A stretch of 41,776 bases of DNA, taken from the IMG/VR virus record IMGVR_UViG_3300020578_000169, positions 1 through 41,776 of that record; one strand, 5' to 3'. Numbering within the stretch: position 1 is the first letter of the stretch; each line of letters starts with the position of its first letter. Under the pieces are notes generated by a model, which was not told where the DNA came from, did no database searches, and saw nothing but the letters and a program-made list of their open reading frames with translations. Shown here piece by piece: positions 1 to 41,776 of the stretch. A program made the translations under genes and the position numbers. The DNA comes from a virus.

Positions 1-330
1 CGCTTGATCAAAGTTGTCCAGTATTTCATTTTCTTTAGAAGCAACTAACCTTATTGCCTCAAAGTCATTTTTGTGTAAAACCTTTTTAATTAAATCTACA
101 ATAGTTCCAGATTCTCCGCATGCTGGATTAAAGCACAGCCATGCTCCAGTTTCTTTGCTTATGCTACAGCTAGGGCTGTGGGTATTATTATGAAATGGGC
201 AATAGAAAGCTATCTCTGAGTTTGTTTCGCCAGCAACGTTAATACCAATTGATTTTATTACAGACTTGATATGGTCTGGCGCATATTTCGTAGAACTTGC
301 TTCCCTTGTGTTATGCCCTCTAATTGCCAT
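1..330 (-). CDS. DNA primase, CHC2 zinc-finger N-terminus (3' end beyond window)
   Basis: The open frame runs off the left edge, so only about 110 N-terminal residues are visible. They form a DnaG/T7-type CHC2 zinc-binding domain: C44-P-F-H47, then HSPSC at 51-55, then C66-F-N-P-A-C71, followed by the GTIVDLI helix typical of the family. This domain recognises template DNA during RNA primer synthesis at the phage replication fork. The gene follows a DnaB-like helicase and a small gene in the same direction, a normal helicase-primase arrangement. The start is uncertain. I chose the ATG at 330, but an in-frame ATG at 381 has a better Shine-Dalgarno-like AGGTGA. Either start overlaps the preceding gene in another frame. 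Whether a TOPRIM catalytic domain follows cannot be seen. Confidence 0.82.
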   Translation of the reverse strand, partial: MAIRGHNTREASSTKYAPDHIKSVIKSIGINVAGETNSEIAFYCPFHNNTHSPSCSISKETGAWLCFNPACGESGTIVDLIKKVLHKNDFEAIRLVASKENEILDNFDQA

Positions 331-557
331 GCCTTCTTCTTTCCCACATATATACCATGAAGAGTCATTAAGAACTTCCATGTCTCACCTGTAAATTCTA
401 CCGAAAAAGCAGGGTCTATGTCAAGGATTCTTGCATAACCCTTGTCTCTCATCTGATGAGTCAACAGGCTTTCATATTGATGTTTTATTCTTATGATGTC
501 TGAGTCATCCAAGAACTCTACATTAACTTGAAATCTTTTAATTTGACGATGAGTCAT
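258..557 (-). CDS. Conserved small phage protein between helicase and primase
   Basis: This is a 99-residue protein of unknown function. It is basic and aromatic, with a C-terminal block containing FTGETWKF and GIYVGKKKAWQLEGI that looks like a folded domain rather than a chance frame. No catalytic motif is recognised. It overlaps the end of the upstream DnaB-like helicase by 20 nt, and its 3' end overlaps the start of the primase. This suggests translational coupling within a replication operon. No convincing Shine-Dalgarno precedes the ATG at 557, and an internal Met at residue 36 could be an alternative start. A role as a replication accessory factor is suggested only by position. Confidence 0.6.
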   Translation of the reverse strand: MTHRQIKRFQVNVEFLDDSDIIRIKHQYESLLTHQMRDKGYARILDIDPAFSVEFTGETWKFLMTLHGIYVGKKKAWQLEGITQGKQVLRNMRQTISSL

Positions 558-1788
558 TTTTCATGTTTGGTAAATTCTCGTAAATTTCTTTTACGATACC
601 ACGATTAATATCCCAGTCAAGGTAAAAATCAAACTCATGTCCATGACGATTCTTTCGACTAACCACTTCAATCATATTTGTATTTGGATATTTGTGGATA
701 GCCATAGCCATGTCCGCATCATACTCAATAGCCTTTGACCAAGCAACTTGACTCATCATTGGCGGTTCGTCTTGGTCCGATATGTCGTCTGCCGTTGCAG
801 CGGTGATATCAACAATCGGAATATTGTTTGTTACGGCGAGCAGCTTAAACTCACGAGAAATATTGCGGTTACGTTCAACCTCAGAATGACTTCTCTTATT
901 ATCATTAAACAATTGATGATAGTCAAGAATAACTATGTCTGGTTTATGCTGATCAATCTTACCCTGAACTGTGGCTGGTGTAATCTCACCCATGCCTTCA
1001 TTAGCAACAAGGACAAAGCTATTTTTGTTATCAAATCTTTTTTTGCCCCATGATCGAAAGTCATCAATATTTACAACACCCCTAGATAAATCGCTAGCAC
1101 GAAAAATACCAGAGCCAAGCATTGTATAAATACGGTCACGCATATTTTCTGGTGACATTTCTAGGGATACAATCATTGGCCTAAAACCTTGCTCCCATGC
1201 TTTGCATGCAAGATATGATGTGAACCATGTTTTACCACGCCCTGGCCAACCAATAGCAACGATTAAATGTCCTGGAGCCATGCCTGTAGGGTATGCTTTA
1301 TCGATGGCGTCAAAGCCTGTAAGGATACCTGGACTTCCGCCCATGATTGCAGACCTATCCTTAATCGCTTCAAAATGCCTTACTGCAGATTCGACATCAA
1401 CAATATCTACGTCTCGGACATTGTTTGTGTATCTAGATAAGTTGGCTAAATCACTTTGCATTTGCGCTAATACTCTAGATGGGGCATCTTCTTTTAAAGA
1501 AGATCCACTACGCAACATGATAGATTTAATCTTATTTGATATAAAATCATTTTTTAGTCTGTCTAAATAGTATCCAGTTTCAGCTTTAATTTCTGCTGGC
1601 TCAAAATCTTTATGGCGCTCCATTAAAATACCCACATCTGGTACAGCCTTAAACTTATGATAATATGATTTTAGGCTTTCCCAAATATCTCTATGCGAAG
1701 TAAATAGCTCGTCAACATTGTCGGCAAGCAGAGTGCTTATATCTTTATTTTTACATACCGCTGAGATTACCACTGCTTCTATATTCAT
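538..1788 (-). CDS. DnaB-like replicative helicase
   Basis: This is a 416-residue RecA-fold ATPase of the DnaB/gp41 type that would unwind DNA at the phage replication fork. An N-terminal helical region (about 1-120) resembles the DnaB N-domain. The ATPase core has Walker A GWPGRGKT (180-187), the helicase motif IVSLEMSPENM near 206-216, and Walker B DIVILD (284-289). A probable arginine-finger/DNA-loop region lies around SRKNRHG near the C-terminus. At 416 residues it is slightly shorter than bacterial DnaB (about 470), as in many phages. The start ATG at 1788 has GAAGG six bases upstream and overlaps the end of the preceding gene by 4 nt. The primase lies two genes downstream. Confidence 0.92.
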   Translation of the reverse strand: MNIEAVVISAVCKNKDISTLLADNVDELFTSHRDIWESLKSYYHKFKAVPDVGILMERHKDFEPAEIKAETGYYLDRLKNDFISNKIKSIMLRSGSSLKEDAPSRVLAQMQSDLANLSRYTNNVRDVDIVDVESAVRHFEAIKDRSAIMGGSPGILTGFDAIDKAYPTGMAPGHLIVAIGWPGRGKTWFTSYLACKAWEQGFRPMIVSLEMSPENMRDRIYTMLGSGIFRASDLSRGVVNIDDFRSWGKKRFDNKNSFVLVANEGMGEITPATVQGKIDQHKPDIVILDYHQLFNDNKRSHSEVERNRNISREFKLLAVTNNIPIVDITAATADDISDQDEPPMMSQVAWSKAIEYDADMAMAIHKYPNTNMIEVVSRKNRHGHEFDFYLDWDINRGIVKEIYENLPNMKNDSSSN

Positions 1789-2135
1789 TCTTCGCCTTCA
1801 ACCATTTTCTTTGTAGCTTCCCGCAACCTTTGCCGATGCTCCCGATCTTTCTGCAATTCTATCATTGACTTCTCAAGTCTGTCAAAGTTATATACAAAGA
1901 AATCAATAGTATGATTTCCATTATTTAGGTCAAAGTAATATCTCATTACCTCATAGACACGTGCTGCGCCATAATCTTCAATCATGTCAAACATGGCCCA
2001 CTTATATTTATATCGATTAATACGAATCTTTTTATTGTACTTTTGAGTATATAGTCTGGCAAACTCCCCAACAAGTCGATACGGTTCAGACTTCGTATTA
2101 TTCTCTATAACATCTTTAATGTCCTGTTTTGCCAC
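1785..2135 (-). CDS. Small replication-associated protein, possible helicase loader
   Basis: This is a 116-residue, charged, mostly helical protein with no recognised catalytic motif. The middle is rich in Tyr and basic residues (YNKKIRINRYKYKWAMFDMI), followed by YGAARVYEVMRYYF and a basic C-terminal helix. The gene lies directly upstream of the DnaB-like helicase with a 4-nt overlap, the place where phages often encode a helicase loader or primosomal protein. That function is inference from position only. The start codon is GTG at 2135, overlapping the upstream gene by 20 nt, with a purine-rich GAGG stretch before it. Confidence 0.7.
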   Translation of the reverse strand: MAKQDIKDVIENNTKSEPYRLVGEFARLYTQKYNKKIRINRYKYKWAMFDMIEDYGAARVYEVMRYYFDLNNGNHTIDFFVYNFDRLEKSMIELQKDREHRQRLREATKKMVEGEE

Positions 2136-2331
2136 CCTTGAGTTCCTCTTCTATTTCACGAGTCTTTTCTATCAACTTATCTTCTACAAATTTATATACT
2201 CTTTCTGTAGCGGCGCTAACAGTCTCTCCACTTCTAACGCTATCTTCAACACCTATGCCGATCTTTATGCTCTCATAATTACCAAGATTTCTAGTAAAAG
2301 AAAGATCTACCTTTACTTTTGTCTCTGTCAC
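2116..2331 (-). CDS. Conserved small phage protein (LGNYES-type)
   Basis: This is a 71-residue protein of unknown function. The N-terminal half looks like beta strands (KVKVDLSFTRNLGNYESIKIGIGVE), and the C-terminal half is a charged helix ending EIEEELKGGKTGH. Small proteins with a similar strand pattern and NLGNYES core occur in other phage replication clusters, as I recall, but I know of no established role. The start is a GTG at 2331 whose bases overlap the TGA of the preceding zinc-finger gene (GTGA). The 3' end overlaps the next gene by 20 nt. These tight overlaps support a real gene co-translated with its neighbours. Confidence 0.65.
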   Translation of the reverse strand: MTETKVKVDLSFTRNLGNYESIKIGIGVEDSVRSGETVSAATERVYKFVEDKLIEKTREIEEELKGGKTGH

Positions 2332-2441
2332 TTATGTTCCGCCTTTCTGTGTCTGCTCAGTGTGTCGTGTGCAAATATGCCCCAACGAACCTCTATCTCT
2401 TTATTACAAATATCACAAATTACCACTTTGCCCTTTTGCAT
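2328..2441 (-). CDS. 37-residue C2H2-type zinc-finger protein
   Basis: This very short gene encodes 37 residues beginning MQKGKVVICDICNKEIEVRW. The pair C9-x2-C12 is followed by H31 and H36 in SRHRKAEH, giving a Cys2-His2 zinc-finger arrangement. The start ATG overlaps the TAA of the upstream HTH gene (TAATG), with GGCGGAG just upstream as ribosome binding site. Its TGA overlaps the GTG of the next gene. Coupling at both ends argues that it is translated. It may bind nucleic acid, since it sits in a replication-type cluster with other zinc and HTH proteins. No specific role can be assigned. Confidence 0.7.
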   Translation of the reverse strand: MQKGKVVICDICNKEIEVRWGIFAHDTLSRHRKAEHK

Positions 2442-2923
2442 TACTCCGCCTTCCATACAGGAACAAATTTGCCGTCACCAGTCTTAGTATACAATATTAA
2501 ATTGTGTTTGAGAATACCCTGTAATTCTGTTTTACTTGGAAGGGTATGGCTATACCCGCCCTCAAGTAAAAATTCATGCAAATCTATTATATCTTTCTGG
2601 CTAAGCATAAACTTAGTCCATTTAGACTGCGGATTACTAATTGGATATATTTTTTCTGGCTCTTTAATTTTGCCGTCTAAAATGTAATTCTCAATAGTAA
2701 CCTTATGCCTATTTAGAATTTCTCCAACCTGTTTAATGCTATACGCCATCTCTGCGTATTTTTCAATTAAAGAGTATGCGTAAAGCACACGCCTCTTGTC
2801 AGAGTAACACCAGGCAATTAATTCATCTTTGCCACGGTGTGTACGAATAGTCTTATGAACCTTCCCGTTTAGGAAGAAATATAAGAATTTTTTCTGTACT
2901 GCTCGTCTCTTTTTTCCAGCCAT
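2441..2923 (-). CDS. HTH DNA-binding protein, MerR/excisionase-like
   Basis: This is a 160-residue basic protein with a winged-helix/MerR-like helix-turn-helix. The segment YSIKQVGEILNRHKVTIENY (about 61-80) fits a recognition-helix pattern and is followed by a wing-like GKIKEPEKIYP, then a LSQKDIIDLHEFLL helix. The N-terminus is strongly basic (MAGKKRRAVQKKF). It could be a transcription regulator of the early genes or a replication-associated DNA-binding protein. The sequence does not decide between these. The ATG at 2923 has AGGAA just upstream and overlaps the zinc-ribbon gene by 55 nt, while the C-terminal stop overlaps the next start (TAATG). Confidence 0.7.
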   Translation of the reverse strand: MAGKKRRAVQKKFLYFFLNGKVHKTIRTHRGKDELIAWCYSDKRRVLYAYSLIEKYAEMAYSIKQVGEILNRHKVTIENYILDGKIKEPEKIYPISNPQSKWTKFMLSQKDIIDLHEFLLEGGYSHTLPSKTELQGILKHNLILYTKTGDGKFVPVWKAE

Positions 2924-3057
2924 TTTCCTAGTTTATTCGTATCCTTATTTAACATCCAACGTCTACCACACATAATACAGAATAGCTCTATATGCAATTT
3001 TTGAGAAAATACACGATCAATAAATACTCGTCCACCGCAACGCTGACACTGCATCAT
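2869..3057 (-). CDS. Small zinc-ribbon protein
   Basis: This 62-residue protein has two CxxC knuckles, CQRC (residues 4-7) and CIMC (27-30), separated by about 20 residues. This is the classic zinc-ribbon layout, followed by a charged C-terminal helix (NKLGKWLEKRDEQYRK). The start ATG at 3057 overlaps the TGA of the metallophosphatase gene (ATGA). A second ATG follows at once, so initiation may use either. The 3' end overlaps the start of the HTH gene by 55 nt in another frame, long but acceptable given the clear motif. It probably binds nucleic acid or protein. The function is unknown. Confidence 0.7.
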   Translation of the reverse strand: MMQCQRCGGRVFIDRVFSQKLHIELFCIMCGRRWMLNKDTNKLGKWLEKRDEQYRKNSYISS

Positions 3058-3860
3058 AGCTTAATCAGTTTCCCATCCACAACACATGAGTAGTCTGGGG
3101 ATACCTCAATCAATTGAATGTGTGGCCATTTGCCATTCTCAATATGCGCCACCGCAAATCCCTTTTGCCAATCGTGATGCTGCATATATTTCATTCCCGC
3201 AGACTTTGGATCACACATATGACCGATTTCGTATCCACGATTTGTTTCACCCTTGCCCTTATTCCTTAGCTCAAACGAAACAAAATAAGATGCAAGTCTG
3301 TGCGAATGACCACGGATTAGCGATACTCCGAGTTCTCCAACATCTTTTCTTACCGATCCAGTTTCAACAATTGAAATCCCGTGGTGAACATGAATATCCC
3401 CATAACGTTTTTTAGGCAAGTCGTTATAATATATGTAATCAAATCCATAATCGTCTAAACCCCACAAAGCATTGGGGGTGGCAATAGGAATAAATTCAGG
3501 AAGCTTAGCGTCCAAGTAATTAAATATTCTTATGTCGTGATTTCCCAGGGCTGTAAATAAGTCTGCGTCTTTTCCTGCTACCTCACGATTTCTTTTATAA
3601 AATTCTTTTGCTTGTTTTGCCTCATGCTCCATAATTGGCCAAATTGCGTTACCAAGTTTATCCTTATACATTTTTAAAAATTCTGCCGAACGTCCTTCTG
3701 TAAACCTGCTATAGCATGCCTGGTCGTCGGTGTCTCCTAAAATGTCCACCACATCTGGCTTGAACCATTCCATAACCTTGAACCAAAGTTCAATCATTTT
3801 ATTGTCTTGGTATGGGAATTGCTGATCGGATGATAGCATCCATTTTAAATCATTTGTCAT
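3054..3860 (-). CDS. Calcineurin-like metallophosphoesterase
   Basis: This is a 268-residue metallophosphoesterase. The visible motifs, in family order, are D12-Q-Q (in place of the usual D-x-H), GD (42-43) followed by DD, GNHD (106-109), HHG (159-161) and GHSH (184-187). These ligands normally hold a two-metal centre that hydrolyses phosphomono- or phosphodiesters. D-x-Q at the first motif is a variation that may alter metal choice. It is the first gene of the replication-type cluster, so it may act on nucleic acids or nucleotides, but the substrate is unknown. The start at 3860 has AAGGA five bases upstream. A promoter, dyad and terminator-like hairpin lie just before it. Confidence 0.85.
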   Translation of the reverse strand: MTNDLKWMLSSDQQFPYQDNKMIELWFKVMEWFKPDVVDILGDTDDQACYSRFTEGRSAEFLKMYKDKLGNAIWPIMEHEAKQAKEFYKRNREVAGKDADLFTALGNHDIRIFNYLDAKLPEFIPIATPNALWGLDDYGFDYIYYNDLPKKRYGDIHVHHGISIVETGSVRKDVGELGVSLIRGHSHRLASYFVSFELRNKGKGETNRGYEIGHMCDPKSAGMKYMQHHDWQKGFAVAHIENGKWPHIQLIEVSPDYSCVVDGKLIKL

Positions 3861-3875
3861 TTAAATCCTTATATG

Positions 3876-3900
3876 AAAAAAGTCACGGGGTCGTGACTTT
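3876..3900 (-). terminator. Intrinsic terminator-like hairpin at late/early boundary
   Basis: Read on the minus strand, a perfect 9-bp stem (AAAGTCACG with CGTGACTTT) closes a 4-nt loop (ACCC) and runs directly into six T residues. This is a textbook rho-independent terminator for transcripts coming from the tail genes. It lies downstream of the promoter at 3915-3942, so transcripts from that promoter must also pass it. Confidence 0.85.
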
Positions 3901-3901
3901 G

Positions 3902-3924
3902 ATGTTACAAACAAATTGTAACAT
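3902..3924. promoter_or_regulatory. 23-bp perfect dyad, candidate operator
   Basis: ATGTTACAA and TTGTAACAT form perfect 9-bp arms around a 5-bp centre. The dyad covers the -10 hexamer (3915-3920) of the adjacent promoter and its likely start site, the classic position for a repressor operator. In RNA it could also fold, but no U-tract follows it directly. The DNA-binding role is inference from position and symmetry. Confidence 0.6.
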
Positions 3925-3942
3925 ATTTGTATGGGTTGTCAA
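3915..3942 (-). promoter_or_regulatory. Strong sigma70-like promoter for replication cluster
   Basis: A perfect -35 TTGACA (3942-3937) is followed after 16 bp by -10 TACAAT (3920-3915). Transcription would start near 3908 and read the metallophosphatase, HTH, helicase and primase genes. The -35 lies 4 nt after the stop codon of the last tail gene. The -10 sits inside a perfect dyad, which suggests repression. Confidence 0.7.
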
Positions 3943-3946
3943 TAAG

Positions 3947-4393
3947 CTACAAAGCCTTAAATGCTACGGCAGTCCAATTAACATAGAAATCAAATTTGAC
4001 TGCTGTATCTGCATATAAATAAATTTTAGGGTTTGCTGAATGCACGACTGTAACTCCTATGTGCTTTTTAGAAGTTCCGTCTCCGCCGCTTACGCTTGCA
4101 GTAATTATTGGATAGTTTTCTTTAGATGTTAAAAATTCAGAAAATAGGCTTGAGTTGATGTTAACATCGACTAGCTTAGGTTCTTGCCCTTTCATCCCAC
4201 CCTCAACAAGCACACGTCCAGCATCAATAATGGGAAGACGTTTTACCGTTTGTCCCTGGTTAACTGTTGCGTTTTGAATCTGATTAGCAAGCTGATAGAC
4301 CTGATTAATATTGTCATACAGTTTATTTAATTCATTCGGGTCTAAGGGTGCTCCTTCTTGGAACAACACTGGCTTAATTACTACTGATGTCAC
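3947..4393 (-). CDS. Small virion-associated protein at end of tail module
   Basis: This is a 148-residue protein of unknown function, the last gene of the tail/fibre run. The N-terminal segment (FQEGAPLDPNELNKLYDNINQVY) resembles the short helical lead of phage fibre accessory proteins. The rest is predicted beta-rich (KKHIGVTVVHSANPKIYLYADTAVKFDFYVNWTAVAFKAL). It starts with GTG at 4393, overlapping the upstream TGA (GTGA), with AAGGAG seven bases upstream. It may be a fibre-tip or adhesion protein, judged by position after the S74 fibre. No motif confirms this. A promoter for the next cluster begins right after its stop. Confidence 0.65.
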   Translation of the reverse strand: MTSVVIKPVLFQEGAPLDPNELNKLYDNINQVYQLANQIQNATVNQGQTVKRLPIIDAGRVLVEGGMKGQEPKLVDVNINSSLFSEFLTSKENYPIITASVSGGDGTSKKHIGVTVVHSANPKIYLYADTAVKFDFYVNWTAVAFKAL

Positions 4394-4779
4394 AGGTCTT
4401 CTCCTTGTTCATGCATATTTGTTTCCGCCTCGCTTACTTCGATTATATTAGATCTGTTTAATCCATACCTATCGAATACATCTGGGTCCACTATATGTCT
4501 GCGCTTGTTTTGCGAGATTAAGTATATTTTACCATCCGCAATGTTCTTTATCAAGGACCCATCTCTGAATCCTAATTTGCCCACTAGTTTTATCTGAGAC
4601 ACCGCATTTTCTGTGGCAAGTACTGTTGGGAAAGACCAACTCTTTTCCGCCCTATTGGATATCAATTTATATCTCTTGTTATCTTTAATCCAGTAAGTTG
4701 CCTTATCTGTCTTAACTGCTAGGCCAGAGGGAAATGATGTTGGGCTAGTTACTTTTTTCGGCTGGTTTTTCTTCAGCAT
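4390..4779 (-). CDS. Small protein with DGSLI-type surface repeats
   Basis: This protein has about 129 residues and appears to carry two copies of a short repeat. The clearer one is FRDGSLIKNIADGKIYLI followed by NKRRHIVDPDVFDRYG. The earlier one is GLAVKTDKATYWIKDNKRYKLI. Repeats of the form 'dGsLik....vYlI..gkkR.I' followed by a VF/Phe helix are found, from memory, in bacterial surface and secreted proteins. Here they suggest a structural or adhesive role beside the tail fibres. The start is uncertain. The ATG at 4779 lies within the 51-residue gene in another frame, and longer in-frame starts at 4833 and 4845 exist with a hydrophobic, basic extension. The 3' end overlaps the next gene by 4 nt. 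Confidence 0.6.
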   Translation of the reverse strand: MLKKNQPKKVTSPTSFPSGLAVKTDKATYWIKDNKRYKLISNRAEKSWSFPTVLATENAVSQIKLVGKLGFRDGSLIKNIADGKIYLISQNKRRHIVDPDVFDRYGLNRSNIIEVSEAETNMHEQGEDL

Positions 4780-4900
4780 TTTTTTCCATAAGCTGAGTAA
4801 TTTCTGCCCGAAGAATTGCAATTTGAGTTTCATAATTAGAAACAATTTCTCCTATTCTCTGCTGTAGGGCTGTTATAACCAGTTCTACTTTTTCTGCCAT
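4745..4900 (-). CDS. 51-residue coiled-coil protein
   Basis: This short gene begins MAEKVELVITALQQRIGEIV and continues as one amphipathic helix with heptad spacing. It ends in a Lys/Glu-rich tail (EKNAEEKPAEKSN). AAGGAG stands four to five bases before the ATG, the strongest ribosome binding site in this interval. The gap to the stop of the large fibre gene is about 30 nt. Small coiled-coil proteins of this type accompany tail fibre genes in other phages and may trimerise or help fibre assembly, but no function is proven. It overlaps the start of the next gene in another frame. Confidence 0.7.
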   Translation of the reverse strand: MAEKVELVITALQQRIGEIVSNYETQIAILRAEITQLMEKNAEEKPAEKSN

Positions 4901-4931
4901 TTTTCTCCTTTTATAGACTTAAAGAATACCA

Positions 4932-7900
4932 TTATCCTTCAAGGGCGTCAAGTCTAGATTTTAATTCTTTTATAGATAAAATTAGCATTGCTGAAAGCTT
5001 GTCATATGATATACCCATTAACTCATTATCATTGTTATAATGTAAAACCGTTTCAAATCCGCCCAATTCCTCTAGGTCTTCTGCAATTAATCCAATTTCT
5101 AGTCTGGACGGATCTCCATATCCTTCTTTATAATTAAAGAATGCTGGACTCATATTAGCAATTTTATTTAAATATCCTTCCTGACCTATATAATCAATGT
5201 TTTCTTTGTGTCTAATAGTAGAGGTATTTACCTTTAAATATCCTGCATTTGCACCAGCTTGAACTTGATGTATTGCTAATCCAGATCCAGTTCCTAAAGT
5301 GTTTGCATAAATTGTTCCGTTTCCATATATAAATGTCTTTGTCCCTGCTACAAAAGAGCCAGTGCCAACAATCATGTTTCCAGAGACTGTTGTAAAGCTC
5401 CCAGATGCTGTCACATATCCGTCAGATCCAGCCGAGTATGAACTAAAGTATGCACTTTTAGAATAATCAAAAATTGCCCATCCATTTGCATTTTGTTGTG
5501 CGTCGGTGCTTGAACCAAAAAAATATGTTGTTCCATTGCTAATAGATCCATTACTATTAATTACCCAGCCACCAATATTTCCACTGTCAGCTATAATTTT
5601 TCCAGCAACTGTTAACACGCTACCGTTAAAATTAATATATTTACTTGAGCTACCAACATTAAATGTATTGTTGGAAGGTTTCCAGTAGTTATACGAATTT
5701 AAAGCAAGGTCTCCATAAATTTCAGTATTTGTACCAAGGGTTATTTTCCCGCCAGAAAATTGAATTCCATCAGCCCCTCCAAATCTAAATCCAGTAGAGG
5801 TTGATCCAGGAGTTATGCTCCAGTAATCTCCGCTGGTATCGGATAAGGCAAACCCTTGAGCTATTACAGAGCCTCTAAAGAACGCAGATCCAGAGCTATT
5901 TATATAAAAATTAGGAGAAGCAATATATCCTCTTCCATCTAAGTTTATAATAACTCCTTCATTAGTATAAGTGGTTCCATTTGTTGTGCCAGTAAGTGTT
6001 CCAGACTGAATTGATCCTGTTGAAATTTTATTTCCAGTAATTGTTGTTACGCCCTGTCCGCCAATATGATTTTTCACTTCTGAGGCTCCGACTTTAGTTG
6101 CAACTGTTGCGTTAGTTGCTGTTAAATTGTTATTTGTTGTTGCAAGTTGACCACTAGTTGCAAATGGCGTAGATGAAGTAATAATTGCAGATGTTATTTT
6201 AACTGTTCCGTCTGCTGTTACATAGAAATTAGCTGAGGTATTTCTGGCTCCGCCAGCCCAAAAAACTATATCGCTTCCAGAGTTTGTGTCTGGTGTGGCT
6301 ACGCCTGCTTGATAGCTTGTGCTTGATGCAATTATTTGTGCACTAGTTGAATTTAAAGTAATTGTTCCATTGTTACTTGTTCTTTTTATTGAAGATGAAT
6401 CAACATCCCACCCACCTATATTTGCAGATTTAGTAGTAAAAAGACCAGTTGTTCCATTTATGGTTGTTATACCATCTACACCTGTAGAATTAAAAGTTAA
6501 ACCATTCTTATTTAAAATAAATCCTGCGCCAGATAAAGCTCCTGCTTGAGTTAAAGCTCCAGAATATAAAGATCCTCCAAGTTGAATTTCAACATTGCCA
6601 GAAAAGTTTCCTTTTTTTGCACGAAGATCTCCTTGTACAATAAACGTGGCGCCATCCCAAGAAATATAATTATCTGTGTTTCCCCCTAATTTAAATAGGG
6701 CTGATTGTGCTGAGTCTATGTACCAATAGTTATTTGGATTAAAAACTAAGCCTCGTTTAGTTCCACCGCTATCTTGAACGCCATAACCAAATTTAAATGT
6801 ACCAGTATCCCCTGTGGCGGATGCCCCAAAATATCCTACGGTTGTTACATTCTTTCCTATAAATGGAGTTCCAGTTGCCGTTGCAGTTCCTATTGATGTA
6901 TAGGCTGAGGATGTGTTGTTATACTCATCATATGATGCTACTGCAACTTCATATGTTGTTCCAATAGATAATCCGTTAAGCCTAAATGTAGTTCCATTTC
7001 CAGGAGAATCTACATATGAATAAGGACCAGATGTTCCATTTTCTCTAAACCTAATTCTATGCCCACGCAAAGTTGAATCCGATACGGCAGTCCAAGATAT
7101 ATCTAAATAAGCATTAAAGCCAACAGTAGCACCAGCAGAATTATCAACTCCAGCAGTTACTGTTCCAGAAGAAGGTGCTGCGGGAGGGACATTGTCTACG
7201 GTTGCTGGGGATAGTGGGGTAGCTGCAATAGCAGTACTATATGCACTAAATGATCCTATGTTGTCTGCAAATCTTGCCCTGACCCATCTTTTATTTTGGT
7301 TTGGTCGAATAATTGGGGCTGGATTTGCTACGCCAGAAAATATAACAGAATATCCAGTAGAAGGTGCAGTTCCAGCGTTAGACTCTACTTCTTCAATTTC
7401 AATGTGATCATAAGTAGCAGAGGTCGGTGTGGTATAAGATATGCTATATCCTTGCTGTATTTCGGTTGCAGCTATTATTGGTGCCGCCAATGAGTTTACA
7501 TAAGTAGTCGATCCAAAAGACACAGTAGGACTAGAGTTTCCGTATGTGTCTACAGAAGAAACCGAACCAGAAAAAGAAGTTTGCGGAACTCCAAATGCTG
7601 CTCTATTTTTGGCCAAGCTTAAAGCAAACAATTGTGATAGTCCAGATACTGGGGTAAGATTAAAAGTTCTAGTTGTGCTTCCTGCAGTTAAAGATATTCT
7701 ATAATAGCTAAAATATTTATTTGATGTTGCCGAAGAATCGTGTGAAAAAGAAACATTAAAGTCTGTACCAGACCAAGAAGCAGAAATTGCTGTTGGGGCC
7801 GCAGGAGCATCTGCTTTACATGTTATAGAAAAAGTATTTGTTGAAAATATAGACTGGTTATCTGGTTTAAAAATTGTTTTAAGTTTAACATAGTATGTTC

Positions 7901-8300
7901 CAGGCTCTACTGGAATGTCTAATTTTCCGCCAGGAACTTTAATCGATCCACGAACTGTAAACACTGCAGGGTTTGCATCACTTGCAACATAAACATCTAC
8001 TCTATCAAATGTTGCTCCATAACTTAAATTATTAAAATCCTGTCCAGACCAAGTTACGGTTAGTATTCCTTGAAAATAGGAAAGATCTCCTTGAGAAAAT
8101 CCTGGTCTTGACGGGGTAGACGCTAAGGGGGCTACTATTGTTTTTACACAACCCCATTCAGAAAATGTTCCGTCTTTATATTTCCATCTAAACTCAATAG
8201 GATATATAGTTCCTGGTGTTAGGTCTGGGACTGTAACTACAAAGTAATTGCCGTCTTCAAAAGAAGCAGAAGTATCTTTTAGTAAATCCTCATATGCCAT
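4932..8300 (-). CDS. Large tail fibre/central spike with S74 intramolecular chaperone
   Basis: This 1122-residue fibre protein begins with three to four fibronectin-III-like beta domains (about 1-480). A long Gly/Ser/Thr/Asn-rich beta-stalk follows (about 490-1020), with recurring GNIGGW or ANIGGW segments and strands of alternating polar residues. The C-terminus is an S74 peptidase/chaperone domain. The catalytic pair fits S-x-x-R-x-K at S1027...K1032 (STIRHKENI), followed by AFFNYKEG and IGLIAEDLEELG. In this family the domain trimerises the fibre and then cuts itself off just before the Ser, leaving a mature protein of about 1026 residues. The start at 8300 overlaps the previous stop (TAATG). 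It is probably a receptor-contacting part of the tail tip. Confidence 0.85.
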   Translation of the reverse strand: MAYEDLLKDTSASFEDGNYFVVTVPDLTPGTIYPIEFRWKYKDGTFSEWGCVKTIVAPLASTPSRPGFSQGDLSYFQGILTVTWSGQDFNNLSYGATFDRVDVYVASDANPAVFTVRGSIKVPGGKLDIPVEPGTYYVKLKTIFKPDNQSIFSTNTFSITCKADAPAAPTAISASWSGTDFNVSFSHDSSATSNKYFSYYRISLTAGSTTRTFNLTPVSGLSQLFALSLAKNRAAFGVPQTSFSGSVSSVDTYGNSSPTVSFGSTTYVNSLAAPIIAATEIQQGYSISYTTPTSATYDHIEIEEVESNAGTAPSTGYSVIFSGVANPAPIIRPNQNKRWVRARFADNIGSFSAYSTAIAATPLSPATVDNVPPAAPSSGTVTAGVDNSAGATVGFNAYLDISWTAVSDSTLRGHRIRFRENGTSGPYSYVDSPGNGTTFRLNGLSIGTTYEVAVASYDEYNNTSSAYTSIGTATATGTPFIGKNVTTVGYFGASATGDTGTFKFGYGVQDSGGTKRGLVFNPNNYWYIDSAQSALFKLGGNTDNYISWDGATFIVQGDLRAKKGNFSGNVEIQLGGSLYSGALTQAGALSGAGFILNKNGLTFNSTGVDGITTINGTTGLFTTKSANIGGWDVDSSSIKRTSNNGTITLNSTSAQIIASSTSYQAGVATPDTNSGSDIVFWAGGARNTSANFYVTADGTVKITSAIITSSTPFATSGQLATTNNNLTATNATVATKVGASEVKNHIGGQGVTTITGNKISTGSIQSGTLTGTTNGTTYTNEGVIINLDGRGYIASPNFYINSSGSAFFRGSVIAQGFALSDTSGDYWSITPGSTSTGFRFGGADGIQFSGGKITLGTNTEIYGDLALNSYNYWKPSNNTFNVGSSSKYINFNGSVLTVAGKIIADSGNIGGWVINSNGSISNGTTYFFGSSTDAQQNANGWAIFDYSKSAYFSSYSAGSDGYVTASGSFTTVSGNMIVGTGSFVAGTKTFIYGNGTIYANTLGTGSGLAIHQVQAGANAGYLKVNTSTIRHKENIDYIGQEGYLNKIANMSPAFFNYKEGYGDPSRLEIGLIAEDLEELGGFETVLHYNNDNELMGISYDKLSAMLILSIKELKSRLDALEG

Positions 8301-9454
8301 TAAAAGTTCAGCTCCAGTCTATATTCTACGCTTACGGTCCTTCCAGTATATTTAACAAGAGGTGTTTCAAATGTAGCTCTGCTTACAAGTCCATAGGTTG
8401 GATCAAAAGTGTCTTCGTCATTTACTCTTAATCCATCTGCTCCGATAGAAGTTGTGTTACCAGTTGTTGGATGAATTTCTATAGAAACAAAATCAATGTT
8501 TGTTTTATCTGGCACCCCTACCTGATTGTTAAAAAATGTTGCCATTGATATATCTGGCGTTATCTTATATCCGATTCCAGACTGCGGTACTATATCTGCC
8601 CAGAAATAATCGCTAGTTGTGCTGTGAAACTTAATTCTGATCTTGATTAAATTATTATCATTTTTATAGTAGGCAAAAGATACGGTATCATTAGCGCTAT
8701 ATCCAGATAAATCAATATTTGGAATATCAGAACTATATGTTCTTAACACTCCAGAGCCAGATGTAAATGTTATTACATTATCCCCTATTCTAGCTCCTAC
8801 TGTTGAAAATTCTGGATTACTCTGGACATTCGATAGCCATGCAAAGTTATCAGAAAAATTAGATATAAATTTGCTATCAAAGTTATTTCTAGATGTTCTA
8901 TTGGCTGGGAATATTCCAACCTCTGATATAATCCCAGAAATCTCTTGAGGAATAGTTGCTTTATATATTACAGCATATGATGTTGATGATTCTTGTGTTT
9001 GTATATCTGTGCTATATATATCTATAGGCATTCTGTAGAATTCAAATCCCAATCTAGTATCATTTTCTGAGGCCGCCCTGTATGCCCGCCCAGTTGTTGA
9101 ATTAGAAACTGCTGTTCCAGTTATTGTACTGGCTACTGTAAATTGTGTGGGATTTGCAGCAGCAACAGTAGCACCAATTAAATTAAAGTCTTCTGTCGAT
9201 AATCCTGTGATGCTGACGATGTTTCCTGCTGTGAAATAGTTTAACCCTGTATAAGTAATAATTCCGCCTGCTGCAGATGCTGCTGTCACCTCAACTTCTT
9301 TTCTGTCTACGCCAAAAGCCATATCTTTTGTAAACGAACCAATAGATCCAGCAATATAATTAGTCAAAAATCTTTTACCAAATTTAGTAATAGCATTATT
9401 GTTACGGGCTATTTCTTTGCCGTCTTCGTATACTATATATGTTCCCTTTATCAT
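8300..9454 (-). CDS. Tail tip/minor tail protein
   Basis: This is a 384-residue, beta-rich minor tail protein. It opens MIKGTYIVYEDGKEIARNNNAITKFGKRFLTNYIAGS, a start shared by phage tail proteins that describe a repeated basal domain. A middle segment around SFAYYKNDNNLIKIRIKFHS and a C-terminal ETPLVKYTGRTVSVEYRLEL look like strands of a baseplate or fibre-attachment domain. I chose the ATG at 9454 rather than the upstream ATG at 9517 because AGGAG lies four bases before it and it follows the previous stop by only 7 nt. The longer frame would overlap that gene by about 55 nt. It sits between the hub proteins and the S74 fibre and probably links them. Confidence 0.75.
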   Translation of the reverse strand: MIKGTYIVYEDGKEIARNNNAITKFGKRFLTNYIAGSIGSFTKDMAFGVDRKEVEVTAASAAGGIITYTGLNYFTAGNIVSITGLSTEDFNLIGATVAAANPTQFTVASTITGTAVSNSTTGRAYRAASENDTRLGFEFYRMPIDIYSTDIQTQESSTSYAVIYKATIPQEISGIISEVGIFPANRTSRNNFDSKFISNFSDNFAWLSNVQSNPEFSTVGARIGDNVITFTSGSGVLRTYSSDIPNIDLSGYSANDTVSFAYYKNDNNLIKIRIKFHSTTSDYFWADIVPQSGIGYKITPDISMATFFNNQVGVPDKTNIDFVSIEIHPTTGNTTSIGADGLRVNDEDTFDPTYGLVSRATFETPLVKYTGRTVSVEYRLELNF

Positions 9455-9461
9455 ATGTCTC

Positions 9462-10286
9462 CTAAATTGGTTTTGAATACTCCGAATAATAGTTTTTGCC
9501 ATCGGTTCCAACAACAACAGCTCTAGCCCTAAGCCATCTTGCAGATGAGGTCGCTGGAGTGTCTCCCTGTGCTGAGCTTACTCTGTACTTCTTGTAAACG
9601 CCACTGTTTCCTACCTGCAAATTTTCTGTTGACGTATACTGTTTTGTTCCATAATTTAATGCAGCAGCATTTGTCTTATTGGTTTTACTAATAATCCATT
9701 CATAATACACAGAACTATGTGACCCAAGTCCAGAAACGTTATTCCATCCCCATGCTATAGCGGTTCCTGTTCTATCAAATTTAACTACTGGGATTGAGGG
9801 TGTTGGTGTTGTAAATTTAGCTCCACTTGAAGCAACGGCCACATAAGGATTTTTAAATCTTGTATCCTCTTTAGAATCATCAAATATTCTTACGTCTACC
9901 CCATCAACATTTGTAGGAGTCAAACTTCCATTTCTTACTTTTATAAATGCTCTAATTTTAATAAATTTAGTTACTGGGTCTTCGTACTCTTCAAAAGTTA
10001 CAGATTCTATATCAGTTAGTTGAACTAAATCTTTTTCTATTATTACTATACCAGTTGGACCCGTTACTCCTGTGTCCCCTGTATCCCCTGTAGCGCCAGT
10101 ACCTGGCGTAGAACTTACTGACCTAGGGGTATATAGGGGGACCGCACTAACAAAAATTTCAAGCTCGCCAGTCTCTGGATCAAAGACACGAACTTTATTT
10201 GGATTAAGAATGCCAGCAGTAATCAGCGGGCTATTTGCAGGAACCGCTGGCTGTCTGCTTTTATCTTGTCCATTTCCCTTTGTCAT
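9462..10286 (-). CDS. Minor tail protein with short collagen-like linker
   Basis: This is a 274-residue tail protein. The N-terminal section includes KVRVFDPETGELEIFVS. A short Gly-x-Thr collagen-like linker ([18 protein letters not shown], about residues 62-80) follows, then two beta-sandwich-like domains resembling fibronectin III (VYYEWIISKTNK, ARWLRARAVVVGTDGKNYY). The pieces suggest a flexible adaptor between the tail tip and fibres. The start at 10286 has no Shine-Dalgarno. Instead TATAAT ends 7 nt before the ATG, so it may be translated from a leaderless message. The gap to the upstream gene is 25 nt. Confidence 0.7.
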   Translation of the reverse strand: MTKGNGQDKSRQPAVPANSPLITAGILNPNKVRVFDPETGELEIFVSAVPLYTPRSVSSTPGTGATGDTGDTGVTGPTGIVIIEKDLVQLTDIESVTFEEYEDPVTKFIKIRAFIKVRNGSLTPTNVDGVDVRIFDDSKEDTRFKNPYVAVASSGAKFTTPTPSIPVVKFDRTGTAIAWGWNNVSGLGSHSSVYYEWIISKTNKTNAAALNYGTKQYTSTENLQVGNSGVYKKYRVSSAQGDTPATSSARWLRARAVVVGTDGKNYYSEYSKPI

Positions 10287-10293
10287 ATTTTTT

Positions 10294-10299
10294 ATTATA
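10294..10299 (-). promoter_or_regulatory. -10 hexamer placed for a leaderless start
   Basis: TATAAT lies exactly 7 nt upstream of the ATG at 10286, in a short A-rich gap lacking a Shine-Dalgarno. A transcript starting at the usual distance would begin at or next to the ATG. No good -35 is seen, which is tolerated in actinobacterial promoters of the TAnnnT type. Confidence 0.5.
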
Positions 10300-10311
10300 C
10301 CATTTAGTCGA

Positions 10312-12342
10312 CTATAGTGTTCGACAGGTTAAGCTTGTCACCAACCCTTCATTAAACTCGTGTTGAACTCTTGTAACAATAAACTTTTCTGTTCCAAGAA
10401 TTCCTTGATAAACATATTTAATGGAAACTATATCACTAACAGCAATTAGCGGGTTGCCAAAAACCTCCATCTCAATAACTTTCCCTTTATTAATCACGGA
10501 TCGTTTAATCCAATCGCCTAAAAGCTTAGCGTCTTCTTCAGTTTGAATCCACGATGAGGAAAATGTAATTGGCTCTAAATACTGGAAATCGGTATCATTT
10601 ACTGTTGTATATTCTTGCTCCTCTCCTCTTTGAACCTTGTTTCCATAGACAAAAGCACTTTCCATTGGAACTGAGGTGGATGTGTTATTCATAACATATG
10701 CCTCTGCATTAAAATTACTCATTTTAATAGACAGCACTGATATGTTCTTGCTAGTACCTGCAATAAATCCACTGGGCTTGGAGGGGCCTTCAAATCTAGA
10801 ACTAAATTTATGTATCTCTCTGGCCGTTGTTCCAAACTCTTCTACCGCCGAAGGCTTCTTGTCAATAAGGTCTATATCGTTTTGATTAAAATTTTGATTA
10901 TAAACAAGATCTCCGTATGCTGCATCTAGGTAGTCGTTGGAGAACTGCCCAGCGTAGATATCTTTTTCAAAAGTAAATTTATTAAATTCTGTATCTTCTA
11001 TCTTTCTGGCATACACGTAATCAAACATAACTTTACCCATTGTGGAAAATAAACCTACGCCTTTTGATGGAGGAATTATTGTAGGCAACTTTAATGCATA
11101 ATCAATACTGTCATAAACATTTACCCTAAATCCATTGACGTCAACTATCATTTGTAATTGTGTAGGTGTTGCTTTTACTCTTACCGCAATATTATATATT
11201 TGACCGCCTTGAATATTTGCTAAAGTTCCAGCAGTCTTATCTCCTTTTACTGAAATAGCTTTTCCAGCTTTATTTCTTAAAACTGAATTCTGGGTGTCTG
11301 CCAAAACTCTCATTTCTTTTCCATTTGTTTTTACAACTCGCAAATCGTTTTCTCGTAAGTCTGCTGCAAGAGCTCCTGAATCTAATATTACAAAGTATCC
11401 CGTTTCTGCTGAGTTAGATAAAAAGAATCCTATGCCGCCGCCACCTCTTCCTATTTGAGACTGCTCCTTGCCTTGCTCGGCATTCGATATCATCATTGAA
11501 GTTCCAAATGCATAATAGGATGTATCAAAACTATTTATAGTTTTAGTTATAGTTGTAGATCCTTTTTTAAGCCCAGATGTTGAGACTTGAGATATTGAAG
11601 GAATTTCTAAATCAAAATCTTTATAAGCAATTTGAAAGCTAGTTTTAGTTCTACTGTCGTTTGTTATTTGCAAATAAGATTTACCAATTGTTTTCTTATT
11701 TGGATCAATTGGAGAAGTTTTATTTTGAGTAGCCTTATTTAATATCTTAGTTATATAATTATAATAAGTAGCAACAGTCCCTCTATTAGCCGATAAATTA
11801 GGGGTTGGACTAAATGCCTGTATAAAAAAATCATACTTTCTTCCAGAGCCCAAATTTTTAATTATAATTAAATGTTTTGCTGTCGCAGATGTATTTAATG
11901 CTCCTGCTGTTACACCTTCTGAATTGCGTTGTATTGTAAATGTATTAGTAGACACTGCTGTTATTCTTCTGCTAGTAACATTAAATCTGAGTAGGGCAGA
12001 GCCTTGAATTGTTACATAGTCTCCAACATTAAATGGATGTCCTGTTGCTGTATACACTATGGTAGTGCCTGAACAGGCTACTGAAGTTACGTTTACATTT
12101 TTGTAAAATACTTGTTCTGGACTTACAGTGCCTTCTAGAGTTTGGTTGTCTAAAGCGTAAAGCTGATACTTGACTACATACCCAACTGGATCTATTGACA
12201 TATCTATTTCGTCTACCGATACCAGAACAGATACACTTGTTTCCCCAGCTATTGGAAAATCTGCAACTATTGGATTATAAATTATATCAAGGCCTGTTGT
12301 TGGTCCGCCGCCACCGTCTGCAATAACGTGTGGTCTACTCAT
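10312..12342 (-). CDS. Tail hub-associated protein with LamG-like domain
   Basis: This tail protein has about 676 residues. The N-terminus is Gly-rich (IADGGGGPTTG) followed by strand-rich segments. The centre (about 265-450) resembles a concanavalin/LamG sandwich, with GIGFFLSNSAETGYFVIL, YNIAVRVKA and FRVNVYD strands that may bind sugar. The C-terminus (WIKRSVINKGKVIEMEVFGN, then VSDIVSIKYVYQG and FIVTRVQHEFNEGLVTSL) resembles the end of baseplate hub/Tal-like minor tail proteins. I place the start at 12342, where ATG overlaps the previous TGA (ATGA). The ATG at 12369 is an alternative. The next gene upstream is the likely hub protein, so these two probably pack together at the tail tip. 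Confidence 0.75.
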   Translation of the reverse strand: MSRPHVIADGGGGPTTGLDIIYNPIVADFPIAGETSVSVLVSVDEIDMSIDPVGYVVKYQLYALDNQTLEGTVSPEQVFYKNVNVTSVACSGTTIVYTATGHPFNVGDYVTIQGSALLRFNVTSRRITAVSTNTFTIQRNSEGVTAGALNTSATAKHLIIIKNLGSGRKYDFFIQAFSPTPNLSANRGTVATYYNYITKILNKATQNKTSPIDPNKKTIGKSYLQITNDSRTKTSFQIAYKDFDLEIPSISQVSTSGLKKGSTTITKTINSFDTSYYAFGTSMMISNAEQGKEQSQIGRGGGGIGFFLSNSAETGYFVILDSGALAADLRENDLRVVKTNGKEMRVLADTQNSVLRNKAGKAISVKGDKTAGTLANIQGGQIYNIAVRVKATPTQLQMIVDVNGFRVNVYDSIDYALKLPTIIPPSKGVGLFSTMGKVMFDYVYARKIEDTEFNKFTFEKDIYAGQFSNDYLDAAYGDLVYNQNFNQNDIDLIDKKPSAVEEFGTTAREIHKFSSRFEGPSKPSGFIAGTSKNISVLSIKMSNFNAEAYVMNNTSTSVPMESAFVYGNKVQRGEEQEYTTVNDTDFQYLEPITFSSSWIQTEEDAKLLGDWIKRSVINKGKVIEMEVFGNPLIAVSDIVSIKYVYQGILGTEKFIVTRVQHEFNEGLVTSLTCRTL

Positions 12343-14612
12343 GATAAGATCATCAACCTTTCTGACCATCCTGCTGAATATATAATATCGTTTGGAACAA
12401 CTTTGTGCGCCGCAGGCTTTGTGCCAAGCGCACCTCTGGTTTTTACTCTATATCTACCGCTTGGCTTAAAATATGCCGTGTTTGCGTAATTATTTAAATC
12501 AGCAGCGCCTGGTTTTGACAACGCCAAATATCTATCAACGTCTGCTTGTGAAGATATCCAAACAGAAAACCTGTTTGAATTTCTATCTGTATATTCGTAT
12601 TCTACTGCATCATATTCAATAATTTCGTCATCTATTAAAAAATAACCAGAAAAACTTGTAATTATTGGGCTAGCTCCGTACTCATCCATAATTGAATTGT
12701 TTATTATAAGAGTTGTATTTTCCGCAACTGTGTCCGCTTCTATCGGATACGCTAGTCCACCTGCTGCTAAAAATGACACTGCGGGTTGTGCGAGAGGTTC
12801 TGAATCTCCTAAATATTCGGTAGGAACTATAGGAGTATAAATAATTTTTGTTTGATTTGCAGAAGATATTTCGGTTTGAGTTAATCCTATTATATTGGGC
12901 AGAATCTCTCCTTCTGGTTTTTCATAAAAATTCCATAGGGTAGAGTTTAAAGCAGAGTATATTTTATCTCTAGAATAAAATTGAAGAATATTGTCTTCAT
13001 CAAAGAAAGCATTCATTTGTATATCTCTACATAGTTCTTGAAGAATTTCCCATACTGTTCTTGTTTCATCCGTCCACCAATATTGAATTGTAGGTATAGA
13101 TGTGTCTGTAGATTGAACTTGCCCGCCAGAAATTGATGTAAGCATATTAATATTATAGTTTGTAAAACCTACTGAGTCTAAAAGAATTCTTATAATTGCT
13201 GTTGCGGAGTATCTTTCTAACAATAGATTTGCGGGAACTATTTCCATTAAATACTTTGAGCCGTCAAGCGCACTTAATGATGTATTTCCATATTGATCTA
13301 TTTGCCAGCTATCTGCATAATACGTTCCTTGTGGAACTTCGTGAGTTTTGGTAGCTCCAGTTATTTTAAAGTATGGTTTAATTTCTGCATTCTTGACCAT
13401 GTATATAAAGTCAAACTCTGTAACCCCAGATCCAGTATTCCATCCACTAGATCTATTGTATGGAACAATCATAAGTTGATCTTGATTATAGTTGGACAAA
13501 GAAGCAGTTAATGTATTTGCAGATATTTTGCCAACTGGCAGAATATCTTCTGATGAGGAGGATGACTCTTTGGTTATGTCAGACATAACCATTGCGCTTG
13601 TTATATCCTTAATCCATCTTGCAGAAACTTCTATTACGGCCATGACTGCAGTTGCTGACGGAGCCACCGCTTCTATTCTAATAGATTTGATAAACTTTGG
13701 ATTGCTATATTCATTTGATGTAGAGGTTGTCCATGCCCCACTGGCAGGTGCGTATAGGGTGACGTTCCCAGAAGTATAGGATGCTGGTGTTACGGTTGTA
13801 GTTTGCTCCGTATCGTCTAAATATTTTATTTTTACAATAACAGATGAAGGCATATCATGGGTTTTATCAAATTTAACGATGACCTTATTTGCAATTGCTG
13901 GCTTTGTAGACCTTGCAGTTTCATCTGTTTCGCTTACAATTAATGTGGCGGTACCAGATTGACCAGTTATTTTATTTGACGCAGCAATTTGTTTGGAGAT
14001 GACAAATGTTTTTGTGTCTGGAACTTCAGAAATTATTCCTTTAATATTAAAACTGGTGTTGGAGAGACCAATAATTTTTACAACATCATTGACAATAAAT
14101 CCATGTGGATTGCTTGTTGTATATTTTACTTTTTCATATGTTGGATTTGCTGAAGACGCTTCTGTAATAGAAGCAGCTGTTTGAACATACTTTACATTTA
14201 CTATTCCGTTCTTGCCTTCAGGAGAAACCCAGTATTTATATTTTGCACTAAACCCTGGATAGTATATTCTTGCTGTTCCTAAATTATAATATGCTGATTT
14301 CGGGTCTTTATAATTAAAATTAGTAGAGTTATTTGGAATGATAAAGTATTTAATTCCAGAGCCTATTGGTCTAAATGGTCTAATTATGGCATCTACGGGA
14401 AATAGTTTTTTGTATGGGTTTCCTTTTTTCCACCCGCCAGTAATTGCAGATGTATAATCTGAGTCCAGGTTTTCTGTATAGACCGATATATTATCGATCA
14501 TCGTATTCATGTTATATTCGATAGAGCAACCCAGTCCAGCGGAAACTGAATAAGATCTATTTATTGTATCTTTTACTTCTTGTGTATCTTGTGCATTTGC
14601 TAAGGTAATCAT
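12339..14612 (-). CDS. Baseplate hub/minor tail protein
   Basis: This tail protein has about 757 residues and lies after the tape measure and a Dit-sized protein, the usual place for the hub. A segment reading TVWEILQELCRDIQMNAFFD followed by EDNILQFYSRDKIY matches the gp27/gp44-like hub pattern (W..L..L....... f.De...l.f.sr). A later SGYFLIDDEIIEYDAVEY is a known minor-tail motif. N-terminal domains are beta-rich. I use the ATG at 14612, which overlaps the previous stop (TAATG) and has AGAGG upstream. A start at 14645 would add 11 residues. It probably forms the trimeric ring around the tape measure end and carries the distal fibres. Confidence 0.75.
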   Translation of the reverse strand: MITLANAQDTQEVKDTINRSYSVSAGLGCSIEYNMNTMIDNISVYTENLDSDYTSAITGGWKKGNPYKKLFPVDAIIRPFRPIGSGIKYFIIPNNSTNFNYKDPKSAYYNLGTARIYYPGFSAKYKYWVSPEGKNGIVNVKYVQTAASITEASSANPTYEKVKYTTSNPHGFIVNDVVKIIGLSNTSFNIKGIISEVPDTKTFVISKQIAASNKITGQSGTATLIVSETDETARSTKPAIANKVIVKFDKTHDMPSSVIVKIKYLDDTEQTTTVTPASYTSGNVTLYAPASGAWTTSTSNEYSNPKFIKSIRIEAVAPSATAVMAVIEVSARWIKDITSAMVMSDITKESSSSSEDILPVGKISANTLTASLSNYNQDQLMIVPYNRSSGWNTGSGVTEFDFIYMVKNAEIKPYFKITGATKTHEVPQGTYYADSWQIDQYGNTSLSALDGSKYLMEIVPANLLLERYSATAIIRILLDSVGFTNYNINMLTSISGGQVQSTDTSIPTIQYWWTDETRTVWEILQELCRDIQMNAFFDEDNILQFYSRDKIYSALNSTLWNFYEKPEGEILPNIIGLTQTEISSANQTKIIYTPIVPTEYLGDSEPLAQPAVSFLAAGGLAYPIEADTVAENTTLIINNSIMDEYGASPIITSFSGYFLIDDEIIEYDAVEYEYTDRNSNRFSVWISSQADVDRYLALSKPGAADLNNYANTAYFKPSGRYRVKTRGALGTKPAAHKVVPNDIIYSAGWSERLMILS

Positions 14613-15064
14613 TATACCTCTTCCATAGATGCAGATACATTCCAATGTGCTTCTACGCCACGTTTAATTAAATTAAAAGAACACTCTCTAAACATTACCA
14701 ATATGGGTGTTGCTGTAGATGATTGGTCTGTCCCGTCTATAGAATAATTAATTTTAATTTTAAAAGCACCCTTTCCAATTCCTTCGTAAAAAGATTTAAG
14801 TTCCACTGCTCCCCATCCGCCATCAACGGTAAAAGCGGTGGTGGAGGGAAGTAAAGCCCAAGATGTTGTATATATTCTTTTATCTGTTACATAATATTTT
14901 CTTAAAGTACCATTTGCCATTCTAACAGATTGTTCAATTCTATTATTGCCCACTAAAAACTCTTGTCTATTATGTTCTGACATTTTCTGCCAGGATGGGG
15001 TGGAGGTAAGAGAGGTATCAAAATATAATACAGAACCTTTAGGCAATACTAATGGATATGTCAT
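14612..15064 (-). CDS. Distal tail (Dit-like) protein candidate
   Basis: This is a 150-residue protein immediately downstream of the tape measure gene, overlapping it by 4 nt (ATGA). Its position and size fit a short distal tail or hub-adaptor protein. The sequence is beta-rich (RKYYVTDKRIYTTSWALLPS, AVELKSFYEGIGKGAFKIKINYS), ending in ECSFNLIKRGVEAHWNVSASMEEV, which resembles the strand pattern of tail-tube-like proteins. It may form the ring that ends the tail tube before the hub. The assignment rests on order and general character rather than a specific motif. Confidence 0.6.
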   Translation of the reverse strand: MTYPLVLPKGSVLYFDTSLTSTPSWQKMSEHNRQEFLVGNNRIEQSVRMANGTLRKYYVTDKRIYTTSWALLPSTTAFTVDGGWGAVELKSFYEGIGKGAFKIKINYSIDGTDQSSTATPILVMFRECSFNLIKRGVEAHWNVSASMEEV

Positions 15065-18000
15065 GACGCTATCATGCTTCCTCTTCTTCTAGATTCACCA
15101 ACAGACTTGTTGGCTAAGCTATTCAATTCCTTGATAGCCTGAATTGTTCTTCTTGTGGCCACATCGGCAAGTTGATTGACATCCATACCTTCCGCAGCCT
15201 TAATATCGTTATTGACTACAAATGTGTTTCCACCAGACATTGTAGCATTTTGTAGAGACTTTACATAGTCTGTAGGATATACGGACTCTGTTTTTGCTCT
15301 TAATACCCCTGCAACCTCAGTGCCATATGGCCCTGGGACTTCTCCTCGTAATGAGTGGAATTTCTGAATATATCCGCCTCCCGCAAATTTACCAATAGCC
15401 TTATCTTTAAATATTTTTGTAAGACTTGCCATTTGTTCTGCCAATTCAAGCGGCATTCTAAGGTCTAGGTCTGGCCTAGCGTCTGTCATATCTCTAAGAA
15501 CAAGTTGAATAAGTTTTTTAATTGGATAGACGGAATTAGTGCCTAAGCTTTCAGCAACACGACTAATGCCCCGATAAGCATTCATTAAAAACTCTTCGTC
15601 TTTAAGCAACTCAAGAGGATTCCCTTCGTTATCATAAGAATATCTGCCAAACGATGCTTTACCCATTAACATTTTAAAGTTATGTTTTAACTTTAACATA
15701 TGAGAAGGATCTGAAAATAGGTCTGGGAATGGGCCCGACTTGTCAAAAGCAAATCCAAAGTCTAAGGCTCCTAGTCTTGCTCCCACTTTAGACATTATTA
15801 AATTGCCTTCATTTTGGAACGTATCTACACTTTTAATTAGAGAAACAAACCCAGCTAGTCTTCCAACATCTTCAGCAAGTTGTGCCCTCAATATTTCTGG
15901 TTCTGGCAAAACATAGCCTGCTTTAAATACATTTGATAATGCTTCATCTGTGCCAAATAAACCAAGAGAGGATTCTTTTCCAAATCTGTCTAGAACAGTT
16001 TCATATCCCAATTTGCTAAAGTCTTCGCTTAAAATTACTGGGCTTAGTATGTCTCCGCCTCTAAATCCTAAAGTATTTCTGGGGGATGGTATTCCCAAAT
16101 ATCTTGCAAGTCTTGATCCATAAAGCTCATTGAATATTTCCATATAAGAGGTCTTAATTTGAAGGTCTGGATGAAAACCCTTTTCAAAGAACTTTGCGCC
16201 AGTTGCTGGGTCTTGAAGTATTCTCATTAATGCTGCATGTATGCCTACTGTTGGCCTTAATATTTCGTCAGGATTATCGGCTGACCTTAACGGATTAAAC
16301 GTTGAGGTATCTAAAAGTCCTCGTTTAGATACAACTTCTGCAATTGCTTTAGCTAAAGATTGATTTATATGTCCACTACTTACGGTTTCAAGTATGGATT
16401 CTTTTGTTGTAAGTACACTTCCTCTTTGCGCCTGTCTAGCAATAATATAACTAACAAGATCATCATAACTATAACTTCCAGAAATTCCAATTTTTTTCAA
16501 GATATCCATAATTGGACCTACATATGATCCAGCAACTTGGTCGTCTGTGCGTAGCTGATTAATTGGAATATCTTGATTCATTCCTTTTGCTGATGTGACA
16601 GGAGTCTTCTTTGATGGGAACATCTCACGGTTTCTCGCTACTTTATCATCAAAGTATTTTTCTCCCTTCTTAAATGGATACAATAACATTGCATCTTCAA
16701 AAGCAGCTTGATCAGCTGCTGCTTTTGCTTCACGTGCTGCTATTTGTGAAGGAGTTGTAGTGGCCCAAGGATCTGGTTTGTCCAAGCCACGTTTTCTTGC
16801 TCTGAAATCTAATCCGCCTCGTCTCAATGCCAATTGTCTAGCAACCTCATCTGGATCAACTCCCCTAGAAAGAAGATAATTTATAAAACTTTTTTCTTGA
16901 GGGTGTGCTCTTACAAAGTCTTTATGAATTTTGCCAAGATTAGGGGTTTTGGGGACTGCTGCCGAAGGAAGCGCTGGCTTACTGCTAGATAATTTACTTA
17001 GTGCAGAAGTTATCTTTTGATCTGCTGTTGTTCCAAAATTAGCAAATCCAGATTTTAATTTAGATCCTATTTGCGCTACACCTGGAATTTTACTGTATGG
17101 CAAAAATGCTAATCCTGTAAATACATTGTCTCCAAGACTTGATTTCATAGGAGCGCCCATTGCTCTTGCAGCAAGCATGCTCACTGGATTTCCGTAATTC
17201 ATAAAGTCTTGAGCAGTTTTGCCCATTGATGGTAATCCAAAGAAGTTAGATGTCTGTTCCCAATTCTTTTTATCTGCTAGTCCACCTAATGCTGAATCTA
17301 TTCTGTCTAAGAAGCTACGACTTTTTACCTTACCGCCTTTATCATATTTAGAAAGTCCCATTAATCCACCAAAGGCAAATCCTCTAGGATTCATAAATCC
17401 AAGCTTTCTTGCCAACAATGGATCTGTTTTAATAATTTTTACTAAGTCTTTATAGACTTGATATATTAATTCATTTTCGGCAAACTTTGCCATATATGCG
17501 TCATATACAGAAATATTTTCTGGTCCTGCTATTCCAGAGAATAAATCTGGGGCATTTAATCCTGGGGAATCCCACGTTCCAAAACCACTTGTTTGTCCTT
17601 GAACTCCTACTTCTGGATTATTTACTATCTTGTAAAATTCATCATCTAAGAATCTTCTAGAGGGATCTCTATCTTTATATTTAGTAAAATCGTCTGGCTC
17701 AACATTTGCAACAAAATCTTTCCAATCTTTTTCTATTGCCTCCCGCCTTGTAGTCGACCCGCTACCAGAAATTTTTTTCATTTCCTGCATGCCAGCGTTA
17801 TATTCGCCTACGGTTTCCTTGCTATTTTTATATTTACCAGCTTGTCTTTTCCAGAACCTAGAATGGTCTCTATACATTTTGGCAAGATAAATGGCCTGTC
17901 TTGCATCATTTGGCTTTTGTGGAATAACACCTATAGTTTTGGTTACTCTATCTATTGCATCATGAATTGAAGACTTTGCTAATGTGTCCCCAAACGGATC

Positions 18001-21000
18001 ATCAAATGATTTGTTTGTAAGTCCTAGATACTCCATTGTATTATCAAACGTTCTACTTATTGCGCTTGAAGCATTTTTTACTTTATCCCCAATGGCTGGG
18101 ATAAAGTCTTTAAACTTATTAATTGCAGCTTTTCCAAGTTTACGTAATATTTCTCCGCCCATTGAGAATCCTGGGATATGTCCGCCTTTAGCCATAGTTA
18201 ACATTCCACCAAATCCAACTCCACCGCCAAACAATCCTTTAAATGGCACTGATCCAAGCGTGTCTCGTGGCTCTGCAGGAAGACCAATTCCACCAGATTG
18301 AGACGGTAGTTCAATACTAACTCTTCGTTTCTTGGACATATCAACCGAATCAAATGATTTTCCGTATTCCCCTTCGGCTACTGGAATAAATGTTGTTCCT
18401 GGCAATAGCTCTGAGAGTATAGCGGATACAGTTTCTGCCCTTCTCTTGGACAAGGCCATATTGTAATCTCTGCTGCCACGTCTATCGGCATATCCTTTAA
18501 CAAGAAATGTTTTTCTAAATCCTGGAGCAGAAGCTATCTTTGCTGCAATTAATTGAAGTTCTCTTATTTCTGAATCTTGTAGCGTTGATTTATCTGTCTG
18601 GAAATTAACTGAAAGGTCTCCAAGCATTCTGAAATAATCTAATGCTTGATCGTAACCTTGTGTCATTGATCTCTTCTTTGGCATTCCGCCTTTAGCGTAT
18701 CCATTAAGTAATCTAGAAGCAGCTTCAACAATTCCATCCGCTCCCTTTTGATTAATCAGGTGCATGTTGTCTACACCAGCATTAGCAACAGAATTTGCAT
18801 TAATCATAAATTCGCCCTGAGATGCACGAATCAATATATCATCTGATGTCGGGGTTCCTGGGCCTTTAACTTTTCCGCCTGGACCGTAGTACTGTACCTG
18901 TCCCCCAGAAGCCAATTTTTTAAGAGTAACTCTATCTCCAGTTACATTTGTTATTTCATAACGCTTTCCACCAGTTGTAGGAAATTGAGCTCCCTCAACT
19001 GGAGCAATATCTGAGTTTTCTAAATCCTTTACGCTTGTTTGGTAAACTACTCCCCCCGCTGCACCTGGCGGTTTGAAGCCCTTGATTAATTTATCATCTA
19101 AAGGCTTTTGAGTTGTGCCAGCAAATTTATTTACAGCAGCAACAAAGTTGTTTACGGCATCAGAAAATGTTTTATTTTGAGCAGCTCTTGATCTAAGGTC
19201 TGCATTTAAATTATCTACTAAAGTTTGAGAGAAAGATTTTCCTTTTATAAATGTAGAACCAGTTGCAACATCAGGAGTTGCTGGATTTGCTTTTCTCATT
19301 TCACGTCCAACTTTTCTAAGGTACCCGCCAGCATCTTCCATCTCTTTAAATATATTTTCAATTCTCATAGAATCTGTGCTGCTAAGTGGCTTGTTTATGC
19401 TTCTCAAAGCAATCATCTCAAGCTCATCTCTGTAGGCTTGGGCCTGAGCAAGAGTGGCTGCCTTATCTGCCGCTGCTGCTGTTTTGGCTGCGGCATTTTT
19501 ATTAGCATTATCAAGTTCTTCTTGCAGCTTATCTTTTTCAGCTTGCAATTTTTCAATCTCATCATTATACTTGTCTGCGATAGCTGTACGGAGAATTTCT
19601 CTTTGTCTGTCAGAAGAGAGTTGTTTTATATTTAATTGTTCTTGTGCCGCTTGGGCTAGGTTGCCAGCAGTAAGCGCTTGTTGATATTTAATTTGAGCAT
19701 TCTGCATTTGATTTTCAAATGTAAAAGCTTTTTCTTGAGTATCTATTAACTTGAGTCTTTCGTCTCTTTCTTTTTGAAGCTTGGCAATAAGTTTATCTAT
19801 AGCCTTCATTTTTTCTCTATAATAATCTTCATCTACCTTTTTTAATCTTTTTACAGCGGCAGCAGCATTACCTGCTTCAGTCTTTAGCCTTGCAATTTCT
19901 ACAGAAAGAGGGGAAATTGAATTTCTAAATTTGTCATTAGGATCCGTGTCTTCAGTAACCGAATTCATTATATTTTGAACATCAGCAAAATTCTTAGCCA
20001 ATGCAATTGCTGCGTCGGCACCCATTGCGCCTAAGTTTACTATTTCGGCTAGGCCTCCTGCATACAAAAGAATTTTTGCGGTAATACTTTCAAGAGTTTC
20101 AGCGTTCCCTAAAATTCCAGCATAAACTATGTTTTGAGATTTTAGTTGGTCTATTTGCTCTTCATTTAGCTTTGACTGTGCACCTTTAATTTTACTAATT
20201 TTTTCTAAGGTTTCTGCTGTTGCGTCTGCTTCATCTCGTATATTTTTTTGTTCGTCTTTTGCTCCAATTAAAGAATCTCTATAATTAAGTACAGAATTTA
20301 ACAAAGTGTCAAGACCCCTATTGAACTCTTCAGAATTAAAGGTGTCTCCAGTAGACTTTCCTAAATAATCTATTACAAATTTAATTCCATCAAGAGTTGT
20401 TTGAATTGAATTAAAATCTTTAGAAGTTATTGCAGAGAATGCTTGGCTGGCTTTATCTGAAGCTTTTACTATTGCATATATTTGGTTTGTTGCATCTTGT
20501 GCAGACATTCCCATAGCAATAAATTGTGCTTTTAGCTGGGCAGCGTATGCTACTACACGACTAGGGTCTATGTTATCAAAGGCCTCTACGTATTCCTTTT
20601 GTTCTTTTCTTGCCTTTTCAACTGCTTCTCTTAATTGTTCTATCGTCAAGCTTAATCCAGCAACTCCAGTTTTTGTATATGACTGATATACAGACTTAAC
20701 TTTAGCCTTGTGTAACTCAAGTTCATCATTTATGCTTTTTATTCTATCTTTTATGCTTGTATAGGACTTTATTCCTACAGAAGCAAAGGATTCTTTTGTG
20801 CCTCCAAATGCTAGCCTGTTTGCTTTTCCTAAATCTTCCGCTCTTTTCTTAGCGTCTAAAAGAAGTTTTCCTATTCCAATAAGAGTAGTTATAACTATTC
20901 CTGGTATTGTTATGCTTTTTAAAATCTTTGCAAGTCCGCCTGCAACTCTTGCTGCTTTTATAAGTTGTGGTAAAAACATAGCCATGTATCCAAGTGAGCT

Positions 21001-24000
21001 ACCAACCATCATTCCAACAGGTCCAAAATTTTGTCCAGCCATGCTTCCGCCTATGCTACCTGCTATTCCCAACGCTTGAGACCCCATACCCATAAACATT
21101 GGAAGCTTAGCCACAGGACCGTCTCCTGCTGCTCCTGCTACCCCTGAAACAACGGACGTAGGCGATATTGGCAAACCTTCTCCTGGAGCCTGGAATGGGA
21201 TATTAAATGCTGCTGGTGTAGGAGCTAGGGCTGGATTAACTGCGGATCTGCCTCTTAATGCTCCAGTAATTGTTGTCCAGAGTGCTCTTAAAATTCCACC
21301 AAGATTTTTATATTGCATTCCTGGAATTTTTTTACCGCCAACTAAACCACCAGTATTGTATCCACGAATCCTTCCACCAGAGTTTGCCGCAACCCAATTT
21401 GCCCAGTCTGGATTAGCGGAATGTAATGCAATTGTATTGTCTTTTTTTGAACCTTCAAACTTTTTTACAGTAAGAGTTCTGTTTCCAACTTTTATCTTAA
21501 TATTTCTTGGAGAAGAAGAGGCTCCGCTGTCTGAGCCGCTTGGTCTATTTTTATCAATTGAAGAAAATGTTTTTTGAAAAGCATTCCACCAAGGCAATAT
21601 AGAATCTCTTGATGTAGAATTTTCTATTGCATTTCTTGATATTTGATAATATGGATTTGTATCATCTCCAACTGAGCTCATCTTGCTTACTGCGTTTGCA
21701 TAATTAACAGATAAGTCATCAAGAATATCATTTGCTTCTTTTCTTGTTATAATTCCGCCATTTACTAATGTTTCAACAAATTCATCTGTTGTTCCGATTA
21801 CATTTCTCTTTGAATTTTTACCCTTAGCATATTGCTTTAATGAATTTAAAAGTTCTGAAGGGCTCGCTGTTCCTTTTGCCAATCTTTCATTTAATCCAGA
21901 TCCAACTCCAACACCGTACACTCCAGTAGGCGGCTTTGCATTCCAAGTAGTTCCAGCCGCAGCATCTTTTCCTCCTGTCCAAGAAGAATCAAGTTTTTTA
22001 ATCTGTTTTTTAGTTCCTACAAACTTTAATGGATTCTTAAGTCCAACTCTTCTAATTGGATTAATTGCAGCAAACTTTTGAATTCTAGGAATTAGCCCAC
22101 CAATCTTTCTAAGAACTATTCTTCCAGAATTTATATCCTCAAGTGTTTGGAAATTGTTTCCTTGATTTACAATTTCTGGATCAACTGCAAATTCTTCTGG
22201 GGTAAGCATTACTGGCTGCAAACTACCACCGCCTGCCATAGGTCTTGCAGTTCCAACTAATGAACTAAGAAAATCAATATTATTTGCTGTAGCCTCTTTA
22301 TTTACAATATATGTTCCTGCAGGAAGCATTCCAAATTGTGTATCTGTTGTGTCTGAAGATGGGCCTGGGACGATTGGACCGTCATTAAGAGTGTAAGGAA
22401 TAGTACCACCAGTCTGTCTCCTAATAATTGGTCTTGTTGTTTCTATATTATATCCAGCACCAGATGTTCTTACTCTTAAACGATCTGCAATTCTTGTTAA
22501 GAAACTTCTTTTTTCTGCCTTATGGAAAAGCTCTTTCATATTTGTTTTACCAGTTATTGGATCTACTGATGGCTGTGTGGATGTTGGGACTGTGTACGGA
22601 TCAAATACAGCTCCTCGGGATGCCGCCAAAACAGATACATCTCTTGCCATTTCTTGTTCAATTAAAATGTTTAACTGTATAATTCTATCCCTAGCAGCAG
22701 CAATGCTCATTTTGCCTGCTTGAACTTGTGCTACAATTTCCGCAGATTCATTAGCGGCCTTTTGAGCCAACCTAGTTGTAATAGGAAGAATGTCATCAAA
22801 AGTTCCCATAAAGTCTGTTGTTAGTGCTCCTGTGTTGTTAAGAGTATTCTGTAGTATTCTTAATTCATCTTTTGATTGCATTGCAAGGGCTGCCATCATG
22901 GCATGATTCTTTGCAACTTCATCTGCCACAACTCCAGTTGAAACTGTAATTGGCGCTCTTCCTGTGGGTGTTTTTATAGTTCTTTGTACTGCAGTTAATC
23001 CAGGAATTACTGGCATGTCCCCAGTTGCATATATCATTGGATTTTCGCCAAGCAATGAATTTACGGGTCCAGCTGATTGAGTTACTCCAAATATTGTTCC
23101 TGGTTGATCTATTTTTCTAGGAACCATATGAGCAAATGCTCTAGACTGATATGCTCCAGCTAATGGGTGTTTGGGATCTACTTCTCTTGGAATTCCGCCG
23201 CCTGCTACATAATTTCCAGCAACTGTACTTATTGCTCCAGTTCCTACTGCCGCCCTATTTGCTGCAGCTCCAAGTCCTTCATACGATGCCGTCAAATCAA
23301 GAATTGCTTTTTGTAAAATTCCTGCTGCCTGAGCATCTGAGTAAAATGTTTTTTCTATTAATGTACCAGCATTGTTTGCTGCCATAATTTCTGGTGTTAA
23401 TAGTTTCCAGCCTTCTGCTCCCTTAAACAGTGCTTTGAAATGATATATACCCTTTACTATATATCCAAAAAAGTTTCCAAGAACACCAGTAAGCATAATT
23501 ACTGGACCTACCACTGCAGTAAATGCGCCAGCTAATCCAAATATTTTTTTAATAGGATCTGGTAAATTGTTTATAAAGGTAATTATTTTATCCAAAGAAT
23601 TTACAACCTTTGTTGCAATTCCCAGGAACTGCTCGCCAGTTTTAGCTAAATCTGCTTTTAGCGTTTCTATTGCTCTCTTATATTTACCTGAAGCTGACTC
23701 TGTTACTTGCGACAACTCTCGGCCAGCTATATCAGCCAAATCTTGGCTGCTTGCTTTCATTAAATCTAATATTTGTAAAGTTTGACTTCCCTGTTTTCCT
23801 AAGTTTGAGAACAATGCATTTAAACGAGCAAACTGAAATTTGCCAAATAACTGCTCTAGTGCCTGTTGCTTTTGTAATGGGTCAAGCGTTTCTAATGCTG
23901 ATTGTAGTCCTAAAATAGTTTTTGTTAAGTTGCCAGCATTTTCTGTTACAATTGCCCTTAAGTCAATTCCAAAATCTGCAAACATTGCGGTTGCAACTTT

Positions 24001-25155
24001 TGTTGGATTAATCAAAGAAGCAAGAGATGATTTAATTGCGTTGGCGCCCTCTGCAGCATTTACTCCACCTTCACGCATAGCTGTGAGGTATAAAGCAAGG
24101 TCTTGTACGCTTCCTCCCAAACCTTGAACAACCGTACCAGCCCTAGGTATGGCTTCTACTAAGTCATTAAGAGTTGTTGATGTTTGGTTTTCAACTGCGT
24201 TTAAAAAGTTAATTGATTCTGCTAGTTGTTCTGTATTTTGCTTAAATGTTGACTGAATGGCAAGGGTTGCCTTCATTGCTTCTTGTCTATCTACTTCGCC
24301 AAGTACTGCAAGACGAGTTGTTTCTGAAATTGATCCCAGCAATTCATTTCCAGTTTTACCAGTTGCTGCAATATCGGCGGCAAGGGCAATTGTGTCTTTA
24401 AAATTAACACCCATTGTGGTAGACAATTGTCTTGCTGTGTCCGATACATCTTTTCTCACCCTAGCAAGGGTTTCTGCTGAAGCTCCGCCTAAATCTCCAT
24501 AAACCTTAGTTAAACGAACTAGCTGTTCGTCTGCTGCCTTAAATGCATCTGCTGAAGCCTTGCCAAAAGCTACAAGCGGAATTGTAAGTCCTACCGTTAA
24601 CTGACGACCAGCCCACTGAGTATTTTTACCCCAATTAATAAGTTGTCCTGCTCCATCTTGAACAACCTTGTTCATAATGGCCAACTCTTGACGAGTTAAA
24701 GATGTTTTATTTCTTATTTCATCTAAGCCCCGAGGAACATGCACCGCAAAACGCATCATTCCTTCTGCGTTTTTACCTAGTGGTTGAAGTACCGCATTTT
24801 GCATTTGTACTTGCTGCTTAGCAAGATCTCTAATTAATCCGCCTGCGGTTCTGTTGTGATCTTGCCAGACTTTAAAGTACTGGCCAAGCTTCATTTTTCC
24901 TGAGTCTAGACTTTTACCAAACTTCTCTACATCTGAAGAGATGGTTACGAAATGGGATGTGAACTGACCTGTGCTGCGTAAGGTCTCACCAAACTGAGTA
25001 TTAACTGCACGTATCTGATTTGCAAGAGCTCTGTCTGTAGACTTGAGTCCTGCCTGCATACGAGTGAGCGCTGCCGTTACTTTATTTAAATCTCCAATGA
25101 GATTAGAAAAGTCGGCATTAGCAACTATATTAGTTACAATTTGCTCGTCAGCCAT
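15061..25155 (-). CDS. Tape measure protein, 3364 residues, multidomain
   Basis: This very large tape measure protein sets tail length and probably moves into the host envelope during DNA injection. Residues about 100-520 are the TP901-type phage minor tail core (GVNFKDTIALAADIAATGKTG, LYLTAMREGGVNAAEGANAI). Hydrophobic segments lie near 535-562 and 1350-1440. A strong coiled coil covers about 1745-1910. An OmpA-like peptidoglycan-binding domain spans about 2185-2280 (GYADRRGSRDYNMALSKRRA, D2224). A region near 2970-3230 resembles a HipA/PI3-4-kinase-like fold (E3010, N3118, LDFGFAF around D3132). Gly-rich KGG/GGxV linkers recur between blocks, including GPGTPTSDDI. At the usual 0.15 nm per residue the tail would be up to about 500 nm, less if the inserted domains do not count. 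The stop overlaps the next start by 4 nt. Confidence 0.93.
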   Translation of the reverse strand: MADEQIVTNIVANADFSNLIGDLNKVTAALTRMQAGLKSTDRALANQIRAVNTQFGETLRSTGQFTSHFVTISSDVEKFGKSLDSGKMKLGQYFKVWQDHNRTAGGLIRDLAKQQVQMQNAVLQPLGKNAEGMMRFAVHVPRGLDEIRNKTSLTRQELAIMNKVVQDGAGQLINWGKNTQWAGRQLTVGLTIPLVAFGKASADAFKAADEQLVRLTKVYGDLGGASAETLARVRKDVSDTARQLSTTMGVNFKDTIALAADIAATGKTGNELLGSISETTRLAVLGEVDRQEAMKATLAIQSTFKQNTEQLAESINFLNAVENQTSTTLNDLVEAIPRAGTVVQGLGGSVQDLALYLTAMREGGVNAAEGANAIKSSLASLINPTKVATAMFADFGIDLRAIVTENAGNLTKTILGLQSALETLDPLQKQQALEQLFGKFQFARLNALFSNLGKQGSQTLQILDLMKASSQDLADIAGRELSQVTESASGKYKRAIETLKADLAKTGEQFLGIATKVVNSLDKIITFINNLPDPIKKIFGLAGAFTAVVGPVIMLTGVLGNFFGYIVKGIYHFKALFKGAEGWKLLTPEIMAANNAGTLIEKTFYSDAQAAGILQKAILDLTASYEGLGAAANRAAVGTGAISTVAGNYVAGGGIPREVDPKHPLAGAYQSRAFAHMVPRKIDQPGTIFGVTQSAGPVNSLLGENPMIYATGDMPVIPGLTAVQRTIKTPTGRAPITVSTGVVADEVAKNHAMMAALAMQSKDELRILQNTLNNTGALTTDFMGTFDDILPITTRLAQKAANESAEIVAQVQAGKMSIAAARDRIIQLNILIEQEMARDVSVLAASRGAVFDPYTVPTSTQPSVDPITGKTNMKELFHKAEKRSFLTRIADRLRVRTSGAGYNIETTRPIIRRQTGGTIPYTLNDGPIVPGPSSDTTDTQFGMLPAGTYIVNKEATANNIDFLSSLVGTARPMAGGGSLQPVMLTPEEFAVDPEIVNQGNNFQTLEDINSGRIVLRKIGGLIPRIQKFAAINPIRRVGLKNPLKFVGTKKQIKKLDSSWTGGKDAAAGTTWNAKPPTGVYGVGVGSGLNERLAKGTASPSELLNSLKQYAKGKNSKRNVIGTTDEFVETLVNGGIITRKEANDILDDLSVNYANAVSKMSSVGDDTNPYYQISRNAIENSTSRDSILPWWNAFQKTFSSIDKNRPSGSDSGASSSPRNIKIKVGNRTLTVKKFEGSKKDNTIALHSANPDWANWVAANSGGRIRGYNTGGLVGGKKIPGMQYKNLGGILRALWTTITGALRGRSAVNPALAPTPAAFNIPFQAPGEGLPISPTSVVSGVAGAAGDGPVAKLPMFMGMGSQALGIAGSIGGSMAGQNFGPVGMMVGSSLGYMAMFLPQLIKAARVAGGLAKILKSITIPGIVITTLIGIGKLLLDAKKRAEDLGKANRLAFGGTKESFASVGIKSYTSIKDRIKSINDELELHKAKVKSVYQSYTKTGVAGLSLTIEQLREAVEKARKEQKEYVEAFDNIDPSRVVAYAAQLKAQFIAMGMSAQDATNQIYAIVKASDKASQAFSAITSKDFNSIQTTLDGIKFVIDYLGKSTGDTFNSEEFNRGLDTLLNSVLNYRDSLIGAKDEQKNIRDEADATAETLEKISKIKGAQSKLNEEQIDQLKSQNIVYAGILGNAETLESITAKILLYAGGLAEIVNLGAMGADAAIALAKNFADVQNIMNSVTEDTDPNDKFRNSISPLSVEIARLKTEAGNAAAAVKRLKKVDEDYYREKMKAIDKLIAKLQKERDERLKLIDTQEKAFTFENQMQNAQIKYQQALTAGNLAQAAQEQLNIKQLSSDRQREILRTAIADKYNDEIEKLQAEKDKLQEELDNANKNAAAKTAAAADKAATLAQAQAYRDELEMIALRSINKPLSSTDSMRIENIFKEMEDAGGYLRKVGREMRKANPATPDVATGSTFIKGKSFSQTLVDNLNADLRSRAAQNKTFSDAVNNFVAAVNKFAGTTQKPLDDKLIKGFKPPGAAGGVVYQTSVKDLENSDIAPVEGAQFPTTGGKRYEITNVTGDRVTLKKLASGGQVQYYGPGGKVKGPGTPTSDDILIRASQGEFMINANSVANAGVDNMHLINQKGADGIVEAASRLLNGYAKGGMPKKRSMTQGYDQALDYFRMLGDLSVNFQTDKSTLQDSEIRELQLIAAKIASAPGFRKTFLVKGYADRRGSRDYNMALSKRRAETVSAILSELLPGTTFIPVAEGEYGKSFDSVDMSKKRRVSIELPSQSGGIGLPAEPRDTLGSVPFKGLFGGGVGFGGMLTMAKGGHIPGFSMGGEILRKLGKAAINKFKDFIPAIGDKVKNASSAISRTFDNTMEYLGLTNKSFDDPFGDTLAKSSIHDAIDRVTKTIGVIPQKPNDARQAIYLAKMYRDHSRFWKRQAGKYKNSKETVGEYNAGMQEMKKISGSGSTTRREAIEKDWKDFVANVEPDDFTKYKDRDPSRRFLDDEFYKIVNNPEVGVQGQTSGFGTWDSPGLNAPDLFSGIAGPENISVYDAYMAKFAENELIYQVYKDLVKIIKTDPLLARKLGFMNPRGFAFGGLMGLSKYDKGGKVKSRSFLDRIDSALGGLADKKNWEQTSNFFGLPSMGKTAQDFMNYGNPVSMLAARAMGAPMKSSLGDNVFTGLAFLPYSKIPGVAQIGSKLKSGFANFGTTADQKITSALSKLSSSKPALPSAAVPKTPNLGKIHKDFVRAHPQEKSFINYLLSRGVDPDEVARQLALRRGGLDFRARKRGLDKPDPWATTTPSQIAAREAKAAADQAAFEDAMLLYPFKKGEKYFDDKVARNREMFPSKKTPVTSAKGMNQDIPINQLRTDDQVAGSYVGPIMDILKKIGISGSYSYDDLVSYIIARQAQRGSVLTTKESILETVSSGHINQSLAKAIAEVVSKRGLLDTSTFNPLRSADNPDEILRPTVGIHAALMRILQDPATGAKFFEKGFHPDLQIKTSYMEIFNELYGSRLARYLGIPSPRNTLGFRGGDILSPVILSEDFSKLGYETVLDRFGKESSLGLFGTDEALSNVFKAGYVLPEPEILRAQLAEDVGRLAGFVSLIKSVDTFQNEGNLIMSKVGARLGALDFGFAFDKSGPFPDLFSDPSHMLKLKHNFKMLMGKASFGRYSYDNEGNPLELLKDEEFLMNAYRGISRVAESLGTNSVYPIKKLIQLVLRDMTDARPDLDLRMPLELAEQMASLTKIFKDKAIGKFAGGGYIQKFHSLRGEVPGPYGTEVAGVLRAKTESVYPTDYVKSLQNATMSGGNTFVVNNDIKAAEGMDVNQLADVATRRTIQAIKELNSLANKSVGESRRRGSMIAS

Positions 25156-25166
25156 TTATCTGTGTG

Positions 25167-25825
25167 TTACCCCTGCTCATATCCTAACCCCATTCCGATA
25201 CCAAAGCCTGCTTGAGCGGCGAGAGGACCTTGTAGTGATACCACATCATCTCCTCTTGCTTTTATTCCCAAGGCTTTTCTTTGAACATCTTCAAAGGTAG
25301 AACCTTCGTTTTGTAATTCGTCATCTAAGTTAATGCCTTGAAGACCTGCCAAGAATTTTCTTTTTTCTTCTTCCGTCTTCTGCATTGCCTTAAACGTCTG
25401 GACTAGTTCTGGCATTGAGAGGTTATCCTCTAACTCCTCGTAATTTTTCCAATTACCGAGAAGAAAGACCTCCCCAAGTAAAGCGGCTAAATCTAGTTCT
25501 GCCCAGCCAGAACCGCTGCCGCTAGAAGATTTGGGTCGTCCATCTTAATTCCACCGCAAATTTCTAGAATACGGTTAATTGTTGGTACGTCCAAAGCATC
25601 TTCTAACTTGTCCTTATCTTTTACAAGATCAGGAAGCTGTTTTTCAAGTGCAACTGCACATGCTTCAATGAGAATTGTCAAAGTCTCATCTTCTGTTTTT
25701 GCATCGGCAGTCTTTTGTACTGCCGCCATGAACTTACGAAGTTCCTTAATCGTTAATGGCTTTAGTTTAGCCTTATCTCCATTTTGGAGCTCTATTTCTT
25801 CTACGTCGTATACTTTAGTAGCCAA
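25167..25825 (-). CDS. Tail assembly chaperone G-T fusion by -1 frameshift
   Basis: This is the long form of the tail assembly chaperone pair, made by a -1 ribosomal slip at 25529-25535. The first 99 residues are shared with the short form. After the heptamer, reading continues in the -1 frame as SSSGSGSGWAELDLAALLG, then NWKNYEELEDNLSMPELVQT, ending at 25167 for about 219 residues in all. The -1 frame is open from the slip site to the end. The Ser/Gly linker and the MPELVQTF...KRKFLAGLQGINLDDE region resemble the T domain of known siphovirus fusions. It would bind the tape measure protein (encoded next) and guide tail tube polymerisation. Confidence 0.85.
25482..25535 (-). promoter_or_regulatory. 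Programmed -1 frameshift signal
   Basis: The heptamer C CCA AAT (25535-25529) is in the zero frame of the chaperone gene and fits X XXY YYZ. Five bases downstream a stem begins: AGCGGC (25523-25518) pairs with GCCGCT (25487-25482). It encloses an inner hairpin, GTTCTG (25513-25508) with CAGAAC (25501-25496). This spacing and nesting suit a stimulatory structure. The zero-frame stop lies inside it. Confidence 0.8.
25493..25825 (-). CDS. Tail assembly chaperone, short form (G)
   Basis: This is a 110-residue chaperone located between the tail tube and tape measure genes, the usual place for gpG-like proteins. It has a beta-rich start (KVYDVEEIELQNGDKAKLKPL), then a helical body (TIKELRKFMAAVQKT, ETLTILIEACAVALEKQLPD) and the conserved-type ending EICGGIKMDDPNLLAAAVLAGQN. 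I choose the TTG at 25825 because AAGGAGG stands five bases upstream. An ATG at 25870 would add 15 residues and lie within the promoter. Most ribosomes stop here, and a fraction shift at the C CCA AAT heptamer to make the longer form. Confidence 0.85.
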   Translation of the reverse strand: MATKVYDVEEIELQNGDKAKLKPLTIKELRKFMAAVQKTADAKTEDETLTILIEACAVALEKQLPDLVKDKDKLEDALDVPTINRILEICGGIKMDDPNLLAAAVLAGQN

Positions 25826-25852
25826 TGTATCCTCCTTCGGATAGTTATAAAC

Positions 25853-25881
25853 ATTATAACAAATAGACATTACTAATACAA
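25853..25881 (-). promoter_or_regulatory. Promoter for chaperone and tape measure genes
   Basis: TTGTAT (25881-25876) is followed after 17 bp by a perfect TATAAT (25858-25853). The predicted start near 25846 gives a short leader carrying AAGGAGG before the TTG at 25825. It lies 14 bp downstream of the terminator that ends the tail tube unit. Confidence 0.55.
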
Positions 25882-25894
25882 GCCTATAATGACG

Positions 25895-25918
25895 AAAATC
25901 CCCCTATTTCTAGGGGGA
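25895..25918 (-). terminator. Intrinsic terminator after tail tube gene
   Basis: On the minus strand a perfect 8-bp GC-rich stem (TCCCCCTA with TAGGGGGA) closes a GAAA tetraloop and is followed by TTTT. It would reduce read-through from the highly expressed tail tube gene into the chaperone and tape measure genes. Confidence 0.8.
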
Positions 25919-25946
25919 CTTCCGAATTAATTAAATTTAGATTTAA

Positions 25947-26663
25947 TTAGAATACACGGTCAATGATCTTACCATATTCTTGACCTGCGTACTTGTCTTC
26001 AGGAAGAAGACGGAAAGTAACAGGGAATGTGGTAGGAGTATTACGTGCCAATGAGAATTGTGATTGCTGAACAGATAGGACACGACGTGCATAATAAACA
26101 CGCTCGTTACGTGTGTAACCCGTTACTGTTGTAGAACCAGAATAGTCTACTGCTGGTCCAACTGCACAGAGCTGACGCTCTACGGGTGCCTGCAATAGAG
26201 CACCTGCAGCAAGACCAAGGGTCTTGGTTCGTGCATCTGGATTCGGATCTGACGCCTGAAGTGTATTTGAATTACTAATTGTGTTTGCGTTTGCAACATC
26301 TGGTTGTCCAAATACTACTACAAGATTCTCAAGTGTACCTTCTGCCATTTCTGTCATCAACATAACTTCCATTGACTCTTTGAACAGCTTTGCGGTATCA
26401 AGAAGTTGATCTACGGTTACTGAACCGTATGATGGGTTGTATGTAATTTGAAGACCGTTGTTTGTAAAACCAACGTTTGTCCATTTTGATGCACCAGTAG
26501 GTCCATTTAGGGACTCAATATAAGACGCTGTTGATTCGAAAGCAATTTTATCTTCTCCCTGTGTTGGATCAAGCTTTGACAAGCCTGATGTAGACTTGCT
26601 AATAAAAAGCGGTGATGCACCAACGATGATGTTTTTGGCTGAATTGAAATTTTCTCTTGCCAT
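25947..26663 (-). CDS. Major tail tube protein
   Basis: This 238-residue protein is the likely subunit of the stacked hexameric tube that surrounds the tape measure and conducts DNA. Evidence is its position directly before the chaperone pair and its beta-rich character with a long insert. Segments include SGLSKLDPTQGEDKIAFEST near the N-terminus, GFTNNGLQITYNPSYGSVTV, and the ending TFPVTFRLLPEDKYAGQEYG, typical of tail tube proteins (a final strand with a polar loop). The start has AGGAGG 11 bases upstream. A promoter precedes it and a terminator follows, a self-contained unit for high expression. The codons look more GC-rich than those of the fibre genes, which fits that. Confidence 0.85.
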   Translation of the reverse strand: MARENFNSAKNIIVGASPLFISKSTSGLSKLDPTQGEDKIAFESTASYIESLNGPTGASKWTNVGFTNNGLQITYNPSYGSVTVDQLLDTAKLFKESMEVMLMTEMAEGTLENLVVVFGQPDVANANTISNSNTLQASDPNPDARTKTLGLAAGALLQAPVERQLCAVGPAVDYSGSTTVTGYTRNERVYYARRVLSVQQSQFSLARNTPTTFPVTFRLLPEDKYAGQEYGKIIDRVF

Positions 26664-26724
26664 TTAAGTTTTAACCTCCTAATTTCGAAATTATCGGCTG
26701 GCTAGGCTCTTTCCTCTTGGTATA

Positions 26725-26753
26725 ATTTTATTCCATAAAGGCTCAAAAGGCAA
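26725..26753 (-). promoter_or_regulatory. Promoter for major tail tube gene
   Basis: TTGCCT (26753-26748) and TAAAAT (26730-26725) are 17 bp apart, starting right after the stop codon of the previous gene. The -35 is the same TTGCCT as in the promoter at 32367-32395. A 14-bp palindrome, TAATTTCGAAATTA (26680-26693), lies in the leader just before AGGAGG. Confidence 0.5.
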
Positions 26754-26754
26754 A

Positions 26755-27267
26755 CTATACAAATCTACCTTTTTTATCTGCAGCCCTGGAGTACTTGATC
26801 TCCAGTATGATGTCTGTTGAGAACATTCCCTGTAACTCTTCCGAAGGGGAGGTTGGGGAAATGTCTGCTATAAATATGCTGTAAAATTTAAATTTGTCGG
26901 ACGTGACCGATGAGTGGTTTACGTCTTTTGCTGTTTCGTCCATTCGCCTAAATTCGTCAGTCATAAAGTTTCTAATCTCATTTATATCAGCCACGCTTGG
27001 GGTATATATTGTAAATAGTATCTGTTCACAGCATATGGCCCACAGACTCTCATATGACATTCCAACCTTGTCGTAGACAATATGTTTTTTGCCATTTAAA
27101 AATTGATTCATTTCTGGAGCTTGCTGTACTGGAATTATAGGAACTATTGTCTCTGCTATATTCTCACTATAGTAGTTATCTGCATTAAATAGTCCTGCCG
27201 CCACCAATCTATCCCACAAATATTTACGGACCTCAATCATGGCGTCTAGCTTATAATTTACTGTCAT
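26755..27267 (-). CDS. Tail completion/terminator-like protein
   Basis: This is a 170-residue protein just upstream of the tail tube gene, where siphoviruses encode the tail terminator that caps the tube and joins it to the neck. An N-terminal helix (VNYKLDAMIEVRKYLWDRLVAAGLF) and a strand-rich body including HIVYDKVGMSYESLWAICCEQILFTIYTP, then VADINEIRNFMTDEFRRMD and FKFYSIFIADI, fit the small alpha/beta fold of such proteins. The call depends on order, size and this pattern. It overlaps the preceding gene by 4 nt (ATGA). Confidence 0.65.
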   Translation of the reverse strand: MTVNYKLDAMIEVRKYLWDRLVAAGLFNADNYYSENIAETIVPIIPVQQAPEMNQFLNGKKHIVYDKVGMSYESLWAICCEQILFTIYTPSVADINEIRNFMTDEFRRMDETAKDVNHSSVTSDKFKFYSIFIADISPTSPSEELQGMFSTDIILEIKYSRAADKKGRFV

Positions 27268-28049
27268 GCTGTCACCGTCGCAAATGCTGATTCAACTGCA
27301 TTGTCTGCCATTGTTCTTAATGTATTTGGAGAAAAAGAATATTGAACTTTGCGTACATTTGCTGGAGTTCTTAAGGCTTTGGCCATGGCATTAGAAAACA
27401 ATTGTTGAAATCCAGATCTTTTAATTGATTGATTTACTAGGTCGGTAGTAAAGAAATGTCTTTTCGCTGATTCAAATGATTGCTTTGCTGGGGTTCCGCC
27501 AGGTCTTCTTACCGTTACAGATGCCCCCTTTGGCATGTATACAGTATATCCACTAACATCAAATACTAATCTTTCTGCGCTTCTTGGTTTAATTACAACT
27601 GGCTGGCCCTGTTCCATAATAAATGCTTTATTTGCAAATACATGTCTATGCTTGCCCCTTTTAGTAGGAACCATGCTTGTGGACAATTTAAACTCTGAGC
27701 CTATGCTAAAAGATGTTCCTTGTGAACCGACTATTTTAATCTTAAATAAGCGGGATGTTGGGTTTCCAACCTTCTTCCATTCATAGACATGATGCAAAGT
27801 CTTAGGATTTGCTCTTGCTTTTGCGTCAATATACTCGCCAAAATCTTTATCTATTTGATCAAATAAAGTTTTTGTAAACTTACTGCCAAAGGCTTTGCTT
27901 GTGGTTAATTTAGCAAGGACATGGGTTTTGTAGTAAATCATAGCCGAAACCTGTGCCACTGTGCTGTCTTGTAAATTAGCATACTTGTTTCCAGCTAGAA
28001 CTCTTTCAAGTCCGCTTGCTGCTTGTACCAATAATACGTTAGAGCTCAA
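27264..28049 (-). CDS. Neck/minor tail component
   Basis: This is a 261-residue basic protein between the head-tail stopper candidate and the tail terminator candidate. N-terminal helices (VAQVSAMIYYKTHVLAKL, KFTKTLFDQIDKDFGEYIDAKARAN) precede a basic strand region (MVPTKRGKHRHVFANKAFIMEQGQPVVIKPRSAERLVFDVSG is split by loops). The C-terminal helix includes LFSNAMAKALRTPANVRKVQ. Proteins of this length here are usually HK97 gp10-like connector or neck proteins. The start codon is TTG at 28049 with GGAGG nine bases upstream, and it overlaps the previous gene by 11 nt. The exact role is not determined. Confidence 0.6.
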   Translation of the reverse strand: MSSNVLLVQAASGLERVLAGNKYANLQDSTVAQVSAMIYYKTHVLAKLTTSKAFGSKFTKTLFDQIDKDFGEYIDAKARANPKTLHHVYEWKKVGNPTSRLFKIKIVGSQGTSFSIGSEFKLSTSMVPTKRGKHRHVFANKAFIMEQGQPVVIKPRSAERLVFDVSGYTVYMPKGASVTVRRPGGTPAKQSFESAKRHFFTTDLVNQSIKRSGFQQLFSNAMAKALRTPANVRKVQYSFSPNTLRTMADNAVESAFATVTA

Positions 28050-28467
28050 GTCTTTGCACCTCCGACCTCTTTAACGAAGAGTTGTATCCTATAATATTTC
28101 CAAATGGATCGGTGATTGGAGTGGTTCCCATTACCTCAAATACTGTTGGGGTCTCATTAGGGTAATCAAGTTCTTGCCATATTACTGTGCCGTCAGGCGT
28201 TCTAATATTTGAAACTTTTTCTCTAAGACTTAATTTAATGCTTGTTCTTATTTGAATAATCTGGTCGTTAATATATCGATTATTAAATATCTGTTTATCG
28301 CTAGTTCTTGTTGCAGCAGAATTACTAATTAAGCCTTTAGCATGGCAATCTAAAGTTTTATAATATTGCCAATATTTTCTAATTGCGCCTGTTTCCTCGT
28401 CTTGGGAGTCGACCTGTCGGAAGACATCCATCTTCATCGATAAGACGGAATCGACTATACTAAACAT
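28039..28467 (-). CDS. Head-tail connector/stopper protein
   Basis: This 142-residue protein fits a head closure or stopper that seals the portal channel after packaging. It has a strand-rich central part (DCHAKGLISNSAATRTSDKQ, INDQIIQIRTSIKLSLREKV) and a loop with GTVIWQELDYPNETPTVFEVMG, then a final YNSSLKRSEVQRLEL. The pattern 'd...v.v.t...l...d.i.n..G...yev.G' is typical of phage stopper proteins. It overlaps the preceding connector gene with TAATG and precedes the neck gene. The N-terminal MFSIVDSVLSMKMDVFRQ resembles the start of such proteins. Confidence 0.65.
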   Translation of the reverse strand: MFSIVDSVLSMKMDVFRQVDSQDEETGAIRKYWQYYKTLDCHAKGLISNSAATRTSDKQIFNNRYINDQIIQIRTSIKLSLREKVSNIRTPDGTVIWQELDYPNETPTVFEVMGTTPITDPFGNIIGYNSSLKRSEVQRLEL

Positions 28468-29456
28468 TATATCAGCAGCATACTGGATAACTTGTACTCT
28501 GTCAAAAGCTTATCTGCATAAGCGGATCCAGTCCCTTTATATGCTTCACTTAAATACTCAAAGTCCCAATCAAAAGTAGAGATACTCTTTAAATACTTAT
28601 CTGCCCAAATTCTGTCTTTTGCAAAATAATGTCCCATTAGCTGAATAGTTGCTTGTTGAATTTCATCTGGGACTACTCTCCACCCAAATTTAGCAACAAT
28701 CTTATACCTAACATTCTTTTGAAATACATCTCCCAAATTTACATCAGATATTGATGGGGGGATCATCCCATTTGCCACATAAACAGTGTTATCTACCAGT
28801 GCTGCCCTGTCTATTCTTATAGCAAAACCTGTTTCTGAAATTACTGGGGTTACGCCCCAATTGTTTTTGTTCTCTATCTTATCTACAAGAAGAACATCGT
28901 TTGCATAAATTTGATATATAGTATCAATTTTTGTTGGCAAAGTTAATACATCAGATCCGTCTCCGTACACAATAAGTGTATTGTCAAACAAGAAAAATTC
29001 TTGCCCAGTAAAATCATCTACAAGTCTACGTGCATGCTTTTCGGCCATCGTCAATTCATGATAAGACTTATAATTAGGATCACTTGAGTCTGTGCTTATA
29101 TTTAAATTTTCTATAGCCTCATTTAAATTGCAATAAGGAGTTATTACATTTACTGTAGTAAATTGAGCATGACTGCTTGAATTTATATTATATTTCCAGT
29201 GAAGTTTTAATGTTCTTGGTCTTACTGATATTGAATAGGGAATGTTTATACAATACGATCCAGGATCAGTTTCTAATTTTTGAGCAACAAGGTTTTGTGC
29301 AATTGGCACATCTGGATTTAAGGCTGGGCTAACCAGCGGGTCCAGGGTGATGTCGTATATATCTACTAAAACCGATCCAGCAATATCTACTACTTCTCCT
29401 CCATAAAATGTTTTAATTTTTATGGGGGTTGTGCTATTTACATAAACCTCTGCCAT
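28467..29456 (-). CDS. Head-tail connector (adaptor) protein with N-terminal beta domain
   Basis: This is a 329-residue protein. The N-terminal part (about 1-110) looks like a beta-sandwich domain (TPIKIKTFYGGEVVDIAGSV, RTLKLHWKYNI). The C-terminal part has the helices typical of siphovirus adaptor proteins that bind the portal: NYKSYHELTMAEKHARRLVD, VPDEIQQATIQLMGHYFAKD, and a final region with YKGTGSAYADKLLTEYKL. Similar proteins in actinobacterial siphoviruses are called head-to-tail connectors. The gene lies between the SAP-like protein and the stopper, as expected. No strong Shine-Dalgarno is seen, so re-initiation from the upstream gene is possible. Confidence 0.75.
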   Translation of the reverse strand: MAEVYVNSTTPIKIKTFYGGEVVDIAGSVLVDIYDITLDPLVSPALNPDVPIAQNLVAQKLETDPGSYCINIPYSISVRPRTLKLHWKYNINSSSHAQFTTVNVITPYCNLNEAIENLNISTDSSDPNYKSYHELTMAEKHARRLVDDFTGQEFFLFDNTLIVYGDGSDVLTLPTKIDTIYQIYANDVLLVDKIENKNNWGVTPVISETGFAIRIDRAALVDNTVYVANGMIPPSISDVNLGDVFQKNVRYKIVAKFGWRVVPDEIQQATIQLMGHYFAKDRIWADKYLKSISTFDWDFEYLSEAYKGTGSAYADKLLTEYKLSSMLLI

Positions 29457-29465
29457 TTGTTAGGC

Positions 29466-29864
29466 TTAGCTGTAGTACTCCTGAACCTCTGTTGGAGTTG
29501 CTAGTCTAAACCCCTCCTCCTTATCAAAAATTTTTTGAGCATCTTCTGAGGCCATGGCTACAAATGGATGCTCTTTTGTGAATGTAAAGCCGACAATATC
29601 ATATCGATAATTTGCTCTAGTCATTCTAACAAGAACTGTGTTTTCTGGTTGCCCCGCCTTTGCATCAAATCTTGGTAATACTTCTTCTGCTTCTTCTGCG
29701 GAGTCTGCAATTTTATCTAGGGTGTTCTGGTATACGGACCAGGTAACTCCTTCATCTGCCAAGGCCGCAACAATACCTGCCTTTGTCTTTAGTCCCTCTG
29801 TTTCGACTGCAAAATCTTCTGCAATCTTTTTTAGCTCTGATACCTTAAGTGTGTCAAATGACAT
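29466..29864 (-). CDS. Small SAP/LEM-like domain head protein
   Basis: This is a 132-residue acidic protein. The first 40 residues (TLKVSELKKIAEDFAVETEG, then KTKAGIVAALADEGVTW) fit a SAP/Rho-N type helix-extended loop-helix, a fold that often binds nucleic acid or protein. The C-terminal half is a small basic/hydrophobic domain (NTVLVRMTRANYRYDIVGFTFT, EHPFVAMASEDAQKIFDKEE) of a kind found in phage head or connector proteins after the major capsid gene. It may be a decoration or head-tail joining component. The start at 29864 has AAGGAG six bases upstream and lies just downstream of a terminator and a promoter. Confidence 0.7.
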   Translation of the reverse strand: MSFDTLKVSELKKIAEDFAVETEGLKTKAGIVAALADEGVTWSVYQNTLDKIADSAEEAEEVLPRFDAKAGQPENTVLVRMTRANYRYDIVGFTFTKEHPFVAMASEDAQKIFDKEEGFRLATPTEVQEYYS

Positions 29865-29891
29865 AAATATCTCCTTATTCTAGGTAAATCA

Positions 29892-29920
29892 ATTATAGCA
29901 TTAGTAAATTAAAATGAAAA
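29892..29920 (-). promoter_or_regulatory. Promoter after capsid gene terminator
   Basis: TTTTCA (29920-29915) and a perfect TATAAT (29897-29892) are 17 bp apart. The predicted start near 29885 gives a short leader with AAGGAG before the ATG at 29864. It begins inside the T-tract of the terminator at 29917-29945, so the connector genes probably form their own unit. Confidence 0.5.
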
Positions 29921-29945
29921 CCCCCCAAAAAATAAATTTTGGGGG
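29917..29945 (-). terminator. Intrinsic terminator after major capsid gene
   Basis: On the minus strand, CCCCCAAAA pairs with TTTTGGGGG across a 6-nt loop (TTTATT), then runs into GTTTT. It is a strong, near-symmetric terminator 30 bases after the major capsid gene's stop codon. Confidence 0.85.
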
Positions 29946-29975
29946 TATTTTCTTGCAGACCTAAATCCTGTTTAA

Positions 29976-31022
29976 TTAGGAAGCGATCTTAACGTTCTTG
30001 ACTACGACCCAAGCATCAGCTTGTTCAATTTGGACGCCAACACGAGTATACATTGTATACTCAATGGAGTCCTTACGTGGCCAGAAGAAACGATAGACAG
30101 TTACATCACGCTTGATACCAATAACAACGTTATTTGGGAATGTCAAGTGGACGTCACCATGTGAACCAGTTGCGCCTGAATAGTCGCCAGTCTGGGTTTC
30201 TGGAAGTAGCGGAACTTCGACAATCGGAATACCGAATGCGAAAGGCGCTACGAAACCTGCTGGGCCACCAAGGCCTGCCTGATCTCCACGGATAATGCTT
30301 GCGGCAATATCTTGTGGATTAACATTTTGAATGTTTTGCGATGTATTGAATAGGTAATCCTGAATCAAGTTTGAACCTGATAGGAAACGAAGATCATTGC
30401 GACGTTGCTTGTACTTACGTGGCATAGCCTTAAGTGCTTTGTTGAAGATGTCACGGGAAATTGCATTTCCACCACCATCAACTACACGGCCATTTGCCTT
30501 TGAAAGTTTGACAACACCATCAAATGCCTTATAAAGTGCATCTGTACCTGCAGCATTTCCATTGAGGACTACGTCTTCAATGTCGTTACCTGCTTGTGTT
30601 GCCATCAAACGTGCAATATGATCCTCTAGATCAGCACCCTCAATATTGTCTTCTAAAGACTCAGTTGAGAGCTCCCAATCTAGACGAAGCTTCTTTGTTG
30701 TAAGAGAAATCTTGGAGAAGGTGACAGCTGCGTTTGCGGCAGTATTATCAGCTTCAGTGGCGAGTTTCATAAGTTTCTCACCCACGCCAATACGATCAAT
30801 CTCAGTTACGTCAGCTCGCATGCGAACTGTACGTGCTACTTTACCAATTACGGTTGCATCGAACACATAATCTAGGAAGCGAGCAGATTGTTCTGGATTT
30901 AAAAGACCACCCTTACCCTCGTTTGCACGATGGATGCCTGTGTCTGCGAATGCAGAACCAACCATAGTTGTTGTTACGGTTGTTCCAGCTTCAACTGCTT
31001 TTGCTAATGTTTCATTGCTCAT
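29976..31022 (-). CDS. Major capsid protein, HK97 fold
   Basis: This is a 348-residue capsid subunit. HK97-type features include an N-terminal arm (GKGGLLNPEQSARFLDYVFD), E-loop and spine-like strands (RMRADVTEIDRIGVGEKLMK), the long helix with DLEDHIARLMATQAGNDIED, and a C-terminal P-domain with FFWPRKDSIEYTMYTRVGVQ. It follows the protease-scaffold gene directly, with AAGGAGG well placed before ATG 31022. The scaffold and protease would guide its assembly into procapsids and trim it. Codons are GC-richer than in the fibre genes, as expected for an abundant protein. A strong terminator follows. Confidence 0.9.
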   Translation of the reverse strand: MSNETLAKAVEAGTTVTTTMVGSAFADTGIHRANEGKGGLLNPEQSARFLDYVFDATVIGKVARTVRMRADVTEIDRIGVGEKLMKLATEADNTAANAAVTFSKISLTTKKLRLDWELSTESLEDNIEGADLEDHIARLMATQAGNDIEDVVLNGNAAGTDALYKAFDGVVKLSKANGRVVDGGGNAISRDIFNKALKAMPRKYKQRRNDLRFLSGSNLIQDYLFNTSQNIQNVNPQDIAASIIRGDQAGLGGPAGFVAPFAFGIPIVEVPLLPETQTGDYSGATGSHGDVHLTFPNNVVIGIKRDVTVYRFFWPRKDSIEYTMYTRVGVQIEQADAWVVVKNVKIAS

Positions 31023-31039
31023 TTATTTTTTACCCTCCT

Positions 31040-32359
31040 TTAGTTAAAAAGTTCGTTTACGGAACCAAGGAAAGAACCGTTCCATTTGGATTTTTTGAGT
31101 GTAACTTCCTGAGACCCGCCAAGGTCTGAGGACTTCTTAATTGCAGTCTCTGATTCGACTGCGTCGACACGCTTTTCGACATTGTCGATGGTGCCCTTTA
31201 TATCTTCTACAGCCTTGCTTAATACAGCATGCTGTTCTGCCAACTCTGAAATTCTGGTATCTACACTCTTGCTAAATGTCTCTACAGTTTCTTTAATATT
31301 TGAAACCTGAGCGGCACTAGCTTCGGATGCCTTATTTAGAGTATCTGAGAAAAAGCCTTTTAAGTCGCCAAGCATCTTTGCAAAATCAGGTTCATCAACC
31401 TCAACTTCTGATACGTCGGCTGCTTTTTCCAGAGCTTCGGCAGAAGCGTCTGCAACAACTTCTGTTGCTTTAGCAACAAGCGCTTCCTCTGCAGGAGCAG
31501 CGGCTGGTGTTTCTTCTACAGCAGCAGGGGTCTCTTCGACGGCTGCTAATGTTTCTGTGTTTTCTGACACTTCATTACCTCCTTCTGCGTTTGCCTGTTT
31601 TGCAATTGTATTTGTATCAGGCAACGTATTTCTTGACTTCTTAAATGAATCAAGAATCTTGTCTATTTCCTTTGACTTGTTTATGTCATTACTTTCAACC
31701 CATCCAATCAATGTTGCTGGTTTTCCAGAAACTGGAGATGTGTATGTTGCGTCGGTAGACATAAATACCGAGTCGCTATCTTCGCAATAAAAAATGTTTT
31801 CTGTTTTAACATCTGCAGCAATGCCTTTAAATACAAGATGACCATTCATTTTCTGAATGGACAAAATATTGCATAGTTCATTTGCTGGTGAGTCGACTAC
31901 TGATAACTCCATGAGGGCATAGTCTTTAATAAATCTTACCGTTTGTCCTGTTGCTTTATTTACTTCGTTATCGGACTCTATAATCTTTCCGCCAATTGAA
32001 AAACCTTGTAGTGTGCCATCAAGAATCTTTTCCCACGTATCTTGTGCACCCTTTGAAATATATGCGTCTACATAAACGCCATTATAAAATTCGCCATTTT
32101 TTGGATTATAAAAAGATTCTGGCTTAAACGAGATCATCTTCCCTACAGCATTTGGTCCATGCATTTCACGAATGTTTCCACGGAAAGATTCAAATGCTTT
32201 CATGCTTGCTTCTTGCATAACAACGTCGCCTGTTTGGTCTAAATTGTCTAGCGTTGCAAATCCAGATACGGTACGCTTTTCACGGTTAACTTTAGTAAAA
32301 GGTACAGACAGGGTAATGTCATTGCCGCTAGAAGACCAAAGAGATTTCTCAATATTCAT
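31040..32359 (-). CDS. Capsid maturation protease fused to scaffold
   Basis: This 439-residue protein joins a prohead protease (about 1-170) to a C-terminal scaffold. The protease half has RTVSGFATLDNLDQTGDVV, H67 in REMHGPNAVGKM, S121 in GFSIGGK, and LMELSVVDSPANE (E151, D156), consistent with the His-Ser-Asp/Glu catalytic set of herpesvirus/HK97-type maturation proteases. An Ala/Glu/Pro-rich stretch with repeated VEETPAA (about 275-320) leads to a coiled coil (about 320-410) typical of delta-domain scaffolds. It would be assembled inside the procapsid and self-destroy. The start at 32359 lacks a Shine-Dalgarno but has TATAAT 7 nt upstream, suggesting a leaderless start. Confidence 0.9.
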   Translation of the reverse strand: MNIEKSLWSSSGNDITLSVPFTKVNREKRTVSGFATLDNLDQTGDVVMQEASMKAFESFRGNIREMHGPNAVGKMISFKPESFYNPKNGEFYNGVYVDAYISKGAQDTWEKILDGTLQGFSIGGKIIESDNEVNKATGQTVRFIKDYALMELSVVDSPANELCNILSIQKMNGHLVFKGIAADVKTENIFYCEDSDSVFMSTDATYTSPVSGKPATLIGWVESNDINKSKEIDKILDSFKKSRNTLPDTNTIAKQANAEGGNEVSENTETLAAVEETPAAVEETPAAAPAEEALVAKATEVVADASAEALEKAADVSEVEVDEPDFAKMLGDLKGFFSDTLNKASEASAAQVSNIKETVETFSKSVDTRISELAEQHAVLSKAVEDIKGTIDNVEKRVDAVESETAIKKSSDLGGSQEVTLKKSKWNGSFLGSVNELFN

Positions 32360-32366
32360 ATGCTTA

Positions 32367-32395
32367 ATTATATTTATTTATATGTAAAAAGGCAA
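32367..32395 (-). promoter_or_regulatory. Promoter for capsid protease, leaderless arrangement
   Basis: TTGCCT (32395-32390), 17-bp spacer, TATAAT (32372-32367), then exactly 7 nt to the ATG at 32359. The message would begin at or beside the start codon. There is no Shine-Dalgarno in the gap. The -35 matches the one before the tail tube gene. Confidence 0.6.
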
Positions 32396-32401
32396 ATAAT
32401 C

Positions 32402-32423
32402 AGTTGAGCAGGACTACTCAACT
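32402..32423 (-). other. Hairpin overlapping portal stop codon
   Basis: A 7-bp stem (AGTTGAG with CTCAACT) with an 8-nt loop spans the end of the portal gene. The nearest T-tract lies about 12 bases further on, so it is a weak terminator at best. It may stabilise the portal message 3' end, upstream of the protease promoter. Confidence 0.3.
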
Positions 32424-33991
32424 TGTCTGCCGTCGCCTTTTGCGTTTCTGCCTTCTCCTGAAATATCTGGCTGGGTACCTTGCCTTTCTTGGGACCTGGC
32501 TCTGGTATTTCCAGCATTTGCCCTAATATCCGCCTGTTGCTGTGGCTTTAATTGCACAACTTCATCTCCACCCTCTAAAGGAATCATGCCCCTACGAATA
32601 CGTACTTCATTTGGAGTAATTACTTGCATTCTTAAATATCTTTCGTCAATTTTAGACTGCGTGTCTTCGTCTGTTAGGGTCAATTCGTTGAATTTAATTT
32701 GCAGAGCATCTGTCTTTTCTGCAAATATTCTATTTAATTTCTTTTCCAAATTTATTTGAGATGGGCGACATACCTGCTCTTTAAATGTCTTATCGGCATC
32801 TCTGGCTACCGCCAAATTAACTCCTTCAGGAGTTCCAATCTTATTTATTGGGGTTCTATGTGAAAGCAAAATTTCATCACGGTTCATCTTGCGATATGTG
32901 TTAAATGAAGACTCCTGTGGATTAGCCTCAATTGGATCCATCTTAAATTCAGTTTTAGAGTCTGCGCTATCTGGTGGTAGTGGGATATATAAAGACCTAT
33001 GGTTCTTACCCTTTAACCCAACCTGGAAAAATTCTAAAAGCTTTCTCTCTGATTCTGTAGATAGCTTTGCTCCTTTAACCGTAATAATATATCTAGGAAC
33101 CGCTTTATTTTCAAAATAATCTAGGTTATATTTACCAGCAAACTCATTTCCTGCCATAGCATTAGATGCTGCGACAATGTCTGGAAGACCGTAGTAATTA
33201 TTCATTGGGGTATATTTCTTTAAATGAATAACTTCGTTTGGCCTATCGCTTCCACCCGCAATTGGGTTTGGCATTTCTGTGTCGCCAAAGTTTCTAAAGA
33301 AAACCACCTTGCCATAAAGCAATTGAACATAACCATCACGCAAGCGTCTTACACGCATTGTCTTTGCAGGAATATGTCCGATATATCCAATATTTCCGTT
33401 TGTGGTTCTTCCTACTTCTAGATAGCCATTACCAGTGGTTTCAAGATCTGTGTAGGCTTTAACCAATGTTTCTGTAAACGTATCTTCCTGATTTGTTTCG
33501 TCTAACCACTCTTGCAAATCTTGACGGAGTTTATTAAGCTTTCTACGTGCCCGCTCTAATTGCTTGTCATCATTAATTGAGTCTAGGGCATCGTTTGTCT
33601 TCTTTGTTTCAATAAAAGAATATCCAAGACCAACAATATTTGCAACCTTAGCATTAATTGCTGCGTAATTATATGGAGATAATTCGTATATTCTAGATAG
33701 ATAATCTAAGTTATATGGAGGCTCAATAAGATCGAACATGGCATATCCAGTTACCGCCTGCGCCAATAAAATCTGTTGTGTCTCTACTCCATCTTTACCG
33801 CTAAACCTTTTTTCAAGAGTTCTGTGCATTTTGCGACGAAGTGCTGGGCCGACCCCACTAACCTTAAGAAGGTCATCGCCTTCAACGCTAAATGGATCTA
33901 GCGATTTGGTTTCTTTTACAGAAGGGAAAGTCCAATCTGCATAGTTAGAAATACCTACATCTTGAGAATCATCGTTTTCAAGGTTTTCCAT
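32414..33991 (-). CDS. Portal protein
   Basis: This protein of about 525 residues is the dodecameric channel through which DNA enters and leaves the capsid. Portal family features include AITGYAMFDLIEPPYN-like clip-wing sequences, SPYNYAAINAKVANIVGLGY, YLEVGRTTNGNIGYIGHIPA, HLKKYTPMNNYYGLPDIVAA and RDEILLSHRTPINKIGTPEG. The Gln-rich tail after 475 is typical of the crown end. I use the ATG at 33991, where GGGGGA lies four bases upstream. A start at 34018 would add 9 residues. It overlaps the small pre-portal gene by 14 nt. The protease-scaffold gene is next. Confidence 0.9.
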   Translation of the reverse strand: MENLENDDSQDVGISNYADWTFPSVKETKSLDPFSVEGDDLLKVSGVGPALRRKMHRTLEKRFSGKDGVETQQILLAQAVTGYAMFDLIEPPYNLDYLSRIYELSPYNYAAINAKVANIVGLGYSFIETKKTNDALDSINDDKQLERARRKLNKLRQDLQEWLDETNQEDTFTETLVKAYTDLETTGNGYLEVGRTTNGNIGYIGHIPAKTMRVRRLRDGYVQLLYGKVVFFRNFGDTEMPNPIAGGSDRPNEVIHLKKYTPMNNYYGLPDIVAASNAMAGNEFAGKYNLDYFENKAVPRYIITVKGAKLSTESERKLLEFFQVGLKGKNHRSLYIPLPPDSADSKTEFKMDPIEANPQESSFNTYRKMNRDEILLSHRTPINKIGTPEGVNLAVARDADKTFKEQVCRPSQINLEKKLNRIFAEKTDALQIKFNELTLTDEDTQSKIDERYLRMQVITPNEVRIRRGMIPLEGGDEVVQLKPQQQADIRANAGNTRARSQERQGTQPDISGEGRNAKGDGRQVE

Positions 33992-34322
33992 TTTGTCCCC
34001 CAAACTTCTTTGTCTCATCCTTATAGTTTCCGATATCTAAAGGATCTGGCATTAAGCCCCACTCTAATCTTTGTTTCTGGTATTCAAACTCTTGGTCATC
34101 AATCTTGCGTCGCCCTGACAAGAATTTTGGCCGCCCTTCGTATATACCGTATGACTGAACCTCTCTGGCCAGAGCGTCAATTTTAGACCTATTTCCTTTT
34201 GTAGATGTAACGGATAGGAAGTTTCCATCATCATCACCTATCCATCTTCCGTCTGGCATCTCCCAGACATATATTCCTAGGCGGGTCTCTTCGTCTAAAG
34301 TTTTTGCTCTAATATTACTCAT
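33978..34322 (-). CDS. Conserved protein upstream of portal
   Basis: This is a 114-residue protein of unknown function. It includes YVWEMPDGRWIGDDDGNFLS, a possible small beta domain, followed by a helix (SKIDALAREVQSYGIYEG) and a C-terminal charged region containing FEYQKQRLEWGLMPDP. Small proteins with this shape precede portal genes in some actinobacterial siphoviruses, as I recall, with no established role. It overlaps the portal by 14 nt. No Shine-Dalgarno precedes the ATG at 34322, but TAAAAT lies 7 nt upstream, consistent with leaderless translation. Confidence 0.7.
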   Translation of the reverse strand: MSNIRAKTLDEETRLGIYVWEMPDGRWIGDDDGNFLSVTSTKGNRSKIDALAREVQSYGIYEGRPKFLSGRRKIDDQEFEYQKQRLEWGLMPDPLDIGNYKDETKKFGGQNGKP

Positions 34323-34329
34323 TGTGTTT

Positions 34330-34335
34330 ATTTTA
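34330..34335 (-). promoter_or_regulatory. -10 hexamer placed for leaderless start of head operon
   Basis: TAAAAT ends exactly 7 nt before the ATG at 34322, with no Shine-Dalgarno between. The usual initiation distance puts the RNA start at the ATG. The only TTGACA nearby (34370-34365) is 29 bp away, too far to pair with it in the normal way. Confidence 0.45.
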
Positions 34336-34361
34336 CCACTATAGGATGTCTAAGTCCAGCT

Positions 34362-34384
34362 TTTTGTCAATCTATTTGACAAAA
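34362..34384. promoter_or_regulatory. 23-bp perfect dyad between fibre and head genes
   Basis: TTTTGTCAA and TTGACAAAA form perfect 9-bp arms around TCTAT, immediately after the stop of the LamG-like gene. It has the same geometry (9-5-9) as the dyad at 3902-3924 and shares the inner CAA/TTG. It could be an operator. As RNA it could be an A/T-rich hairpin, but no U-tract follows on the minus strand. Confidence 0.45.
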
Positions 34385-36232
34385 TTATGAGTTTTCGACC
34401 ACGGTCCAGTCAATATTATAATATTCGGTAGATGATTCTGTCATTGAGAATGATCCAGCGTTTACCAAAACCGCATCATTTCCAATATATAAATTATAAT
34501 GCCCTAAAGCTTTTGATTGAAGCAAGATAGATTCAAATAGGGCTATGTTTTGATATCTGGCTGGAACCGAGCCCAGGGGTGTGTGGCTAAATTTAATTGG
34601 GTCCGTTGTTGTGGATGTGAGGCCCATTACTACATGGTAGGTTTCTCCCGCCTCAAATAATTGAGATACATTTGTAGCAGTAGTTTTGTCTACCCCATTT
34701 ACATATATCCAGTTAATTCCAGATGAGGATAAAACCCCAGATTGGTTCCAGGTGTATGAGGCTGGTCCTGTAAATAACCCTCCTGCGGTTAATGTTAATG
34801 GCGTATAAAAGAATTCAAGGGCCCTAACGCCCGATACAGGCGTTATATAGAAGCCAGACCCAGAGAAGGTCCTAACTCCGTTTCTACCGTCTCTAATCAG
34901 GGCTGGAAATAGGTTATTGCCTATTGTAGCGTCGTAGTTAGAAACTCCAGACAGCCCTTCAAGCGTAGAAAAATACTCAGCAGAATTTGTAGCATATTCT
35001 TGATGATTATTATAAATTTTTATAATTAAATATTCTAATTTGGGTAAATATCTGCTTGCGTCGGTAGAGGTAAAAACAAATTTTAAATACAAATTTCTTG
35101 TTGAGCTAAATGAAGATAAAGAATAACCTGGGATAACTCCACCATTTGTACATTGAGTATAATTAATTTCATCTAGGCTGGAATAAACGGCTACGCCATT
35201 ATCACCAGACCATTCAATTTTAGATGAATCCATATTCTCTGTTGATGGGATCATTATATAATCGTAAACCTCTACTGTTTTACTGACCGCCGCATCCGTT
35301 TTAGTCATATATAAATTATTTAAGACGGTGTCATGAGCTACCCCGTCTGTCGTTAAGAATGACCAATTTTTATTTGCTGGGTATGAAAATTGAAATGTTG
35401 AGCTTGCGTTTGTATCCTGTAGCTCAAACAGTCTTCCATTTTCTACTGCCACTATTTGTATGGGCGGAACTCCAATTGCCTCAGACATGTGGTTTTGAAG
35501 TTCTGGTGCGCTTAGGGCATATCTGTAAACTGCAATACCGTTAGTTAAAAAATATTCCCCAGAAGCGGTAGGGCCAGATTGTAAATTTACTGCTGTATTT
35601 GTAAATGAAAATGCGTTTAATTCTTTATAAGACTTTAGGTCTCCGTCTATATATAGATTCATATAAGATCCAGTATAGGTTGCCGCCACATAAAAAGATC
35701 TATCAAGATAAGGCAATGTATATTCAATTATTTCATTTTGTAGTTTGAATACAATATTTCCCTTTTGATAATACAAGCCTATCCCGTTTATAGGGTCGGC
35801 AAGAAGTGGGATTAAGCCAGTGCTTGTTATCTTTGGTCTGACCCATAATGATAATGTAAAATCATTGTCGGAATTGTAGACAGTACCAAAAGCACTACCA
35901 TTTACTAGTGTGCCTTGATAATCATTTACAATACCCAAAACAATATAACTGTCTACGTCTACTTTCATTCCATAAGTTTCTCCAGGAATGATAGGCATTA
36001 AATTGGTTTGTATGTCTCCCAAATATGACGCATCATTTGCACATGGAGACTCATCAATAATTGCATTGCCAATTAAACTTGAGTATGCCCCTGGACCTGT
36101 TGCTATTACGTCTGCGTAGTCATCAAAATTATCTAGCATGTCTTGATAAGTAGCAAATCCCGTAGCCGTCACATTATTAGATCTTAAATATGTTATTGGA
36201 TAGTTCGCAATAACTGTATCTCTATATGACAT
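34385..36232 (-). CDS. LamG-like virion protein
   Basis: This is a 615-residue beta-rich structural protein. It opens MSYRDTVIANYPITYLRSN, a pattern common to phage proteins that carry concanavalin/LamG sandwiches. The LamG-like domain (about 115-260) shows FTLSLWVRPKI, GIGLYYQKGNIVFKL, FYVAATYTGSYMNLYIDGDL and YRYALSAPELQNHM in the expected order. A second beta domain and a C-terminal LamG-like segment (ALEFFYTPLTLTAGGLFTG, YHVVMGLTSTTTDPIKFSHT) follow. Such domains often bind glycans, so it may help attach the phage to the cell surface. It sits upstream of the portal, with no clear ribosome binding site. Its 5-nt gap from the small gene before it suggests coupling. Confidence 0.75.
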   Translation of the reverse strand: MSYRDTVIANYPITYLRSNNVTATGFATYQDMLDNFDDYADVIATGPGAYSSLIGNAIIDESPCANDASYLGDIQTNLMPIIPGETYGMKVDVDSYIVLGIVNDYQGTLVNGSAFGTVYNSDNDFTLSLWVRPKITSTGLIPLLADPINGIGLYYQKGNIVFKLQNEIIEYTLPYLDRSFYVAATYTGSYMNLYIDGDLKSYKELNAFSFTNTAVNLQSGPTASGEYFLTNGIAVYRYALSAPELQNHMSEAIGVPPIQIVAVENGRLFELQDTNASSTFQFSYPANKNWSFLTTDGVAHDTVLNNLYMTKTDAAVSKTVEVYDYIMIPSTENMDSSKIEWSGDNGVAVYSSLDEINYTQCTNGGVIPGYSLSSFSSTRNLYLKFVFTSTDASRYLPKLEYLIIKIYNNHQEYATNSAEYFSTLEGLSGVSNYDATIGNNLFPALIRDGRNGVRTFSGSGFYITPVSGVRALEFFYTPLTLTAGGLFTGPASYTWNQSGVLSSSGINWIYVNGVDKTTATNVSQLFEAGETYHVVMGLTSTTTDPIKFSHTPLGSVPARYQNIALFESILLQSKALGHYNLYIGNDAVLVNAGSFSMTESSTEYYNIDWTVVENS

Positions 36233-36237
36233 CTTAA

Positions 36238-36438
36238 TTAGACAATCGCTGCTATTTGATCTTCTTTTTCAGCAATTAGTGCTTGTAGTTCAGATACTCT
36301 AGATGCATCAGGTGATGTCTTTGCATTTTCTGCAATTACTTCAACCTCAAATGCATACATCTGATACTCAAGATTGCGCTTGGCTGCAATTTTAATTTGT
36401 GCCTTTTCATCATCTGTGAGTTGTGTATATGTTGCCAT
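36238..36438 (-). CDS. Small coiled-coil protein
   Basis: This 66-residue, mostly helical protein (MATYTQLTDDEKAQIKIAAK, then heptads ending LQALIAEKEDQIAAIV) has a good AGGAGG before its ATG. It lies between two fibre-type genes and may be a trimerisation or assembly helper for them. No specific function is seen. Confidence 0.7.
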   Translation of the reverse strand: MATYTQLTDDEKAQIKIAAKRNLEYQMYAFEVEVIAENAKTSPDASRVSELQALIAEKEDQIAAIV

Positions 36439-36447
36439 TATTTCCTC

Positions 36448-36642
36448 CTATATATTTTTTAGCCTATCAACTTCTTGTTGTAAGGCATTTTTTTGAGCTG
36501 TTAAATCAGAGATTTGTTTATCTCTTGAAGTTTTTACATTTAAAGTAGGGTCATCTAAATTATTTAAAATTAGCCACTCTAATCCTATTTCTACAGCATT
36601 TATTTTAGCAGATAATACTTTTATTTTGTCTATATTATTCAT
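36448..36642 (-). CDS. Small coiled-coil protein
   Basis: This 64-residue helical protein (KIKVLSAKINAVEIGLEWLI, then ISDLTAQKNALQQEVDRLKNI) has clear heptad spacing. Its ATG overlaps the stop of the upstream Ig-like gene (TAATG), with a GGTGGAGG-type ribosome binding region. With the next gene it forms a pair of small coiled-coil proteins between fibre genes, perhaps fibre chaperones or connectors. This is inferred from context. Confidence 0.7.
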   Translation of the reverse strand: MNNIDKIKVLSAKINAVEIGLEWLILNNLDDPTLNVKTSRDKQISDLTAQKNALQQEVDRLKNI

Positions 36643-38171
36643 TAGATTTCTCCACCTCCACCTCCAGTTGAGCTAATTAGTACCCATACTAAAGACCCAC
36701 TTGTTCCGCCACTATTAGATGCCGATACTGTATATTGTGCTGCCGCACCGTAACTATCTGAGTCCCACCCTTGCTGTGGTATGCTTATGGTCGAAGAAAG
36801 ATTGCTAGAGTTGATTGATCCTGAATTTCTTAGCGCCCAAGGCCCATTAGCAAAATCACTTGAACGAACTGACCAGTTATAAGTAATTGGGGTTGTTCCA
36901 GACGAAGAAGAGGTAAAAGTAGCATTTGTTATAAAATTAAAATTATTAGAAAAACTTGGATCTTGGTATGTACCTCCTCCGTTTGTAGGTGTATTTGGAG
37001 CAACTGCTGGAGGAGCGCTGGTTGTTAAACTATAATTTGCAGGAGCTGTCTGGGCTGAGGAAAATGTCCCAGATGAAGTAGCTGATCTAGTGTTTGCTGA
37101 AATTGTTGCGCTGCCAGAAACTCCAGTGGTTTCAGCACCAGAAGCATTTCTTGATCTAACATTAACAGACAGGTTTCCAGTCGTTCCCCAGCTATAAGTT
37201 ATAGATGTATTTGTTGTATTTGTCCAATATGATCCGTTTATGTAAATATCATAAGATGTCGCATTAGATCCAGCGCTCCATGATAATGCAGCAGATCCAG
37301 ATGTATTAGTAGCTGTTACTGTTATTGTATATGATCCTCCAGGCGTTCCGCTTGAAAGAGACCATGTTCTGTTTGCTGTATTAGACGATAAGGTTGCAGC
37401 AGAAGTTGACGCTGAATACGATGAAGTATTTGTTGCTGAAGTCCAACTTCCACTAGCTGTTGTAGAGCCAGGTCCTGTTACTGTGACAGTTCCAGTGTAT
37501 GTAGTAGATGCTGACAATCCAGTTTTAGAAACAGATGTTTGAGTTGTTCCAGAACCAGAAAATGTACCACTAGAACTCCATGATGATTGATTTGTCGAAC
37601 TCCAGTTAATGGTTCCAGCAGTTGAACTAACTCCACTATTTGCGACCATTGAAATTGTAGGAGCTGCCGAAGAAGGAGAAGATCCGCTTACGGTGAATGC
37701 TCCTGGCTGAGTTGTCGCACTTGTTATACTTAAATTACTAGGAGGCCCTGGTATTGCACTAGTTATTGTAATTGAATTACTTGACAGTGCTGGGGTTGGC
37801 CCTCTGTTATTTGTTGCAGTAACTCTACACGATACAGCATTTCCTACATCTGCTACAACTGTGGCATAAGTTGAACTAGTCGCACCAGATATGTCGCTTG
37901 ATCCACGACGCCACTGATAAGTATACGATACTGGGGAGTATGCTAAATTAGAATTCCAAGATCCATTTGTAGTTGATAAAGTGTTACCTTGAGTTGTTGA
38001 TCCCGATACCGTTGGTGCCGCCGTATTTATTGGATATTCTGGATACCATTGTTTCCATGCAGATCCATTCCACATCCAACCTTTTACTGCATTTTTCCAG
38101 GCGGAACCATTATATAATTTTAACCCGTTTAAATTTTTCCAATTGAAGCCATCATATAATTTGCTTACCAT
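36642..38171 (-). CDS. Trp-rich, Ig/FN3-like virion fibre protein
   Basis: This is a 509-residue structural protein. The N-terminal part repeats a short Trp-rich unit (FNWKNLNGLKLYNGSAWKNA, GWMWNGSAWKQWYPEYP), an attachment or capping element found at the start of virion fibres. An Ig-like domain follows (about 50-140: VSGSTTQGNTLST, YTYQWRRGSSDISGATSSTY, DVGNAVSCRVTATNN). Two or three FN3-like, Ser/Thr/Gly-rich repeats (about 145-360) and a Gly-rich tail ending GGGGGEI complete it. It probably extends from the virion to bind cell-surface sugars. The start has GAGG seven bases upstream, 3 nt after the previous stop. Confidence 0.75.
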   Translation of the reverse strand: MVSKLYDGFNWKNLNGLKLYNGSAWKNAVKGWMWNGSAWKQWYPEYPINTAAPTVSGSTTQGNTLSTTNGSWNSNLAYSPVSYTYQWRRGSSDISGATSSTYATVVADVGNAVSCRVTATNNRGPTPALSSNSITITSAIPGPPSNLSITSATTQPGAFTVSGSSPSSAAPTISMVANSGVSSTAGTINWSSTNQSSWSSSGTFSGSGTTQTSVSKTGLSASTTYTGTVTVTGPGSTTASGSWTSATNTSSYSASTSAATLSSNTANRTWSLSSGTPGGSYTITVTATNTSGSAALSWSAGSNATSYDIYINGSYWTNTTNTSITYSWGTTGNLSVNVRSRNASGAETTGVSGSATISANTRSATSSGTFSSAQTAPANYSLTTSAPPAVAPNTPTNGGGTYQDPSFSNNFNFITNATFTSSSSGTTPITYNWSVRSSDFANGPWALRNSGSINSSNLSSTISIPQQGWDSDSYGAAAQYTVSASNSGGTSGSLVWVLISSTGGGGGEI

Positions 38172-38173
38172 GA

Positions 38174-40951
<2,778 letters not shown>

Positions 40952-40953
40952 TC

Positions 40954-41776
40954 TTAAATTATACCATTCTGAAGGTTATAAGCTTGCTTATAAAACTCTA
41001 AATTAGCCTTCAGCCTTTCATTATTTGGGCTATATTGTATAGCTTCTTCTCCGTACTCCACCGCTTTTTCGTACATGCCTAGATTGTAGCATGATAGCGC
41101 TGCAAGGTCGTATGGCATCTCCGACCAAGCGTATTCTTCTGTAAAATAGATAAGAGTCTTTTCTTTAATAGACAATGTTTTCTCAGCGGCATCTAGGCAG
41201 TTAGCCCAATCTTTTTCCATGTAATAATGTTCTGCAAGATCAACAATTGCATCTCTAGATTCTGGGTTTTCTTCGTATGCCTTTTTTAGCCATTCTTCTC
41301 TTTTGCTAGCGTCACATTTAGCGATATATCTCATGGCATAGGCTCTTTCTGGTTTCCAGTTCGCCGCAGGCAAATTAAGATATCGCTCAAACTCTTTTAT
41401 AGACTCTTCATTTTTTTTATAAAAATATAATTCTCTGGCATAGTAGTATGCCATTCTTTCATCTTGTGGAGATTCTTGTGTTGCCATTTGAAGCATTGGC
41501 AAATATTGACCTCTTGTTTTATTGTTATCTGGCATGTGGATTATGTCTACGTTTAAATCATACCTTGCCTCAATACCATTTGGCATATATGATACGCATG
41601 CCTCATGTACTGGATATTTCCAGCGATAGCCCTTACGTGCATGTGCACGTATAGACTTAAATTTCATTCCTGGATTTCCGTCTTTGTTTATATGTGTTAT
41701 TTGTCTAACCATTGGTCTAGTTGTATTAAATGGCATAGACTCAAATTCTTTTCTCCACCCGTCCGACAGTATTTCG
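40954..41776 (-). CDS. TPR-containing glycosyltransferase, C-terminal part (5' end beyond window)
   Basis: The frame stays open to the right edge (preceding codons read [13 protein letters not shown]), so only the last 273 or so residues are visible. The first part ([31 protein letters not shown]) resembles the acceptor end of a family-2 glycosyltransferase with an attached TPR region. TPR-like helical pairs follow ([60 protein letters not shown]). The catalytic DxD region should lie beyond the window. Phage enzymes of this type may glycosylate virion proteins such as the adjacent fibres. The gene ends 2 nt before the collagen-like fibre gene. Confidence 0.75.
40958..40963 (-). promoter_or_regulatory. 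-10 hexamer placed for leaderless fibre start
   Basis: TATAAT lies 6 nt before the ATG at 40951, inside the last codons of the glycosyltransferase gene, with no Shine-Dalgarno between. Because it is made of coding sequence, chance is a serious alternative. It is the weakest of the four such cases. Confidence 0.35.

What the first reader, a model, noticed from the sequence alone, without database searches (positions are those of the whole stretch)
15255..16250. Kinase-like fold inside the tape measure protein
Residues about 2970-3230 show K-rich strand sequence (TGAKFFEKGF), a helix containing E3010 (NELYGSRLARYLGIPSPRN), then SVDTFQNEGNLIM with N3118 and LGALDFGFAF with D3132. The order Lys...Glu-helix-'LGIPSP'...Asn-loop...DFG-like Asp matches the HipA / PI3-4-kinase / APH superfamily. 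A kinase-like domain travelling in a tape measure protein could be delivered into the host at injection. I know of no established example. It could also be a degenerate or structural copy, since the spacing of the catalytic Asp is not canonical.
Basis: partly seen in the sequence, partly recalled or inferred. Interest (0 to 1): 0.72.

Follow-up and report, generated by a model that had tools for sequence, protein, structure and literature searches.

The report
Kinase-like cargo in phage tape-measure protein
The protein that sets the tail length of this uncultured phage carries, in a swappable segment near its tail-tip end, a domain built like a HipA/PI3-4-type kinase; sister phages carry clearer kinase-like and toxin-like domains there, so the tail ruler may also deliver enzymes into the bacterium at infection.

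Summary
Alone, the window domain is an orphan: no significant library, phage or plasmid match, and its own AlphaFold model is worthless (pLDDT 34). Sister TMPs decide the case. Six domains in five very long TMPs (3820-4573 aa) share a kinase signature: beta3 Lys, alphaC Glu, D-x-H-G-G-N, DFG. Their model has the kinase N-lobe order and every listed PDB match is a kinase, best full-length CtkA, though none reaches E 1e-3. This family's profile matches the window domain from alphaC to DFG above 400 shuffles and 386 real controls. DNA comparison shows a replaced cassette between homologous flanks. A kinase-like cargo domain is therefore likely. Catalysis is open: Asp-to-Asn spacing is 7, not 5. 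Injection is inferred. Injected phage kinases are known in polyvalent proteins; I found none described in a TMP.

The parts
15061..25155 (-). Tape measure protein gene, 3364 aa, single intact frame
   Evidence: PhageMin_Tail 1.8e-27, phrog_10030 5e-121, TIGR01760 3e-26
23842..24444 (-). PhageMin_Tail domain, residues 238-438
21388..22074 (-). Slot A, residues ~1028-1256: variable mid-TMP segment; in L002 (92% DNA identity over 13 kb) this slot holds a type-2 kinase-like domain instead
18409..18603 (-). OmpA C-terminal (peptidoglycan-binding) domain, residues 2185-2249
   Evidence: Pfam OmpA 1.6e-10
15388..18636 (-). Slot B, residues ~2174-3256: cargo cassette without DNA homology to L129/L003, while both flanks are 71-81% identical
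16951..17328 (-). Apolar segment before the cargo, residues ~2610-2735, resembling segments before cargo in L049, L148, L129
   Evidence: alignment judged by eye; tentative
15421..16338 (-). Kinase-like domain, residues ~2940-3245
16174..16203 (-). Putative strand beta3 TGAKFFEKGF with Lys K2992
   Evidence: matched by eye to GY[LF]K of the sister family; automatic alignments place it differently
16075..16149 (-). Putative alphaC and following LGIPSP, residues 3003-3027, Glu E3010
   Evidence: Glu invariant
15745..15843 (-). Putative catalytic loop to DFG: D3111(?), N3118, D3132 (residues 3105-3137)
15064..15387 (-). Conserved TMP C-terminus, residues 3257-3364, 66% identical to L129

Best explanation
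The TMP of this siphophage-like virus carries, in an exchangeable slot between a peptidoglycan-binding OmpA-type domain and its conserved C-terminus, a divergent bilobal kinase-like domain of the HipA / PI3-4-kinase / APH-ABC1 superfamily. It belongs to a set of cargo domains (at least two more kinase-like families, ADP-ribosyltransferase-like domains, peptidases) that replace one another in otherwise homologous TMPs. Most likely the TMP C-terminus sits near the tail tip, leaves the tail with the DNA, and brings the domain into the host, where it phosphorylates a host target early in infection. Shown here: the motif order, the homology to a sister family with complete kinase motifs, the kinase-like model of that family, and the cassette exchange. 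Inferred: the fold of the window domain, catalysis, entry into the host, and the target (unknown).
For: Motifs in order K2992, E3010, N3118, D3132. Profile match to the sister family. Sister family: six domains in five contigs with invariant Lys, Glu, Asp, His, Asn, Asp; in all five the domain and the TMP N-terminus share one open frame. Model pTM 0.61 with strands 34-41 and 47-53, helix 58-73, strands 81-85 and 94-99. Foldseek PDB: all 50 listed matches are kinases, CtkA TMq 0.41, prob 0.99; BFVD: phage and viral kinases dominate. Four of six members touch Pfam ABC1 atypical kinase at the catalytic loop, below threshold, E 0.05-0.11. Second family in four TMPs with invariant K, E, KDL...N and DxG. 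Replaced DNA blocks in slots A and B.
Against: No significant hit of the window domain to any library; own model pLDDT 34, pTM 0.27. The sister-family model is only moderate (pLDDT 57.6; the catalytic loop, residues 160-195, is below 50) and no Foldseek PDB match reaches E 1e-3. The N-lobe match taken alone is not significant (46 of 1000 shuffles). Asp-to-Asn spacing is 7 instead of 5 and the His of the sister family is absent, so the window copy may be inactive. No close homologue to test conservation. Nothing here shows that the TMP cargo enters the cytoplasm.
Confidence: 0.6

Rival explanations
1. A kinase-like fold kept without catalysis: a pseudokinase used as a structural, binding or envelope-docking module of the TMP.
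For: Irregular catalytic loop (D3111 to N3118 = 7; ungapped alignment puts F3113 at the Asp and N3115 at the His); no close homologues showing constraint.
Against: Lys, Glu, Asn and DFG Asp are all present; the sister domains in the same kind of slot have complete active sites.
Confidence: 0.25
2. Chance motif resemblance in an unrelated helical cargo or TMP linker region.
For: Library searches and the AlphaFold model of the window domain are blank; four short motifs in 260 residues can be over-read.
Against: 0 of 400 shuffles and 0 of 386 real tiles reach the profile score; whole-domain local alignment to L049 beats all of 1000 shuffles, z 6.1; same slot, same spacing from GN to DFG.
Confidence: 0.13
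3. Active kinase, but acting inside the producing cell (assembly, self-phosphorylation or regulation of TMP processing) rather than being injected.
For: Not excluded by any result here; the domain is present in the cell during assembly.
Against: Exchange with ART-like, peptidase and peptidoglycan-binding cargo fits delivery better; most sister TMPs have no such cargo.
Confidence: 0.1

Closest known systems
Kinase domains of polyvalent proteins (Iyer et al. 2017, PMC5512222)
   Same: Kinase-superfamily domains among disparate domains in one large protein thought to be injected with phage DNA; cassette-like exchange suggested
   Different: [quoted passage not shown] the word 'tape' does not occur in that paper. 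Here the carrier is a TMP, the type-1 model has a helical C-lobe, and the resemblance is to HipA/PI3-4K types
MuF polymorphic toxins of temperate phages (Jamet et al. 2017, PMC5576092)
   Same: Structural phage protein with exchangeable C-terminal effector domains, proposed to enter the host with DNA
   Different: Head protein rather than TMP; kinases not mentioned in that paper; a small downstream ORF (putative immunity) is typical there, while here the next gene is a conserved 150-aa tail-region ORF
H. pylori CtkA (PDB 3akk)
   Same: Best full-length fold match of the sister-family model (TMq 0.41)
   Different: Stand-alone bacterial protein; 12% identity; E only 5.6e-3
Phage protein annotated PI3/4-kinase catalytic domain (A0A6J5MJB0, uncultured Caudovirales phage)
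   Same: BFVD match of the sister-family model, TMq 0.41, prob 1.00
   Different: 614 aa, not annotated as a TMP; no sequence link tested
UbiB/ABC1 atypical kinases (Pfam PF03109)
   Same: Sub-threshold match at the catalytic loop of 4 of 6 sister domains
   Different: 12 bits against a cut-off of 22.9; not a member by that test

Membership tests
HipA / PI3-4K / APH-like kinase superfamily (window domain) | Recognised by a curated family profile | tested here: not met
   No hit in Pfam, NCBIfam or the PDB; PHROGs show only one weak unnamed family for the C-terminal 679 aa
HipA / PI3-4K / APH-like kinase superfamily (window domain) | N-lobe Lys and alphaC Glu | tested here: inconclusive
   E3010 is invariant in A4; K2992 is present but placed by eye; N-lobe alone not significant
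HipA / PI3-4K / APH-like kinase superfamily (window domain) | Catalytic Asp five residues before the metal-binding Asn | tested here: not met
   D3111 to N3118 is 7; F3113 at the canonical place
HipA / PI3-4K / APH-like kinase superfamily (window domain) | Asn plus DFG-type Asp | tested here: met
   N3118 and D3132 align with N and DFG of all six sister domains
HipA / PI3-4K / APH-like kinase superfamily (window domain) | Bilobal kinase fold | tested here: inconclusive
   AF2 pLDDT 34, pTM 0.27
Kinase superfamily (sister type-1 domains in L049, L083, L144, L147, L148) | Lys, Glu, D-x-H-x-x-N and DFG conserved | tested here: met
   Invariant columns K51, E64, D162, H164, N167, D181
Kinase superfamily (sister type-1 domains) | Kinase fold | tested here: inconclusive
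   Model pTM 0.61, N-lobe order right, all 50 listed matches kinases, but best PDB E 5.6e-3
Kinase superfamily (window domain and sisters) | ATP-dependent phosphotransfer | not testable with these tools
   Needs protein
Tape measure proteins | TMP N-terminal core and tail-gene context | tested here: met
   G/GT-like overlapping genes upstream
Polymorphic toxins | Exchangeable C-terminal domain on a constant carrier | tested here: met
   Replaced block 15388-18698 between homologous flanks
Polymorphic toxins | Adjacent immunity gene | tested here: not met
   The next gene, 14612-15064, overlaps the TMP gene by four bases and lies in DNA that is homologous in L129, which has other cargo
Polyvalent-protein kinases | Loss of the C-terminal kinase subdomain | tested here: inconclusive
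   Sister model has helices after the DFG; not resolved for the window domain

The most novel reading that the evidence does not exclude
TMPs of these phages are multi-effector delivery proteins: two exchangeable slots load at least three separate kinase-like families, ART-like domains and proteases onto the tail ruler (the L148 contig: three kinase-like domains in one 4557-aa TMP), and the window carries a distinct, active member that modifies the host from the first moment of infection.
Probability: 0.35. Interest if true: 0.85.

Novelty: new variant of a known kind. Interest (0 to 1): 0.66.

Why it matters
Injected phage effectors are known mainly as head or ejection proteins. If TMP cargo reaches the cytoplasm, the tail ruler becomes a delivery vehicle with exchangeable effector domains, which would explain why a few TMPs are far longer than usual, and gives a testable system for early host takeover. 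The cassette borders found here give a ready way to find more such domains: look for long TMPs and read what lies between the conserved blocks.

Tried and rejected
Direct searches with the window domain in Pfam, NCBIfam, PDB, viral contigs, genome contigs, phages and plasmids gave nothing significant. A query on the TMP C-terminus gave nothing. Alignment query A1 in viral contigs: 71 pattern stretches, none confirmed; a fixed-spacing DNA pattern (GN to DFG) succeeded, three of its eight hits (L145, L150, L151) being an unrelated 181-aa ORF. A3 in genome contigs and a type-1 domain in INPHARED phages gave nothing. AF2 of the window domain with three sequences was uninformative, so I did not submit it to Foldseek. 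Type-2 profile against the window TMP: no match; the shared TGAKFFEKGF / NGTKEFVKP look is by eye only. Profile searches of the PDB with A3 and A4 gave only designed repeats and noise. Regex motif scans in TMPs gave mostly chance hits. Literature searches for TMP plus kinase, HipA, ART or toxin found no earlier TMP kinase; the library is open-access only.

Full report
WHAT WAS CLAIMED AND WHAT IS THERE. The finding names motifs in residues ~2970-3230 of a tape measure protein. They are all present at the stated residues: TGAKFFEKGF 2985-2994, NELYGSRLARYLGIPSPRN 3009-3027 with E3010, SVDTFQNEGNLIM 3109-3121 with N3118, LGALDFGFAF 3128-3137 with D3132. The frame, window:15061-25155 (-), is open for 3364 codons. 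The protein is a TMP by Pfam PhageMin_Tail (1.8e-27), PHROG 10030 (5e-121) and TIGR01760. In named phages the best matches are TMPs of Streptomyces and Gordonia phages at under 60% identity, which suggests, but does not show, an actinobacterial host.

THE WINDOW DOMAIN ALONE. It has no Pfam, NCBIfam or PDB match; the C-terminal 679 aa that include it show only one weak unnamed PHROG. There is no confirmed relative in viral contigs or genome contigs and no significant match in phage records (best E 3) or plasmids (best E 4). An AlphaFold job with a three-row alignment gave pLDDT 34 and pTM 0.27, which says nothing.

SISTER TMPS CARRY CLEAR KINASE-LIKE DOMAINS. A weak match (E 0.25) led to L049, a 3834-aa TMP with YSDAHGGNLIINPIGKKAGAIDFGR near its C-terminus. 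A fixed-spacing DNA pattern for GN..-..G-A-x-DFG in viral contigs gave eight stretches: two are the L049 and L083 contigs again, three are an unrelated 181-aa ORF (L145, L150, L151), and three are new (L144, L147, L148). The new ones lie in the same open frame as a TMP N-terminus, in TMPs of 4573, 3983 and 4557 aa. L148 holds two such domains. The six domains share invariant Lys (GY[LF]K), Glu (RE[IV]FGS), Asp-x-His-Gly-Gly-Asn and Asp-Phe-Gly; L049 and L083 are 98% identical here, so they are nearly one observation. Four of six touch Pfam ABC1 atypical kinase at the catalytic loop, below its cut-off (E 0.05-0.11).

FOLD OF THE SISTER FAMILY. AlphaFold on the six-row alignment A5 gave pLDDT 57.6, pTM 0.61, with strands, a helix carrying E64 after a strand carrying K51, and two more strands, which is the kinase N-lobe order, then a helical part. 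The catalytic loop itself (160-195) is below pLDDT 50. Foldseek against the PDB: all 50 listed matches are kinases; best over the full length is H. pylori CtkA 3akk (TMq 0.41, prob 0.99), yet no match reaches E 1e-3. Against BFVD two matches reach E 1e-3; among the best are a phage protein annotated PI3/4-kinase and a portal-annotated phage protein of 1201 aa. That CtkA is HipA-like is my own knowledge. I take this as good but not conclusive support for a kinase fold.

LINK FROM THE SISTERS TO THE WINDOW DOMAIN. The profile of the six aligned by hhalign to window residues 2940-3250 scores 40.2, E 5e-5, probability 67.5, over 138 columns from before the alphaC Glu to beyond DFG. Control: 0 of 400 shuffles (best 25.8) and 0 of 386 real TMP tiles from TMPs without a type-1 domain (best 30.4) reach it. 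Direct local alignment to L049 beats all 1000 shuffles (z 6.1), but the N-lobe part alone does not stand out (46 of 1000 shuffles reach it). In alignment A4 E3010, G3117-N3118 and D3132-F-G are invariant. The catalytic Asp is the weak point: D3111 lies 7 residues before N3118, the sisters have 5; without a gap F3113 sits at the Asp and N3115 at the His. K2992 as beta3 Lys is my reading by eye. So kinase-like is likely, active is undecided.

A SECOND KINASE-LIKE FAMILY. The L148 contig (residues 2817-3128 of the complete TMP), L060, L002 and the L144 contig (L159) share another domain with invariant Lys, Glu, K-D-L-x-x-x-N and D-x-G; D to N is 5 there. It has no detectable profile link to the window domain and was not folded. 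In L002, L060 and L159 it lies in the middle of the TMP.

CASSETTE EXCHANGE. DNA comparison: against L129 the window is homologous at 12787-15387 (73%) and again from 18699 upward (18699-18849 at 80%, 19123-21015 at 72%), with nothing in between; against L003 the picture is the same, with the upper flank starting at 19154. So the block 15388-18698, which holds OmpA, the apolar segment and the kinase-like domain, has been replaced as a unit relative to these sisters. Only about 107 codons of TMP remain after it. Against L002 the DNA is 92% identical over 13 kb (22078-35151) and breaks at 22078, beyond which L002 carries its type-2 kinase-like domain. Median length of 69 distinct complete sister TMPs is 2160 aa; only six exceed 2500. 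The extra length in long ones is cargo: CHAP and LysM (L068, L107), LysM (L049), OmpA (window, L158), and, by my reading of sequence only, ART-like, M15-like and HExxH peptidase-like segments; Pfam did not confirm the last three.

MECHANISM. TMPs leave the tail with the DNA in siphophages studied (general knowledge), and C-terminal parts near the tip are expected to exit first. Peptidoglycan-binding and hydrolase domains next to catalytic domains fit a protein that crosses the envelope and then acts. GxxxG segments in TMP C-termini have been proposed to help membrane passage (PMC10240207); the window's apolar segment (2610-2735) does not reach the hydropathy threshold that I used, so this is only an idea. 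Delivery and target are inference.

PLACE AMONG KNOWN THINGS. Polyvalent proteins already include kinase domains thought to be injected, described mainly from Verrucomicrobia-Chlamydia and Bacteroidetes (pro)phages, and MuF toxins are structural phage proteins with exchangeable effectors. The searches I made found no described kinase in a TMP, in an open-access library. Hence: new variant of a known kind, with the window copy an uncertain, possibly inactive member.

Noticed in passing
window:25167-25870 (-): Two small genes upstream of the TMP look like the G/GT tail chaperone pair; the second frame is open upstream into the first and a CCCAAAT slippery-like heptamer lies at ~25535.
   Followed up: partly
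window:21388-22074 (-): Slot A of the window TMP (residues ~1028-1256) differs from both L129 and L002 and has no assigned domain.
   Followed up: no
L049:18230-19372:+ and L049:20630-21484:+: Two ART-like segments (SYRGLSD..., GMFHGSADL...) on either side of the kinase-like domain, read by eye; no Pfam or NCBIfam hit.
   Followed up: partly
L157:57-13727:-: A 4557-aa TMP with three kinase-like domains (residues 2381-2689, 2817-3128, 3213-3520).
   Followed up: partly
L158:162-12110:+: OmpA domain (1907-2000) followed by a kinase-like domain (2536-2842), the same order as in the window TMP.
   Followed up: partly
L129:17495-19207:+: Cargo of the closest complete sister TMP, in the same slot as the window's kinase-like domain, matches no Pfam family.
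   Followed up: no
L003: TMP split into two frames (1022 and 1918 aa) relative to its near relative L129: either a real frameshift or an assembly error.
   Followed up: no
window:38174-40951 (-): Two proteins rich in collagen-like GPTGATG repeats, probably tail fibres.
   Followed up: no

Follow-up and report, generated by a model that had tools for sequence, protein, structure and literature searches.

A Pal-Like OmpA C-Terminal Domain in the Tape Measure Protein of a Phage

OmpA-type domains are normally used by bacteria to hold on to their own cell wall, and the question raised by this locus is whether such a domain is genuinely embedded in a phage tape measure protein (TMP) and what it could be doing there. 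The stretch of DNA analyzed, termed the window, is a viral record of 41,776 bases with a GC content of 38.5%. Its largest open reading frame (ORF), a single frame of 3364 aa on the minus strand (15061..25155), is scored as a tape measure in a profile search (Pfam PF10145, E = 1.8e-27) and is matched by many PHROG tape-measure families, the best of which is PHROG 10030 (E = 5e-121). The window displays the TMP gene order of siphophages, comprising a major tail protein, chaperone-like genes, the TMP, and distal tail genes, an arrangement shared with the Streptomyces phage Tomas. Two small genes (25167-25415 and 25493-25870, minus strand) lie between an Ig-domain tail protein and the TMP, the position at which tail assembly chaperones sit, often with use of a frameshift.

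An OmpA/Pal fold within the tape measure

Two families, PF10145 and OmpA, are the only ones above the Pfam cut-off in the window TMP. The original prediction described an OmpA C-terminal motif at residues ~2185-2280, and the profile search borne by that segment agrees: PF00691 matches residues 2185-2249 with 41.6 bits (E = 1.6e-10) when the whole protein is searched and with 47.1 bits (E = 3.1e-12) when the segment is searched alone, compared with a curated cut-off of 27.2 bits. A genome search returns a single OmpA match in the whole record (E = 4.7e-14). The Pfam match spans positions 2-66 of the 98-position profile, with the remaining third supported by alignment and by a structural model, and the OmpA/Pal-type domain is accordingly assigned to residues ~2181-2286 (18298..18615, minus strand), slightly longer than the Pfam match and taking in the final strand, RRVSIEL. 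The motifs that had been named are present, VNFQTDKS from residue 2183 and GYADRRG from residue 2221. Gly-rich linkers flank the domain (11 Gly in residues 2051-2100 and 14 in residues 2301-2350), and the nearest strong coiled-coil-like stretch lies at ~1866-1918, as expected of the separate module, far from the coiled coil, that had been proposed.

The fold is that of the Pal/OmpA C-terminal domain. A phmmer search against solved structures matches OmpA/Pal domains, with a best E value of 4.6e-6. An AlphaFold2 model of the segment, for which the alignment input was nine cellular OmpA domains, has a pTM of 0.74 and a mean pLDDT of 79.6, rising to ~89-94 at segment residues 41-80, the part that bears the motif. 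The modelled order of elements is E-H-E-H-E-H-E, the α/β arrangement of the Pal/OmpA C-terminal fold. With this model as the query, Foldseek returns Escherichia coli Pal (1oap) first (E = 3e-7), and the matches include the complex of Acinetobacter baumannii OmpA with a diaminopimelate (DAP) peptide (3td5) and Mycobacterium tuberculosis OmpATb (2kgw). There are 112 PDB matches at E <= 0.001, and the best 50 of the 112 are mostly OmpA, Pal, MotB, and YfiB domains. The segment is thus confirmed as a genuine OmpA C-terminal (Pal-like) domain.

The likeness to Pal, A. baumannii OmpA, and OmpATb extends from the fold and core motif to the Asp/Arg ligand pair. In A. baumannii OmpA, the DAP ligands are Asp271 and Arg286 (PMC5974059). 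In the phage domain, residues D2224, N2232, R2238, and R2239 were located, and D2224 and R2239 reproduce the D-x14-R spacing of Asp271 and Arg286 in the same motif (18439..18486, minus strand). Across 11 diverse OmpA/Pal domains, eight alignment columns do not vary, and the phage domain retains all of them, those of D2224, N2232, and R2239 among them, despite an identity to these domains of only ~26-35%. The original prediction had singled out D2224 and a following Arg; that Arg is R2239, and both residues fall in invariant columns. Judged by this alignment, the phage domain carries the predicted DAP-ligand pair D2224/R2239. What differs from the OmpA/Pal envelope proteins is the setting. Those proteins are located in the outer membrane or anchored to a membrane, whereas the phage copy is found mid-tape measure, in a virus that probably infects actinobacteria, and the chain that bears it, being a phage tape measure, has neither an outer-membrane barrel nor a lipid anchor.

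The variable region that holds the domain

Relatives of the TMP are encoded in 65 IMG/VR loci, and they have in common the N-terminal 1,020 residues, the coiled-coil part (~1446-1905), and a C-terminal piece. The conserved N-terminal part (residues 1-1021; 22092..25155, minus strand) is ~45-93% identical in most of these relatives. The conserved C terminus (residues 3257-3364, 108 aa; 15064..15387, minus strand) is 65% identical to that of loci L003 and L004, with weaker matches in most of the other complete relatives. Between the coiled coil and this C terminus lies a variable cassette region (residues ~2174-3256; 15388..18636, minus strand) containing the OmpA domain, an undefined stretch, and a possible kinase-like stretch. 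Of the relatives whose sequence extends across the cassette region, L003 and L004 are the closest (68-75% identical). Their homology to the window TMP ends at residues 2157 and 2173 and restarts at 3242 and 3257, respectively, so that unrelated sequence takes the place of ~1,080 residues, the OmpA domain among them. Residues 2300-3257 have no relative in any of the loci that were fetched. Seemingly complete TMP ORFs range from ~2150 to 4190 aa across the relatives, a spread indicating that the slot is highly variable. The L003 TMP is read in two frames (10001-13066 and 13431-18788) with a break near residue 1005, which may be a sequencing error.

The cassette is covered by no second contig, since coverage by L002 ends at TMP residue 1473 and that by L049 at residue 351, and an assembly artifact joining two phages within the TMP has to be considered. 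Such a chimera is highly improbable, however, given that the reading frame is continuous on both sides, the genes flanking the TMP on both sides are syntenic with and similar to those of L003 and L004, and the TMP C terminus belongs to the same family. Proteins encoded by L049 (contig 3300020204_000477) share 99-100% identity with the products of the window head and tail genes, which indicates that the same phage was sampled twice.

Other tenants are observed in the corresponding region of relatives. A Gly-rich element, GPGTPTSDDILIRASQGEFMINANSV, is positioned ahead of the OmpA domain, and cognate Gly-rich elements are positioned ahead of inserted modules in L017, L020, L036, and Tomas. In L017 and L060, this region holds a LysM domain (PF01476; E = 3e-9 and 9e-9; 7.3e-8 on the segment). 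The TMP of Tomas (Stanwilliamsviridae), an isolated relative that is 34% identical to the window TMP over residues 55-624, has an M23 peptidase at residues 1908-2004 of 2094 (E = 1.6e-24); this domain follows the element GEYMMKKGAVNKYG, which resembles GEFMINANSVANAG in the window, and precedes the Tomas C terminus. Tomas, L017, and L060 thus share with the window a homologous N-terminal part and a module placed after a Gly-rich element and before the C terminus, and differ from it in that the module is an M23 peptidase in Tomas and LysM in L017 and L060. In L009, the corresponding region is short and has no evident module. On sequence grounds, then, predicted wall-directed domains recur in the TMP slot without being universal, and the OmpA domain is one occupant of a cassette slot in which such domains are often found. 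A slot of this kind would let phages exchange wall tools within a structural protein while retaining the ruler.

Further features of these TMPs were noted. The HExxH metallopeptidase-like motifs HEFGH (L017, residues 3314-3668) and HEILH (L020:12800-13798) were recognized by eye in the TMP cassette and have no Pfam profile support, and a CHAP-like reading of L017 residues 2704-2979 was dropped for want of a profile match. In many relatives, a predicted R-S-ExE ADP-ribosyltransferase (ART) insert separates the N-terminal part from the coiled coil (L017:8854-9462, L065:14240-14848, L004:13970-14659, and other loci). Its alignment contains the invariant motifs R-G, S-W-S-x-N, and N-E-x-E, and Foldseek matches it to C3-type ARTs (E ~1e-4, probability 1.00), with weak Pfam matches (0.09-0.10). 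The window TMP is without this insert. Within the window cassette, residues ~2960-3240 (15438-16278, minus strand) contain a stretch picked out by eye as kinase-like (NEGNLIM ... LDFGFAF) that has no relative in Pfam, the PDB, phages, or IMG/VR; its reading as a kinase is a guess.

Possible roles during entry

The hosts are likely to be actinobacteria. The TMP N terminus matches TMPs in 239 phage records from Streptomyces, Gordonia, Rhodococcus, Tsukamurella, and Nocardia, and WhiB genes are present in 8 of the 36 relatives' contigs examined (the window itself excluded); in the control set, the WhiB family is positive solely in Corynebacterium. With probable actinobacterial hosts, an outer-membrane role for the domain is unlikely.

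Wall-directed modules are known from other tape measures. Wall-cutting domains occur in the TMPs of T5, TM4, and other phages (PMC6116005), and the wall-active motif of the TM4 TMP is dispensable, yet aids infection of stationary cells (PMC1796659). The window TMP resembles TM4-type tape measures (mt3) and T5 pb2 in having a wall-directed module, expected to aid entry, within the TMP. It is unlike them in that the module is of a binding type and Pfam searches of the entire TMP, and of segments 2300-2860 and 2860-3260 separately, detect no hydrolase family, so the suggestion that the domain guides wall penetration, in the sense of cutting, finds no support. Peptidoglycan-cutting domains are known in tape measures; a binding-type OmpA domain in a further tape measure turned up in no library searched.

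The reading that we favor, and regard as probable, is that the OmpA domain serves as a peptidoglycan anchor without catalytic activity and comes into play as the distal end of the TMP leaves the tail. The original prediction, which had suggested anchoring of the tail end to the wall, is largely in line with this mechanism. The replacement of the cassette, together with LysM and M23 domains in the corresponding region of relatives, favors a wall-directed role. The domain was probably gained as a single module of a cassette that is open to exchange and makes up part of the distal TMP half. In lambda, the C-terminal end of the TMP occupies the tip of the tail, and channel formation by the TMP has been proposed (PMC10721106). 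By analogy with lambda and other siphophages, the window TMP would lie inside the tail tube of the virion with its C-terminal end tipward and would exit the tube after adsorption. The OmpA domain, carried on flexible Gly-rich linkers, would then refold in the wall, where D2224 and R2239 would bind the peptide stem of peptidoglycan, presuming meso-DAP in the target wall. The emerging TMP conduit would thereby be held in the wall, and the parts flanking the domain would stay aligned for DNA entry. With an OmpA domain in a TMP, the idea that a phage tail anchors itself in the wall can be tested directly.

Wall-type domains in tails are, in themselves, no proof of wall binding, because the LysM domains of phage baseplates can have a role that is solely structural, as in gp16 of A-1(L) and gp53 of T4 (PMC10966104). 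Similarly, the OmpA domain could make packing or oligomer contacts at the tip of the tail, or be a tolerated spacer inside the virion, with no binding to the wall during entry. Inserts in TMPs can alter tail length, and deletion of a 114-aa motif in TM4 gives a tail ~20 nm shorter (PMC1796659). A mere spacer would have no need of the intact D2224, N2232, and R2239, however, and the whole segment is dispensed with in relatives, and a purely structural module is considered unlikely.

The distal cassette could instead be an injected multi-domain effector, in which case the OmpA domain, once delivered, would act on an envelope protein of the host or compete with it. Phages are known to inject polyvalent proteins (PMC5512222), and the predicted ART insert and HExxH motifs in the TMPs of relatives would fit such a cargo. 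OmpA domains are binders rather than enzymes, though, and in the window phage the ART insert is absent and the kinase-like stretch lacks profile support, which makes this role for the domain distinctly unlikely. A broader proposal combines anchoring with delivery: the distal half of the TMP would be a cargo bay in which an OmpA or LysM anchor or an M23 hydrolase serves wall crossing and enzyme modules, namely, the predicted ADP-ribosyltransferase in relatives and the possible kinase in the window, are delivered into the host with the DNA. This proposal is tentative and somewhat doubtful; if it is true, the tape measure would combine the functions of ruler, conduit, and injected multi-effector protein.

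Distribution of the domain

The original prediction raised the question of whether other long-tailed phages carry the domain, and none was found to do so in the related records or the IMG/VR scans. PF00691 is present in 0 of 50 related viral records, and the OmpA segment has no close relatives in IMG/VR. A strict scan of IMG/VR for the OmpA motif yields 106 stretches, in ORFs of at most 911 aa, none of which (0 of 106) is in a tape measure; in a looser scan, the longest ORF among the matches listed is 647 aa. These scans demand exact codon patterns and may leave out records very near the window, so rarity is supported rather than proven. No paper linking a tape measure with an OmpA domain was found in the open-access literature, and the case rests on a single sequence from one phage.

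This restriction to one phage would fit a piece of a host gene that was captured and is carried with no selected role. Such a passenger is very unlikely, however, considering that the frame is open over 3364 codons, that the invariant positions are kept despite low identity to any sampled homologue, and that domain and window are alike in GC content (39.0% and 38.5%, respectively), giving no sign of an obviously recent import. The anchoring role outlined above remains the preferred reading.

Elsewhere among viruses, OmpA domains are found in free-standing proteins. The matches in phage GenBank records, where ORFs were read, are free-standing OmpA-type proteins, and a search of a structural library of viral proteins yields that type only. 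Proteins of this kind, exemplified by one from Cellulophaga phage phi17:2, PHROG 7897, and the ~620-aa protein of L193, are likewise virus-encoded OmpA proteins and are unlike the window protein in being separate proteins of 300-650 aa and not tape measures. The ~620-aa viral proteins, encoded in L193, L197, L205, L243, L277, and other loci, begin with a hydrophobic stretch at the N terminus, are conserved in the middle, and end in an OmpA domain.
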